Shown: positions 1 through 64,000 of the stretch, piece by piece
How positions within the stretch are numbered: position 1 is the stretch's first letter
How the letters are laid out: every line of letters starts with the position of its first letter
Notes under the pieces: generated by a model
Told to the model about the DNA's origin: nothing
What the model saw: only the letters and a program-made list of their open reading frames with translations
The model's database searches: none
Assembly (NCBI GenBank): GCA_022843585.1
Contig: JALHNJ010000014.1
Location: 1-64,000, forward strand
DNA: 64,000 nt
Direction of reading: 5' to 3'
Source: Chitinophagaceae bacterium
GTDB lineage: Bacteria > Bacteroidota > Bacteroidia > Chitinophagales > Chitinophagaceae
Position numbers and translations under genes: made by a program

Positions 1-217
1 TTTTAAAACAGGTATTTGCGGTAGTAAAAAACAACAGCTTGTATCAACCTAACTATTGTTCACCTAAACCCTAAAAAAGTAAAAAATTTATTTGCTTTTT
101 TACACAGTTCATGTTAGCAGCCGTTATTTTTTTAGGTATCTAACAAATCTTTATCCCTTCAGAAGCTAAGTGTGTGAACAGCATATTTTTTATATTTGGC
201 TGATAATTGAAATCTCA

Positions 218-889
218 ATGCAACGCTGCAGTATAACATTAATTGCTACTAGACATAAAGAAAATGGTAAATGCACAACAAATGCATTGTTTCAAATTAT
301 CAAGCAAATAGCTCCTGATGTAATTTTTGAGGAAGTTCCACCAAGCAAGTCTGATGCACTTTATTCGGGTTTACTTCAAGATTCTTTAGAAACACACACA
401 ATCAAAAGATACTTGGAGAAACAACCAACCTCCCATGTCCCGGTTGATGCAGACATAGATGAAATAACCGATACTTTTACCAAGAGCGACTACAATGTTA
501 TGGTTAACATATTTAGACGCCATAGCTCCGAATACAGAAATGTATACAATCAACGGCAACTTTTTGCAGACGAGAAGGGATTCCCTTACTTAAATAGCAA
601 TGACTGGACGCTTTTGTCGAAACGTTTGGATGTGTTAGAGGAACAACTAATAAAAAGATTTGATAACGACAAGTTGACTCAACGGTACAAAGAATGGTTA
701 AATGTACTTGACATTCGAGATAATGAGATGATTAGTAATATTTATAAATACGTTAATGCTAATAAGTGTGAAAATGGGTTGTTTCTTGTTGGTGTTGAAC
801 ACAGAAGGCAAATAATAGACAAGATTCCAGAGTTTGAAAAAAAACATCATTCCAAGCTAGATTGGAATTTTGATTATTTCAACCGATAA
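218..889 (+). CDS. Hypothetical protein (N-terminal 'IATRHKENG..F..VPPSKSDALY' weakly TraB/GumN-like); start probably Met17 of the given ORF
   Basis: ORF 170..889; internal Met at 218 is a more natural start; flanked by inverted 14-nt boxes (113-126 / 956-969). Confidence 0.5.
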   Translation: MQRCSITLIATRHKENGKCTTNALFQIIKQIAPDVIFEEVPPSKSDALYSGLLQDSLETHTIKRYLEKQPTSHVPVDADIDEITDTFTKSDYNVMVNIFRRHSSEYRNVYNQRQLFADEKGFPYLNSNDWTLLSKRLDVLEEQLIKRFDNDKLTQRYKEWLNVLDIRDNEMISNIYKYVNANKCENGLFLVGVEHRRQIIDKIPEFEKKHHSKLDWNFDYFNR

Positions 890-960
890 CACTTATTCAT
901 AAATCATTTTATTGCAAAATCCATTTTAGTAACAGTTTTATTTATTAAGTGCGTTTAATG

Positions 961-1160
961 GCTGCTAACGTTAAAGCATTGGCGATGTGGCGGTATTCTG
1001 TGTTCCGTCTGCTTGGTGCCGCTGCTTATTAAGTATACAAAAGCTCATTGTTTATTCTGTTGCTCGGCGTTATTCATCTTCTGAAACCAAACTTGATTGC
1101 GAACTAAAAGCTGAGAATATATTGGGTGCCTCGCCATATCGCCAATGTATTGTTAGCAGC
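961..1160. repeat. Long imperfect inverted repeat (attC-like or transposon-end-like), arms 961-992 and 1132-1160
   Basis: Left arm gctgctaacgttaaagcattggcgatgtggcg; reverse complement of right arm gctgctaacaatacattggcgatatggcg. Confidence 0.6.
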
Positions 1161-1165
1161 AGGCT

Positions 1166-2944
1166 TTATGCCAGAAGCCATGTTACTAGATTAGTTATCT
1201 CAACATGGTCTGATGGGAGAATAATATTTAGAGCGTCAGTTTCAAGTCTCGCATTGAAATTTGCCCAACCCATCTCATTCTTTGGTATTCCACCAAGATG
1301 ATTCTCAATTGCTCCCTTAGTCCAGATATAGATTCCTGCCGTCTGCATTTTGACTTTTAAGGAAGCTAGATTTGTCTGGATGGCTGCTTCTTGTGCTAAC
1401 AATGCAAAAGCTTCGGAAGCAGTCATTGCACTACCTATTTTTGTCGGCCAGCCATTATTTAGATTAATTGAATGTCCTGGAGCAATTGAAGCAAGATGAT
1501 TTCTAATTGCAGTTACATCAGCATCGCCTGTTGTTAAAAAGCCTTGATTTTCGCCTTCTTTTAACGCATAGTCAAGGTCAACAATAGCCTTTGTCGGAAT
1601 AGCCATAGCAGTTAATACTTCAATAGTCTTACGAGTACTTCCAGAACCGTCGATTGGTACTAATGCCGTTTTATGAAGTCCCAAAGTTTGTCCAGATACT
1701 TTTTTAATAATTTTTGGAAGGAGTTTATTCTCAGTTTTACCTTCTGCTAATATTACTCTTTCAGCAAATAAAATATTTGACGAGTTACTTAATGAAAATA
1801 TAATCCCAAGTTGAGTTGGGTGTACAGCCGCTACAATAGCTATTGCTGCTTTTAATGAATTTCTCTTATGAGTTCCGAGTGTATCGCTTTTTCTTATTAG
1901 TATTGTGTTTTCCACATCATCTGATGTTATCATAAAAGGTGAGTGTGTTGAAAATATTACCTGATATCCTTGTGTAGATAACGTTTTAAGTGCATCTCTT
2001 AATACCTCAATTGCTTGTGGATGTAAATACAACTCCGGTTCATCGATAAGCAAAATAGTATTCGATGTCTGTTGACCTGAATTCCTCTTAATATCTGCCA
2101 AATGTCGAACTAATGCCATTTGAATAGAACGTTGAGCTCCATGACCAAGTGCAGAGACGTCTTTTCCAGTGGGATTAAGATTTTCAAACACCTTAATTGT
2201 CCCTTTTGAAAATATTTCTTTTAATTCTGGTGTAGGGATATGAATTTTAATATTTACTCCCGGAAAGAAACTTTCCACCTTTCCATTTACAGCAGCGTCA
2301 AAAGCATTTAACTCTGCTACTCTTGAGACACCATCTGCATCCAAAAGGTCTTTGACTCCATTTAGAGCAGTTTGAACTTGTGTGCTATAACTAGTTTGAA
2401 TTGGACCAATAATTTCTCCCAGCAACTTACCAATTGTTGTTGTGTTTTTACTTTTGCTTACATCTTCTTCTGCGTTTTCCATTGCTCCTATGTGAATAGG
2501 TTCAGGAAATAGTACTTCTAATGCTTGTGGTAATCCTGTAGGGGCACTTCTCCATTCATTCGCATTACCAATATTTGCAGGGTCTCTCACTAGCAAAGAA
2601 ATTGCTTTTGCTCCTGCGTTTGGTTGTCCTTGAGTTCTTTTAATATGCAATGCATCCGTAAACAAATAGGGTTGAATAGCGGTTTGTTGATTAGCTGGAA
2701 GTTGCCCTAAAATGGTAGCCGATATTCCACTTATTTTGCCTTCCATTTCCACTGCAATTGTTTTGTCATGAAACGCAGAGTCACTTAAGGAGCCTCCTCT
2801 TAACACCCATTTTATAGCATCAAGAATATTGGATTTTCCTGCATTATTATACCCAACGAGAGGAGTGAATGCAGAAAGTTCTAGAGTTTCACTTTTTAGT
2901 GACTTAAAGTTTCGAATCGTTATTTCAGAAAGTATATGTGTCAT
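1166..2944 (-). CDS. OLD-family ATP-dependent endonuclease (AAA ATPase plus Toprim), class 1-like solitary gene
   Basis: Walker A-like GYNNAGKSNIL, 'LLIDEPELYLHPQ' Walker B, 'STHSPFM', Toprim-like 'VILAEGKTE...VDLD'. Confidence 0.85.
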   Translation of the reverse strand: MTHILSEITIRNFKSLKSETLELSAFTPLVGYNNAGKSNILDAIKWVLRGGSLSDSAFHDKTIAVEMEGKISGISATILGQLPANQQTAIQPYLFTDALHIKRTQGQPNAGAKAISLLVRDPANIGNANEWRSAPTGLPQALEVLFPEPIHIGAMENAEEDVSKSKNTTTIGKLLGEIIGPIQTSYSTQVQTALNGVKDLLDADGVSRVAELNAFDAAVNGKVESFFPGVNIKIHIPTPELKEIFSKGTIKVFENLNPTGKDVSALGHGAQRSIQMALVRHLADIKRNSGQQTSNTILLIDEPELYLHPQAIEVLRDALKTLSTQGYQVIFSTHSPFMITSDDVENTILIRKSDTLGTHKRNSLKAAIAIVAAVHPTQLGIIFSLSNSSNILFAERVILAEGKTENKLLPKIIKKVSGQTLGLHKTALVPIDGSGSTRKTIEVLTAMAIPTKAIVDLDYALKEGENQGFLTTGDADVTAIRNHLASIAPGHSINLNNGWPTKIGSAMTASEAFALLAQEAAIQTNLASLKVKMQTAGIYIWTKGAIENHLGGIPKNEMGWANFNARLETDALNIILPSDHVEITNLVTWLLA

Positions 2945-3312
2945 GATGGATGTGGTGTAGGTAGGCTTAGTACTAACTCTAAAATATACAATCCTAACTG
3001 CATTTTTAAAAATTGAACATATTGACTATAGCTATTACTCAGGTAGCTATTTATAATCTAATATATTCCACTTCGTTCAAAGTCTGTATACCTCAAAAGG
3101 GGTATATTTTATTAGTAAACTGATCTATGCGATAATTTTGGAGTAACTACGGAGTATTTGTAATTGCTCAGTAGTGAACAGAACACTGAAGAGTGCGACG
3201 CAATTGGGATGATAGTAGTACTGCAGTTGGGAAAATAAACCAAGATACCTCCTACGTCGGTATGACAAACATTAATCGTCGGTATGACAAAAAGCGGTAG
3301 AGGTTTTTCAAC

Positions 3313-4269
3313 TTACTGCTGCTGTTGTATCTCCATAAATCTGCGATAGGAATTATCTGGCACGGCAGGATTATGAACCTGGTAAGAAAAAACAGGTGTT
3401 ACAGGAGTATCAATTTTTTTAGGAGAACCATCTTCAATGGATACTGATACTTCCAATGTATGTTCGGAGGAACCTTTATAGGTTCCTTTTACAGGAGTGC
3501 AATCGGTAAAACTTCTGCCAATGGCTAAGCGTACATGCTTATCGCCAACAATACAATTATTAGTAGGGTCCACTCCCAACCAACCATAAAAAGGAATATA
3601 GGCTTCTACCCAAGCATGGGTGGCACCTGCACCACGCAGCTCATCGCTATCCGGACAAATATATCCACTCACATACCGTGCAGGTATGCCAACAATGCGC
3701 AACATCACTAATAACACATGGGCAAAATCCTGGCACACTCCGGCTTTTATTTTCCAGATCTCATCCACTTTTGTTTCTACATTGGTAATGCCTTTCTTGT
3801 ATTCGAAATTGCTAAAAACATATGCACTCATTTGTTCTGCTATTGCAAATGGTGTTATTGTTTCATTCATGAATGATTGAACAACTCCGGTAATTTCTTC
3901 GTGACATTCGCAATGTTCCAGCAGCATAAAATCCATGTAGGGAAATTCTTCCCGAATAGTAGCCAAATTATCCCATTGTGTTTCGGGTGCAGTATCATTG
4001 GCGGGCAATTGTACTTCCTGTACAATTACTTCTATGATAGATTCAATGGTTAATTGCGAATGTGGTTTGATGATAGAGAAGATGCCCACCTTATTGCCAA
4101 AATAATCGGTGAAGATCTCTACCGAAGGTTGATGTGTAACAATGAGGTCATGTTTTTTTACTTCCTGCTGTGCATCATCAATAGGGAAGAGCATAACCTG
4201 GTTGGCACTGTCAATAACCGGTGATGGATACGAGTAGCGGGTAATATGTTTGATACGGTACTTAGACAT
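3313..4269 (-). CDS. Transglutaminase family protein
   Basis: N-terminal transglutaminase-associated region; 'AGVCQDFAHVLLVMLRIVGIPARYVSGY...THAWVEAYIPFYGWLGVDPTN' Cys/His/Asp core. Confidence 0.9.
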   Translation of the reverse strand: MSKYRIKHITRYSYPSPVIDSANQVMLFPIDDAQQEVKKHDLIVTHQPSVEIFTDYFGNKVGIFSIIKPHSQLTIESIIEVIVQEVQLPANDTAPETQWDNLATIREEFPYMDFMLLEHCECHEEITGVVQSFMNETITPFAIAEQMSAYVFSNFEYKKGITNVETKVDEIWKIKAGVCQDFAHVLLVMLRIVGIPARYVSGYICPDSDELRGAGATHAWVEAYIPFYGWLGVDPTNNCIVGDKHVRLAIGRSFTDCTPVKGTYKGSSEHTLEVSVSIEDGSPKKIDTPVTPVFSYQVHNPAVPDNSYRRFMEIQQQQ

Positions 4270-4289
4270 ACTTATAATGTTGCGGCAAC

Positions 4290-5225
4290 TTAGGAATTGC
4301 CAAAATAATATTGGTTGAAGGCAGCGGCTATTCCAAAAAGCTCCTGCCGGGTTTCTTGTAAAAATTTTTTCAATCCTTCACTATCAGATGTTTTTACAGA
4401 ACTATATTTTACATTATTCATCGTTCGGCCAATTAAAAACTCCAGTTGCTTATAACTTTCCGGCAGGCTTTCGGTTTCTAAGCGTTCAAAATAGCGAAGC
4501 AATTGTTTTAAACAATACGATAATGAATGGGGGAATGCATCATTATATATTATCTGGTGCAGCACCGGCTCGGCCTGGAAATTTCCACGGTGTGTTTTTA
4601 AATAAAATTCATAACCAGATAAGGAGTACAGCAAATATCGCAAGGCTGGTACTTCAGCCGGATGGTGCAACTCGTAATTAAGCTCTGTTAATTTTATATT
4701 GAGCATATCGGTAGAAAGAATTGCCCGTTCTAAAAATTTGCCAATATTTAAATACGTAAAGCCTTCGCCCCGGGCCATGGTTACATCTACAATGCCGTGG
4801 TACAACATGCCATTATGAATTAAGGAATCCATGGCCGTAACCGGATCGCCTTGTGTTACCTGGAAATGAATTTGCTTATCCCTGATCAAATGATAATAAT
4901 CATTGAGGCATTGCCATACTTCTTTGGTAATATGATCTTGTACGGCTCTTGCATTTTCCCTGGCACGGGTAACGTTGTTTAGCACCGAGGAGCTATTATT
5001 TTTATCCAGCAACAAATGCTCCAGCACTTTGCTTGAATTGGCGCTGATGATTTTTAACTCTTCCGGCGTAGCATTACTGTTCTTTAGCAGCAAGGTGTGC
5101 CAGCTAAAATCTTTCACTTCATCCTGCGAAGAAATATAGTTGGTGCGAAGAATCCGCAACATTCCATTTGTCCGTTCCATATAACGGGCCATCCAGAAAA
5201 CAGAATCGGCAACTCGGCTTAGCAT
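4290..5225 (-). CDS. Alpha-E domain-containing protein (DUF403)
   Basis: 'MLSRVADSVFWMARYMERT' signature; adjacent to transglutaminase and ATP-grasp genes. Confidence 0.9.
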   Translation of the reverse strand: MLSRVADSVFWMARYMERTNGMLRILRTNYISSQDEVKDFSWHTLLLKNSNATPEELKIISANSSKVLEHLLLDKNNSSSVLNNVTRARENARAVQDHITKEVWQCLNDYYHLIRDKQIHFQVTQGDPVTAMDSLIHNGMLYHGIVDVTMARGEGFTYLNIGKFLERAILSTDMLNIKLTELNYELHHPAEVPALRYLLYSLSGYEFYLKTHRGNFQAEPVLHQIIYNDAFPHSLSYCLKQLLRYFERLETESLPESYKQLEFLIGRTMNNVKYSSVKTSDSEGLKKFLQETRQELFGIAAAFNQYYFGNS

Positions 5226-5365
5226 AATAAAAATAGCTGTGAGCTTTTAGCTATGAGCTTTTGGCTGCGTTTTATTTAGTTATTTAATTTTTGTTATCAT
5301 CTTCAGTTCCCTAAGCATCTTCGTTGCGTCGCACTCTTCAGTGTCCGGTTCGCTACTCATCAACC

Positions 5366-5385
5366 CCTGCCTACCGGCAGGCAGG
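5366..5385. repeat. Short palindromic intergenic repeat cctgcctaccggcaggcagg
   Basis: Near-perfect palindrome read directly. Confidence 0.5.
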
Positions 5386-5549
5386 CACCCCATTTCACTA
5401 CAGAAAAAATATTTCCTCAATTCGCCCCTCCTGGGAGGGGAAGTTTCTTTTACTACAAACTTTTTAACTTCCTTTTCTTTTAATCTTACTGCTATCTAAA
5501 AAAAATCATTGACCTGAGAGACTCCGAACTCCGGACTCCAAACTCCGAA

Positions 5550-6995
5550 CTATCCTATGACCCAAGTATCCTTACTTCCTCCTCCCTGTGATGAATTAAC
5601 CACCAGCGAACCTTCTTTTAATGCAACTCTTGTTAATCCACCCGGCACAATATCAATTCCATCGGGACCGTATAAGGCATAAGGTCGTAAGTCAACTCTT
5701 CTTGGCTGCAATACGCCATTGATATAACAGGGTGCCGATGATAAACTGATGATGGGTTGTGCAATAAAACTTCTTGGATCGTCTTCAATCGCTATTTTAA
5801 ATTGGTCCATTTCTTTTTCAGTGGCGGCACTACCGATCAGCATGCCATAGCCGCCGGATTCATTGGTTTTTTTAATGACCATTTTATCCATGTTCTCAAA
5901 AACCACTTTTCTGTTTTCTGCATGGGCCAATTGATAGGTAGGCACATTTTTTAAAATGGGTTCTTCATTCAAATAATAGCGGATCATGGCCGGTACATAG
6001 GAGTACACGGCTTTATCATCTGCTACGCCATTGCCCATGGCGTTTACCAATGCAACATGCCCGGTTCTGTAGGCACCATACAAACCTGGCACACCTAACA
6101 TGCTATCACCACGAAAAACCAAGGGGTCAATAAAATCATCATCTACTCTTCGATAAATAACATCTACCTGTTTCAAACCGGTAGTTGTTTTCATATACAC
6201 TTTGTGATTATCAACTACCAGGTCGCTTCCTTCTACTAATTCGATACCCATTAATCTTGCCAGCGTAGTATGTTCGAAGTAGGCTGAATTATAAATGCCA
6301 GGAGTAAGGAGCACCACCGTTGGATCACTTTTTTGCCTGTTGGCTAAAGCCACTAAATTTTTCAACAACAGATCAGGATAATCTTTTACAGAACGTACAT
6401 TACTCTTGGGCAACAGGTCGGGAAAAATGCGGTAAGTGATACTGCGATTCTCCAGCATATACGACACACCGGATGGTGTACGCAAATTATCTTCCAGTAC
6501 ATAATACGTTCCATCATGGTCACGGATCAGATCAATACCGGAGATATGCGTATAAATATCAAATGGCACATTCACATTTACCATCTGCCGTACAAAGTTG
6601 GGGCAGGAGTAAATTAATTTTGCCGGAACAATGCCGTCTTTAATAATGAATTGCTGGTTGTAAATATCTTTTAGAAAAATATTCAGTGCTTTCAACCGCT
6701 GTTTAATGCCAGCTTCAATATGTTTCCATTCGGCGGCTTCTAAAATGCGGGGGATAATATCGAACGGAAATATTTTTTCAATGCCTTCGCCGCTGCTATA
6801 CACCGTGAATGTAATGCCCTGGCTCATGAATAATTTTTTCGCCAGTTCATCCTTATGCGTCATTTCATCCGCCGATAAATTTTGGATGGCGGAAACAAAA
6901 TGCTGGTAGGAATTTCTTACACCTCCGGCCGCAAACATTTCATCCCACACCCGGGGCTCCACATTATAATTGGCTAACAGCGAATAATCTTCCAT
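5550..6995 (-). CDS. Circularly permuted type 2 ATP-grasp protein
   Basis: 'HTTLARLMGIELVEGSDLVV', 'VIKKTNESGGYGMLIG', 'IAQPIISLSSAPCY' motifs. Confidence 0.9.
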   Translation of the reverse strand: MEDYSLLANYNVEPRVWDEMFAAGGVRNSYQHFVSAIQNLSADEMTHKDELAKKLFMSQGITFTVYSSGEGIEKIFPFDIIPRILEAAEWKHIEAGIKQRLKALNIFLKDIYNQQFIIKDGIVPAKLIYSCPNFVRQMVNVNVPFDIYTHISGIDLIRDHDGTYYVLEDNLRTPSGVSYMLENRSITYRIFPDLLPKSNVRSVKDYPDLLLKNLVALANRQKSDPTVVLLTPGIYNSAYFEHTTLARLMGIELVEGSDLVVDNHKVYMKTTTGLKQVDVIYRRVDDDFIDPLVFRGDSMLGVPGLYGAYRTGHVALVNAMGNGVADDKAVYSYVPAMIRYYLNEEPILKNVPTYQLAHAENRKVVFENMDKMVIKKTNESGGYGMLIGSAATEKEMDQFKIAIEDDPRSFIAQPIISLSSAPCYINGVLQPRRVDLRPYALYGPDGIDIVPGGLTRVALKEGSLVVNSSQGGGSKDTWVIG

Positions 6996-7066
6996 ATACC
7001 TATGAAATTACAAAGGAATAAATGTAAAAAAGTAAACAGGTGGAAGCAATCGAAGTGCAAATGGAT

Positions 7067-7474
7067 CTAGAAACTACGATGTTCCTGAACCCATGCTGTA
7101 ATATACTCACTGATTTCAGAAGTTGGAGTGCCGGGAGCAAATAATTTTCCAACTCCCATTTCATTCAGGGTTTTCATGTCGTCTTCGGGAATGATGCCAC
7201 CCCCTGTTAACAGCACATCATCCATTTTCTTCTCTTTCATCAACGCAATTACTTTGGGAAAAATGGTATTGTGTGCACCGGAGAGAATGCTGATGCCGAT
7301 AGCATCCACATCTTCCTGCAAAGCAGCATTGACTACCATTTCAGGAGTTTGGCGAAGACCGGTATAGATCACCTCCATACCTGCATCTCTTAATGCGGTG
7401 GCAATAACTTTGGCGCCACGGTCATGACCGTCTAATCCTACTTTGGCAACTAATACTCGTACAGGTCTTTTCAT
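7067..7474 (-). CDS. Cobalamin (B12)-binding domain protein (methylmalonyl-CoA mutase C-terminal-like)
   Basis: '[31 protein letters not shown]' (DxHxxG B12-binding motif). Confidence 0.9.
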
Positions 7475-7517
7475 GCTGCAAATGTGTATTGCGAAAATAA
7501 GGAATGTGGCGGTATGC

Positions 7518-9062
7518 CTACCGGGAGAACTTTTTCTTCTCTTCTCTAAGTCCTTCGATAGCCATGCGTAACCCGGTGGAGTCTATATTTTCAAAAAAAA
7601 TGATCTTGTTACCCAGCTGCCTTGAGTAAGGATTAGTAACAGAATCTATCACCGTTATTTTTTCAAAATAGTTAAATACTTCATCATCTTTACCGGGCAT
7701 CCTCGAAGCAATCAACATCAGATTTTTCATGGTTAAATTGTCCGGAATCCATAACAAGAATGAACCGTTATCACTAATTACTTTATTTTTTAAATCCTTA
7801 TTCTTACTGTAATATTTTAATGAGCCAGCTTGCCCATAATTCCGGCAAAAGATAATAGTATTGTTTTTTGCAGAGTCAGGTAAGGAAGCAAAGAACTTTT
7901 CAGACTTAGCGGCCAGTTCTTTCCAGCCCAGCATATCAGCAAAGTCCTGCGGCAGCGGGTGATTTTTTTGATCTTCCCATTTGTTTTCTAGTCCGATCTT
8001 TTCATAAAAGGCAGCAAGTTTCTCAGGTTTCCAAATAGGTAAAAGTATTGGCTGAATCAGGTAACCCATCACAAGAATTAGTATGCTTAACGCATAGCGA
8101 ATCCAATATCTTTTTGCAGTCCATTGTTCCCAGGCCACTGCTCCCGCAGCAAGCAACATGGGGTAAATGCCCAACGCATAATAACTTTTTCCTCTTCCGA
8201 AAATCAATAGCAGTATCACTAAAAAATAAATGTAAGCAAGGAACCGCCATTCTTTTTTTTGTAAGAGCCATATTAAACCACCTATCCATACAAATGTTAC
8301 GGTGAGCAGCATCATCACCTGTTCAATCAAAAAACCAGCAGGATTCATATATTTTAGCTGTGTTTCCTGCAACTCTTTCATATGGTGTACCAACGGCCAG
8401 TTGTGCTGGTATTGCCACCATAGATTCGGGACAATGATGATGATAGCTAATAAAGCAGCCAGCCATGTTTTCTTTTTTGCCAAGACATTTCTGTAAGGAG
8501 AAAGAACTAGTCCGCCAACGATGGCCATTGCAATAAACAACACCGAATATTTTCCCCAGCAGCCGAGTGCCACACTAACAGCCAGCCAATAGATAAATTT
8601 TTGGTCTTTTGAATTAACATAGCGAACTAAAAAATAAACAGCCAGTGTCCAGAAAAATATATCGAGAATATTCGGTTGAAATAAATAATGTATCCGTAAG
8701 TAAGCAGCGGTAATAATTCCTAAGGAAGAAAGAAATTGTGCAAATAATTTACCACCGAGTTCTGCTGTTATTAAACAAGTAACAACAACAGTAGCCGCAC
8801 CAAATAAACAAGGCCATAGTTTTATCCAGGCTTCGGAACCGCCAAACCAGGAAGAGATTGTACCGAGATAAGAGAGCAGTGGCGGGTTTTCCATATAGCC
8901 CAGTGCCAGGTGCTGTCCCTGCTCATAGTATAAATATTCATCCCGCTGCAATTCATACATTGGCGATTGCAGAAACAACGGCAGCACAAATTTGATAATT
9001 GCTAGCAGGAGGATAAGCGGCCAGTATGGTTCTTGTCTTTGCATTCTTTGGAAAAAATTCAA
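7518..9062 (-). CDS. ArnT/PMT-like glycosyltransferase family 39 membrane protein
   Basis: Multi-TM; N-terminal '[28 protein letters not shown]' motif of GT39-like proteins. Confidence 0.75.
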
Positions 9063-9085
9063 AAGACTTTATTTAAGAAAGGAAA

Positions 9086-10615
9086 TTAAAAAGCTAATAA
9101 TGCTTTCTTAATTCTCGTAACAGTTTCTTCTTTACCCAATAACTCCGCAATATTAAACACAGGCGGTCCAAATTTTCCACCCACCAGCATGATGCGGAAA
9201 GGAAGTTGTAATTCACCCGGCTTGATATTTTTTTCAGTCGCCAATTCTTTAAAACTATTTTCTAAAGCAATTGCATTCCATTCTGTAGCATTCTGTAGTT
9301 TTTCAGTATAAGCGACAAAGAAATTTTTCTTATCCTCATTCCATTTCGGTTTCACTGCCTCCACATCCAATGTTTCTGGTGTTTTGAAAAAGAAAGAGGA
9401 ATGCTGAACAAAATCCGGCAATAAAGTGCAACGGTCTTTTACCAGCTCAATTACTTTTTCCAGCAATACATCATCAGCAACAGTAACGCCACTTTGCTCT
9501 AGCAGGGCTTTGACTCCCGACTCTAAACTCCCGACTCCCGACTTCTTTATCCATTCATGATTGAACCACTTTGCTTTTTCATAATCAAACTTTGCTCCGG
9601 CACTATGCACTCTTTCCATAGAAAACTTCTCTATTAATTCTTCCATCGAAAAAATTTCCTGTTCGCCACCATCATTCCATCCAAGCAATGCCAGCAGGTT
9701 AAGAAATGCTTCAGGCAAAAATCCTTTTTCTTTAAATCCTTCTGTTAGCTCACCCGTTTTTGGATCATTCCAGTTCATTGCAAATACGGGGAAGCCATAT
9801 TTGGCACCATCTCTTTTGCTCAACTTTCCATTAGGGCCAAGTATCAATGGGAAGTGAGCCCACTGTGGCATATTCTCCAATCCAAATAAATATTTCCAGA
9901 GTAAAATATGTACCGGTGCAGATGGCAACCATTCTTCACCTCTAAAGGCATGGCTGATTTCCATCAACTGATCATCCACTACAACGGCGAGATGATAGGT
10001 TGGCATTCCATCAGCTTTCAGCAACACTTTATCATCAACCAACGAAGTTTCGAATTTTACTTCGCCACGTATCATATCTGTAAAACTCACCGTTTCAAGC
10101 TCCGGCATTTTAATACGGATCACATGTCTGGTTCCTTCAGCTAATAGTTTTTGTGTTTCATCAGCAGATAAAGTCAACGAGTTCCGCATTTTCATACGGA
10201 TAGTATGGTCGTATTGTGGCGAAGGATTATGTTCCGTTTTGAAATCATGCCGCATTTTTTCCAAATCTTCCGGTGTATCAAATGCATAATAGGCATGTCC
10301 ATCTTTTACCAATTGCTCTGCATAATGCCGATAGCTTTCTTTTCTTTCACTCTGGCGATAGGGGCCATAGTTGCCACCATGCTGCACACTTTCATCCGGT
10401 TCCAGTCCGCACCATTTCAAGGTGTCAAAAATATATTCTTCGGCACCGGCTACATAGCGGCTTTGGTCGGTGTCTTCGATCCGAACTAAAAAATCACCGC
10501 CATGTTTTTTTGCAAATAAATAATTGTATAAAACCGTTCGTACACCACCCAGGTGCAAGCCACCGGTAGGACTTGGTGCAAAACGAACTCTCACTTTTTT
10601 ACTCATAGGCTGCAA
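9086..10615 (-). CDS. gltX: Glutamate--tRNA ligase
   Basis: 'RFAPSPTGGLHLGGVRTVLYNYLFAKKHGG' and 'LSKRDGA' (HIGH/KMSKS equivalents). Confidence 0.95.
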   Translation of the reverse strand: MQPMSKKVRVRFAPSPTGGLHLGGVRTVLYNYLFAKKHGGDFLVRIEDTDQSRYVAGAEEYIFDTLKWCGLEPDESVQHGGNYGPYRQSERKESYRHYAEQLVKDGHAYYAFDTPEDLEKMRHDFKTEHNPSPQYDHTIRMKMRNSLTLSADETQKLLAEGTRHVIRIKMPELETVSFTDMIRGEVKFETSLVDDKVLLKADGMPTYHLAVVVDDQLMEISHAFRGEEWLPSAPVHILLWKYLFGLENMPQWAHFPLILGPNGKLSKRDGAKYGFPVFAMNWNDPKTGELTEGFKEKGFLPEAFLNLLALLGWNDGGEQEIFSMEELIEKFSMERVHSAGAKFDYEKAKWFNHEWIKKSGVGSLESGVKALLEQSGVTVADDVLLEKVIELVKDRCTLLPDFVQHSSFFFKTPETLDVEAVKPKWNEDKKNFFVAYTEKLQNATEWNAIALENSFKELATEKNIKPGELQLPFRIMLVGGKFGPPVFNIAELLGKEETVTRIKKALLAF

Positions 10616-10722
10616 AGATAGAGAGGTTTAAGGTTTATGGTTTGTAGTTTGAAGTTTGTTGTTATTTCAGATCGTCTGTAAAAGCAATAAGAAACAAAAA
10701 ACTCAAAATTGTATCTTGCCTT

Positions 10723-11355
10723 ATGAATTATTTTGTAAAAACTCCCTGGTGGTTGAAGAAGTTGTATCCGCAGCGGCTATGGAGTGTTGATACAAAAGAA
10801 AAAATCATTTATCTCACCTTTGATGACGGGCCACATCCAATTGCTACTCCTTTTGTACTCGATGAGTTAAAGAAACATAACGCAAAAGCTACTTTTTTTT
10901 GCATCGGTAAAAATGTGGTTGATCATCCCGTTATTTATAAAAAAATTTTGGAAGAAGGGCATGTAGCAGGCAATCATACCCAACATCACCTGAACGGATG
11001 GAAAACAACCAAGGATGATTACCTGGCCAATATTGCGGAAGCTTCAACGCATATTAAGTCCAATCTCTTCAGACCACCTTATGGACGAATTCGTTCATCG
11101 CAAGCCAGGCAAGTAAATGTTGTTTTGAAAGATAATTCCTCAAAAATTGTAATGTGGGATGTATTAAGTGGAGACTTTGATGAGGAGTTAACTAACGAAA
11201 GCTGTCTTAAAAATGTAATTGGAAATGCAGGTGCAGGTTCAATTATTGTATTTCACGATAGTGAGAAAGCTTTTGCAAAATTGCAATTTGTTTTGCCGGA
11301 GGTGCTTCAATTTTTTACCGAAAAAGGCTTTGTTTTTCGGTCTTTACAGCCTTAA
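10723..11355 (+). CDS. Polysaccharide deacetylase (NodB homology) family protein
   Basis: 'YLTFDDGPHPIATPFVLDEL', 'HTQHH', 'FRPPYGRI'. Confidence 0.9.
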   Translation: MNYFVKTPWWLKKLYPQRLWSVDTKEKIIYLTFDDGPHPIATPFVLDELKKHNAKATFFCIGKNVVDHPVIYKKILEEGHVAGNHTQHHLNGWKTTKDDYLANIAEASTHIKSNLFRPPYGRIRSSQARQVNVVLKDNSSKIVMWDVLSGDFDEELTNESCLKNVIGNAGAGSIIVFHDSEKAFAKLQFVLPEVLQFFTEKGFVFRSLQP

Positions 11356-11383
11356 AAAAATCGGTTCGGGTATAAAAAAGTTA

Positions 11384-11412
11384 GGGCCTGGGTAGAAACC
11401 CTGGCCCGTTTT
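11384..11412 (+). terminator. Intrinsic (possibly bidirectional) terminator
   Basis: gggcc-t-gggt agaa accc-t-ggccc followed by gttttt, between convergent genes. Confidence 0.7.
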
Positions 11413-11460
11413 TAATCCGTACCCTATGAAAACTGGTTTAAAGGTATAATAATTTTTTAA

Positions 11461-12357
11461 TTACCGCAAAGTAATTTGTCTGGAAACTCCGTTTATTGTT
11501 ACCACGGCAAGATTGTCGCAAGTGCCGTTTCCGAAGTCCAAAACTGCCACCCACGGGCCATTGGTATTCGTATTGCGGCGAACAGTACGTATTTTCCCTC
11601 TTACTATCCAGCGGCAATTAAACCTTTTAAACAGGGGTTCAATAATATTTGACTCCCAGGCTGCTATCAATCTGCCCCTTTGCACACGGCCATTTGCAGA
11701 ACCCTCAATTTTAAATACATCATCAAGCGGAACAAATGGAGTGGAAAGGCCTTCCAGTTGGGTTATCACTTTATGGTTATTCCATTCTATAAAATTGCCA
11801 CTTGGCTTTGTTAGTTTGGCGTTTGTAACGTCAACCGTAAACTGGCGGGTAGTATTTGAAGAGCTGGTATTTTCAATTTTATGGGTGCCTTCCACTTTAA
11901 TGGTGTCAACATAAAAGCCATCAAATGTGGTAGTTGCTATAGAACCCGGATTCAATAATCTACCGGTATAAACAGTAATAATTTTACCTCTTCTGTAATG
12001 ACCATCAAGTCCTCTGCATGGAGTTGGACCAAAGTCAATAACCACTTTTACAGGGAATAGATCAGGAGGATTTAGCCTTGTAACAGTAACTGTATAACAG
12101 GGGTTAGGGTTTACACGATCAAGGCTACCAACACCTTCCATTCCCACTTCATCATTTACTCCCATTGTTTCATCAAACACTTCGTTGAAAACAATTTCTG
12201 CCTCCGCATCCGCTTCGCTGGTAAGAACAGATGCTTCCTGTTGCTCTAATTCTTCAGCACTATCGAGGCTATTTTCTTTTTGGCAGGACACTACTAATAA
12301 CAGAGAGGAAAAAAGGATTACAGTGAGAAGTTGATTAAAACGGAAACAGGGTTTCAT
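11461..12357 (-). CDS. Hypothetical lipoprotein
   Basis: Lipobox-like 'LLLVVSCQKENS' after signal sequence. Confidence 0.65.
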   Translation of the reverse strand: MKPCFRFNQLLTVILFSSLLLVVSCQKENSLDSAEELEQQEASVLTSEADAEAEIVFNEVFDETMGVNDEVGMEGVGSLDRVNPNPCYTVTVTRLNPPDLFPVKVVIDFGPTPCRGLDGHYRRGKIITVYTGRLLNPGSIATTTFDGFYVDTIKVEGTHKIENTSSSNTTRQFTVDVTNAKLTKPSGNFIEWNNHKVITQLEGLSTPFVPLDDVFKIEGSANGRVQRGRLIAAWESNIIEPLFKRFNCRWIVRGKIRTVRRNTNTNGPWVAVLDFGNGTCDNLAVVTINGVSRQITLR

Positions 12358-12465
12358 AAACGCAGTTTTAGAAATTTAATTAATTAACGGCTATAGGATG
12401 GTGTTTATTGATGAAAGTTTAAAGGTTTCTTAAATTTTTTTACAGAGTTTTGCAGTTGAAAAGCA

Positions 12466-13239
12466 TTGAAAATGACGCTGATAGACACCCATTCGCATAT
12501 TTACCTGCCCGAATTTGAGCCGGAATTGGCAGAAATGCTGAAAAGAGCCGAAAAAGAGGGAGTTGGTAAAATATTAATGCCGGCGATAGATTCTTCTACT
12601 CATCAGCAGATGTTAGATCTGGAGCAAAGCCGGCCGGATCAATGTTTGAGTATGATGGGGCTGCATCCTTGCTATGTAAAAGAAAACTTTAAGGAGGAGC
12701 TTGCCATTGCCAGGGCTTATTTGGAAAAGCAACATTTTAAAGCAGTAGGAGAGATCGGTCTGGATTTTTACTGGGATAAAACTTTTACCGAACAACAATA
12801 TGCTGCATTCAAAGAGCAAATTGGGTGGGCTTTGGAGTATACTATTCCAATCGTTATTCACTCCAGGGAGTCTACGGATGAGTGTATTGAAGTGGTAACT
12901 GCCCATCAAAAAGGACAACTTACCGGAGTGTTTCATTGTTTTTCCGGCGATGCAGTGCAAGCACAAAAAATTATTGACCTTGGTTTTTATCTTGGAATAG
13001 GTGGAGTTGTGACATTTAAAAATTCAGGACTTGATAAAGTGATGGAGTCGGTAGGTTTAGAAAATGTAGTATTAGAAACGGATGCGCCTTATTTAGCACC
13101 AGTGCCTTTCCGGGGTAAAAGAAATGAACCATCGTATTTAAAATATGTGGTGGAAAAATTAAGTACTCTTAAGAATATATCTACAGAGGAAGTAGCAAAA
13201 ATAACAACTGTGAATGCGGAGAAATTATTTGGGTTATAA
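12466..13239 (+). CDS. TatD family hydrolase
   Basis: 'LIDTHSHIYLPEF', 'AVGEIGLDFYWD', 'VIHSRES', 'FHCFSGD', 'LETDAPYLAP'. Confidence 0.93.
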   Translation: MKMTLIDTHSHIYLPEFEPELAEMLKRAEKEGVGKILMPAIDSSTHQQMLDLEQSRPDQCLSMMGLHPCYVKENFKEELAIARAYLEKQHFKAVGEIGLDFYWDKTFTEQQYAAFKEQIGWALEYTIPIVIHSRESTDECIEVVTAHQKGQLTGVFHCFSGDAVQAQKIIDLGFYLGIGGVVTFKNSGLDKVMESVGLENVVLETDAPYLAPVPFRGKRNEPSYLKYVVEKLSTLKNISTEEVAKITTVNAEKLFGL

Positions 13240-13278
13240 ATCAAAACCCGCCTATATAATAACTATGGCGGGTTAGGT

Positions 13279-13300
13279 GCGGAGACGAAGGGATATGAAC
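13279..13300 (-). other. Left attachment-site remnant (decayed copy of tRNA-Ser 3' end)
   Basis: gcggagacgaagggat (13279-13294) identical to 55594-55609 at the 3' end of tRNA-Ser(GGA). Confidence 0.7.
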
Positions 13301-13350
13301 TGATTCATTTCCCAACTGTGTATCAATAAATTAATATCTTTTGAAACCTG

Positions 13351-13370
13351 CTACTCCACGAATTACGCAG
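13351..13370. repeat. Candidate integrase arm-type site, left copy
   Basis: ctactccacgaattacgcag, 19/20 identical to 55460-55479. Confidence 0.55.
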
Positions 13371-13588
13371 TCGATATTAACATTTATAAGAACTAAACAA
13401 CTTATATAAAGGTAAATAAAATTTTTATTGACATATAAAAAGTAGAAATATTTTTTCGCATTTTTACCATCGCATTTTTTCTTTCTCACTTACCATTTTT
13501 CCTGACTACTACCATCCTAACACTTTATTCTGTACATCCCATAGTTGTTAAACTATATAATTATATACTTTTAAGAAAAGGAAAGTGT

Positions 13589-14305
13589 ATGAAAGATTAT
13601 GTGAGAATGATAAAGTCATTTGTTCTGTTTGAATCTCCGCTACAGGTAAATGTGATGCAACATCAGTTTGCAACTATTCAGGATTATTTTCAGCAACAAT
13701 ATCCTTACTGGAGTTTTATGGCCACCCGAAAAAAACTTATTTATAATTTTTGGCTACGTCATGTCGGTTGTCATTTCTTACTTGTTGTGGGAATAGCTTC
13801 GCTTGTGATAGTTCCCACAATTAATGACGGATATATATTCTTAGCATCTATTATTTTGGGAGGTTTGATGAGCCTGTTCTCAATTTTGTTGTTTCGATAC
13901 TGGCCTGCTTACTATGCAGATTTCCTTCCAAAGCTTGATACTATTATCGCAGAACAGGAGTTAATCAAAATGCAGGAAGCAGAATTAAAAAAATGTAAAC
14001 GATCACAGTTTTCTATCCCTGCCCTTAGTATCATTTTTTATGTATTTTGTAAGGCAACAGTTACTCCGACGCTACCGGGCAATGATAATTCAGCGGAATT
14101 ATTAAATGGACTTTTCGGGGCTGATAAGGATAAGCTTAAACAGAATCTTTCACGTCTTTATAAAATTTCTTCTCTGTCAGTAAAGGAACGGGCAGAAATG
14201 CAAAAAGGAATCGATACTGCCAGGAATTTTTTTATGGCGATTAATTTACTTGCAGCCGATAACATCCTTGATCAACTGGAACTAAAGATGCAAAAAAATA
14301 ATTAG
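13589..14305 (+). CDS. Hypothetical membrane protein
   Basis: ORF with two TM-like stretches. Confidence 0.5.
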   Translation: MKDYVRMIKSFVLFESPLQVNVMQHQFATIQDYFQQQYPYWSFMATRKKLIYNFWLRHVGCHFLLVVGIASLVIVPTINDGYIFLASIILGGLMSLFSILLFRYWPAYYADFLPKLDTIIAEQELIKMQEAELKKCKRSQFSIPALSIIFYVFCKATVTPTLPGNDNSAELLNGLFGADKDKLKQNLSRLYKISSLSVKERAEMQKGIDTARNFFMAINLLAADNILDQLELKMQKNN

Positions 14306-14408
14306 TGCTGTCCCTTTCTGAAACAGTTTCATTCATCCTTTAAAGTCTAAGTGTACTTAGCTTCTTCTTTTTTTACAGTTGTAGTAGGTTGCAAGCCTAA
14401 AACGAAAA

Positions 14409-14744
14409 GTGATGAAAGAATCTGTGAGCAATGGTAACCTGGTTACCCCCATTCTATTCCCTTATGACCCGCAACAGTTCTGGCAACAAATCCGCCAGAT
14501 AATTAAAGAAGAAGTAAGCAACGGTGAAAAATCCCGGCCTCCACTTCCTGCGTATGATACGCCGGGCATGACCTACAAACCCCTCTACAAGATTGCTGAA
14601 GTCTGCCTAATCTTCCATATTACAAAACCCACTATTTATGAATGGGTGAAGCTCGGAAAACTAAAACCATTTAAGATCCGCTCCCGGGTTTATTTTCTCT
14701 GGCAGGATATTCAAGCATTATTACAACCTCAATCATCAATATAA
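14409..14744 (+). CDS. Helix-turn-helix (excisionase-like/MerR-like) DNA-binding protein
   Basis: 'YKIAEVCLIFHITKPTIYEWVKLGKLKPFKIRSRVYF'. Confidence 0.8.
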   Translation: MMKESVSNGNLVTPILFPYDPQQFWQQIRQIIKEEVSNGEKSRPPLPAYDTPGMTYKPLYKIAEVCLIFHITKPTIYEWVKLGKLKPFKIRSRVYFLWQDIQALLQPQSSI

Positions 14745-14753
14745 AATACATAT

Positions 14754-15698
14754 ATGCAGGAAAAGATTTTGTGCAGCCAGGTCAACCAGATGGATATGAT
14801 CGACTACTTGGGAAAACTAGGATTTCGTCCTACAAAAGTTGTCAATAATGATTATTGGTTTCTTTCTCCATTAAGAGAAGAAAAAACAGCCTCCTTTAAA
14901 GTAAACCGTGCTCTCAATTGCTGGTATGATCATGGTGTATCTATAGGCGGCACCTTGGTTGATTTTGGCATATTATATTATAGATGTACCGTAAAGGAAT
15001 TGCTATCCCGGTTTGAAAATGATAAAGGAATGATTTTTACTTTTCACCCGCAAAAAAGTAAAATTTCAGGTGAAAGAAAAGGCGTCAGTAATCGTCACGG
15101 GAAGATTGATATACTCAACTCTACTGAAATAACGGACCCGACACTCCGCAACTATTTGCACGGTCGCAAGATCCCACTACCAGTTGCCAATAGATATTGC
15201 TCCCAGGTTGCCTTTGAATTACACGAAAAAAAACATCTTGCAATTGGATTCAAAAATGATAGAGACGGATATGAATTAAGGAACTATTATTTTAAAGGAA
15301 GCAGTACACCAAAAGAACCACGTTTAATTGTTCAAAAGGACACAAACGACTTACTGGTATTTGAAGGATTTTTTTGCTTCCTTTCTTACATGGCTGAAAA
15401 ATTTATTCGGGATAAAAATATTATTGAGCTGCCAATTGTGCAGGCCAGTACTCTTGTATTAAACTCTATTGCTTTTTTTGAAAAAAGCCGGGATTTAATG
15501 GAAAGACATGAGCAGGTGCATTTGTTCTTGGATAACGACAGGATGGGAAAAGAGTGTACTGCAAAAGCATTGAAGTGGTCGTCAAAATACTTAGACCAGT
15601 CTCATCACTACAAAAACCATAAGGACCTCAATGAGTCATTAATTAAATCCGAAAACCCTGTACAAAAACAAACTCAGCGGAAAGGATTGCGTCCCTAA
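14754..15698 (+). CDS. Primase-like protein (CHC2-type N-terminus, Toprim C-terminus), mobile-element type
   Basis: 'DYWFLSPLREEKTASFKVNRALNCWYDHG..GGTLVDF'; 'LFLDNDRMGK' Toprim-like. Confidence 0.8.
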   Translation: MQEKILCSQVNQMDMIDYLGKLGFRPTKVVNNDYWFLSPLREEKTASFKVNRALNCWYDHGVSIGGTLVDFGILYYRCTVKELLSRFENDKGMIFTFHPQKSKISGERKGVSNRHGKIDILNSTEITDPTLRNYLHGRKIPLPVANRYCSQVAFELHEKKHLAIGFKNDRDGYELRNYYFKGSSTPKEPRLIVQKDTNDLLVFEGFFCFLSYMAEKFIRDKNIIELPIVQASTLVLNSIAFFEKSRDLMERHEQVHLFLDNDRMGKECTAKALKWSSKYLDQSHHYKNHKDLNESLIKSENPVQKQTQRKGLRP

Positions 15699-15707
15699 TT
15701 TTTCAGG

Positions 15708-15749
15708 AGCCAGCTATGTTTCTCCTTCGTCGAAACGCTGGCTTTTTTC
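15708..15749 (+). terminator. Hairpin plus T-run after primase gene
   Basis: agccagc (15708-15714) / gctggct (15737-15743) followed by ttttt. Confidence 0.5.
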
Positions 15750-15816
15750 ATCCCGCCGTGCCGGACGGGATTCAAAAAGATCGATTGTGCTTATACAAAA
15801 AAAGTAAAAAGAAACC

Positions 15817-16179
15817 GTGAGTATGAATAAGGGAGGACGACCAAAAAAAGAAAACAAACGAAGCCAGCAGCTTGCTGTAATGTGTACGATTGCGGAGAGA
15901 AAGATTATCGAAGACAAAGCAAAGCTCCTGAATATTTCTATCTCGCAGTACCTGCGGGAGATCGGTTTAAGCGGGCAGGTTGATATAAAACTAGAGACAT
16001 TTCCGAGGGAGATTTTGCTCTTTACCGCAACACTAAATCACCTCGCTTCAAACATGAACCAGGTCGCTAAAAAAAGGAACCGCATGGATGAATTAAATGC
16101 GATGGAAAGAGCTGGATTAACAGTGCTTGCAACAGGCATAAAACAACTCGCATTCGACATCAAAAAGCAGCTCCAATGA
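15817..16179 (+). CDS. MobC-like plasmid mobilization relaxosome protein
   Basis: 'GRPKKENKR...ISISQYLREIGL...LNHLASNMNQVAKK' upstream of relaxase. Confidence 0.8.
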   Translation: MSMNKGGRPKKENKRSQQLAVMCTIAERKIIEDKAKLLNISISQYLREIGLSGQVDIKLETFPREILLFTATLNHLASNMNQVAKKRNRMDELNAMERAGLTVLATGIKQLAFDIKKQLQ

Positions 16180-17096
16180 TTGGCAAAGTAATAGTTGGAA
16201 AATCGCTCCGTGGTTGTTTGCTTTACTGCCTTGATAAAAAAGAGGCGCAGGTACTAGATCATAATCTCTGTGGAGGTAATACAAAGGAAGTTTTACAGCA
16301 GATGAAGGAGGTAAGAAACCTCAATCAAAATGTATCAAGACCGGTGCAGCATGTCACAATCAGTATGGCAAAGGGTGAACGATTAAGTGACGCAGATTTG
16401 GTGAAACTCGCTGAAGAATGTGCCAGGGAAATGGGCTTTGATAAGAACCAGTTTGTGGTGGTACAGCACCATGATACCGAGCACCAGCATATACATATTG
16501 TCATCAACCGGATCGGCTTTGACGGGAAGACATTAAGCGATAGCAATAATTATAAAAAGATGGCCCAGTTCTCCCGGAAGATGGAGGAGAAATTTCGCTT
16601 AAGAAAAGTACAGAACCCGCGCAAGTTCCAGACACAGGCAGAGCGGCAATTACCAAGGCTTGATAGCCGTAAAGAAAAGCTGAAACAGGACATCAAAGAA
16701 TCGCTATCTAAGGCAAAGAATTATCAGGATTTCCATCGGCTGATGAACCAGCGTGGTTATAAACTGGAGAAAGGAAGAGGGATGGCTTTTACCGATGATA
16801 AGAATTTGCGGATAAAAGGGAGTGAACTAGGTTATTCGTTGGCCACGATTGATAAGATCCTTACGCAGAAAATGGAAGTAAAGAGCATTATAATCCAAAA
16901 ACAAACGCATGATAATGAACAAAAGAAAAAAATAAAAGAAGGGCTCGCCAAAAAACAATTTCCAGGCCTACTTCATAAGCATTCTGTAAATCAGGAAAAT
17001 ATGTTGGATGTACTGACGGAGAAGACCGACTACGAGGAAAATATTAACCAGGAACTCAAAAAGAAACAACATCAAAGAAGGAGGCTGAATTTATGA
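16176..17096 (+). CDS. Relaxase/mobilization nuclease (MobA/VirD2-type)
   Basis: 'VVQHHDTEHQHIHIVINRIGFDGKTL' HxH motif; 'VQHVTISMAKGERLSD'. Confidence 0.88.
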   Translation: MIGKVIVGKSLRGCLLYCLDKKEAQVLDHNLCGGNTKEVLQQMKEVRNLNQNVSRPVQHVTISMAKGERLSDADLVKLAEECAREMGFDKNQFVVVQHHDTEHQHIHIVINRIGFDGKTLSDSNNYKKMAQFSRKMEEKFRLRKVQNPRKFQTQAERQLPRLDSRKEKLKQDIKESLSKAKNYQDFHRLMNQRGYKLEKGRGMAFTDDKNLRIKGSELGYSLATIDKILTQKMEVKSIIIQKQTHDNEQKKKIKEGLAKKQFPGLLHKHSVNQENMLDVLTEKTDYEENINQELKKKQHQRRRLNL

Positions 17097-17461
17097 TAAC
17101 CAATGAAGAAATAAAAGTAGTGTTGACTGAATTATTAGAAGAACAAAAACAGGAAACCTTGGCCAATGGAGAAATGATTGCCCTGCTCAAAAAAATGACG
17201 GAGAAAATGGAGTTGATCACGCAGCAAAAATCGCCGTCACAAACCATCATAAAACATCATCACCATGTCCGCTCTTCCGCCATCATTACAATCGCATTTG
17301 CTATTACGATCGTGATACTGACTTGGCTGTATGTAAACAAGCAAGCTCCCGATAATTTGATGAAGGCGGGTGAAAAGAAAAAATCATCCGCTGCAAAACA
17401 AGACCCTGCTCCGATCAAAAAAATTAAGAAAAAAACTGGTAAACATAAAGTTGAAGGGTAG
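17093..17461 (+). CDS. Hypothetical protein with one TM segment, downstream of relaxase
   Basis: 4-nt overlap with relaxase gene; 'SAIITIAFAITIVILTWLYV' TM. Confidence 0.6.
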   Translation: MITNEEIKVVLTELLEEQKQETLANGEMIALLKKMTEKMELITQQKSPSQTIIKHHHHVRSSAIITIAFAITIVILTWLYVNKQAPDNLMKAGEKKKSSAAKQDPAPIKKIKKKTGKHKVEG

Positions 17462-17585
17462 ATGGGAAAATGCCCACCAGTTTCTTTATACTTTATTTTT
17501 CTTCAGAAGTGTATTCTTAAATCATAAATTTATATGTTACCTGTAATATTATTCAACTCTTCAGCACCTACTAACAATAAAATCA

Positions 17586-18440
17586 ATGCCAGTAAAAACT
17601 ACTCTAGATTGGAAAACCTATGAATCAATTACAAAATACATTTACGAAAGTTTAGGTAGTAAAGCTGGCGTTAAAGTATTAGGTTATGGAAATATTTGTA
17701 AAGTTTCGGGTAAGTCAGGAATCAATCATCAAATTGACATACTGACTTCTCACTCTGATGGAATTAATTCTTACCGGACTGCTATTGGATGTAAGTATTG
17801 GAATGAAAAAATAAGCAAAGACATCGTAATGAAAATTTACAGTATCGTTGAAGACGCAGGCATAGAGAAAGGTGTGATAGTTTCAAAAAATGGGTTTACT
17901 AAGGACGGAGCTGAATATGCCAAACATAAAAACATCAGCCTGGTCGAACTAAGAGAAATAGAAGAAACGGACTAGGAGATAAACCAAAGACGGCTTCAGA
18001 TCGGTATACATCTCTCTGTCAACGTTACTCATATCCAGCCCGAAATATTGGGTGCAACAATAGAATACGCTAAGGAAGAAGGTGCCGATAATGAGCCTAT
18101 CCATATTTACCAAACTACCATAGAGCTCTCCAATGGAAATCGAAGACCATTTGCCGAGTTCACAACCATCTTTCAAGATGAACTTCATACACAAAACAAG
18201 ATCGGCGATACTATTACAAAGCGATATGAAGTCCCGGATGGAAGCTTGATACATACAAAAAATAGTACCCCCAGAGAAATTAAAGGAATAATTTTTAAAG
18301 ATGTCTTAAATCAGACTAATACAAATACCAATCGCCAATTCTTATTAGAAGACAAGGTGTGGTTACTGATGAAATCCATTTTTGAAGGAATGACTTTTAG
18401 TATAACAGAAGCTGGTTTGATTGTAGAGAATAAGAAATAG
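17586..18440 (+). pseudogene. Mrr-like restriction endonuclease-family gene split by in-frame TAG (17973-17975)
   Basis: ORFs 17586..17975 and 18048..18440 share a frame; no other stop between 17976 and 18440; PD-(D/E)XK-like 'HQIDIL...AIGCKYW'. Confidence 0.7.
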
Positions 18441-18707
18441 AGAAATACTGCTGGTGATATTGGTTTGATGGTGTGGGAATGTAGGATTGATAAGGAAGAT
18501 GGTAAGTTATAGAAACAAAAAAAGGCCGGCATAGAAATGCAGCCCCGTTTTAAAATCCAATATCCTATGAAAAACCGAGGTAAAGATATTGCCGGGTATT
18601 GACAATTTCAAACTTTATAAATTAAATATCTAGTGAATTAAAAATTATTTTATCTTAATGGCTGCTACTATAACTTACTTGTTATGAGAAACCCGAATGA
18701 TTGTGAG

Positions 18708-18731
18708 CCCTCCCTGACCGGAGGGTTTTTT
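18708..18731 (+). terminator. Intrinsic terminator
   Basis: ccctcc ctgacc ggaggg tttttt. Confidence 0.7.
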
Positions 18732-18939
18732 ATTGATATCGTATTTTTCCAATTCAAGATTCAGGAATTTTTCTCTTGTTCGGTATAACTGCTACTCATA
18801 CATTTGTGCCAGAAGTTGATTGATAAATATTATTAAATCCAATATCCAAACCAGAAGAACTATCGATCCAATCCTTTTAAAGACCCCTCCAATATCGGTC
18901 AGCTTCTTCTTTTACACTTTTTCATGAAAAACATATACT

Positions 18940-18964
18940 GCCTGCTGAAAAGCAGGCTTTTTTT
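18940..18964 (+). terminator. Intrinsic terminator
   Basis: gcctgct gaaa agcaggc ttttttt. Confidence 0.7.
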
Positions 18965-18981
18965 ATTCAACTACATGATAT

Positions 18982-19320
18982 TTATTCAAGTGAATTTTGT
19001 TCCAATACTTTTTCAATCGTTGCATTTACCAGTTCGTTGTCAAAGGGTCTCCTGATAATTGCATCAGCGTAACCTGCTAATTCAGCATAATCGGACAATA
19101 GAATTATAGCGATATGCTGTGAGTTTTTATTTTGCTTGCAATCCCTGCAGAATTTTCTTGCATTCAAATTTTCCATCTTATCGTCAATGATAATCAGCGA
19201 TGGGCGAAGTACGGCTATCGTTGTCCATAGTTTAGATGTATTGCTGATCAAATGAACCGTATGCCCATTCTGCAACAGAGGTAAGCCAGGTATTGTACCT
19301 GCAATCAAAATAACAGCCAT
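18982..19320 (-). CDS. Response-regulator receiver-like protein, orphan
   Basis: 'LRPSLIIIDDKMENLNARKFCRDCKQ..HIAIILLSDYAE....DAIIRRPFDNELVNATI' receiver-like pattern. Confidence 0.5.
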   Translation of the reverse strand: MAVILIAGTIPGLPLLQNGHTVHLISNTSKLWTTIAVLRPSLIIIDDKMENLNARKFCRDCKQNKNSQHIAIILLSDYAELAGYADAIIRRPFDNELVNATIEKVLEQNSLE

Positions 19321-19507
19321 AGGTGATGTGGTTGGTTTGGTTTCGAAGTTGGTGGTTAAACGGGATTGCCTGGATTATCTTGTTATTGAAATCTAAATGA
19401 ATGTATAAAGTGTTGGTTGTTGAAACACGAATAGGCAAACAAAAAAATCGAGTTCCTTGACTCTATTTCGGAATGGACAGGTTTAGCTATAATTTTGCAA
19501 CTGTATT

Positions 19508-20644
19508 ATGATAGTATCTAAAAATGTCCGTTGTAACAATTGCGGCAGAGAATATAGGCTTCGCTATAGTGTTGGAAATAACTTTCCTCAATCCGCAAGT
19601 TTCTATTGTAAGAAATGTGGAGATAGCTTAACATTTGGCACCTCTGACGGCTTGGCCCCTATTTCACAAGGACTTACAATTCTTGAGGGGTATTTTGAAG
19701 CTGAGGTAATTAACCTTCATCCAGAAATTCCGATTGACCCTGACAGGGAAACAGATAAATTCTATTTTCCAAATCTGGAATTCATGAATAAGGACATGGC
19801 TAAAGACAATTTTGTCGGGTTTAGAAGAGCCCAAATCAGCAATGTTCTGTACTATCAGAAATGGAAAGCGATTGCTGATGATTTCAGATTGTTAGTAGAA
19901 GAGCGATGGGATATTTTGGTTGATAAATATAAATTAACCCAATCAGAAGTTGAAAAGAAAATAGTGGATGAAGTATTTGACACTTGTGTAATATTTTTGG
20001 AAGGACGATGGGAACAAATATACAATGAAGTACTACAGGCTCTTAATGCGGCAAAGAAATCTCCGGATTATCTCAGATTGTTGAATTTTTGGGAACCTTA
20101 TAAGCAGGAGTTTTTTTCACATAAATTGTACGAATTGATGAGGCAGTATCATGACGTTTCGGATTACCTTCTTCCAACACTGCTCTCTCAAAAACTAGGT
20201 CACAAGCCTGAGGGATTGACTTCGTCAATTAAATGGGAAAAGATTGAGAAAGTATATGGGGATTTTTATGAAGTATTTGGTGACTTATTGATCATTCCAG
20301 CTTGTATCAACAATCTATTGGCCAGGAATAATTATGAACTTTTCCAAACTCCAAATTTTACAATCAGCAATTTTATTGAAACTGATAAAGCGGGGAGGTG
20401 TAAAAATTTTCTTACTAATTTACAATTAGCTCCTTTAGGTGACTTCTACAATGCGTCACTGCGTAATGGTACTCACCACAAAACAGCTCGTATCAATAAA
20501 GGCAAACAAAAAATTGTATTGAAAACAGGAAAAGGAGGTAAGAGTGAAGAGGTTTGGTCGTTTGTTTCGTACACAGAATACTGTAATGAAATTTATGTGC
20601 GTTGTCTGATACTGAGTTTAATATTTCGGAAAGCGTTTAGCTAA
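19508..20644 (+). CDS. Hypothetical protein with N-terminal zinc-ribbon (CxxC...CxxC)
   Basis: 'VRCNNCGREYRLR...FYCKKCGDSL'. Confidence 0.55.
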   Translation: MIVSKNVRCNNCGREYRLRYSVGNNFPQSASFYCKKCGDSLTFGTSDGLAPISQGLTILEGYFEAEVINLHPEIPIDPDRETDKFYFPNLEFMNKDMAKDNFVGFRRAQISNVLYYQKWKAIADDFRLLVEERWDILVDKYKLTQSEVEKKIVDEVFDTCVIFLEGRWEQIYNEVLQALNAAKKSPDYLRLLNFWEPYKQEFFSHKLYELMRQYHDVSDYLLPTLLSQKLGHKPEGLTSSIKWEKIEKVYGDFYEVFGDLLIIPACINNLLARNNYELFQTPNFTISNFIETDKAGRCKNFLTNLQLAPLGDFYNASLRNGTHHKTARINKGKQKIVLKTGKGGKSEEVWSFVSYTEYCNEIYVRCLILSLIFRKAFS

Positions 20645-20762
20645 TTGATCGTGGTAGTTGTCTGCGTAGCCGGACAATACGTTATTTTTTGAAATGAAAA
20701 GACGGATGATTTTTCATCCGCCTTCTATGTACTGAGTGACAATGCCGATAGTAAGTAATGGT

Positions 20763-21857
20763 CTAAACTTCGATTGACGATTCGTTCTCTGGGATGAATT
20801 CTATAGAATAACCAGATTCTTCAGGTGCATAATCTTTCAATAGTTTTTTGGTTGATGCGGTTTGATTCGTTAATACTAAGTGAATGGGCCTTTCCGTTAA
20901 TTGTGCGGACTCAACTATCCAACTTAGTGTTGCGTAATCCGGATTTCCATTTTTACCATTTGCAGAAATCACATAGGTGTCAGCAGTGATATTTTCAAAA
21001 AAATCACGATTCGTATTCCTGTCACTTCCATGATGCGCCACCTTCAATACATCCACATGCATTCTACCGTTCTTCAACAACCCTTTTTTCTTAAGCCCCT
21101 CTATCAGATGATCGCCTCTTCCATCTCCGGTAAATAAAATAGTCCGACCAATACTTTTTACCAGAAATGCAATACTACTCAGGTTAGGAACACTTTTATC
21201 TGACATGGATAACAAGTTGAAATTGCCTGCAGCCATATCATTTTCCCTTTCTGTTAGCCATTCGTCCCACTTTATTTTTAATTCATCCAGGTTCTCTTTT
21301 GTTGGTCCGACAATTGTGAATTCCAGATTATCCATATTGAATGAAGCGTTCGGTGAACCCACCCGCATTATTCCTTGTGTCGCCGGACTGTTCATGGGAA
21401 TATTCAAAACATTACATAGTGTAGTCACCTTGTTCCCTTCTTTAATGCCATTGAGTGCAATAGCCGTAGAGGCCATTTGTATACCATTGCCGGCTGCCGT
21501 ACTGAAAATCGAATTGATCCTATTGGCCAGTGTATTATTTGTATCAATCGTGGCGCTGAATGTATTCATCCAGCAATCCTTTATTCCTATAAACAATTCC
21601 TCATTGTTATCCTTCTGCGCTTTTAATTCTGCCAGTAGATCAAGAATTCCCTTGATGTGATCGATATCAACGTGTGTAATAATAGCTGCTTCTAATTCGC
21701 CTGAACTAACAATATTTGTAAGGGTGTCCCGTAGTGAATTCTCATAGACGCCTGTTGGTCCCCCATCAATCAATATAAATTTAAGAGATGCTTCGCTGCC
21801 ATATTGTATGAGCATACAATCCCCGAATTCAGCCTGAATTACATGTAGTTTAAACAT
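20763..21857 (-). CDS. Metallo-beta-lactamase-fold protein (ComEC/Rec2-like)
   Basis: 'ILIDGG', 'ITHVDIDHIKGI', 'LFTGDG', 'VAHHGSDRN'. Confidence 0.88.
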   Translation of the reverse strand: MFKLHVIQAEFGDCMLIQYGSEASLKFILIDGGPTGVYENSLRDTLTNIVSSGELEAAIITHVDIDHIKGILDLLAELKAQKDNNEELFIGIKDCWMNTFSATIDTNNTLANRINSIFSTAAGNGIQMASTAIALNGIKEGNKVTTLCNVLNIPMNSPATQGIMRVGSPNASFNMDNLEFTIVGPTKENLDELKIKWDEWLTERENDMAAGNFNLLSMSDKSVPNLSSIAFLVKSIGRTILFTGDGRGDHLIEGLKKKGLLKNGRMHVDVLKVAHHGSDRNTNRDFFENITADTYVISANGKNGNPDYATLSWIVESAQLTERPIHLVLTNQTASTKKLLKDYAPEESGYSIEFIPENESSIEV

Positions 21858-21877
21858 AATTTTTATTTTTAGGTGGT

Positions 21878-24115
21878 TTAATTCGCGTTGATATCGCCGG
21901 ACGTTATAACGTAAGCAAAATCCTGATAGCCCTTAATAATATTCGTGGCCGTTATCAGTAAGGTATACTCTCCTGCTTTTGCATTTTCAATATTGATGAC
22001 CTCTACATTGTTTGTTGTGTCGGGCATTTTCAATAAGGATGGTACATTTTCATTCCCGATCCATTTTGTATTATCCAGGTTATAAGCCAACATGAGGTTC
22101 AGATTATTTTGCAAAGCTCTTCCCGGAATATCTGTGTAGACTAAACATATTCTTAACCATGTATTGACCGTTAACTTAAATTGGATTTTTGCAGCTTGGC
22201 CTGTAAAACGAAAATGTTTAGTGGGGTCTTTATAATTGTCTTCAAATCGTAAAAAAAAATTGTTGGCTGGGCCCGGGATTGTTTGAACCATATCCACCAT
22301 TCCGAAGCCCTGATTATAATTAGGTAAGTCTGGAAATTTCACAATGCAATCAACCCCGGTAAGTTTTTTACATCCATTGATGATAGTAGCTTTTACGAGT
22401 GCTGCACTTGCCCCATGATTTTTCGCTTTCTGATAATACTCTCTGACTACTGCAGCACATCCTGCAACCAATGGAGCTGCCATACTTGTTCCCCCCATGA
22501 TAGCATATTTGTTATTACCCGGCAGTATTCCCCAATAGCTGGATAATGAGGCTTCGGATGATTTTACCGATGCTATATCTGTACCCGGAGCAACCACGTC
22601 GGGTTTAATCCTGTTATCGTCACATGGTCCCCTGCTACTGAATCCTGCAAGTGCATTACTATCTCCGGATACCTTATCTGTACTTAACGGCGGGTTTGGA
22701 AAATGACTGGGCCAAATATCCCCGTAATTATAAGAACAATATCCTCCTTCAGTCCGCAAACTTCGGCTGGCGCCCACAGTCAGGATGTTTTTCGCAGAGC
22801 CCGGTGAACCTATGGACAAGAAATCAGGGAACCCCGCGGGAGCGTTAATGGGATTGAATGCGTTCCCTTCGTTGCCAGCGGAAAACACGAGCAGCATATC
22901 ACGATTGGCAGCAACAAAATCATCAACCTCAATAGCATTAATTGTATATCGGGAACTGGTAGCAGAACCCCAGCTATTATTATGTACCCTGACTCCATTG
23001 TCATACGCTTCCTGGAAAAGCATTTGTAGTTGCAAAGGGAGATTTAATTCGCCGCTACTATTCATAATAGATTGAAAAAATACTTTTGCCCCCGGAGCAG
23101 TACCTTTAATTTTTCCATCTGATGAAGCACCGTTTCCTACAATAGAACCAGCGACATGACTACCATGACCATCGAAGTCTGAAAAGTCATTTTCTCTTCC
23201 CCAAGCAGTTGGTGTTTTATGCACCTGGTTTTCAAAATCCGGATGTGAAATATCAATCCCTGTGTCTGCCACCCCCACTACTTGGCCATCGCCATCAAAC
23301 TCTAGGTTGGGTTGTCCATTAGATATAGCATCCATACCCATAATGCCTCTGGCCACATCATTATGTAATTTGGGTGGAATGTATTGGTCAAATGATTGCA
23401 CGGCTGTATGGGAAGCAATTTCCTGTCTATGCGCGGAGTCCTCTAACAGGTATACACGTATTTTCTTGCCGGCTACTCCTGCAATCGCAATTTCTTTTTC
23501 TAATAACCAGGCTATTACCCCGTCCATATCTTCTTTCCTGTGCAGTAAAATATCAAAGGGAACAATTTGTTTCTCGATCATTGTGCCGTGCGCCGGAATA
23601 GTGTTCTTAATTATATTAATTCCCGTATCCTTTGAACTATAGTAAGTGATATTTTTTGCAAATAGTAAGCCGACTAAGGTGAGAAACTCATCTTCCGATC
23701 CTAATCTCACCAAATAAGAATCAGGTGGTATAAATTCAAGAATGGTAATATTTGCGGCATGTAACTGCTCTCGGTATTCCTCTAATAAAGGGCCTGCAAT
23801 AGAGAATTTATAATAAGCCGGGAATCCCGCCTTTTCCTGTTCATCTCTTAGTAAAATAATATCGGGATGGTGGATATTGGTAAATCCTCTTACGCGGTCA
23901 ATTCTTTTCAGCCGGTGCATTTCCCGTTTTTCTTCTAAAATTCCGGACTGTATTTCCTGGGTAATTATTTTTTCCTCCAATAATTTTTTATACTGTCCCT
24001 CGTCTACTTCCCCTATAAAATAGCTCTCTGTTTTTTGTGGATTAATCATGGAAGCTTTTATTAAAGCTTCTTCCTTCTCATGCATAAAGTATGCAATAAT
24101 TTTGCGAACAGGCAT
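21878..24115 (-). CDS. S8 family subtilisin-like serine protease
   Basis: Catalytic motifs 'VADTGIDISHPDF', 'DGHGSHVAGSI', 'GGTSMAAPLVAG'. Confidence 0.93.
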   Translation of the reverse strand: MPVRKIIAYFMHEKEEALIKASMINPQKTESYFIGEVDEGQYKKLLEEKIITQEIQSGILEEKREMHRLKRIDRVRGFTNIHHPDIILLRDEQEKAGFPAYYKFSIAGPLLEEYREQLHAANITILEFIPPDSYLVRLGSEDEFLTLVGLLFAKNITYYSSKDTGINIIKNTIPAHGTMIEKQIVPFDILLHRKEDMDGVIAWLLEKEIAIAGVAGKKIRVYLLEDSAHRQEIASHTAVQSFDQYIPPKLHNDVARGIMGMDAISNGQPNLEFDGDGQVVGVADTGIDISHPDFENQVHKTPTAWGRENDFSDFDGHGSHVAGSIVGNGASSDGKIKGTAPGAKVFFQSIMNSSGELNLPLQLQMLFQEAYDNGVRVHNNSWGSATSSRYTINAIEVDDFVAANRDMLLVFSAGNEGNAFNPINAPAGFPDFLSIGSPGSAKNILTVGASRSLRTEGGYCSYNYGDIWPSHFPNPPLSTDKVSGDSNALAGFSSRGPCDDNRIKPDVVAPGTDIASVKSSEASLSSYWGILPGNNKYAIMGGTSMAAPLVAGCAAVVREYYQKAKNHGASAALVKATIINGCKKLTGVDCIVKFPDLPNYNQGFGMVDMVQTIPGPANNFFLRFEDNYKDPTKHFRFTGQAAKIQFKLTVNTWLRICLVYTDIPGRALQNNLNLMLAYNLDNTKWIGNENVPSLLKMPDTTNNVEVINIENAKAGEYTLLITATNIIKGYQDFAYVITSGDINAN

Positions 24116-24231
24116 AATGTTTTGGTTGAATTTTCCTAAGAATCAAGTAAATTTCTTGTAATTAAGATAGGGTGTTTTTTGATTTTAAGCCAGATAATGC
24201 ATTATAAATTAATTATTTTTAAATGTAATTG

Positions 24232-24266
24232 ATTGTCAACAAATTAAGAGTAGAAAATTTGACAAT
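24232..24266. promoter_or_regulatory. Imperfect palindrome in divergent intergenic region, candidate operator
   Basis: attgtca(aca)aatt ... aatttgacaat, 47 nt upstream of the sigma-factor ATG. Confidence 0.4.
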
Positions 24267-24312
24267 TCTTAACTTGTTACCTGTTTGCCTATATATAATA
24301 GAGACAATTAGT

Positions 24313-24918
24313 ATGAATTATACAGAACTGATAGAATTGATAAAAAAGAAAGACAAGAAAGGTCTTGAATATTTGTTTACCGATTATGGAGAGAAACTAT
24401 ATTCTTATGCAATATACCAATGGTTTTTATCGGAAGACAAGGCATGGGATGTTGTGTATAAAACGCTCGATACCCTATTATTGAAACTGCCAGGTTATAA
24501 ATTAGAGAGTTCGCGGCACTTCAATAATTTAATCTTTAAAATCTTTAAAAATAACCTGCGCCAAAGCTACCGGGATAGCCGGAGAAGTGAAGAAAAACTG
24601 GAGTTTGTAGCTCTGGATGATTTTGCCGCTGATTCGGTTAATCAGGCGGAGGAAGACTTCGCTATTGAACCTACCGTATTTACGGATTATTATAAAAATG
24701 AAGTGCTTGAAAGCCCCCTGTTTGCAGCATTGAAACTTTCATTAGAAAAATTAGAACCACGTGAAAAGGATCTGCTCTTACTGAAGGCCCAGAATTATTC
24801 TTATGATGAAATTGCTTCCATGCTAAAAACGGATGCCGGCCCTTTAAAAATGAGGCATTCCCGTGCTTTGCGAAAACTGAGAGAATATATCAATAAACAA
24901 CAAAAAGGAGTTTTATGA
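24313..24918 (+). CDS. RNA polymerase sigma-70-like factor
   Basis: ECF-like architecture; C-terminal 'LSLEKLEPREKDLLLLKAQNYSYDEIASMLKTDAGPLKMRHSRALRKLREYI' (sigma region 4-like). ORF opens at 24229 but Met at 24313 is a likelier start. Confidence 0.75.
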   Translation: MNYTELIELIKKKDKKGLEYLFTDYGEKLYSYAIYQWFLSEDKAWDVVYKTLDTLLLKLPGYKLESSRHFNNLIFKIFKNNLRQSYRDSRRSEEKLEFVALDDFAADSVNQAEEDFAIEPTVFTDYYKNEVLESPLFAALKLSLEKLEPREKDLLLLKAQNYSYDEIASMLKTDAGPLKMRHSRALRKLREYINKQQKGVL

Positions 24919-25490
24919 GTAATATAAAAAAAATAGACCCGATCCAGGAAGCACTTGTTATTACCTGGTTAGAAGATATGACTGCATCTGAGAACGATGG
25001 GCTTTTCCTATCGTTGCCTACAGCTCATTCCATAAACATTCCTGCCGATAAAAAACAATTGATGGTAGATCGTCTTTATGAAAGAATGGCGGTTCTTTCT
25101 TTTGGGGAATTATTAATTCAATCAATTTCCAGCAACCATTTATCTATGGAAGATATATCTACCACCACTTCATTGAAAAAATCAATTATTGAAGAATTGC
25201 AAACCGATAAAATTGCTGTGAATAATATTCCTGTATTTATTCTTAAAAAGTTATTGGACCAGTTAAAACTTTCTGTTGCAGATGTGAAGTCAGCGATTTT
25301 GAAAAGTTTTCAAATTATAAAAAATAATTCCATTGAAAACGAAGAGCACTTCTCGATAAGTCCTGCTTTCAGAAAGGGCGTTACGGAAGGCAGCGGCAAC
25401 TTGGTTAAGCGATTACCTAATAAAGATCTCTTCGAAAATGAAGAGTCTTTGCATAAGTATCTTGATAAATTAGATGAATTGATGAAATAA
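24915..25490 (+). CDS. Hypothetical sigma-associated partner (helical/HTH-like)
   Basis: Overlaps sigma gene by 4 nt; 'LSFGELLIQSISSNHLSMEDISTTTSLKKSIIEELQTDKI' resembles an HTH-like repeat. Confidence 0.6.
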   Translation: MSNIKKIDPIQEALVITWLEDMTASENDGLFLSLPTAHSINIPADKKQLMVDRLYERMAVLSFGELLIQSISSNHLSMEDISTTTSLKKSIIEELQTDKIAVNNIPVFILKKLLDQLKLSVADVKSAILKSFQIIKNNSIENEEHFSISPAFRKGVTEGSGNLVKRLPNKDLFENEESLHKYLDKLDELMK

Positions 25491-26527
25491 TGGGAGAGAC
25501 TACATGGTCATATACAAAGGGCAGTACACTCCGGCAATGTAATAGGAAATTCTTCTTCGCCTATAGACTGCAAAGTTGGGGAAGGAAAGATCTTCTTCGT
25601 CGGAAAGCTTATGAATTAGGGCATATGAAAAACCTGGATATGTGGGTTGGATCTGTAGTTGACAAAATAATGAATGAAAAAATAATTCCTTCTATCGTAG
25701 CAAAGGAAGTATTGGACTTCCCCGCATTAGCGGATTATGCCATTTCAATTGCTCAAAAACAATTCAATTATTCATCCAATAAAATTTACCGGTTGCCTAA
25801 AAATAAACAGGCAACGATAACGGAAGAAGATAACGAACCTTGTATCCTTGATATACATGAAACGAGCAAGGAGTATAATCCTGAGGATATAGCGCAATCT
25901 TATGAAAAAATAAGAACTGCGATTCTATCTATCCCTGACATTTTTATGCCAGACGGAAAAACAACCTTGCTCAATTATTTATATGCTTCTTATCCTTTGC
26001 TACCCGATTTGAAGGCATGGTCTTTTTATGTAGAGGCAGTCAGAGTAAATCCCCAAATAGACTTAGTGGGATATCATGCGTTTAAGCCATTTGTTATTGA
26101 CTGGAAGGTTTCAGAAAGCCTATCATCCGATTATTCAAAGCAATTACTGGTTTGCGGTTTGGCAGTTTATTATAAAAGACTGGAAAAAGAAAGGAAGGAG
26201 GGGAAAGCACCTTACGAGTTTAACGATATACGGCTTTTCAAAGTGAACCTTTTAAAGAAAGAAGTCACTGAGTATGCCATGGATCCCGATAAGATAAATG
26301 AGATTATTGATAGTATTAATTTGTCGGGAAGGGATATAAAACTACTTGAGGCAATGACAGAACCAGATGTTGCAGAAATGCCATCCATCGCAGCAACAGA
26401 AAATGAAGCAAATTGCCTTTTTTGTAATTATAAAACTTTGTGTACTTATCTCTATTTAAATAATCATGAATACGATGAAAAAAATTACTTACAATCAATA
26501 CAAATTGCTGAACCTGCGGGAGCATGA
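25490..26527 (+). CDS. Cas4/RecB-like PD-(D/E)XK nuclease with C-terminal Cys cluster
   Basis: 'YTKGSTLRQCNRKFFFAYRL', 'IDLVGYHAFKPFVIDWKVS', 'KQLLVCGLAVYY', 'CLFCNYKTLC'. Confidence 0.78.
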   Translation: MGETTWSYTKGSTLRQCNRKFFFAYRLQSWGRKDLLRRKAYELGHMKNLDMWVGSVVDKIMNEKIIPSIVAKEVLDFPALADYAISIAQKQFNYSSNKIYRLPKNKQATITEEDNEPCILDIHETSKEYNPEDIAQSYEKIRTAILSIPDIFMPDGKTTLLNYLYASYPLLPDLKAWSFYVEAVRVNPQIDLVGYHAFKPFVIDWKVSESLSSDYSKQLLVCGLAVYYKRLEKERKEGKAPYEFNDIRLFKVNLLKKEVTEYAMDPDKINEIIDSINLSGRDIKLLEAMTEPDVAEMPSIAATENEANCLFCNYKTLCTYLYLNNHEYDEKNYLQSIQIAEPAGA

Positions 26528-28859
26528 TTTCTCTTATAAATTGGTTGAAATCGATCTACCCCTTATTAAAGGGCAGGAGAAAATGAACAGGCAAAATATA
26601 GAGAAAGTAATGTTCAAAATTGCCGCTCATATTAAAGGGCCTGTTGCTTCAATTATCCGCAATGGGAAAATTATGTTAGCTATACCATCCAACAGGATCT
26701 TAAACATCAGTAAAGTACAGGCCATTCCCTTTGAAGTGAATGTTAAACTTCTTCCGGAAGTTTTTCACTTGCAAGGAAAAGATATTAATAAAGAAAATCA
26801 GGAAATTCCTTTGAAATTTCTTACTGCGGCTATTAAAAGGCAATTGAAGGCGCACTATGATTTTTTTGAATTAAATAACAGCAACCAGTTTTATGTAAAA
26901 CAACCGGTATTCAGTGATGACTCTTCTGGCATAGATATTTATGAAGGGTTTTTCTTACGGATACGTCAGTTTGATGACGGAAATTTTTACCTCGTTTTGA
27001 ACCCCACTTTTAAGTACGTCGCCAGTGAATACCTGTCAGCCATCATTTCAATACAGAACCAGCATTACATGGCCGATCGACTAACAGGTAAACATTGTCT
27101 TTATCAAAACGGTGACGACTGGTATATCATTGAAGTAGTAGGATTTTTGCGATCAATCGGTGAAGACAGATACGATGGCGAAACCATAATTAATTACATC
27201 AAAACAAGGACAGCAAATCACTACAATAAGGTTGAAGGACTACTCCGTCCAAATGATCTTACTTTATTATATAAGTACCCCAAAAGAGCTATGCAGCCGC
27301 ATCATGGAGCTAGTTCACTGGCAAAAATTGTTTACCATACAAAGGATTTAGATAACACGGCCTTGCATAAATATTCTATTCAACCAGTTGAAGAAAGATT
27401 TGAACGTATTTCGCAGGCGGTTGCCCAGTTTTTACAAAGTTTTTCTTTAAACAAAAAACCATTACAAGTCAGTACTATCCCCTTTGAAGAAGAACAGGAT
27501 TATTTTCCCTTACCGGAACTTCTTTACAATAACGGGAAAATATTATCTGTCAGTAACAGCTATCATGATAACCCCAAAATTGCCGTGCGTGACTACGCTA
27601 AGGCAAGAAAAAACCATATTATAGATTGCCAGATTTTAAAGCAAACAAGTTTTGATGCACAATATTTAATTTACCCGGAAAGCTTGGATAAACGATATAT
27701 TACTGCGATTCAAACTTATTTTGAAAATTACATGAAAAAGCTGGCCCCTAAATTCCAAGGGTTCCAACTCATACCTTATCAGATCAAACCCAATCAAGCC
27801 GCCACTTTCCAGGTAGAAGAAATTCAGCGGACACTATTGCGTAAACGTATAGGAAGCGGTTTCGCATTATTCCTGTTTGACGATATGAGTGGCCAGCATA
27901 AAAGTAAAATCAAAACCTTTCATGATTGCTTGAAGAAAAAATTTTTCCCCAACCTCAAATTCCAATGTGCGTCTTCGAAAAATATCAGCCGATATTTTGA
28001 AACTGTTTCCGATAATAAAGAAGGTCTTAATTATAAACCAGCACCAAAATATATCGACCGTTTTAAATCTTACTTATTTTACCTGGTCATGGAATATTTA
28101 AAGATTAATAATAAATGGCCTTATGCGCTGAAAAATAATTTTCATCATGATATCTGGATTGGTGTGGATGTACAGGACAGGTATGTTGGAATTACTTTTC
28201 TTTTTAAGAACGGGGAAAATATAATTTTTAAATACAAAGAAATTCCAAGAAAAACAGGAAGGATGCGGGATGAAAAAATTGATTCGGCAACGATTATATC
28301 CATACTAACAGAGAACTTAGAAAGCCAAATACCTCGTTTTGCACCTAATCCTAACAGTATTGCCATATTGCGTGATGGAAGGGTGTTCGATGATGAAATA
28401 AAAGCTTTTGAGACAGTTATCTCACTTTTACAGAGTAAAGAACTGGTCAGGACAGATAACTTTCATTGGGGGGTAATTGAGTTGCATAAAAAATCTGCAC
28501 TACCGCTCAGAGCAGCCTGTAAAGTTTCAGGATTTGCCGGACTTGAGAACCCGCAAGCTGGTACTTTCAGAATAATCGGGGACAAAGAGGGTTATTTATT
28601 TAATACTGGCTATCCCTTTAAAATTTCAGGAACTGTTAATCCCCTTTGTCTTTATAATGCATATGGTAACCTCAACTTTACAAAAGCAATGCAGGATGTT
28701 TTTGATCAATGTATGCTGGCGTTTTCTGCACCAGATAAAAGCAATAACCTGCCAATTATCATTAAGCTGATTGATTCTTTTCTATCACCGCTTGCTGATT
28801 ATATAGATACAGGTGAAGAAGAAACAAGTGAAGTCTACGATGATGAAACTATGAATTAG
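26466..28859 (+). CDS. Long prokaryotic Argonaute-like protein (MID-PIWI) with D-E-D-D catalytic tetrad
   Basis: PIWI motifs 'IWIGVDVQDRYVGITF' (D568), 'MRDEKID' (E603), 'IAILRDGRVFDDE' (D637), 'PIIIKLIDSFLSPLADY' (D770); MID-like 'GFALFLFDDMSGQHKSKIKTFHDCLKKKFFPNLKFQCASSKNI'. Confidence 0.82.
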   Translation: MNTMKKITYNQYKLLNLREHDFSYKLVEIDLPLIKGQEKMNRQNIEKVMFKIAAHIKGPVASIIRNGKIMLAIPSNRILNISKVQAIPFEVNVKLLPEVFHLQGKDINKENQEIPLKFLTAAIKRQLKAHYDFFELNNSNQFYVKQPVFSDDSSGIDIYEGFFLRIRQFDDGNFYLVLNPTFKYVASEYLSAIISIQNQHYMADRLTGKHCLYQNGDDWYIIEVVGFLRSIGEDRYDGETIINYIKTRTANHYNKVEGLLRPNDLTLLYKYPKRAMQPHHGASSLAKIVYHTKDLDNTALHKYSIQPVEERFERISQAVAQFLQSFSLNKKPLQVSTIPFEEEQDYFPLPELLYNNGKILSVSNSYHDNPKIAVRDYAKARKNHIIDCQILKQTSFDAQYLIYPESLDKRYITAIQTYFENYMKKLAPKFQGFQLIPYQIKPNQAATFQVEEIQRTLLRKRIGSGFALFLFDDMSGQHKSKIKTFHDCLKKKFFPNLKFQCASSKNISRYFETVSDNKEGLNYKPAPKYIDRFKSYLFYLVMEYLKINNKWPYALKNNFHHDIWIGVDVQDRYVGITFLFKNGENIIFKYKEIPRKTGRMRDEKIDSATIISILTENLESQIPRFAPNPNSIAILRDGRVFDDEIKAFETVISLLQSKELVRTDNFHWGVIELHKKSALPLRAACKVSGFAGLENPQAGTFRIIGDKEGYLFNTGYPFKISGTVNPLCLYNAYGNLNFTKAMQDVFDQCMLAFSAPDKSNNLPIIIKLIDSFLSPLADYIDTGEEETSEVYDDETMN

Positions 28860-28880
28860 TTTACTTTAAAAATAAAATTT

Positions 28881-29321
28881 ATGAGCGATCTAAGTGTCCT
28901 CTCCAATCAATATGAAACCTTGGTTGATACATCTGATAAAATCAATAATTCAATTATAGCTTTCAAAAAGGAATATCTTAAAAAGAATAATACCGATGCG
29001 AAATACCAGGCATTGATGTTGTCAGAAGAAGAAAAACTTCAGGCCACTAACTATTTGAGCCATTTTTTACAGGATTTATTCCAGTTGCTGGAAAATACTT
29101 CCAATCAATCTACCGATATACCCAGTATGGTGGCGGGCGATTATATTGAAAAACTTCAAATCAATATTCCTACCGTAAAAAAAGATGTCAGTGAAATACA
29201 GCAACTAATCAACAAACAAGAGACATTAAGTACCGACCAACTAAGTACATTAGACAGGATACTAATGACTTTGGACGGCGAGCGAAAAGTATTATTCAGA
29301 AAACTTAGAAGTTCCCGTTAA
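28881..29321 (+). CDS. Small helical/coiled-coil hypothetical protein in pAgo operon
   Basis: 21 nt after pAgo gene; 1-nt overlap with next gene; helix-rich composition. Confidence 0.6.
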   Translation: MSDLSVLSNQYETLVDTSDKINNSIIAFKKEYLKKNNTDAKYQALMLSEEEKLQATNYLSHFLQDLFQLLENTSNQSTDIPSMVAGDYIEKLQINIPTVKKDVSEIQQLINKQETLSTDQLSTLDRILMTLDGERKVLFRKLRSSR

Positions 29322-30448
29322 TGGTAGCATTTGTCAAAGGCATATTCCATGATTTATCAGGTAGGATTCAAAAAATGATTGTGAACCTGGAGCAGTTGAA
29401 AGAAACTACTGCTATTCCAAAAGATTTTTTTGATAAAACCCTTTCCCTGTTAAATAAACTCAACCAGGAAGTAAATACAACCCTTGTTTCGCCAGATATT
29501 TCATTTGATGAACTGGCTGGCAACAATATTTTAAAATTCAACACCCTTTATGAGCGTTTCCTAGCCATTGAACTTTACCGGTTCCAGGTTATTATTCATT
29601 ACGGTGAAAATGAAAAATATTTCAATGCATTGATTAACCGAATTTATCGAGAGATTGAATGTAACCAACGTCCCCCTATTGTATCTGTTATCAGCAATAA
29701 CGATAATTATTATTGGGTATACCCTTTGTATGAAATCATTGCCGTGCCCTATGGCGAGGAAAGAAACTTGTTAAATCTACCTGACCTCTATCACGAGATC
29801 GGTCACCTGATTTATGGACAGTTCCCAACGTTTTTGAAAGGCACCATTGAGAGTAGTTTAGACAAACATTTCAGGGACGAGATACAGGCTATACACGATG
29901 AGAACAGGGACAAGAAAACAATCCCCGTTTTAAAAGAAGCTTTTGACTCTTGGAAAAATTCATGGATTGAAGAATTTATCTGTGATTTAATTGCAACCTA
30001 TCTAACCGGCCCTTGCTATGGCTGGACTAATTTAAAAATATCAACTATCAGTAGTACAGATAAAGGCATATATAGCACAACCGCTAATCATCCTTCGGAC
30101 GAATCTCGTATGTATGCCATTTTCAGCATGCTTCAATTAATGGGGCATCAGTCCGATATTGAGCAATTGAAGAATTACTGGGCATCTTTTATGGCTATTT
30201 CTGCTAATGCTAAAAGTCAATTTTATGATACTTTGCTTCCGCAACATATAATATCGGAGCTAGTTGCAACGGTTTTTCAAAGTTGCCAGGATATTGGATT
30301 ATCTAGTTACAGTAAGCAGATAGAAATTTCAGGAGAGCCCATAGCACAATTGCTTAACCAGGCGTGGACAGAAAATCTTGCCCGACCTGAAAATTTTACC
30401 AATTGGGAAAATTCACAAACTGAAAAACTTATACAGGAATTAAATTGA
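29321..30448 (+). CDS. HEXXH zinc metallopeptidase-like protein
   Basis: 'LPDLYHEIGHLIYGQFP' plus downstream 'SWIEEFICDLIATYLTGPCYGW...HPSDESRMYAI' gluzincin-like context. Confidence 0.75.
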   Translation: MVAFVKGIFHDLSGRIQKMIVNLEQLKETTAIPKDFFDKTLSLLNKLNQEVNTTLVSPDISFDELAGNNILKFNTLYERFLAIELYRFQVIIHYGENEKYFNALINRIYREIECNQRPPIVSVISNNDNYYWVYPLYEIIAVPYGEERNLLNLPDLYHEIGHLIYGQFPTFLKGTIESSLDKHFRDEIQAIHDENRDKKTIPVLKEAFDSWKNSWIEEFICDLIATYLTGPCYGWTNLKISTISSTDKGIYSTTANHPSDESRMYAIFSMLQLMGHQSDIEQLKNYWASFMAISANAKSQFYDTLLPQHIISELVATVFQSCQDIGLSSYSKQIEISGEPIAQLLNQAWTENLARPENFTNWENSQTEKLIQELN

Positions 30449-32209
30449 AATGGGAAGATGTGAATTTCCCTTTTCGACTAACTTCTCTATCAATTGATCA
30501 AAAGGCGTGTTGTTTTCACCTTTCTTTAATGCATTTAGTATTAACCACCGCATTCGAAAAACAATACGGGGCAATGATGTGATCATCTTTTGTTTTGCTG
30601 CCTCATTTTCAAAACCACTATGCAGGAGAAAGTTTCGGTATTCATATGCTTCCACGAGAATTCCATAATAATATTCCTTTGATTTTATATAGTAGGCTTG
30701 ATCAAGTGTTTGATGATATTCGTTTACTAAGTCACGTAAGAAGGGATATGTTACCGCCTTGATTTCTTTAGCAACCTTGCCTTTACGCATAGCCCTCATA
30801 ATATTTCTATAGCGCTCTTGTGGAACATTTAGAAGGTCGTATCCATTAGAGAAAAAGGAAAAGTTGTTAGATAACGTTGTCAGGATTCTCTGATCTCGAT
30901 TGAATTTTTCGTTTTCCAAAATGATTGACGAAACGAGTCCCATTACTTGTTTCTCACTGCGATTAAAAGAAAGCAATGTCTCAATGTATGTCCAGTAGTC
31001 GGCTACTGATTTATTTTTCTGGGCTTGAATAAAAATCGATTCACACTTAAGAAACCAGTCAACCGAAATCCCTGAGGTCTTGCGTAGAATATGGAATGCA
31101 TTGTCATTTAATTCTTTGAGTGTTATTTGGTGTGTGCTGTTTTCAAATGTTTTAGTACTCCACGCAGTTCCAAAGTAGCGGTGAGCATTAGTAAGGCGTA
31201 TATAGTTGCCGGAAGTGTCAACACTAAAGTCCCTGTCATAAGAGGCGGATATAAATGGTAGTTCCTTTCGTATTTTCTTTATCAGATTTGGTAACAAAGA
31301 GTATTCAGAGTACCACTGAATCTTTACGCTGGCAATAAAATAATCGCCGTCAACAAAAAAACTTTTGTCATCATCCTGATTCATACACAATCTAATCTTC
31401 TTTATTCGGTTATGATCCTTCCCGTAAAAACTAACCTGGTCATATTTGAATTCAAAGTTTTCAGGAAAATTTCCTCCATAAACCTTGACCATGATAATTC
31501 CGCTTTGTTCTACTGGCGTGAAGGCATTGGTGAACCCATTAAGTTGATTTTGTAATGTTTTTTCTGCCAAATATTTTTCTCGTAGTCGTTTCGTAGTAGC
31601 ATTGGCGGGGAAAGGAAATGAATGTATATCCTTACTAAAGACCCGTGAGATGATATCTTTCACTTCCCCTTTGGAGTATCCTCGGAACAAATATTCAGCA
31701 ACCAGTAAAATCGCCGCAGTGATAAAAAAATCCGCATGTGTGGTTGTAGAGTTAGGCACAAACTCATCAAGTTTATGAGAGCATAGTACATTACCAATAA
31801 CTCCAGTCATTAATTCCCGCGGCATTCCCGCAACTAGATCTTGATGGAGAATATGCAAGTCATTTTGAAACGCAGTACTCATGAGAATGCGTTTTTTTTC
31901 TTCATTTTTCGATTTGCCTAATTGATTATAGTTGGCAACAATACCTTTTACCCGTAGATAAGTTGGAAAGGCATTCCAGAATGTGTCAGCAGTAAAAAAT
32001 GACTGTTTAAAGTAATTATCAAAGTACGGTAACCGGTAAACTTTATCATTTTGAAAACGAAATAATATCTTTTCCAATAAAGAAGTAGGGCTTTCGAGTT
32101 CTAAATGATATTCCCGACCTGCATAGTCCGCAGCATGAGTAATACGATCTAAAAAATAGTTTACTTTTTCTTCAATTAATGGATTTTGATTGGTGATTCG
32201 TTTGACCAT
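30440..32209 (-). CDS. Hypothetical protein of a two-gene nuclease module
   Basis: 589 aa ORF, convergent with the pAgo operon (9-nt overlap), 45 nt downstream of the nuclease-like gene. Confidence 0.6.
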   Translation of the reverse strand: MVKRITNQNPLIEEKVNYFLDRITHAADYAGREYHLELESPTSLLEKILFRFQNDKVYRLPYFDNYFKQSFFTADTFWNAFPTYLRVKGIVANYNQLGKSKNEEKKRILMSTAFQNDLHILHQDLVAGMPRELMTGVIGNVLCSHKLDEFVPNSTTTHADFFITAAILLVAEYLFRGYSKGEVKDIISRVFSKDIHSFPFPANATTKRLREKYLAEKTLQNQLNGFTNAFTPVEQSGIIMVKVYGGNFPENFEFKYDQVSFYGKDHNRIKKIRLCMNQDDDKSFFVDGDYFIASVKIQWYSEYSLLPNLIKKIRKELPFISASYDRDFSVDTSGNYIRLTNAHRYFGTAWSTKTFENSTHQITLKELNDNAFHILRKTSGISVDWFLKCESIFIQAQKNKSVADYWTYIETLLSFNRSEKQVMGLVSSIILENEKFNRDQRILTTLSNNFSFFSNGYDLLNVPQERYRNIMRAMRKGKVAKEIKAVTYPFLRDLVNEYHQTLDQAYYIKSKEYYYGILVEAYEYRNFLLHSGFENEAAKQKMITSLPRIVFRMRWLILNALKKGENNTPFDQLIEKLVEKGNSHLPISI

Positions 32210-32254
32210 GTAATTAATTTCTACTTTATTTTTACAAGCGGGAAGTTTGTTTGA

Positions 32255-33484
32255 TTAATAGATGGAGAATATAAAATGGAAGATGGATTTCTTTCTTATG
32301 AAACTATGTTCGGATTTGAAGTATGTATATCCCGAAGGTTCAACTACAATTTCAGACCAACTGCCGGTAATATAATTCATTTCTTCTGCGATAATTAATT
32401 GTTTATAATCCTCCTCGATGCCTGTTTTCTTGTTATTGATCATAAAAACATAGCCTTCTTGCTCAAAGTCTGTTAGATAGCTTCTGAGTTGATTAATGAT
32501 GTTCTTCTTATCGTTGTTCCACCATCCTTTGAACTCAATTATTTTATTAGCCATTGAGGGATGCGACACCTTTAAATCAATTCTACCGTTACCCTTTTCC
32601 GGCTCTGGTTCGGCACTATAGCCCGCCATAACAAATGCGGTTTGAAACCAGTAGCGGAATGCCGACTCGTCTTTTGTATCGCCTTCTTTCATTTTTTTGA
32701 TAAATTCAGCATTAACACCCTGGTTTTGGAGCAAGTGGATTGAGGTTGTAAAATCCTTGATAAAATCAAAGACTCTGGGTCTTAAGCTATTCTTCTCTTT
32801 TTCGATAACATCATTTGCAAGCTTCTTAATCGTTTCAATATAATGTTTTGCCAGTTTATCACCACTTAGATATTGCGGGTAATAATTATCATCAACCTGG
32901 AATGAAATTGCTTTATCCGCACCTGCAAATATAAACTCAATGATTGTTTTATTATTCCGTGTAGTGATTCGTGCATTTCTAAAATCTTTCAGATCATACC
33001 GTGTATTGATATTTGAGTTAACTAAAGCAGTTACCGTTTCTAAAGAGAATGTGCTAACATATAAACTTTCTCCTTCTACTTTGAAGGTCATTACCAAAAG
33101 CTGACGGTATGGTTCATGGTGCTTGTTTAGCTTAGTATCTCTCCGGATTTCTTCGACATCCAAATGCGAAAACGATTCCTTTCCGTCACAAATGTGGTTA
33201 ATCCCATATCCCCAAAAGCCCTTCCCGCAAAAATTGTATTGAGCATTTAGAGACTTAAATTTTTCTGCATTGTGATAAATGTAGGAAGCTATGTTTGGTG
33301 AGTAACCACCTGGTCCCCAGATGGCATCTGCATACCTGAATAATCTGTTCTGGATTATTGTGAAAAAGTAATCTTTATAAATATGAGGTTCAACATGCAT
33401 AAATGAAACCGACTTTTTTTTAACAACCTGATTTAGTTTAGTCAATGTCAAAGCTAAATCTTCTGTGTAAAAAATGGGAGGCAT
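32255..33484 (-). CDS. PD-(D/E)XK nuclease-like protein
   Basis: C-terminal 'GNGRIDLKVSHPSMANKIIEFKGWWNNDKKNIINQLRSYLTDFEQEGYVFMINN'. Confidence 0.65.
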   Translation of the reverse strand: MPPIFYTEDLALTLTKLNQVVKKKSVSFMHVEPHIYKDYFFTIIQNRLFRYADAIWGPGGYSPNIASYIYHNAEKFKSLNAQYNFCGKGFWGYGINHICDGKESFSHLDVEEIRRDTKLNKHHEPYRQLLVMTFKVEGESLYVSTFSLETVTALVNSNINTRYDLKDFRNARITTRNNKTIIEFIFAGADKAISFQVDDNYYPQYLSGDKLAKHYIETIKKLANDVIEKEKNSLRPRVFDFIKDFTTSIHLLQNQGVNAEFIKKMKEGDTKDESAFRYWFQTAFVMAGYSAEPEPEKGNGRIDLKVSHPSMANKIIEFKGWWNNDKKNIINQLRSYLTDFEQEGYVFMINNKKTGIEEDYKQLIIAEEMNYITGSWSEIVVEPSGYTYFKSEHSFIRKKSIFHFIFSIY

Positions 33485-33642
33485 TCGGGAACTGATTAAA
33501 AGTATTGATCCTTTTATACACTAAAACACTCTCTTCAATCTATTTTTTTTATTTTTAAAGAGTTTTGATAAGTATAATCAACTTTATTACCTTTTCAGAC
33601 CTATTGTAAATACATTTTACTTAAAGCCTTTGTTAATCGCAC

Positions 33643-34635
33643 ATGGAAAATTTGATTTACTATCCCTCATTTGAACCAGAAGATGAATCTTGGCTGAAAT
33701 ATGCGTTGATTTACATTGACAATTTTTCACCAATTATCCCCCCTTCAGGTAGTAAAGAAATTTCTGAAATTTTTAAAAACATAAGAGATAATACCGATCT
33801 TGTTAGAATAGTTGAACCCAATTCAGGAGAGGGGTATGATGCGACCGACAAAACCATCAACGAGATTGATTTAATTCTTAGTGATCGTTCAGCTTATCAT
33901 CATGTTTTCAATGATCCTAACCCGGCTGCCACATGGGCAAATCGTGATAATTGGACATCTCTCTTGTATGCAGAAAAGTTTACCGATGAGTTTTTTTATT
34001 GCTGCGAAACCCATGGTTTTGGTGAAAGACATCATAAGGGCATAAGGCTATCTCCAGAACTTTGCAGTTTGTATATGACATTTCTAGCAGAAAGCATGGC
34101 TTATAGGCGAGAGGCAACACCGGTTACGGACGAGCCAGTTCTGGATAGCTTTTCAACACATCTGAGGATGAAAGATGTTAGCCACGATAATGTGCTGCAG
34201 TCTGCCAAGATTATCGTAGAGACAAAGTTGCCAAAACAGATTGAAGATATTCCATTGGAAAAATTTATTCAATTCAGGAATCTGGATGGTATAGCTCAAT
34301 TAAGAAAGTCATTTAATTTAACAGTAGAAGAGTTCTATGAATCTCTTGAAAATGACTTTGACCCTTTCTCATACATAGAATCAATAAAAAAGACAAACAA
34401 GGATTTTGTGATTGAAATTGGAAAATATCTTGGCGAGTTGTCAGTTATGGCACTTGGTACTTTTCTTGTTGTTAAGTCTGAGGAGCCTTCTGCTCTTGAA
34501 ATTGTTCAGGATATCGGAGAAGGAGTAATTACGGTTGCTGGTGTTTTTGGAGTAAACGGGGCATGGAAACTAGATCAAAACCGTAGAAACGCCAGAAAAT
34601 TTTTGACCAGGGTAGGGCAATTTAAAATTAATTGA
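33643..34635 (+). CDS. Hypothetical protein
   Basis: 330 aa ORF, no family confidently recognised. Confidence 0.55.
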   Translation: MENLIYYPSFEPEDESWLKYALIYIDNFSPIIPPSGSKEISEIFKNIRDNTDLVRIVEPNSGEGYDATDKTINEIDLILSDRSAYHHVFNDPNPAATWANRDNWTSLLYAEKFTDEFFYCCETHGFGERHHKGIRLSPELCSLYMTFLAESMAYRREATPVTDEPVLDSFSTHLRMKDVSHDNVLQSAKIIVETKLPKQIEDIPLEKFIQFRNLDGIAQLRKSFNLTVEEFYESLENDFDPFSYIESIKKTNKDFVIEIGKYLGELSVMALGTFLVVKSEEPSALEIVQDIGEGVITVAGVFGVNGAWKLDQNRRNARKFLTRVGQFKIN

Positions 34636-34831
34636 TTTGACATACTATCAATTAGTACAGAGCTATTATGTGTGATTGCGTCATAAAACAGGGTCAAGAA
34701 TTTTGTCTGACAAATTTTTTTTTTAGGAATATTTCCATTAGTGATTTTTGTTGATCATAATATTTTGTTTCTGAAATGTTATCAATTTCATTAAAACCCT
34801 TACTGGTAGCGGATTTTGACTTTGACCAAAA

Positions 34832-35083
34832 TTATTTTTTTGTAAAGTCAATGTCAAGAAGTTCTTTTGGATGAACCCCTAAGCCTTCTGCTAATTCTAT
34901 TAAAGTTGTAACCATCATATTAGCATTTTGCTTTTCAATCTTATTTATTTTTGAAACATCAACATCACAATTTGAAGCAAGTTCCCTTTGACCAATTCCT
35001 TTTTCCGTTCTCTTTTTTTTGAGAAGCGCAGAAACTTTCTTTAACCTTATTTTATCCTTTTCTTTCATTCTTTCGTATAGCAA
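34832..35083 (-). CDS. XRE-family HTH transcriptional regulator
   Basis: 'LKKKRTEKGIGQRELASNCDVDVSKINKIEKQNANMMVTTLIELAEGLGVHPKELL'. Confidence 0.9.
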   Translation of the reverse strand: MLYERMKEKDKIRLKKVSALLKKKRTEKGIGQRELASNCDVDVSKINKIEKQNANMMVTTLIELAEGLGVHPKELLDIDFTKK

Positions 35084-35229
35084 TAGTCCATTAAATGGAA
35101 AAGAAAAGTGTTGTTAGTTCTACCAACAGTTAGTAGATTTGTTTAAAATCTAATGTGGAATTAATACTCTAACCCTAGATTTGCGAATCTTCATAGTGAA
35201 AATAATTTGAAGCTTTCGCTTTGAGTCTT

Positions 35230-35358
35230 GTCCTGAAACGTAGGAATTTCAAGTACACAAGATGATAGGCAAGAGCTCACGTTTAGGCGTGGGCTCCCTT
35301 ATTTGTGTACAGGTCTCCTACGACCTCAGGACAGTAAGTGGAGACCTGCGCTTTTTTT
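35230..35358 (+). ncRNA. Rod-like structured RNA candidate with a competing intrinsic terminator
   Basis: Nested stems 35230-36/35326-32, 35239-45/35316-22, 35253-60/35303-10, 35273-81/35288-96; alternative terminator 35310-18/35340-48 plus T7. Confidence 0.6.
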
Positions 35359-35409
35359 ATTACCTCTACTTGGCAGACTCATCGATTATGACAACAATGT
35401 TTTTATATA

Positions 35410-35946
35410 GTGCCGCGTCCAACCGGAACACAAGACCCTTTATTTCTTACCTCCTTCCAACAAGGAGATGAGGTTGCTTTTGACTGCCTGTTCCGGGAAT
35501 ATTTTACTCCGTTAACCTATTTTGCCAGCCGTTATGTCGATGATCCGCAAGCCGCCGAAGATATTGTGCAGGATTGTTTTGTACTACTCTGGCAACGCAG
35601 AGATCGCCTTCAACAAATTTCTTTAATTAAAAGTTACCTCTATACTACTGTTCGCAATCAATGCCTGAAGCAACTAGAGAAAAATCGGCGGAAACAATTA
35701 AATTTCAATTCTCCAACAGAAGAACCCAGCTATGAAGAATTATTAATCGCTGCTGAAACTGCTAACCAATTATACAAATTGATTGATACTCTTTCCCCGG
35801 CCTTGCAAAAAATCATCCGGCTTTATTACCTGGAAGGGAAGTCCAACCACGAGATCGCAAAGCAACTCCACATTGAGCCAGATACGGTGATCCGGCAACG
35901 ACTGAGGGCCATACTTGCACTTAGGAAAACTAAAATTTCACTTTGA
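35410..35946 (+). CDS. ECF-type RNA polymerase sigma factor
   Basis: 'DEVAFDCLFREYFTPLTYFASRYVDDPQAAEDIVQDCFVLLWQRRDRL...LYYLEGKSNHEIAKQLHIEPDTVIRQRLRAI'. Confidence 0.88.
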   Translation: MPRPTGTQDPLFLTSFQQGDEVAFDCLFREYFTPLTYFASRYVDDPQAAEDIVQDCFVLLWQRRDRLQQISLIKSYLYTTVRNQCLKQLEKNRRKQLNFNSPTEEPSYEELLIAAETANQLYKLIDTLSPALQKIIRLYYLEGKSNHEIAKQLHIEPDTVIRQRLRAILALRKTKISL

Positions 35947-36395
35947 ACTTACGTTATTGAACACAATAAGATACTATATTGAAAAGTTTTGAATGGATGT
36001 TTCAAAAAGACATTTAAAAAAAAATCCTCATGACTATTTAGTGATCACGTATACTATTGTGAAAGCTATTTAAGGAAGAAAAACGAATTGCGGTAAATAC
36101 GGATACAAATACCGTAGTACCCGCAATTGAATATTATTGAGAAAATGGTAATGTTGAGTTGAAAATAAATTTTCTGTAACCGGTGTGAGAATTTTTGCAG
36201 CAGAAATAATTATGCCAAAAATATACCTCTTTAGTGGTATTGTTTGTTACGAGATAAATATGCATATTCGTTTCTGATAGGAGTAGAGATGAAATTTTAA
36301 ACGAATTCCATTCTATTCCTCTCTTGGTGAAATAGTTTATTAATCGCTGCTAATTTCCAGCAGCAACAGTTAGCATGAGATAATATTAAAGCTTG

Positions 36396-36418
36396 TGTGT
36401 TATCGTCTAGATAACACA
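36396..36418. promoter_or_regulatory. 9-bp palindrome (tgtgttatc gtcta gataacaca), hairpin or operator upstream of Rhs cluster
   Basis: Perfect 9-bp inverted repeat, 5-nt loop. Confidence 0.4.
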
Positions 36419-36538
36419 AGAACATAGTTATGGCTATATATTAAGATAACGGAAATGAGTACTTGTATTAATTGATTATTAAAAATGGAATAATTCGATA
36501 TAATTATACTAAACCATGCAGCAAATTCAATAGTTTAG

Positions 36539-38029
36539 TTGCCAGTTGAAAAAGAAGAACGTCAAAGCCAAAACCTGTTAATGAGAATCCCCAGCAACCT
36601 ACATTGTATACATAGAGCGGTAATATGCTTTATTGCATATTTATTGCTAGGCCATTCAACTCTACTTGGGCAATCTTCTATTAATACACTACTCGGCAAA
36701 CTTGACCCCCAGCAATATGCAAATTCCATTGCAGAGAAAGCAAAAAAACTCGAAGACAAACTGGTAGCCAAAAGCATGAAAGTGTTGGACAAGTTACAAC
36801 AGCAGGAAGAGAAGATCTTTCACAAACTACTTTCCACTAAAGATTCAATTCAGGCAAAAGCAAGTCTTGCTGATTTAAAAGGAAAATACGCCGGGTTGAA
36901 AAACAAATTACAAAATCCTGCAATCATTAGCCAGGCCAAGCAGTACATCCCGCAACTGGACTCTCTTTCCACCTCGTTGAAGTTTTTAACTGAACATGGT
37001 ATTGGGGGAAAAGTGAAAGATGCCTTTGCAAAGACTGAATCTTTGAAGGATAAATTTCAGCAGGCAGAAGAGATCAAAAAATTCATAAAGGAAAGAAAGG
37101 AATTGCTGAAACAACAATTGGAAAAATTGGGAATGGTGAAGCAGCTAAAACAAATTAACAAGCAAGTTTATTATTATACAGCACAAGTAAAAGAATATAA
37201 AGAGATACTTAAGGACCCAAAAAAAATAGAAAAGAAAGCCTTAGCGTTACTTAGCAAAACAAAAGTGTTCCAAAATTTTATGAAAAAGAATGGAATGCTT
37301 GCTTCCTTATTGGGTTTTCGACAAGACCTGGATGCTACCGCCAATATTATAGACCTCACAGGATTACAATCGAGAGCACAAATAAACCAGTTAATTCAAC
37401 AACAGATTGCAGCAGGTGGACCGAATATTCAGCAGCAGATGCAACAAAATATGCAATCTGCCCAACAACAGTTTCAACTTTTGAAAGATAAAATAAATCA
37501 GGCTGGGGGCAACAATGCGGATTTGGAAATGCCGGACTTTAAAGTGAATGATCAAAAAACAAAGTCCTTTATGAAACGGCTAGAATATTCGGCGAATGTT
37601 CAATCGCAGAAATCAACCAGCTTTTTCCCAGGTACAAGTGATTTAGGCTTTGGCCTCGGATATAAATTAAGTGATAAGAGTGTAATTGGTATTGGAGCAA
37701 GTTATAAAATGGGCTGGGGAAATGGATGGAATAATATCCGTATCAGTCACCAGGGTATTGGATTGAGAACATATGCTGATTTGAAAATAAAAGGCTCCAT
37801 CTGGATTAGTTCAGGCTACGAGCAAAATTATCGCAGTGCGTTTAATAATTTCTCCATATTAGAAGATAGAAGCATCTGGCAGAGCAGTGGCCTTTTAGGG
37901 ATTAGCAAAAAATATAAGGTCAGTAAGAAATTAACTGGTAAAGCGCAGCTACTATGGGATTTTTTAAGTTATGAGCAAATACCGAGGGTACAGCCAATCA
38001 TTTTTCGAATTGGGTTTTCGTTAAAATAA
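36539..38029 (+). CDS. Hypothetical coiled-coil protein with C-terminal beta-barrel-like region
   Basis: Long helical Lys/Gln-rich N-terminal half; C-terminal 'GLGYKLSDKSVIGIGASYKMGWGNGWNNIRIS' strands; start may lie downstream of 36539. Confidence 0.6.
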   Translation: MPVEKEERQSQNLLMRIPSNLHCIHRAVICFIAYLLLGHSTLLGQSSINTLLGKLDPQQYANSIAEKAKKLEDKLVAKSMKVLDKLQQQEEKIFHKLLSTKDSIQAKASLADLKGKYAGLKNKLQNPAIISQAKQYIPQLDSLSTSLKFLTEHGIGGKVKDAFAKTESLKDKFQQAEEIKKFIKERKELLKQQLEKLGMVKQLKQINKQVYYYTAQVKEYKEILKDPKKIEKKALALLSKTKVFQNFMKKNGMLASLLGFRQDLDATANIIDLTGLQSRAQINQLIQQQIAAGGPNIQQQMQQNMQSAQQQFQLLKDKINQAGGNNADLEMPDFKVNDQKTKSFMKRLEYSANVQSQKSTSFFPGTSDLGFGLGYKLSDKSVIGIGASYKMGWGNGWNNIRISHQGIGLRTYADLKIKGSIWISSGYEQNYRSAFNNFSILEDRSIWQSSGLLGISKKYKVSKKLTGKAQLLWDFLSYEQIPRVQPIIFRIGFSLK

Positions 38030-38042
38030 AATTATACTGTTT

Positions 38043-41000
38043 ATGAGACTAATTTTTTTTGGAGTTGCTATATTCTTTGTATCCAGTATCTATGCACAAG
38101 TTAATTTGCAAAATGGCAGTGCTAATTATGCCATACCAATTTTCTCGTTTAGTGATGCAAAATCGGGATTAAGTACTGGAGTGTCGTTAAGCTATAGCTC
38201 CGGGAATGGTCTTGTGGTTAATAATCAAGCGTCCAATATTGGTCAGAATTGGAGTCTTTCAGCCGGAGGTGCTATTGTTCGTAAGCAAAATGGAGAGCCG
38301 GATGATCAGAACTCAACAAGTTTGTTTCCAACTTATCCATATTCTCAAAGCTATGGATATAATAAAACAATTGCAGCTTGGGCTATTGAAGGGACACCTG
38401 AGGAGGAGGAGTTCGCTCATAATTATATTAATAACTATTATCCTAATGGTTATCTATATTCTGAATTTCCAAATGTTTTTTATGAGCAGGGGCTAGAATC
38501 TTTTGCTATACCAAAAGAACTAGCCTTCATGCCCAGGTTCAGAAATAATTATGATAAAAGGTGGAAACTAAGCCGGAGGGCTCTTGCAGATAAAGAACAG
38601 GATATTTTTATTTACAGTTTTAACGGAGTTTCAGGAGAATTCGTATTGGGGAAGGACGGGAATCCTTTATTATTAAATGATTCTAAAATTATCATTACTA
38701 AGTCAACTAATAATCTTACAGGATTAGGAATTCGTACAAGAATTCATGAGTTCATCATCAAAGATGTAAATGGAATAATTTATAAGTTTTCAGATTATGA
38801 GTTGGCGGAAGTTATGAAGTTGACTCAAATTTCAAGTGAAGGACCTGATGCATTTAAAAAAGTTGTGACAAGTGGAGAGCCTACTGGAAACTATACAATA
38901 CAAAAATGGATTCTTACAGAAATCATTAATCCTATAACACAGGAAAAAGTAATATTTGAATATGATAATTATAGCATTGATGTAATCACTGATAAAATAC
39001 CTTCTTACCAAAATGTGGAAGGACAAAATGTTGAGTCTGTTCAGATTTATGAACAAAGGTCAAGAGGGCAGTTAAAGCGATTGAAAAATATATTGCTCCC
39101 CGATGGACACAAAATTGAATTCTCATATAATACACAAGTAAATCGAATTGATGTCCCGGGGGATTACGTTTTATCTCAGGTAAAAATTCTATATAATGCT
39201 GAAGAAGTAAACACCTTTACCTTAAATCATGGATATTTTCTTAAGAAGGAAATAAAAAATTATACAGATGTAATCAGTGAGAGTGATAAAAGATTTACAA
39301 GACTTAGCCTTAATTCAGTACAAAAATCTGGAAGAGGCCTGAATGAGCCAGCCTATAAATTTGGTTATTTTACGGGGATAGAATCAACTGACCCTAAAGA
39401 TATGGTTCCGCCCTATGATTGTGTAGCTCAGGATCACTGGGGTTTTTACAATAAAAGCAGTATTGTCGATAATAATGTTGTTAGCCCCTATAAAGAAGTT
39501 CTACGGAATCTGATGTTGAATGCATCTTCATATCGTGAGCCTTTGCCTGGAGCTGCCGTATTTGGTCTATTAAAAAGTGTGGAAACTCCTTTTGGCGGGA
39601 AGCTTCTGTTTGAGTATGAACAGAACGAATCCAGGGATACTGATAATCCCCTTCTTACTAAAACAGCTGGTGGTGTACGAGTATTAAATATAACCTCAAC
39701 TGATGGAATAAGTTCAGCCAATAACATTGTTTCTACTTACAATTATAAGTTATCTGATGGAAGCACATCGGGTTGGGGATACGAAACACCTGCTTACCAA
39801 AACCGGCGACAAATTAAAATTTGGAATGCGGGATCAGCGGATGGTTTTACAAAAGAAGGAATTCTTAAGACCGATATTACAAATTCGCTCACAAAATTTT
39901 TTGTAAAAGAAGCAGCTAAGAAATTATTTAAGGCGTTTATAGGTAAAGCTACTATTGCTTCTATGGGAGCCAACCCAGCCGCCGCAATAGCTGCTATGAT
40001 AATTGGCGGACTGATTGACCGGCTATTTGAACTTTTTAATCCTACAGATTATGTTTGGTCAAATACGTATGGTTTTTATTCATATCAATCACAGAATTCT
40101 ATTGGTATAAATTACTCAAGGGTTGAAGTGGTGAATACTTCTATACCAGGAGGTGCTGGTAAAGTTATTTCTGAGTTCACAAGGCCTGTTAATGTGCGTT
40201 CAGAGATTCCGTTATTAACGTTACCCTATAGTTCTAAGGAGCGTTTTGCTTCCTGGAAATATGGTCTTCCATCTAAAACAGTTATAGTAAACCAAAGCGG
40301 CAGCACCGTAAAAGAGATCATTAACAATTACAATGTTGTAGTTAATTCGAATGTAAGCGAAAATCATAAATCCACTAAAGTAGAAGTGGGGATGCCCCAT
40401 TCGGCTGCTGTCTATGCCGCTACGTATAATATCCCGGTCTCTGATTTTATATGGGAGGATTATTATCCAATTTCAGGAAGAGCAGAACTTGCGAGTCTAA
40501 TTGAGAAAAATTATAACTCGACTGGAACATTATCCCAATCGGAAGCTTCAACAACATATAATAACGATTATCTGCCAAAATCAAGTTCAACTACAAAAAG
40601 TAATGGAGATATTATTATTTCTAAAACATATTACACCAACGATTATAACAATATCAGTACTGCTATCCAAGAAATGAAAATTAGAAATATGCTGGCTGTT
40701 CCAATTTCTACCGAAACGTGGTTAACCAAACCTGGAGGGGCAGAGTATTTACTTGATGCAACTATTAACGAGTTTAATGTATTGCCGAATGGCGAAATTA
40801 AAATTAAAAAAATATATAAGCTTGAAACTAAACAGCCTTTGCTAAAATCCTTAATAGGAGAACAATCTCCCACTATACTTGTACGAAATAGCACTTACTT
40901 TAAAGAGCAAGTGAATTTTAATTATGACGCAAATGGAAATTCAACGGAAACCACTACCCCCGAAGGCAAAATAAGTTCCAAGATTTATGACCATAACAAA

Positions 41001-42170
41001 CGCTATGTTACAGCAGAGGTTTCAAATGCTTTGCAAAGTGAATTCGCTTATACTTCATTCGAAACAAGCGAAAAAGGAGGATGGATTTATGGTGACGGAG
41101 GTACTGTTATTGGAGATGCTGTTACAGGAAAAAAATACACTCATTTTTCTTCTTTTGAACTTCCTTTTTTTAAGCGAGTCGTAAATAGTTCTAAAGCTTA
41201 TACGCTTTCGTTTTGGGCAAAAGGATTAGGGGTTGGTGTAACTAATAACAGTTCTAACGTGCTTCCCACAAAAACAGTTTCTCTTACTTTAAATGGATGG
41301 ACCTATTACGAGTATAGCATCAATAATCCAGGGACAGTTATAATTACAAGAGGATATGGTGCTATAGATGAAAGTCAGCCATTAAGCTTTGACGAATTAA
41401 GAATATATCCAAAGGATGCAAGAATGTCAACAATAGCATACGATCCCAAAATTGGAAAAATTACAGAATGTGATGTGAATAACCGACTTCTTTATTACCA
41501 ATACGATGGGTTAGGTAGGTTAAAAATTGTCAGAGATGACAGGAAAAATATTATAAAGATGCTTTGTTATAATTATGCCGGAGAAGTAGAAAATTGTGCA
41601 AGTTCTTTAGCGCCTAACTGGGTTGCAACAGGAAGCATCCGGTGTAAACCATGTGCTGCAAACCCTATATATTTTACCAACATATTACAACGCGAGGAAA
41701 AAGATCTAAATCAACTAAGCGATACCTATAACCAATTACAGTGGATTGACTACAGTACTGATTATTCTTGTCAAAATAATAGTTGGCAGAGTACAGGTAA
41801 TACCAACTGTAATTTAGATTATAACAATCAAAATAATGGTTACCAGGAAGTAGAGCAAATTAATGTTAATCCCTGTAGCTCTTATTATAATACAACTAAC
41901 TGGATAATCGTCTATAATCCTTCTGCCTGCCCTGTAGGTGGTGGTGGAGGAAATGATTGTAACGGCACAAGTTGTAACGGTGATGATAAAAAATGTATCA
42001 ATGGCGTTTGCGAAACAGGTACATGGACAGTTGTATCGGGAACGGTGGCAATGGTCAATGGAGTTAAGCAATGGACCTGTACCTGGAAGTATTGTTTTAG
42101 TGATGGTTCTCATAGTACGTATTCGCAGGTCGTTACCGGATCAAGCCCATGTCTTATAACTTGTTATTAA
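38043..42170 (+). CDS. Secreted YD-repeat/Rhs-like protein, Cys-rich C-terminus
   Basis: Signal peptide; 'YQYDGLGRLKIVRDDRKNIIKMLCYNYAGEV' YD-like repeat; C-terminal Cys-rich segment. Confidence 0.8.
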   Translation: MRLIFFGVAIFFVSSIYAQVNLQNGSANYAIPIFSFSDAKSGLSTGVSLSYSSGNGLVVNNQASNIGQNWSLSAGGAIVRKQNGEPDDQNSTSLFPTYPYSQSYGYNKTIAAWAIEGTPEEEEFAHNYINNYYPNGYLYSEFPNVFYEQGLESFAIPKELAFMPRFRNNYDKRWKLSRRALADKEQDIFIYSFNGVSGEFVLGKDGNPLLLNDSKIIITKSTNNLTGLGIRTRIHEFIIKDVNGIIYKFSDYELAEVMKLTQISSEGPDAFKKVVTSGEPTGNYTIQKWILTEIINPITQEKVIFEYDNYSIDVITDKIPSYQNVEGQNVESVQIYEQRSRGQLKRLKNILLPDGHKIEFSYNTQVNRIDVPGDYVLSQVKILYNAEEVNTFTLNHGYFLKKEIKNYTDVISESDKRFTRLSLNSVQKSGRGLNEPAYKFGYFTGIESTDPKDMVPPYDCVAQDHWGFYNKSSIVDNNVVSPYKEVLRNLMLNASSYREPLPGAAVFGLLKSVETPFGGKLLFEYEQNESRDTDNPLLTKTAGGVRVLNITSTDGISSANNIVSTYNYKLSDGSTSGWGYETPAYQNRRQIKIWNAGSADGFTKEGILKTDITNSLTKFFVKEAAKKLFKAFIGKATIASMGANPAAAIAAMIIGGLIDRLFELFNPTDYVWSNTYGFYSYQSQNSIGINYSRVEVVNTSIPGGAGKVISEFTRPVNVRSEIPLLTLPYSSKERFASWKYGLPSKTVIVNQSGSTVKEIINNYNVVVNSNVSENHKSTKVEVGMPHSAAVYAATYNIPVSDFIWEDYYPISGRAELASLIEKNYNSTGTLSQSEASTTYNNDYLPKSSSTTKSNGDIIISKTYYTNDYNNISTAIQEMKIRNMLAVPISTETWLTKPGGAEYLLDATINEFNVLPNGEIKIKKIYKLETKQPLLKSLIGEQSPTILVRNSTYFKEQVNFNYDANGNSTETTTPEGKISSKIYDHNKRYVTAEVSNALQSEFAYTSFETSEKGGWIYGDGGTVIGDAVTGKKYTHFSSFELPFFKRVVNSSKAYTLSFWAKGLGVGVTNNSSNVLPTKTVSLTLNGWTYYEYSINNPGTVIITRGYGAIDESQPLSFDELRIYPKDARMSTIAYDPKIGKITECDVNNRLLYYQYDGLGRLKIVRDDRKNIIKMLCYNYAGEVENCASSLAPNWVATGSIRCKPCAANPIYFTNILQREEKDLNQLSDTYNQLQWIDYSTDYSCQNNSWQSTGNTNCNLDYNNQNNGYQEVEQINVNPCSSYYNTTNWIIVYNPSACPVGGGGGNDCNGTSCNGDDKKCINGVCETGTWTVVSGTVAMVNGVKQWTCTWKYCFSDGSHSTYSQVVTGSSPCLITCY

Positions 42171-42694
42171 AACTATCTTTTATGCTACAACTATTATTTC
42201 TTTTATCATCAATTTTACCAAGCAGTATTTACTCTTTGCAATTCCAGGATATTTATGGGGTTACTCAGTCGATGAGCCAATTTCAAAATAAAAAAGTACT
42301 ACTTGTAAATATCGCTACCGGAAGCCCGAAAGCCAATCAACTTGCAGAATTGCAATATTTACATCAACAGCACGGCGATAGTCTAGTAATAATTGGATTT
42401 CCAACTAATAGTTTTGGGAATGAAACAAAAACGGATGCTGAAATAAAACTTTTCTGTGAGACGACTTATGGGATAACTTTCATTTTAGCTTCCAAGAAAT
42501 CAGTTAAAGGATCGGACATTCAGCCTGTTTACAATTGGTTGACTAGTATGAGTGAAAATGGTTCATTGGGTGATCCTGTAAGAGGGGATTTTCAAAAATT
42601 CCTAATTAGTAAAGATGGAGAATTAGTCGGATTCTTCTCAGGATCAACCAAGCCCACTGATCCACTTATCATCAATGCAATAACAGGAAATTAA
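42149..42694 (+). CDS. Glutathione-peroxidase-like protein lacking the peroxidatic Cys
   Basis: 'VLLVNIATGSPKANQLAELQYLHQQHGDSLVIIGFPTNSFGNETKTDAEIKLFCETTYGITF' aligns by eye to GPx 'NVASKCG..' with Cys to Ser. Confidence 0.7.
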   Translation: MSYNLLLKLSFMLQLLFLLSSILPSSIYSLQFQDIYGVTQSMSQFQNKKVLLVNIATGSPKANQLAELQYLHQQHGDSLVIIGFPTNSFGNETKTDAEIKLFCETTYGITFILASKKSVKGSDIQPVYNWLTSMSENGSLGDPVRGDFQKFLISKDGELVGFFSGSTKPTDPLIINAITGN

Positions 42695-42713
42695 TGGAAT
42701 TAAAAGATATTTT

Positions 42714-45700
42714 ATGATGCAGTATAGAAGATTTATTTTGATAACAGTATTTCTGCTTACACTTAACATGTCGTTGTTTTCACAGGCACCTGATCCCTAT
42801 CCAGCCGGAAGCAAGATCAATTATGTGAGGGTCTGGGAATCCAATGTGCCTGAAAAAAGCGGTACCGCATTGATGAACCGTCCTATGGAAGATGTGACCC
42901 AGGCTACTCAATATTTTGATGGTTTAGGAAGAACCATTCAGACCGTCGTAAAAAAAGGTTCATTGATCAAAAACCCCAATAATCCTAATAATGAAATTAT
43001 TGCTGATCTTGTAAACTCAAATACCTACGATAAACTTGGAAGACAACAATTTCAATACCTGCCTTTTGTGGCCAATGCTACTAATGGCAATACAAATATT
43101 GATAATGGGGGGTTGAAGATGAATCCTTTTCAACAGCAGGCTGTATTTATGCAGACCCAGCTTCCAGGTGAAAGTTATTTCTATAACAAGAATGAATTTG
43201 AATCTTCGCCACTAAGCAGGGTTACAAAATCAATGGGTGCAGGAACAAGTTGGGTGGGCAGTAACAGAGGGGTTGAGTTACAAAATTCCTATAATACTTT
43301 TGGTGAGGATGTAAGGGTTTGGAATATTGATTTTGCCACCGGTTCGGTACCATATATTGTCAGTACAATTGTTACATATCCCGAAGGTAAATTATCAAAA
43401 TCCATAATGATTGATGAAAAGGGAAAGAGGTTATATACTTATACTGATTTTGATGGTAAAGTAATTTTGAAAAAAGTACAGCAGGAGGAAACTGGTCCTG
43501 GGTTAGACGAATATGGTCATGCCGGATGGCTTTGTACCTATTATGTATATGATGACTTAGGCCAACTAAGAAGCACCATAACGCCTAAAGCTGTAAAATA
43601 TCTTCTGAACAATTCGTGGGTGTTTGCTAGTAATGATGTATACCAGGAATTATGTTTCTGGTATGAGTTTGATGAAAGAGGAAGGGCAATTGTAAAACAC
43701 ACTGCAGGCGGAGGGAAAATATTTTTAGTATATGATAATAAGGATAGACTAGTATTATCGCAGGACGAAAACCAACGGAACCGGAGTTCCAAACAATGGG
43801 CATTTTATTTATATGATAATTTGGATAGAACAGTTGCCACAGGTCTTTATGATAATAGTGCCACCAGAGATGTAATGGCAGAATATGTAAAGAATTTAAA
43901 CAATGGAACCGTATCAATAAATGTATACACAGGCGCCAACGAATCTTTGAAAGTAGATAATCCTGTAGCAGGGTCTTCCGGATATTGTAATAGTTGTGCC
44001 AACACTGTTATTAACTCAATCAACTATTTTGATGATTATAGTTATACCGGAGCAAAAACATTTAATAGCAATTTTAATTTTGCCTCCACTTCTAATCCAT
44101 ATGTTGAAAATACTGTACAATCACTAAGGGTAATAGGGTTTAGTACGGGTGTTAAAACCAGGGTTATAAACGAAAATCATGATGACAATAATCCCAACAA
44201 TGATTTATTTCTTGTTTCTACAGTTTATTATGATGATAAAGGAAGGACGGTGCAGGGCTTAACTGATAATATCAAAAATGCTGTTGATTATTCCACTATA
44301 CAATACGATTTTTCGGGTAAAACCTTAAGTGTTTGCGACAGACATACCATGCCGGGAACATCAGTTACCAACTTTCAAACTATTAGCAAGTATGAGTATG
44401 ATAAACTTTCCCGGTTGACAGTGCTATCCAAACAGTATGCAAGTCTCGGTTATAAAAAGCTGGCCGAATATAGTTATGATGAATTGGGGAGAGTAAAAGT
44501 GAAGAAACTTTCTCCTGATTATAATTCTGGGACCGGAATTGAAAGTTTCCGGTACGACTATAATGTACGTGGCTGGTTGGAGGGGATTAATAAAGATTAT
44601 GTATTAGCTAATACATCCCTTAATCAATGGGATCATTTTTTTGGTATGTATATGGGCTATGATAACCGTGACAATAAATTTACAGATGCTCAGTACAATG
44701 GAAATCTTACAGGTGCTATCTGGAAAACACAGGGAGATAATATGCCGAGACGATATGATTATACATATGACAATGCAAATCGATTTGTAAAAGCTTTGTT
44801 TGTACAAAAAGAAAAGCCTACCGATGCCAATTGGAATAATACCAAAATGGATTTTTCAGTTACGGAAATAGTTTATGATGAAAATAATAACCTGAAACAG
44901 ATGTTTCAGAAAGGTATTATACCGGGTAATAATTCACCAGTTTATATAGATAAGCTGGTATATGATTATAAACAAGTGTCAGGGGGAGAATGGAGCAACC
45001 AGTTGCGTCGTGTATTTGATCAGACCACTGATCTAACAGTTAATAATAATGGCAGCCTGGGAGATTTTAAAGATGAAAGCTATGGCACTAATGGCGAGGA
45101 TTATGTTTTTGATGCCAATGGCAACCTGGTAAAAGATAATAATAAAAAAATCCGAATAAGTGGGGCAAATGGGGTGATATATAATTTTATGGATAAACCT
45201 CAAAAAATTACCATCGAGAACAAGAGTATAACGGAGTTTATTTTTGATGCTTCGGGAAATAAATTAGGTAAGAAGGTTACCTATACAGCTAGTAGCACTT
45301 CTAAAACCACCTGGTATATGGGAGATTTTGTTTATGAAGAAAGTAATGCCCAGGTAAACTTGGTCATGATATTACATGAAGAAGGCAGGATTAGAGTTTA
45401 TCAACCGCTTGTAAATGCGAGAATAACGCAGGGTGGAAATTTTGATTTGCCGGATAACAAGAAAGGAGTGTTTGAATTTTTTGTAAAAGATAATCTGGAA
45501 AATACAAGGATGGTGTTGACCGAAGAATTTCATTCGGAGTTCAACAATTGCACTATGGAATCTGCTAATGCATTTTATGAAGAAAGGATGTTTGGCCAGG
45601 TGGATGCAAATGGGAACCCGGTTGGTGGAGTTAATGAAGTTGTAATGAGCCGAAAAGCAAGGCAAACAGTTGCTGCAGGATGGAATGCCAATACCAGTGC

Positions 45701-47366
45701 TACTGTAAGTGGTTTGGCACAGGGAGATAAAAAAGTTGGCCCTAATATTATATTGAAAGTAATGGCGGGTGATAATATAACTGCTAAAACAGATTATTAT
45801 TATACAGGTACCCCGGTTAATTCTGGCAATAATGATTTGTTTAGTCCCTTACTTACAACATTGCTTAGTGCCTTAAGTACTACTGCACCCACCGGGGGCT
45901 TACATGGAAGTGCAGGGAATATTACTACTAATTATGGTATAAATCCCGGCGAATTAGGAACATTTCTAAATAATCAAAACAGTGGTGGCAATGCAACCCC
46001 GCAGGCCTATATGAATGTCATGTTCTTTGATGAGAATTTTAACTTTGTACCATATGATAATGTAACAGGACTTGGCAGTTATGCGTGGAGAGTAGCTGCA
46101 CCGGGAGATGGACAGAGTATACCTCTGCAGCTATTAAAAGCTCCAAAGAATGGCTATGCATTTGTGTACCTGAGTAATGTGAGCCAGCTCGCGGTTTACT
46201 TTGATAATTTTGAAGTAACTCATGTACGGGGAAGGATCACTGAAGAGAATGCTTATTATCCTTATGGGTTAAAAATAAAAGGCCTTAGTGCAAAAGCATT
46301 TGACAAAGGAGAAAACAAGTACGGTTACCAGGGAAGTTTTAGTGAAGAACTAGAAGAAACGGGATGGGATGAGTTTGGTCTGCGAATGTATGATCCGCAG
46401 ATTGGAAATTGGACAGCGATTGATCCGTACGATGAGTTTGCAAGTCCCTATTTAGGCATGGGGGCAAATCCAATAAATCTTGTTGATCCTTCCGGGGGTT
46501 CGGTTTGGGATGTACTTGGAACCGCTTTAACCGACAACTGGGTTGGAACAGCAGTTGGTGCAATATCTGGGGCAACACTAGGCTACTTTGTCTCGAAAAA
46601 TGCTGGGCAATCTTCGCAAACATTAAATACAACAATGGGATTTTTTGGTGGAGCAATTTTAGGTAATTTAACCCAGTCCTTAGGATATAGTTTATGGGAT
46701 ATAGCTTCTGATGGGACTAGTGTTGTTCAATTATTAAATAGTACTCAACATAATGCAATGCCTAATTTTGAAACTCCAAAGAAAAACTTGCCTAAGGATT
46801 TGGATGTTTATCTTGACGACAAGGCTCCTGTAAAAGCTGGGGTAATTAAATTTGTACGATATCAAGAATATGAAAATAAAAAATTTCCTGACCGTGGTGG
46901 AGTTGACATATTGATTACATATCATAATTTTGAGAGTTCTTATTCCGATTTCCAATGGATTCAAAATATTACAACCAATTCAAGAGAAGGACAGCAACCC
47001 GGTCCTTATCCTGATAAACTTGTTTATAATGACCCAAATGTTCCTAATGGTCCTCAAGAAGATTATCTACCTTTTTATTTTAAAATGGATCAAAATCCTT
47101 CACACACCAATGGCCCAGGCTTTACATATAGGTTTCAAGATGGCCCCAATAGATCTAAAAGCATTAAGAATATATATTTCGAAGCGGAGCTAACTTTAGT
47201 AGCAAAATATAATTCAGGCGCCTACAAAAGGCTAATTACTATTAAATATGGGTTTATGGTAAATTCAAATGGAGAGGTTGGGATCAAAGATCCCTCTGTA
47301 GTATCTCCTTCATCATTTACCTTAAAAACAGTTTTGCAGGCAAATAAAGGAGGTATATCAAATTAA
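42714..47366 (+). CDS. RHS repeat-associated core protein (DUF6443-like N-terminus) with variable C-terminal domain
   Basis: 'ATQYFDGLGRTIQTVVKKGS', many YD repeats, core 'YYPYGLKIKGLSAKAF..YGYQGSFSEELEETGWDEFGLRMYDPQIGNWTAIDPYDEFASPYLGMGANPINLVDPSG'. Confidence 0.92.
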   Translation: MMQYRRFILITVFLLTLNMSLFSQAPDPYPAGSKINYVRVWESNVPEKSGTALMNRPMEDVTQATQYFDGLGRTIQTVVKKGSLIKNPNNPNNEIIADLVNSNTYDKLGRQQFQYLPFVANATNGNTNIDNGGLKMNPFQQQAVFMQTQLPGESYFYNKNEFESSPLSRVTKSMGAGTSWVGSNRGVELQNSYNTFGEDVRVWNIDFATGSVPYIVSTIVTYPEGKLSKSIMIDEKGKRLYTYTDFDGKVILKKVQQEETGPGLDEYGHAGWLCTYYVYDDLGQLRSTITPKAVKYLLNNSWVFASNDVYQELCFWYEFDERGRAIVKHTAGGGKIFLVYDNKDRLVLSQDENQRNRSSKQWAFYLYDNLDRTVATGLYDNSATRDVMAEYVKNLNNGTVSINVYTGANESLKVDNPVAGSSGYCNSCANTVINSINYFDDYSYTGAKTFNSNFNFASTSNPYVENTVQSLRVIGFSTGVKTRVINENHDDNNPNNDLFLVSTVYYDDKGRTVQGLTDNIKNAVDYSTIQYDFSGKTLSVCDRHTMPGTSVTNFQTISKYEYDKLSRLTVLSKQYASLGYKKLAEYSYDELGRVKVKKLSPDYNSGTGIESFRYDYNVRGWLEGINKDYVLANTSLNQWDHFFGMYMGYDNRDNKFTDAQYNGNLTGAIWKTQGDNMPRRYDYTYDNANRFVKALFVQKEKPTDANWNNTKMDFSVTEIVYDENNNLKQMFQKGIIPGNNSPVYIDKLVYDYKQVSGGEWSNQLRRVFDQTTDLTVNNNGSLGDFKDESYGTNGEDYVFDANGNLVKDNNKKIRISGANGVIYNFMDKPQKITIENKSITEFIFDASGNKLGKKVTYTASSTSKTTWYMGDFVYEESNAQVNLVMILHEEGRIRVYQPLVNARITQGGNFDLPDNKKGVFEFFVKDNLENTRMVLTEEFHSEFNNCTMESANAFYEERMFGQVDANGNPVGGVNEVVMSRKARQTVAAGWNANTSATVSGLAQGDKKVGPNIILKVMAGDNITAKTDYYYTGTPVNSGNNDLFSPLLTTLLSALSTTAPTGGLHGSAGNITTNYGINPGELGTFLNNQNSGGNATPQAYMNVMFFDENFNFVPYDNVTGLGSYAWRVAAPGDGQSIPLQLLKAPKNGYAFVYLSNVSQLAVYFDNFEVTHVRGRITEENAYYPYGLKIKGLSAKAFDKGENKYGYQGSFSEELEETGWDEFGLRMYDPQIGNWTAIDPYDEFASPYLGMGANPINLVDPSGGSVWDVLGTALTDNWVGTAVGAISGATLGYFVSKNAGQSSQTLNTTMGFFGGAILGNLTQSLGYSLWDIASDGTSVVQLLNSTQHNAMPNFETPKKNLPKDLDVYLDDKAPVKAGVIKFVRYQEYENKKFPDRGGVDILITYHNFESSYSDFQWIQNITTNSREGQQPGPYPDKLVYNDPNVPNGPQEDYLPFYFKMDQNPSHTNGPGFTYRFQDGPNRSKSIKNIYFEAELTLVAKYNSGAYKRLITIKYGFMVNSNGEVGIKDPSVVSPSSFTLKTVLQANKGGISN

Positions 47367-47378
47367 CAATTTTAACTT

Positions 47379-47849
47379 ATGCAAAGAAAATTCAATAATA
47401 TTCAACTGCAAAGAGCTATTCTATTGTGTTTTGTGTCTTTTATTTTTATTTCAACTTCGGCTCAAGATTTAAAAGAAAAAAATCATAAATATATAGAAAT
47501 AGAATCAGGGTTGATTGCAAATAAGATGATTCCAAAAATAATTTTTTATCTACCACAATCATATGATACTACAACTTTAGATTGGATTTATTTTTTTGAA
47601 GTGGATACAGTGACATTTAATTGTCTACAGAAACTAATTGCAAATAAATTATCAAAACAGGTCGCTCAAAAAGATAAATATTTCCTTTTCAGTATCAAGA
47701 GTCAAGACCTTGACGAGGATTTTTTTTCGACTGACAAAAAAACCACAATAGAAATATTTGATAAAATTTTAAGATTATTGCATGGCTATAGGAATTTACA
47801 ACTAGTTAAAAAGGTCTTTGAGGATACTAAAATGAGATTCTATAAATGA
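47379..47849 (+). CDS. Hypothetical protein, candidate immunity protein for upstream Rhs
   Basis: Immediately follows Rhs gene. Confidence 0.45.
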   Translation: MQRKFNNIQLQRAILLCFVSFIFISTSAQDLKEKNHKYIEIESGLIANKMIPKIIFYLPQSYDTTTLDWIYFFEVDTVTFNCLQKLIANKLSKQVAQKDKYFLFSIKSQDLDEDFFSTDKKTTIEIFDKILRLLHGYRNLQLVKKVFEDTKMRFYK

Positions 47850-47882
47850 ATTATAATCCGAAATATTCAAGAGTAAGGACTA

Positions 47883-48386
47883 TTGGATTGGGTGAACAAC
47901 AACTCGCAGAAAGGAGAAGATGATGAAGAAGAGTGGTCTTCCTTAATTTTTGAAATTGATTTTGAAGGAAACAAATATTATGGATATACTGATGCGGTAC
48001 AATGGTATGATAGTCGTCATAGGTGGCGCAAATCTCCTGGTTTGCTAGGGAAGGATCATCATCCTTTGCCCAAAAAAGGGAAATTGGTAGGCGTAATACA
48101 TTTACACTGGAAGGGATCTGAAAGACTAGACAAAAGAAATGAAGGGTTTAGTGCGAGAGATAAACGAGATCATACCGAATTTACTGACAAATACTTTTAT
48201 GTGTTGGGGGCAAAAGGTGTGCTTTTGGGGAAAAGCCCCAATAATACAATTAACCCTAATGATCCTGAATTACCCCGGCCTTTACTTGATAATGGTTATA
48301 CTCCTAAGCCTAAAATCCTAATTGCCGCTAACCCAACTCAACTTAAACCATGTTTTATTCCTGCGATAATTAAAGTTTTTAAATAA
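47883..48386 (+). CDS. Orphan Rhs C-terminal toxin-domain fragment (DUF4329-like)
   Basis: 'DWVNNNSQKGEDDEEEW' resembles Rhs-CT entry sequence; 'GVIHLHWKG....GFSARDKRDHTEFTDKYFYVLG' HxH..S..D pattern. Confidence 0.5.
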   Translation: MDWVNNNSQKGEDDEEEWSSLIFEIDFEGNKYYGYTDAVQWYDSRHRWRKSPGLLGKDHHPLPKKGKLVGVIHLHWKGSERLDKRNEGFSARDKRDHTEFTDKYFYVLGAKGVLLGKSPNNTINPNDPELPRPLLDNGYTPKPKILIAANPTQLKPCFIPAIIKVFK

Positions 48387-48398
48387 GAAAAAAATAAA

Positions 48399-49043
48399 AT
48401 GATTAATGTTTATAAAACAATAGTTGTAAGTTTTTTGTTGCTGATAACACTTTTTTGTGGTTCAAAAAAGCAATCTGCTCGAAATGTCGATAAATCTGAG
48501 AACACAAAAAAAGATGCATCCGAGTATTATTACGAAAAACTATCACTGGAACACTTGTCCTCTTCTACGGATAGCATCCACATACGATTTTGGTTAACTT
48601 ATACATCTTTGGTAGATTCTGGAAAAATCATAAACCTCAAATATAGAAACGGGCAATGGGATGGTGAGTATATCGCATATCGATTTAAAAGCAAATCAAT
48701 TGATGATATAAGTCCAGATTTAATTACTAAAGAGATATTTAAAGGGTCGCCAAAATTAGGTTGGGAGTCTTTTTTACTTCAAATGGAAAATCTAGGTATA
48801 TATACCCTCAATGATGAGAATAGAAAAGAAAATATGGGGTTATGCAGCGATGATAATATTTTGAAGGTTGAAATTGGAAAAGAGATGATTTATAATGAAT
48901 TTATATATCCTTGCTGGGAGGCAATAGAAAACCAGACCCAAGTAAATAAAGTAGTTGTAGTCTTAAAGCTGATAGAAAGAGAGTTTGGATTTAAAATTTC
49001 TCCTTTATTAGCTGAAGGTCATCCAGGTAAAACTTCTAAATAA
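48399..49043 (+). CDS. Hypothetical lipoprotein-like, candidate immunity protein
   Basis: N-terminal signal/lipobox-like 'LLLITLFCGSKK'; follows orphan CT. Confidence 0.5.
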   Translation: MINVYKTIVVSFLLLITLFCGSKKQSARNVDKSENTKKDASEYYYEKLSLEHLSSSTDSIHIRFWLTYTSLVDSGKIINLKYRNGQWDGEYIAYRFKSKSIDDISPDLITKEIFKGSPKLGWESFLLQMENLGIYTLNDENRKENMGLCSDDNILKVEIGKEMIYNEFIYPCWEAIENQTQVNKVVVVLKLIEREFGFKISPLLAEGHPGKTSK

Positions 49044-49049
49044 TTTCTT

Positions 49050-49238
49050 ATGAAACAATTGTTTTTTCTTTCTTTTCTTTTAGGTTTCTCGATTTGTAAT
49101 GCACAAACCCAATTCGGTATAAAAGCAGGAGCTAATGCTTCCTCACTTACCGGTAAAAACGCAATAGCGTCAATTGAGAACAAAATTGGTTTTTATGAAG
49201 GTGGTACCATAAACTTTACTATCAATAAAAAACTTTAG
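49050..49238 (+). pseudogene. Truncated outer-membrane beta-barrel (porin-family) fragment
   Basis: 'MKQLFFLSFLLGFSICNAQTQFGIKAGANASSLTGKNA' N-terminus only, stops after 62 aa. Confidence 0.6.
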
Positions 49239-49318
49239 TATGCACCCTGAGTTAGTATATTCTGCTAAAAGTTGTTATTATGATTTAAGGTAGGCCGGTA
49301 ACCTTCGTCTAAACGTAA

Positions 49319-50302
49319 ATGGTCAAGGCCCTGCTGTACAAATTTTATAAAATAAAAAATGAAGTTATGAGGATGGGGTTTATTTTTCTTATCTTTTTAA
49401 ATTGCAATGTATTTGCAAGTACTTATAAGGATAGTTTATATTCTATATCCGTTTACCGTGTAACATTTGAGAATGGGATTCGTACTGATAGTTCAATTTA
49501 CAAAGTTATTAATCATAAACAAGACGGTGTTGTTACAGAAATAGAGTATACGGTTGATGGTAAAATTTATAACCAAGTAATAACCCGGTATAGTGGGGAA
49601 AAATTAGTTTCGGAATCAATCTTAGAGAACGGGGTAGTGAGGACTAAAAGAGATTTATTATATAATAGTAAGGGGCAAGTAGTTGAGGAAAGAGAAAGTT
49701 ATAAAAATAAATCAACTGCATTAACAAAATATGCATATAGGGATTCTAATTTGATACTTACCTCACGTTATACAAAAAGCAACGGTAAATGGTTATTAGT
49801 TTCAAAAGAGCTTAATTTTTATAATAATAAGAGCAAAATTTTAAACGAAATTGTAATGAAGAATGATTCTGCCATTACATCTGCGACTTTTTATTTTTAT
49901 ACTAATCAGAGTGACGAATTTGAAATCCTTTCTTACGACGGACATGGAAAACTAGTTCAACACAGCCGAGTGTTTAATACTCCACAAGGAAAGATTAAGA
50001 AACTAGTTTATTTTAAAGGGAAAGGTATAAGCCTAACAGACTACTTTGAATATACTCCCTTTGGAGCGATTCTAAAGTCAGAGTCAATTGATGGTAATAA
50101 TAAAAAGATTTCCAGAAATGAATATTATTATCACGAGAATGGTCAGTTGCGGCGTGTAGAAAAAAAAACATTCAGGGAAGAGATGTTACGGGTAACAGAG
50201 TATGATGAAAGGGGGAATAAAGCAAAAGAAGAGAGTCGCCTTTTAGATGAGGTGAAAGAGAGATTGTACTTCTTTTATTCAAATGGAGCTTCAAAGTCCT
50301 AA
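49319..50302 (+). CDS. Hypothetical secreted protein with MORN/YwqK-like repeats
   Basis: 'NEYYYHENGQLRRVEKKTF..MLRVTEYDERGNKAKEESRLL'; start probably an internal Met before the signal peptide. Confidence 0.5.
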   Translation: MVKALLYKFYKIKNEVMRMGFIFLIFLNCNVFASTYKDSLYSISVYRVTFENGIRTDSSIYKVINHKQDGVVTEIEYTVDGKIYNQVITRYSGEKLVSESILENGVVRTKRDLLYNSKGQVVEERESYKNKSTALTKYAYRDSNLILTSRYTKSNGKWLLVSKELNFYNNKSKILNEIVMKNDSAITSATFYFYTNQSDEFEILSYDGHGKLVQHSRVFNTPQGKIKKLVYFKGKGISLTDYFEYTPFGAILKSESIDGNNKKISRNEYYYHENGQLRRVEKKTFREEMLRVTEYDERGNKAKEESRLLDEVKERLYFFYSNGASKS

Positions 50303-50687
50303 ATATTCTTAAGATTATTCATAAACAAAAGGGGCCGGCATCCTATAAGTTTAATTGTACGGAGGCTATCTATTTAAAATTTTTGGTGGAAATACATAAA
50401 TTCTGTTTAGTATTAAAATCGAACAGTAAGCAAACAATTATTAATGAAACAATTATTATTAAGTTGAATTCACTGTTCTTCTAATGAGCCATAGGCGAAT
50501 TGATATTACTTTTAAGTTTTAGAATAATTTCATATGGCTTAAATATTTTGTAGCATTTGCAGGTCCTTTATTTTGCCCTATCATACCACGAGAATCCTGA
50601 ATTACTGTTGCGGTTTACGCAAGGGGAGGTGACAGGGATTCATTATTGCCTCTCTTCACAGCTACTGAAATTTAATATATCGCATTT

Positions 50688-51167
50688 TTATAAAAACTTG
50701 CTCCGCAATGATTTCATATCCTCACTGATTTTTAAATCAAGAATTTTTGCATACTGTTGTGTTGTCTTTAAATTGCGATGCCCCAACATTTTTGACACTG
50801 TTTCAATAGGAACTCCATTGCTAAGTGTGATTGTAGTAGCAAAAGTGTGTCGGGCGATATGATAAGTAAATGTTTTATCAATTTCACACTTTACGGCAAT
50901 CTCCTTCAAATAAGCATTCATTTTCTGATTGCTCAATACAGGTAACACCCTGTCATTAATAATACAGTGGGAATGCGTTGAATATTTCTGAATGATTTGC
51001 AAGGCGGCAGGCAATAAAGGAATTCTCGCAGCAACATCTGTTTTCTGTCTTTTACAAACTAGCCATTTTTCACCGTCAATTCCAATTACAATTTCTGAAC
51101 GCTTTAATTTTTTAACATCCGCATAAGCAAGACCAGAATAACAACTAAATAAAAATATGTCCCGCAC
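50688..51167 (-). pseudogene. Truncated tyrosine recombinase (C-terminal catalytic part only)
   Basis: Nearly identical to the C-terminal 159 aa of 54118..55344, including 'HIARHTFATTITLSNGVPIETVSKMLGHRNLKTTQQYAKI'. Confidence 0.85.
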
Positions 51168-51184
51168 TATACCAAGCCTATCAG

Positions 51185-52861
51185 TTGAAAATTATGCAGG
51201 TTTTATTACTTAGACTTCTTTTAATTTATTGTTCTCATCGGAGAAAAACGGATATGTACCCGGCAGCTACCATGGAAGAGGCCAATGCTACAGTTGAAGA
51301 AACCTATTATGCTAATTTACCGCAAACAAGAGCCAATGTGCCGAGCAATTACGGTGCTGGCTACCCGCAAAAAGCAGCCAAACTAAAAGGGAACCCGGGC
51401 AATAATGATAATGTAATGATAGGACCCGCAAAATTATTACGGGTTATGGCGGGAGATAAATTTAATGTAACTGTCAACAGTTGGTGGGAAGATGTCAGCA
51501 AAGAGTTTAGCGCCCCAGAAAATCCGGTAAACCAATTGATTGCTGCAATGAGCAGCAGTATTGCTGGTGTTACAGGCGGCCACCCAGGCGCAGGAGATCT
51601 TCAAAACAGCGGCACATTTATAAATTCATTAACTAGTTTTTTAAATGGGCAAAGTACAAACAGCAGTATAGCAAAGGGTTATTTGAACTGGATATTACTG
51701 GATAATAATTTTAATTATGTAAGCAGCAACAGTGGGTATGAACAGATTGGGGAGTCAGAGGTATATACAACCCATACCCGCACAAATATGCCTATAACAA
51801 AGAGCGGATATTTGTATATTTATGTAAGCAATGCAACCCCTGACAGGGATGTGTTCTTTGATAATTTACAGGTTAGCCATATAAGAGGTCAAATGCTGGA
51901 GGAAACCCATTATTATCCGTTCGGATTGACAATGGCGGGGATTAGTAGTAAAGCGTTGAATGGAATTGCTGAGAATAAGAAGAAGTATCAGGGTTATGAA
52001 TTTAACAGTGACTTTGATTTGAATCTTTACGAATCTTTTTACAGAACACATGACCCGCAGTTGGGGAGATTTTGGCAGATAGACCCGAAACCGTATTTCC
52101 CAGAAAGCCCATACGTGGCTATGGGTAATAATCCCATTAAGAATATTGATATTCTTGGTGATGAACTGGGTGGAACCGATAGAGAATCTGCAAAAAGACA
52201 AGAAGAAATTATCAAGAATAGTGCAAAAGGGAAGGATGGTGATGCTTTCAGAAAATTGGTAAAGCTAAAAAAGGATGGGATGACGTTTAAGAAGATAAGC
52301 CAAAAGAAATTAGATAAAGCTGTGTCTCAGATTCAGGATGCTGACCAAAAAGGTTTAGCTCAAACTTACGGTAAGGCCATCAATTCCAATGACCAAATGT
52401 TTGTGAGAGTAGTCAATAGAGGTGAGAACCCTGATATTGAAAATAAGAAAATGAGCAAGGAATGGAGTACAAATCCCAATTCATATGTAGGTCGTATTGG
52501 TAATGTTGTAGATGATAGAAAAGGTGGAGGTGTTACCGAGTTTATGGATGGACAATCAGTGTCAACCATTGTTATGAACAGTACATTTCAAACAGCATAC
52601 GAGAATAAATCTACCGGAGAAACTGTAATGGGAGTTAGTTCGGCTGGAGAAACTGCTGCACATGAAATATTGGGTCATGCGTTGGGAAAGTTTAGAGAGT
52701 CAGCTACTTATGAAAATCAAGATGCAATACGGATGTCAAACCTTTTCAGAAGGTCAACAGGGGACAATACATTGTTTCGAACAGGAGCAGTACATCCACC
52801 GGGTAATATTCGTATGACATCAGAGGAGGCAAATCAGGTTCCAGATTATTTAAAATGGTAA
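51185..52861 (+). CDS. 5'-truncated Rhs core with C-terminal HEXXH metallopeptidase-like toxin domain
   Basis: 'EETHYYPFGLTMAGISSKALNG..KKYQGYEFNSDFDLNLYESFYRTHDPQLGRFWQIDPK' core; 'GETAAHEILGHALGKFRES' zincin motif. Confidence 0.8.
   Translation: MKIMQVLLLRLLLIYCSHRRKTDMYPAATMEEANATVEETYYANLPQTRANVPSNYGAGYPQKAAKLKGNPGNNDNVMIGPAKLLRVMAGDKFNVTVNSWWEDVSKEFSAPENPVNQLIAAMSSSIAGVTGGHPGAGDLQNSGTFINSLTSFLNGQSTNSSIAKGYLNWILLDNNFNYVSSNSGYEQIGESEVYTTHTRTNMPITKSGYLYIYVSNATPDRDVFFDNLQVSHIRGQMLEETHYYPFGLTMAGISSKALNGIAENKKKYQGYEFNSDFDLNLYESFYRTHDPQLGRFWQIDPKPYFPESPYVAMGNNPIKNIDILGDELGGTDRESAKRQEEIIKNSAKGKDGDAFRKLVKLKKDGMTFKKISQKKLDKAVSQIQDADQKGLAQTYGKAINSNDQMFVRVVNRGENPDIENKKMSKEWSTNPNSYVGRIGNVVDDRKGGGVTEFMDGQSVSTIVMNSTFQTAYENKSTGETVMGVSSAGETAAHEILGHALGKFRESATYENQDAIRMSNLFRRSTGDNTLFRTGAVHPPGNIRMTSEEANQVPDYLKW
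51195..51260. other. Remnant of an island right end/att-like junction
   Basis: attatgcaggttttattacttagacttcttttaatttattgttctcatcggaga closely matches 55552-55600 next to the tRNA-Ser. Confidence 0.65.
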
Positions 52862-52862
52862 T

Positions 52863-53438
52863 ATGCAAGTAAATCAATTTTTGATGCTTCTTTTATGCTT
52901 AAATTTATTCCGCTTAGGGAAAGTTTCCGATACCTATTATTCAGCCCCCATTAATATTGAGAAGAATCAGTATGAACCCACTAAAGAGCCTTGTGAAATT
53001 GATAGATATTATGACAGTCTTATTGGACTAAAAATTGATAATATTTTATTGTACAAAGAACTGGGCACACCATCTGGTAATAAGGGCTTGATAATTTGGA
53101 AAAAAAAGAATTGTGTTTTTGGGGTCAAGTTTAATGAAAGTGTTATTGAAGGGTGCAAAAAGGAAGAAGTTAACCCCAATAGTCAGAATCTTGGACTAAT
53201 AGCATTAAAGTTTTTCTATGGGGGAGAAAAGGATTATTCTGTTACTAAAAGTAGAATTGAAGCGATGCATGATTTTAAGATTGAAATTCGGTCTGTTGTT
53301 AACGGAAAAGAAATGAAAAGTGAATTCTTCGATTCAGCTACAGGGAATAAATCCGAGTTTCTACCCGAAATTTCACGATTATGTCAGGATATTATTTATG
53401 GTTATGAAAAAGAGAACAACGAAAAAAATAGGCAGTGA
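52863..53438 (+). CDS. Hypothetical secreted protein, candidate immunity protein
   Basis: Starts 2 nt after the Rhs-CT stop; signal-like N-terminus. Confidence 0.5.
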   Translation: MQVNQFLMLLLCLNLFRLGKVSDTYYSAPINIEKNQYEPTKEPCEIDRYYDSLIGLKIDNILLYKELGTPSGNKGLIIWKKKNCVFGVKFNESVIEGCKKEEVNPNSQNLGLIALKFFYGGEKDYSVTKSRIEAMHDFKIEIRSVVNGKEMKSEFFDSATGNKSEFLPEISRLCQDIIYGYEKENNEKNRQ

Positions 53439-54117
53439 ACCAATAATCACTTACTTCCTTTAGCTAAGAATTATTTCAAATACTTCAAAAGGTACTGCGC
53501 CAATCGTTACTTTCAAAATGCTATGCCTCGTAAATATTAGATAACTAATCACAACTTAGATAAGAATACCACTTTCGAGGTATTGTAGTTATCATTATTT
53601 AGCAGGAAGATTCGCTGTAACATAAGCCCTTAAAGGTTTTGCTTTCTATTATGAGCCAATCGTTACCTGAAACTTGCCGCTTTTGATCAGATACTGGTAT
53701 TAAAAAGGGGTTTTATAAAGGCTTACAGAAGTATTATTGCCCCACGGGCCACAAATACCAGCAATGTAAGTATCAATATAGAGTAACATCAGCACAAAAG
53801 GACAAGAATATAAGCATAGTTAATAATTAATGGACGACTATCAGTTCTATTGGCTGCTATTTAAATAAGCTAAACAACTGAACCCAGAAGAATAGTCATA
53901 CGTAATGATTATTGGCTGAGTTACTCGTCCTAGGCTCGAGGCTACTTAATCTGTAGGGTCAAGACGCTTCGATTGTTTCACTATATGGGTTTAAAGCCTC
54001 CCATATACAACACAAATTGCGGCACTAATTTTCCTTTACAATACTTTAGTCAATAACAATTCTTTTTTGATACCTCTTGATACCTTTTGTTATTTATTAT
54101 AGCTTTTATTTTAAAAA

Positions 54118-55344
54118 TTATAAAAATTTGCTCCGCAGAGATTTCATATCCTCACTGATTTTTATATCAAGTATCTTGGCATACTGTTGAGTGGTCTTTA
54201 AATTCCGGTGCCCGAGCATTTTTGACACTGTTTCAATAGGTACTCCATTGCAAAGGGTAATCGTTGTAGCAAAAGTGTGGCGGGCAATATGATAAGTAAA
54301 TGTTTTATCAATTTCACAGATTTCAGCAATCTCTTTCAAATAAGCATTCATTTTCTGATTGCTCAATACAGGTAAGACCCTGTCATTAATAATACAGTGG
54401 GAATGCGTTGAATATTTCTGAATGATTTGCAAGGCAACAGGCAATAAAGGAATTCTCGCAGCAATATCGGTTTTCTGTCTTTTGCTGACCAGCCATTTTT
54501 CGCCGTCAATTCCAATTACAATTTCTGAACGCTTTAATTTTTTAACATCCGCATGAGCAAGACCAGAATAACAACTAAATAAAAATATGTCCCGCACTAT
54601 ACCAAGCCTATCAGTTGGAAACTGTTTTGCTGTTAGTGTATCCAATTCGAACTGGGTAAGCGCTGTTCTTTCAACTTCTCTTTTGGTCATTTTAAATCCA
54701 AGGAAAGGATCTTTAGGCAGCCATCCATTATGAAGGCAACGGTTTACAATCTTACGAAAATTCGCCAGGTATTTAATGGTTGAATTATGACCGCATTTGC
54801 GAACACTTTTTAACCAAAACTCATATTCAGTTATAAATTCATAATTCAGGTGGCTTATGTCAAAATCTTCTTTCTTGTATTTCCAATATATAAAGGACAT
54901 AGTATGCTTAAAAGAAGTGATATAACGTTCCAGCGTTCCGGGAGAATATTCATTGCCCACTAATGCGGCCATCTGTTCATTATGATGAGTAAAGATTTCC
55001 CTGAGCATATATTTATGCTCCACCAACTCACCTCCCTGCATGAGGGTTTTAATTTTATCTGCAGTGACTTCATGATCGTTTTCTACTAGGAACTTCCTTT
55101 TTTCATAGACCTTTCTTTGCAATATATCAAGATAGGTATTCAATAGTTTAGCAACCTCGGTTTTGCTTTCCGAACGTCCTGCTGTCGGGTTCCATTTAAT
55201 GGGTTCACACCGGCGTTTGGTGCTGATTTCAACCGCTTTGCCGTTTACGGTTATACGCATATAAATAACTGACTCTCCCGCTTTATCATACCTGCTTTTT
55301 TTGAGGAAAAATTGCAAACCAAAACTTTTCTCCATATCACGCAT
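54118..55344 (-). CDS. Tyrosine-type site-specific recombinase/integrase
   Basis: N-terminal SAM-like domain; 'FSCYSGLAHADVKKL', 'HIARHTFATTIT', 'MLGHRNLKTTQQYAKI' (R..HxxR..Y). Confidence 0.93.
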   Translation of the reverse strand: MRDMEKSFGLQFFLKKSRYDKAGESVIYMRITVNGKAVEISTKRRCEPIKWNPTAGRSESKTEVAKLLNTYLDILQRKVYEKRKFLVENDHEVTADKIKTLMQGGELVEHKYMLREIFTHHNEQMAALVGNEYSPGTLERYITSFKHTMSFIYWKYKKEDFDISHLNYEFITEYEFWLKSVRKCGHNSTIKYLANFRKIVNRCLHNGWLPKDPFLGFKMTKREVERTALTQFELDTLTAKQFPTDRLGIVRDIFLFSCYSGLAHADVKKLKRSEIVIGIDGEKWLVSKRQKTDIAARIPLLPVALQIIQKYSTHSHCIINDRVLPVLSNQKMNAYLKEIAEICEIDKTFTYHIARHTFATTITLCNGVPIETVSKMLGHRNLKTTQQYAKILDIKISEDMKSLRSKFL

Positions 55345-55459
55345 TTTAAAAGGGTTAAAAATACTTTTTTACAAGTCGAAATTCCAGCGTTTAGTTCTTG
55401 TAGAATGTTAATAATAAATGACTTAAGTAAAGGTTCAGGAGCAGGTAGTATGGTTGAGA

Positions 55460-55479
55460 CTACTCCACGAATCACGCAG
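55460..55479. repeat. Candidate integrase arm-type site, right copy
   Basis: ctactccacgaatcacgcag, 19/20 match to 13351-13370. Confidence 0.55.
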
Positions 55480-55594
55480 ACAACTAGGGTAATAAAGAGG
55501 GGTAAAGGCAGGTATAGACCAAAAGTGAAAAACCTGCAAATCATTGATTATGCAGGTTTTATTACTTAGACTTATTTTAATTTATGGTACTCAG

Positions 55595-55681
55595 CGGAGA
55601 CGAAGGGATTCGAACCCTTGATACAGTTTCCCGTATACACACTTTCCAGGCGTGCTCCTTCAACCACTCGGACACGTCTCC
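55595..55681 (-). tRNA. tRNA-Ser(GGA)
   Basis: Reverse complement GGAGACGTGTCCGAGTGGTTGAAGGAGCACGCCTGGAAAGTGTGTATACGGGAAACTGTATCAAGGGTTCGAATCCCTTCGTCTCCG; 7-bp acceptor stem, long variable arm, GGTTCGAATC T-loop. Confidence 0.93.
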
Positions 55682-55735
55682 ATTTAAAGGGCAGCAAAAA
55701 TAGGGATTATTGCCGTAAGGGTAGTTATTTGAGAT

Positions 55736-56221
55736 TTACCAGTTATTCGCCTGGTCAGCATTCATTCTTTCTGATACATCCATTGGTTTTTGCTCTTTCC
55801 AATAGGGATTATACTTTACAAACCAGGATATCCAGAGGCTGCGACTTAATCGCATCAGCCAGGGTTGTAATACAATCAAGAGCAAAGCATTAAAGCCAAG
55901 CCACATAAAAAAGCGGTTATCGTTGGTGGAAATGCCAATTATAACATACCATGCTATAAAACTTGCTACACATATTGCAACTGCTAATGCGTAGCTAACA
56001 TAACTGGTGCCATAATAAAAGCCTACTTCTATTTCGGTGGGTTGACCACAAACGATACATTCTTTATGCATCAGCATATTTTTCTTAAAACTAATACTGG
56101 TGCCATGTTGAAATAACTTTCCTTCTCTGCAGCGGGGACAACGGCAACTTAATGCAGAAGATAAATAACCACGACTTGCTTTTTGCTCCGCCATTTTATT
56201 TGTTGGTTGTATGTTGTTCAA
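55736..56221 (-). CDS. DUF983 family protein
   Basis: '[15 protein letters not shown]...[29 protein letters not shown]'. Confidence 0.85.
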
Positions 56222-56522
56222 TTATTTTTTCAAGTTGATTTGCCTGCACCACACCTGATTGCCGCCACAAAGATTTTCCCTTTTGAAATAACATCAGGGT
56301 GGGTACACTTTGCACCTGGTAAGCATTGGCCGCTGCCGGACTTTTATCAATATCAATTTTAATGATGCGGACTTTATCGCCCATTTGCTGATGCAATTTT
56401 TCCAAAATTGGCTTCATCATTTTGCAAGGTCCACACCATTCCGCAAAAAAATCAACCAGCACCGGTGTGTTGCCGTTGATGATTTCGCCAAAGGTCTCTC
56501 TTTTATTGTTTGTTGTCTCCAT
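56196..56522 (-). CDS. Thioredoxin family protein
   Basis: '[21 protein letters not shown]'. Confidence 0.93.
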
Positions 56523-56560
56523 TTTTTATTTCAAGGCGTAACCGAAGTAATTCTTCTAAT

Positions 56561-56767
56561 TTACTTATCGGTTGTTTTTTCTTTTTTAAACATACTGAAC
56601 AACAATCCACCCATCAATGCACCATAAGCGGTACTATTATGCCAGGTAGAAGTTATCTTACAAGTGCCGCTTTCACACCCAATTTGTTGCCAATAAATAT
56701 AGCCGCCAATAGCACCTAGCAACACTCCGGCAATCAATAATTTATTATTTAGTACCCAGTTCTTCAT
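56561..56767 (-). CDS. Small membrane protein (DUF6132-like)
   Basis: 'MKNWVLNNKLLIAGVLLGAIGGYIYWQQIGCESGTCKITSTWHNSTAYGALMGGLLF'; start moved to internal Met. Confidence 0.7.
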   Translation of the reverse strand: MKNWVLNNKLLIAGVLLGAIGGYIYWQQIGCESGTCKITSTWHNSTAYGALMGGLLFSMFKKEKTTDK

Positions 56768-56999
56768 ATTCAATAGTTGAAGGGGTGGAAGAATTATTTT
56801 TTTTATTGCCTGTGTAACAAGCACCGCCTGCGCAACAAATGCCATCGGTAAATAATGAAATGGCTGTAAACAAACTACCCAAAACAATTCCGGCCACCTG
56901 ACCTGATTCTATTGAGGAGTACAAAATTAAGCTACCTAATCCGACTCTGACGAATTTTAACGTTGTCCATCCACTGCGAAGCCTGTGTATCAGATTCAT
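56745..56999 (-). CDS. Small membrane protein (DUF2892-like)
   Basis: 'FVRVGLGSLILYSSIESGQVAGIVLGSLFTAISLFTDGICCAGGACYTG'; start moved to internal Met. Confidence 0.6.
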   Translation of the reverse strand: MNLIHRLRSGWTTLKFVRVGLGSLILYSSIESGQVAGIVLGSLFTAISLFTDGICCAGGACYTGNKKNNSSTPSTIEYEELGTK

Positions 57000-57116
57000 G
57001 TTATATATGTTTAAAGCAAATTTCCGTTGATAAGAGGAGCTTAGCGGTGACATTTGTTACAATACAAAAAAGCGGTTGTTTTTTTAACAACCGCTATACC
57101 ATCCTGTATTCAGCAA

Positions 57117-58313
57117 TTACATTTTCCCCGGTAAGATTTTATTCCAGTATAGCCAGGGCAGCAGTTTTGTCTTCATCAGGTACATACTCCACCTTTCTTT
57201 GCTCTGGTCAAACGGAAAAGTTTCCATTGGCTTATTGTTATAATCGAATTCTGCTAGTACCAATTTACCATAACCTGTTACCACGGGACAGCTTGTGTAA
57301 CCATTATAACTGCCGGTAATTGGTTGCCCAGCCATTAGTGCTAATAAATTTTTAACCAAAACAGGTGCCTGTTTACGAATGGCTGCTCCGGTTCGTGAGG
57401 TAGGCAACGAAGAAGCATCACCCAGTGAAAATATATTTGGAAATTTTACATGCTGCAAAGAATTTTTATCTACATCCATCCAACCGGCAGCATTGGCTAA
57501 CGGACTATGCCTGACGAAATCTGGAGCACTTTGCGGCGGAGTTACATGTATCATATCAAAATCAACCATATACTCCTTGTCTTTATTTTGTTCACCAAAT
57601 CCAACAAAAGTTGCTTTTTTATTTGGTCCGTCGATTGCTACCAGTTTAGTGAAAAAATTCATTTGAACGTTGTCCCTTTCAGCTACTTCCTTCAATGTCT
57701 TTTCATATTTATCTACGCCAAAAAGACGAGTGCCGCCACTCCAATACTGAATTTCACTTTTATCAAATGTTCCATGCTTTTTAAAATAGTCAGCAGCCAG
57801 CCACATAATTTTATGTGGGGCACCACCACATTTTACCGGAGTGTTTGGGTTAGTGAAAAGTGCTTTTCCTCCTTTGAAATTGCTAATGCATTCCCAGGTG
57901 TAGGGAGCCAGTTCGACACTGTAATTGGAGCAAACACCATTTTCCCCCAATGTTTCTATCAATCCTTTTATTTCGTTCCAGTTTAACTGAATGCCCGGTG
58001 CTACAATCAGGTACTGATAACCGAGAGTTTGATTATTGTCTAATACGATAGTATTAGCTTCCGGTTGAAAAGAAACAACTTTTTGTTTTATCCATTTTAC
58101 TTTTTTGGGCATTACATCCGCCTCGTTGCGAATCGTTTTTTTTACATCAAATACACCGGCACCTACCAATGTCCAGGCGGGCTGGTAATAATGTTTGTCA
58201 GATGGTTCAATAATAGCAATATCCAAGTCTCTATTTTTTCTCAACAGCTGCGATGCTACTGAAATACCGGCATTACCGCCGCCGACAATTACAATTTGAT
58301 GATTAGTTGGCAT
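57117..58313 (-). CDS. FAD-dependent oxidoreductase, sulfide:quinone oxidoreductase-like
   Basis: 'QIVIVGGGNAGISVASQLLRKN'; 'NTPVKCGGAPHKIMWLAADYF'; 'IFSLGDASSLPTSRTGAAIRKQAPV'; start moved to MPTNHQ. Confidence 0.88.
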   Translation of the reverse strand: MPTNHQIVIVGGGNAGISVASQLLRKNRDLDIAIIEPSDKHYYQPAWTLVGAGVFDVKKTIRNEADVMPKKVKWIKQKVVSFQPEANTIVLDNNQTLGYQYLIVAPGIQLNWNEIKGLIETLGENGVCSNYSVELAPYTWECISNFKGGKALFTNPNTPVKCGGAPHKIMWLAADYFKKHGTFDKSEIQYWSGGTRLFGVDKYEKTLKEVAERDNVQMNFFTKLVAIDGPNKKATFVGFGEQNKDKEYMVDFDMIHVTPPQSAPDFVRHSPLANAAGWMDVDKNSLQHVKFPNIFSLGDASSLPTSRTGAAIRKQAPVLVKNLLALMAGQPITGSYNGYTSCPVVTGYGKLVLAEFDYNNKPMETFPFDQSKERWSMYLMKTKLLPWLYWNKILPGKM

Positions 58314-58420
58314 GATACTATTTTTAGAATAGCAAGTTAGACTTGTTAGAACGTCAGTTTTGTGACCATAGTCACCTCCTGACATTTTAATTGATCTTTT
58401 ATTTGTGTAAACTTTATTGT

Positions 58421-58795
58421 ATGGCTACTATTCAAATGACAACGCAGGACTTTAAAGAGAAAGTATTTAACTACGAAACAGAACAGGATTGGAAATACCT
58501 GGGTCAATTACCTGCCATAATAGATTTTTATGCAGATTGGTGTGGCCCTTGTAAAATGATAGCCCCTATATTGGAAGAACTTTCAAATGAGTATGAAGGC
58601 AGGCTGCTTATTTATAAAGTAAATACAGATGCCGAACAGGAATTGTCTTCAGTATTTGGAATTCAAAGTATTCCAACGATGCTTTTTATTGGTGCAGATG
58701 GAGAACCCATGATGCAGCCGGGTGCATTACCCAAGCATGTAATTAAAAAAGTGATAGAGGAAAAATTATTACCGGTTGTAAAAACAGAGGAATAA
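58421..58795 (+). CDS. Thioredoxin
   Basis: 'IIDFYADWCGPCKMIAPILEEL'; start moved to MATIQ. Confidence 0.92.
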   Translation: MATIQMTTQDFKEKVFNYETEQDWKYLGQLPAIIDFYADWCGPCKMIAPILEELSNEYEGRLLIYKVNTDAEQELSSVFGIQSIPTMLFIGADGEPMMQPGALPKHVIKKVIEEKLLPVVKTEE

Positions 58796-58839
58796 TACTT
58801 TTATGTAGTATTCAATAGCCTCTTGTTAAAGGGGCTTTT

Positions 58840-60090
58840 TTAATGTAATGCTGGCTGCAAACATTCATCGGAGGCATAAAGTTGCTTTAAAGTGCAGCAC
58901 ATTCTAAAATGAGCCACCAGACTTGCCGTACCTGTAATTCCGGCAATAATAAGGATTGCTGCACTCATGCCTATCATATCAGCCAGTATACCAGCAAGCA
59001 GGGCGCCAATTACATAACCACTATCCCGCCAGAAACGAAAGATGCTTAAAGTTTCTGCCCGTTGTGATGGGTGAGTGCTTTCAGCAACTACAGTAAGAAA
59101 GTTTGGATATACCAATGCGGTTCCCAATCCTAATAATACAGCAGCGGCAATCAGTAGCATAAATTGCGATGATACAGCAAGTAATACAATGGCAATGGCT
59201 TGTGTCAGCATTCCTATTGTGATGATCTGTTTTTTGCAATAGACATCTCCCATTTTACCGGTGAATAATTGCATCACTCCCCATACCGTCGGATACACTC
59301 CTGCTATAATGCCTATCTCTTGTATGCTAAAATTCTTTTGCAATAGCAGAATAGGTAAAAGGCCCCACACTACTGCGTCGTTCATGTTATTTACCAAACC
59401 ATTTAATGTAACAGTGCTGATGTTCTGATGTTTCCAGCTAGTTTCATTCCAAACATTTTTGAGTAATGCAATTTTGCTTACAGCACTTTCTGCAACTACA
59501 AATTGGGTAGTGTCTTTTATAAGAAATGCTGAAACCAATAATCCGGCAGCGGCAAAAAATAATCCGGGAATGAATGGGAAATACGCATAGCCGTATTTGG
59601 AAGCAATGAAACTAGCGAGATAGGAGGCTAATCCAACGGATAGATAACCTGCAAATTCATTAATGCCCATTGCCAACCCACGGTTTTTTTGACCCACTAT
59701 ATCCACTTTCATGATAACGGTGGATGACCAGGCTAATCCCTGGTTAATCCCTAATAAAATATTAGCTGTAATAATCCATGCCCATGAGTCTGCATACATC
59801 AATAAAAAAGGAACGGGCAATGCTATCCACCAGCCAGCCATTAATATTTGTTTCCGGTTAAATCGTTTGCTGAGTTTTGCTACACTGTAATTACTGATAG
59901 CTTTTGTGATACCGAAAGCCATAATAAAACTGAGTATCGCCGCATTAGCATCTAAGCCAAAAACACTTTTTCCTAATCCCGGTAGTACGGCTCTTTCCAA
60001 ACCAATCATAGCACCTACGAATGCATTGACGAGTACAAGTAATGAGAACTGCTGCCAGTTTTCTTTTAGGCCTGTTTTTACAATTACCAA
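58840..60090 (-). CDS. MFS transporter
   Basis: 12-TM pattern; 'LSKRFNRKQILMAGW', 'GKMGDVYCKKQIITIGM'. Confidence 0.88.
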   Translation of the reverse strand: MVIVKTGLKENWQQFSLLVLVNAFVGAMIGLERAVLPGLGKSVFGLDANAAILSFIMAFGITKAISNYSVAKLSKRFNRKQILMAGWWIALPVPFLLMYADSWAWIITANILLGINQGLAWSSTVIMKVDIVGQKNRGLAMGINEFAGYLSVGLASYLASFIASKYGYAYFPFIPGLFFAAAGLLVSAFLIKDTTQFVVAESAVSKIALLKNVWNETSWKHQNISTVTLNGLVNNMNDAVVWGLLPILLLQKNFSIQEIGIIAGVYPTVWGVMQLFTGKMGDVYCKKQIITIGMLTQAIAIVLLAVSSQFMLLIAAAVLLGLGTALVYPNFLTVVAESTHPSQRAETLSIFRFWRDSGYVIGALLAGILADMIGMSAAILIIAGITGTASLVAHFRMCCTLKQLYASDECLQPALH

Positions 60091-60156
60091 GTAGTGAATT
60101 TTATTTCACAAAGGTCTTAGCTATAAATGGCTATTCATTTATCATATGATAAATAA

Positions 60157-60735
60157 TCACTTCAGCCCACGGATGCGGCTGAGGCTTACCTGCGTGATGC
60201 CAAGGTAGGATGCAACATATTTCAATGGTATGCGCATCAGCACATCCGGAGCTTCTTGCAGTAAGGCTTTGTATCTTTCTTCCGCTGTATGGAATTGTAT
60301 GCCTTCTATTCGATGAACTGTTTCTACATACGCCGCTTCAAATATTTTTCTAAACAATCTTTCTATCTCCGGGAACGAATCATATAGCTTGAAAAGCTGA
60401 TTGGAATTGATGCCCACTATCTCTGCATCTTCGAGTATTTGAATGGCTTTAAGACTGGGCTTGCCGGTAAATAAACTTTCAACTCTTGCGATGATGCTAT
60501 TTTCAAAGTAAAAGTTTTCGGTAATATCAATGCCGTCTTTAAAATAGTAAATTCGGGCAATACCTTTATTGAGGAAGTAAATAGTTTTGCAAGTGTGGCC
60601 GATAGGCTGCAGGTCTGTGTTTTTCTTAAAAGTGTTTATGCTGCTGATTGCCGCAATATTTTTTTCTCCATCTGTTGAAAGTGGATTATACTTTTTGAAA
60701 AATTGAAAAAGTGGTAGTAGTTCTGTTACTTCCAT
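60157..60735 (-). CDS. Crp/Fnr family transcriptional regulator
   Basis: cNMP-binding-like N-terminus; 'LKYVASYLGITQVSLSRIRGLK' HTH. Confidence 0.85.
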   Translation of the reverse strand: MEVTELLPLFQFFKKYNPLSTDGEKNIAAISSINTFKKNTDLQPIGHTCKTIYFLNKGIARIYYFKDGIDITENFYFENSIIARVESLFTGKPSLKAIQILEDAEIVGINSNQLFKLYDSFPEIERLFRKIFEAAYVETVHRIEGIQFHTAEERYKALLQEAPDVLMRIPLKYVASYLGITQVSLSRIRGLK

Positions 60736-60774
60736 AGCAGTAAAGGTAGTAACAGGAAGTTAATAGCTTTCTGC

Positions 60775-62094
60775 TTAATCCTTTTTAGTAAAGTACACTT
60801 TCCAGATAACCGGTGAAGCCCGGCTGGGTTCTGCCTCATTACTCCAAAAAACATTGGGAGCCCGGCTGTCGATACCGCCGATTATATAACCAATCATTGT
60901 TGATTTCTTACCCAGTTTGCTCAAGTTCAATATCCCGTTTTTTGTATATAATGTTTCATTGCCAGGAATAAATTCTGAAGCAGCTCCAAAATAGCCGGGC
61001 ATTGGTTCTGGTAAGAGATATTCTTTGATAGAGTTTTGATTTCTCTCCACTACACTTATATGTTTTACAAAGGGAACATTGCTATCTGCAACCATTTTAC
61101 CGGAACTGTCTTTATAATGCTGTGCAATGCCTCCAAAGAAAATTGAGTACAATGTTTTTGTATTGTAGTTGTACACAGGTAAGGTAGCTGTATGATAGTG
61201 GCTGAATAACTGGTTGAAGTTGGCTACTTCATGATGGCCATTTTCAGTAATGTCAATTACAGTAGTAAAAGGAATGTCTTTTAAATAATGAAAAACTCCT
61301 GAATAAATCGAAAGCATTTCGTTGCCATTCGCATCTATTTGTGGCAGCAGGTTATAGTCTCTTCGATGCAGTAATTGCGAATCGGTGATAGCTAAATAGT
61401 TTTCTATTGTAAGATTGCCATCTTTTTCAACAATGCTGAACTTTCTTATCTGGTTGGTATATTGTTGCGAAAACCCGGGTCCATGGTCAGGCCCATGTGG
61501 ATTATAACGGCCATCAAATCGTTGGCCACCTACCAGGTAAAAGTAGCTGCCCAATTTATTTAATCGTCCCCCGGTTACCGCCATTCTTTCATCTGCCAAC
61601 TGATTTACAAATGGAAGAATATCCTGATTTTTTGTTATGGCATTTATAAGTTCTTTTACTTTTACACGAATGATAGCAGGATGGGTAATATGATTCTTTT
61701 TTGTTTCACTATATCCGTAACCACCAATGATCAGCAATTCGTTTCCTTGTTGAAAAAATTCCATATTACTGCTTTGCAATTGTTCTGCTATAGCAGGCGG
61801 AAGAGTAAGGATACTTTTTTTCCATACTTTTTCCTTTTTTAAATCAACAACAACGATTTCTGTATTATTATACTTTTTGCCGAAAGCAGCAAAAGGCTGT
61901 CTGCGATGAAGCCCATCGGTTCTGCCACCAATTAGTAATATTTTGTCACCTTCTTTTGCCCAGGCATAGGATTGAATGCCTGTAAATTCACCAGGAATTA
62001 CCGGCTCCAGTGTGATTGAAAATGGCTGGGAAGTTTGGGCGTTCGCAATAGCATTTAACAGCAAGTAGCTAATGGCAATAAGAAAATTTTTCAT
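60775..62094 (-). CDS. Secreted Kelch-repeat-like protein
   Basis: Signal peptide; 'KILLIGGRTDG', 'ELLIIGGYGY', 'FYLVGGQRFDGRYN'. Confidence 0.65.
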   Translation of the reverse strand: MKNFLIAISYLLLNAIANAQTSQPFSITLEPVIPGEFTGIQSYAWAKEGDKILLIGGRTDGLHRRQPFAAFGKKYNNTEIVVVDLKKEKVWKKSILTLPPAIAEQLQSSNMEFFQQGNELLIIGGYGYSETKKNHITHPAIIRVKVKELINAITKNQDILPFVNQLADERMAVTGGRLNKLGSYFYLVGGQRFDGRYNPHGPDHGPGFSQQYTNQIRKFSIVEKDGNLTIENYLAITDSQLLHRRDYNLLPQIDANGNEMLSIYSGVFHYLKDIPFTTVIDITENGHHEVANFNQLFSHYHTATLPVYNYNTKTLYSIFFGGIAQHYKDSSGKMVADSNVPFVKHISVVERNQNSIKEYLLPEPMPGYFGAASEFIPGNETLYTKNGILNLSKLGKKSTMIGYIIGGIDSRAPNVFWSNEAEPSRASPVIWKVYFTKKD

Positions 62095-62795
62095 GGAGTA
62101 AGTGGAATTAAAAGTGTTATACTGCTGGCACTAGTGGAGATTTCTTCAAGATGGCCAACTGTAGTTTTTTTATCATCCATAATATGCACATGCATATTTG
62201 TGGTGTGATGAGTGAATATGCTATGATGTTTGTTGGAATAAAACCCCAGCAATGTAACCGGCTCTTTTTTGAAATTTCCGAACTGGGCAAACTGTTTATG
62301 ATTGTCGAATGTATGTTGAGTGCCTTCTTTCCAATCAATGATATGGTAAGTTGATTTAGCAAAGTTGCCTTTTATCATAAAGGGAAAAGGCTCATCAAGA
62401 CTAAGTCCATTTTTTAAAGCAAGTTCTTCTACTTTTTTTTCCAATGTTGAATAATCTTTTATTGCATCTGTAACAGTAATTGATTTCCAGGATGGCACTT
62501 GTGCATATACCAGCATGGCGGCTTTTGCATTATTGTTAGCCGATGTATTTGCCTTTCCGTTTTCTACTTTGCACCAGTAGGCTTTGCTATCAATTATCAT
62601 CAGCTCACCTTTAATGCCCTCGGCTGGACCAAGGCCATACATATTCGGATGAGATAGCAATGTGTCTAATGAGATATGAGCTGATAAATCGCCTTTGTGC
62701 ATTATCTTTTTCATTTCACCGGCCACTTTTACTTCTACCCGGGTTGAAAAAAAGAATACGAATGCACTGGCGACTGCTATAAAATATTTGTTCAT
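62091..62795 (-). CDS. Acetolactate decarboxylase-like protein
   Basis: 'MYGLGPAEGIKGELMIIDSKAYW'; 'HHTTNMHVHIM' His cluster. Confidence 0.65.
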   Translation of the reverse strand: MNKYFIAVASAFVFFFSTRVEVKVAGEMKKIMHKGDLSAHISLDTLLSHPNMYGLGPAEGIKGELMIIDSKAYWCKVENGKANTSANNNAKAAMLVYAQVPSWKSITVTDAIKDYSTLEKKVEELALKNGLSLDEPFPFMIKGNFAKSTYHIIDWKEGTQHTFDNHKQFAQFGNFKKEPVTLLGFYSNKHHSIFTHHTTNMHVHIMDDKKTTVGHLEEISTSASSITLLIPLTP

Positions 62796-62801
62796 ATGTT
62801 T

Positions 62802-63335
62802 TTAATGTGGAAGACTGCCTCTAAATTTTCCATACACCCATGTTCCTGCAATAGCACTCAATAATGTAACGATGATTACCGTTGCACCAGTTCCAATTTG
62901 TGCAAACAATGGGCCCGGACAAGCACCGGTAACAGCCCAGCCTAAACCAAATATCAAACCACCATAGATCTGTCCTTTGCTGAATTTTTTGTCTTCCAGC
63001 TTTATCTTTTCACCTTCCATTGATTTGGCATTGTATCTTTTTATCAGCAACACACTAATCATACCTACAACGATAGCGGACCCAATTACCCCATACATAT
63101 GGAAACTTTGCAGACGGAACATTTCCTGAATACGAAACCAGGATACGATTTCCGCTTTTACAAATACAATTCCAAACAGGATTCCTAAAATACCGTATTT
63201 AATATTGGAAGAAAGTGGCTTATCCAGTTCACTTTCGTTAACACACATGGCGTTTTGCGAACGAACTTCATAATCCGTATTAGCAGGTTGTGCTACAAAA
63301 GCTGTATTACCTTCTATTATATCTTTTACTGACAT
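62802..63335 (-). CDS. YeeE/YedE-family (thio)sulfur transport-like protein
   Basis: 'GGLIFGLGWAVTGACPGPLFAQIGTG'. Confidence 0.85.
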   Translation of the reverse strand: MSVKDIIEGNTAFVAQPANTDYEVRSQNAMCVNESELDKPLSSNIKYGILGILFGIVFVKAEIVSWFRIQEMFRLQSFHMYGVIGSAIVVGMISVLLIKRYNAKSMEGEKIKLEDKKFSKGQIYGGLIFGLGWAVTGACPGPLFAQIGTGATVIIVTLLSAIAGTWVYGKFRGSLPH

Positions 63336-63353
63336 ATCAGTGAATATTAATTG

Positions 63354-63917
63354 TTAGAGTTTTAAAATAAATGGCAGAATTAAATTGGCCATGATAAAAC
63401 CACCAGCCATAAAACAACAAGTGGCAACTAAAGATGGCCATTGCAGATTGCTTAAACCCATAATAGCATGACCCGATGTGCAACCACCTGCATATCTTGT
63501 TCCAAAGCCTACGAGAAAACCACCGATTACCATCATAAAAATGCCTCTTACAGTCAACAACTCTGACCAGGAAAATAAATCTTTGGGTATAATGCTGTCA
63601 TAATTTGTAACACCATAGGTAGCTAATTCTGATGACAGCTTTGCATTTACCTGTATCGGTTCCGGATTTGCTAATAGTTGCGCCGCAATAATGCCCCCAA
63701 CTAAAATACCGGCGACAAAAAACAAATTCCACACTTCTTTTTTCCAATCATATTGAAAGAAAGGAATTTTTGCCGGTATGCAGGCTGCACATACATGGCG
63801 AAGGGAAGAAGAAATGCCAAATGATTTATTACCCAATAATAGAAGGGCAGGCACTGTTAATCCAATAAGTGGTCCGGCAATATACCAGGGCCAGGGTTGT
63901 TTCAAAAAATCAAGCAT
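63354..63917 (-). CDS. YeeE/YedE-family transport-like protein
   Basis: 'GGFLVGFGTRYAGGCTSGHAIMGLSNLQWPSLVATCCFMAGG'. Confidence 0.88.
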   Translation of the reverse strand: MLDFLKQPWPWYIAGPLIGLTVPALLLLGNKSFGISSSLRHVCAACIPAKIPFFQYDWKKEVWNLFFVAGILVGGIIAAQLLANPEPIQVNAKLSSELATYGVTNYDSIIPKDLFSWSELLTVRGIFMMVIGGFLVGFGTRYAGGCTSGHAIMGLSNLQWPSLVATCCFMAGGFIMANLILPFILKL

Positions 63918-64000
63918 AACTATTTCCTTTTTAGGTTGTGCAAATGTGAGTTAATAGAAAAATCTATACCGTGATATTTGTCACAGGACAGTGAATCTTT

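Follow-up and report, generated by a model that had tools for sequence, protein, structure and literature searches.

According to the accessible text of Lisitskaya et al (PMC9360449), the D-R prokaryotic Argonautes (pAgos) of the PnyAgo and PliAgo groups use a DNA guide to cleave an RNA target, and their operons combine a Cas4-related nuclease with either a helix-turn-helix (HTH) or a sigma70 gene. The association of sigma70, a PD-(D/E)XK nuclease, and a pAgo was published there in 2022 as the PnyAgo group. The same text gives Runella slithyformis as the source of RslAgo and treats it as an open question what such Argonautes, guided by DNA and cutting RNA, do in nature. Another group of proteins relevant to this work is that of the HEXXH peptidases PprI/IrrE and CapP, which are activated by single-stranded DNA (ssDNA) and cleave DdrO and CapH (PMC10904395, PMC13373217).

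Here, we analyzed a window of 64,000 nucleotides from a Chitinophagaceae bacterium, for which a preliminary description had reported six co-directional, overlapping genes facing a divergent pair of MBL-fold and S8 protease genes. All eight ORFs were found at the coordinates given there, and the stop/start contacts within the six-gene run (24915/24918, 25490/25490, 26466/26527, and 29321/29321) were confirmed, the last of them being the point at which the genes of the helical protein (HEL) and the HEXXH peptidase touch. The S8 and MBL genes lie on the opposite strand, with 20 nt between them, and are separated from the sigma-led operon by about 200 bp. The earlier domain calls (MBL, S8, sigma, Cas4-like, pAgo, and HEXXH) also held, on the basis of family models and of an HEXXH motif that is invariant in 30 sequences. 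We retained the previously proposed start of the sigma gene at 24313 because the listed TTG at 24229 would swallow a conserved upstream element. The features of the locus are the following:

13279..13300, no strand: left attachment-site repeat of the island, 22 nt repeated directly at the tRNA-Ser 3′ end.
20763..21857, minus strand: MBL, MBL-fold protein (ComEC/Avs1a/LmuA-like) and partner of S8, matching the PADLOC models LmuA, RTasMBL, and Avs1a (E 7e-61 to 5e-37).
21878..24115, minus strand: S8, subtilase of a neighboring and very probably independent module (Pfam Peptidase_S8 3e-57).
24275..24293, plus strand: cis-element TGTTACCTGTTTGCCTATA, consensus TGTAACCtnnntGCATwATA, from aligned upstream sites (weight-matrix score 20.4).
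24313..24918, plus strand: SIG, ECF-type sigma-70 factor (TIGR02937 E 2.6e-14; Sigma70_r4_2 9.7e-08).
24915..25490, plus strand: PART, predicted XRE-like HTH regulator extended by additional segments at both termini (AF2 and Foldseek).
25490..26527, plus strand: CAS4, PD-(D/E)XK Cas4-like nuclease (PADLOC 'Aga_Cas4-like_Nuc' 7e-45; in 29/29 loci).
26466..28859, plus strand: AGO, long pAgo of the PnyAgo/D-R group (PADLOC pAgo_II 2e-251).
28881..29321, plus strand: HEL, helical protein of 146 aa (between AGO and HEXXH in 27/29 relative loci).
29321..30448, plus strand: HEXXH, zincin-type metallopeptidase (invariant residues in 30 sequences; in 29/29 loci).
55594..55615, no strand: right attachment-site repeat, the 3′ end of tRNA-Ser 55594–55681.

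Sequence features support the earlier proposal that these genes sit in an island integrated at tRNA-Ser. The two repeat copies (13279–13300 and 55594–55615) are direct, 22 nt long and 91% identical, one of them is the 3′ end of the tRNA gene, and the ORF beside the latter (54118–55344) is integrase-like in appearance. The end of this integrase-like gene and the attachment region are partly duplicated (50688–51261 versus 54118–55617; 91% and 86%), which suggests tandem or nested insertion events. Convergent with the operon, two genes on the minus strand (30440–33484) encode an unknown 589-aa protein and a protein of 409 aa whose C-terminus weakly resembles PD-(D/E)XK; they may form a further two-gene module. 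A second sigma-70-like factor is encoded in the island (35410–35946, plus strand) and is, by position, unrelated to the pAgo operon.

Using the pAgo as query, we found eight other carriers among 299 genomes of the same family. The same five genes were present in the same order in 8/8 of these relatives, with pAgo identities down to 23%; in the two most distant ones, the two small genes were paired by position and size only. A one-genome-per-species scan raised the total to 29 distinct relative loci, mainly from Bacteroidota. The HTH slot, the nuclease, the pAgo, and the peptidase were each found in 29/29 of these loci and the helical gene in 27/29, the counts for the eight loci on which the profiles were trained not being independent and those for the other 21 being so. 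The sigma gene was present in 18/29, every one within one pAgo clade, and outside this clade an XRE regulator takes its place. Such gene order is far beyond chance, both in the family (8/8) and for the four core genes in the wider set (29/29). Searched against the same 299 genomes, the peptidase profile recovered all nine pAgo genomes plus one more (G036). A search of 72,556 plasmids retrieved exactly five with the pAgo, and these five were also the only ones with the peptidase (from Spirosoma, Emticicia, Runella, a cyanobacterium, and a Rhizobium). Four of these plasmid loci were inspected, and in each the order is pAgo, a small gene, and the peptidase gene, which is labeled 'hypothetical'; the plasmid operon of Runella slithyformis, the source species of RslAgo, carries both HEL and HEXXH genes. 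No viral contigs with the peptidase were confirmed. The six right-hand genes are almost certainly one conserved unit, and its occurrence in defense-type neighborhoods and on plasmids is supported.

Several observations concern the surroundings of these cassettes. A PIF1/HTH_40 helicase is an optional neighbor in 18/29 loci, sometimes translationally coupled, and is absent from the window; at L137, its gene (10429–12582) overlaps the HEXXH end at 10432. At L138, a Septu-like PtuA/PtuB pair (9483–11595; PtuA PADLOC E 1e-121) lies directly downstream of the cassette and convergent with it, and pairs judged similar by resemblance only are present at L139 and L127. Finally, L141 encodes a protein of 468 aa that is distantly related to the HEXXH peptidase (6945–8351), with no cassette partner detected.

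The DEDD tetrad of the window pAgo is intact (D562, E603, D637, and D770). Its comparison with PDB entries 9wmd/8xih, which are likely MbpAgo, gave 657 bits, and that with 7r8f, which we take to be PliAgo from its D563 position, gave 169 bits; by these bit scores, and with the identities assumed here, the PnyAgo/MbpAgo type is its nearer relative and PliAgo the more remote one. Residues H486, K490, and Q500 are found at plausible spacing, the last K not being assigned with certainty. In the pAgo tree, the sigma-type loci group together with a support of only 0.49, and the XRE-type loci lie apart from them; a pAgo of the latter type (L016) best matches 7r8f. As for the nuclease, C17, C309, C312, and C318 are invariant, as are D191 and D204-W-K206. 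Its gene lies directly upstream of the pAgo gene and a sigma70 gene is present in the operon, both being features of the PnyAgo group. By analogy with the described groups, the window pAgo is probably a DNA-guided, RNA-cutting Argonaute. The preliminary description had not recognized the gene set as a described system. This has to be corrected for sigma70, nuclease, and pAgo, which were described together in 2022 (PMC9360449), and it stands for HEL and HEXXH, as the accessible text of that paper names no peptidase, helical protein, PART, or cis-element. We found no later literature naming the peptidase/helical pair of the operon; subscription papers and preprints were mostly outside the search, and a prior description is possible. 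What was already known is the combination of sigma factor, nuclease, and pAgo, and the pair of helical protein and metallopeptidase is undescribed in the literature found. We conclude that the six genes make up a single operon of the D-R pAgo type, with invariant components that had so far gone unremarked.

The element TGTAACCtnnntGCAT lies ahead of the sigma gene in all tested loci of the sigma type, held-out loci included. Its distance to the gene start is about 27–64 bp (37 bp before ATG 24313 in the window); at L010, the first listed sigma start lies upstream of the element. A weight matrix built on 19 sites gave scores of 18.7–26.6 upstream of the sigma genes of four held-out loci (L127, L128, L138, and L139), and about four sites reached a score of 13 in a shuffled control of one strand of 778 kb. 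No comparable site was found before the regulator gene of the XRE-type loci, and in the window the sigma-linked element faces the sigma gene only, not S8. In four of seven genomes, the strict form of the element had no exact match genome-wide other than that at the operon; a further two genomes have one-mismatch sites at the operon, and the window's own site is more changed. Since one-mismatch sites exceeded the reversed control pattern just modestly in this regulon scan across genomes, only the operon site stands out. The element may serve as an auto-promoter or as an operator for the HTH protein; a −35 box at this place would put the transcription start of some loci at the start codon or beyond it. 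Extra copies of the element were also seen elsewhere. At L026, one lies about 96 bp ahead of a gene for a PIN_2-domain protein of 368 aa (6499–7701) just upstream of the sigma operon, and an element-like site is inside the sigma gene at 7897. At L128, a weaker copy (score 14.9) is directed toward a divergent operon of the multiubiquitin/ThiF/DUF6527 type (4430–6550), and an operon of this type also lies downstream of the Runella cassette (L124, 9235–11414).

The AF2 model of PART has a five-helix centre, and its central domain reaches a pLDDT of about 80. By Foldseek, the model matched XRE folds with a probability of 1.00 (the N-terminal domain of CapH with TMt 0.81, SinR, and DdrO), the best E value being only 0.025, and in the other clade its position is occupied by a canonical XRE protein. 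When profiles were compared, PART showed no significant relation to the XRE proteins of that clade, so that the likeness is by fold only. We take the predicted resemblance to CapH and DdrO as a lead for function, not as membership. The peptidase carries the motifs H158-E159-x-x-H162, E218-x-x-C221-D222, and H257-P258-x4-R263, and H158, E159, H162, E218, C221, D222, H257, P258, and R263 are invariant across the 30 sequences, the invariant Glu being the presumed third ligand beside HEXXH. Its AF2 model (pLDDT 92.8) is mostly helical and had no match in a PDB fold search, and Pfam gave no peptidase family matching consistently among the 30 members. Assignments to M78 (ImmA/IrrE; IrrE/CapP) or M48 were not significant by hhalign (11% and 13%), Pfam, or PDB folds; the order of the motifs (HEXXH, ExxCD, and SHPxxxxRM) recalls M48 and is the sole resemblance to this family. 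No convincing family was found for HEL.

The additional genome recovered with the peptidase (G036) carries at L128 the sigma and PART genes, followed by a gene for a 136-aa protein and then by HEL and HEXXH, without nuclease or pAgo. The 136-aa protein has GIY…YVG residues, and Pfam gave no confirmation of GIY-YIG. A rather unlikely extension of these data is that HTH(/sigma)-HEL-HEXXH forms a portable immune chassis of a new kind, in which an orphan zincin with a helical adaptor would sense invasion and switch the sigma/HTH regulator, and which would accept swappable nucleic acid-targeting cargos (Cas4-like nuclease plus D-R pAgo, or the GIY-YIG-like protein). In addition, the genome of the window itself has a second, very divergent XRE-Cas4-pAgo-HEL-HEXXH cassette (L129, 8509–13775; G000:C2, about 87008–92274), and a cassette similar to the latter was seen at L140 (5305–10500).

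By analogy with CapP-CapH or IrrE-DdrO, we tentatively propose that the six genes form an inducible D-R pAgo immune operon in which the peptidase/helical pair switches the HTH/sigma regulator. The Cas4-like nuclease would process invading DNA into DNA guides, with which the pAgo, once loaded, would destroy the transcripts of the invader. HEL would hold or present the HEXXH peptidase, which would sense the invasion, most plausibly as single-stranded or guide DNA, and would cleave the XRE-like PART. This cleavage would release the co-encoded sigma factor, which would fire the operon from the TGTAACC/GCAT element, sometimes with a neighboring operon.

In favor of such regulation, the regulator, HEL, and the peptidase are retained where the GIY-YIG-like protein of L128 replaces nuclease and pAgo, the modeled XRE fold of PART matches, among others, CapH and DdrO, which are cleaved by HEXXH peptidases that ssDNA activates, and the sigma-linked element is found in all sigma loci tested. 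In contrast, the peptidase is not detectably related to M78 or M48 and has no PDB fold match, its gene is the last of the operon and away from the HTH gene, no profile links PART to the XRE proteins of the other clade, and the element could be an HTH operator instead of a sigma promoter. The main rival, possible although we doubt it, is that the peptidase is the effector and HEL its inhibitor or adaptor: a guide-loaded pAgo engaged with target RNA would activate HEXXH, essential host proteins would be cut and growth would stop (abortive infection), sigma and PART only setting expression. Together with the nuclease, peptidase and HEL are indeed the most invariant non-pAgo parts and lie directly downstream of the pAgo, L128 swaps the nucleic acid part and keeps HEL-HEXXH as expected for a common effector, and proteases serve as effectors in Avs1 and Lamassu-type systems. 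However, the regulator gene is almost always kept too (we saw none at L126), an observation at least as compatible with a switch, and a pAgo with an intact tetrad needs no separate effector to act. We also considered that the operon is a host gene regulation device and not immunity, sigma and PART controlling a small regulon and the pAgo tuning RNAs. The operon has its own sigma factor and a conserved element, and the accessible text of PMC9360449 leaves gene regulation open, but the exact element match found only at the operon in four genomes, a patchy spread (9/299 genomes) with plasmid and island sites, and a neighborhood with genes like Septu PtuAB and E1-like ones speak for defense and make this reading improbable. 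Switching of the regulator by the peptidase/helical pair is the mechanism that we prefer.

The preliminary description had gone further and read all eight genes as one pAgo-protease system, a version in which S8-MBL would be an effector arm. Both gene groups abut across about 200 bp here, and Avs1-type systems use both kinds of domain, MBL and protease, as effectors. Yet the tabulation of neighbors proposed in the same description, carried out on the 29 relative loci, retrieved HEXXH in 29/29 and sigma in 18/29, and gave MBL matches in 2/29 and S8 matches in 2/29 (weak) that were never paired, so that S8-MBL occurs in 0/29. At E 1e-60, no window-type S8 was found in the other 298 family genomes, though eight of them carry the pAgo operon, and in a phylum sample (395 others, 1e-50) it appeared in one genome, with no MBL beside it. 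On plasmids of Rhizobium, Methylorubrum, and Miltoncostaea, S8 lies directly upstream of an MBL homologue, and no pAgo is annotated in the displayed flanks of these pairs. The plasmid S8 genes match the window S8 weakly (E 4e-6 to 2e-9, single-sequence profile), so what is conserved is the arrangement of the pair and not a close orthology of its genes. Furthermore, no sigma-type element faces S8. Because S8 and MBL are never together in the relative pAgo loci and are paired alone on unrelated plasmids, the eight-gene 'pAgo-protease module' fails, and we consider it highly improbable. The multi-component unit claimed earlier is upheld for sigma, partner, nuclease, pAgo, helical protein, and HEXXH, which are conserved together, and loses S8 and MBL. 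The S8-MBL pair is very probably separate from the pAgo operon and shares the island with it; on plasmids, it is possibly a stand-alone defense module. These plasmid pairs (L049–L052) come from alphaproteobacteria and actinobacteria; the Methylorubrum one (L050) adjoins cyclase/E2/TIR genes and the Rhizobium one (L052) an ATP-binding/S8 pair. A reading of such neighborhoods must separate stacked modules, S8-MBL being in all likelihood a different system.

Among the known systems, Avs1 (AVAST type 1) and Lamassu with hydrolase/protease effectors resemble the neighboring S8-MBL pair in having MBL beside a protease. They differ from it in that neither a STAND ATPase nor an SMC-like sensor was found beside the window pair by ORF list and family search, the flanking genes being on the other strand. 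CapH-CapP and DdrO-IrrE(PprI) pair an XRE-fold DNA-binding protein with a co-encoded HEXXH peptidase in an immune operon, an arrangement to which the putative XRE-fold PART and the HEXXH peptidase of the window may correspond, whereas the window peptidase is not detectably M78-like, mostly helical and of unmatched fold, the HTH and peptidase genes are non-adjacent, and a sigma factor is added in the window clade. The PnyAgo group (PnyAgo and HpeAgo) shares with the window a long DEDD pAgo after a Cas4-related PD-(D/E)XK nuclease, with sigma70, whereas PART, HEL, HEXXH, and the cis-element are absent from the published text accessible to us. The invariant peptidase with its helical partner, the regulator, and the cis-element offer testable handles on how D-R pAgo systems are triggered. 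The PliAgo group (PliAgo and RslAgo) shares nuclease, pAgo, and an HTH regulator with the window and differs from it in lacking sigma, in having a short canonical XRE protein instead of PART, and in a pAgo that is about 22% identical. Since the Runella slithyformis operon also has the HEL and HEXXH genes, and this species is the source of the purified RslAgo, tests can start from known material.
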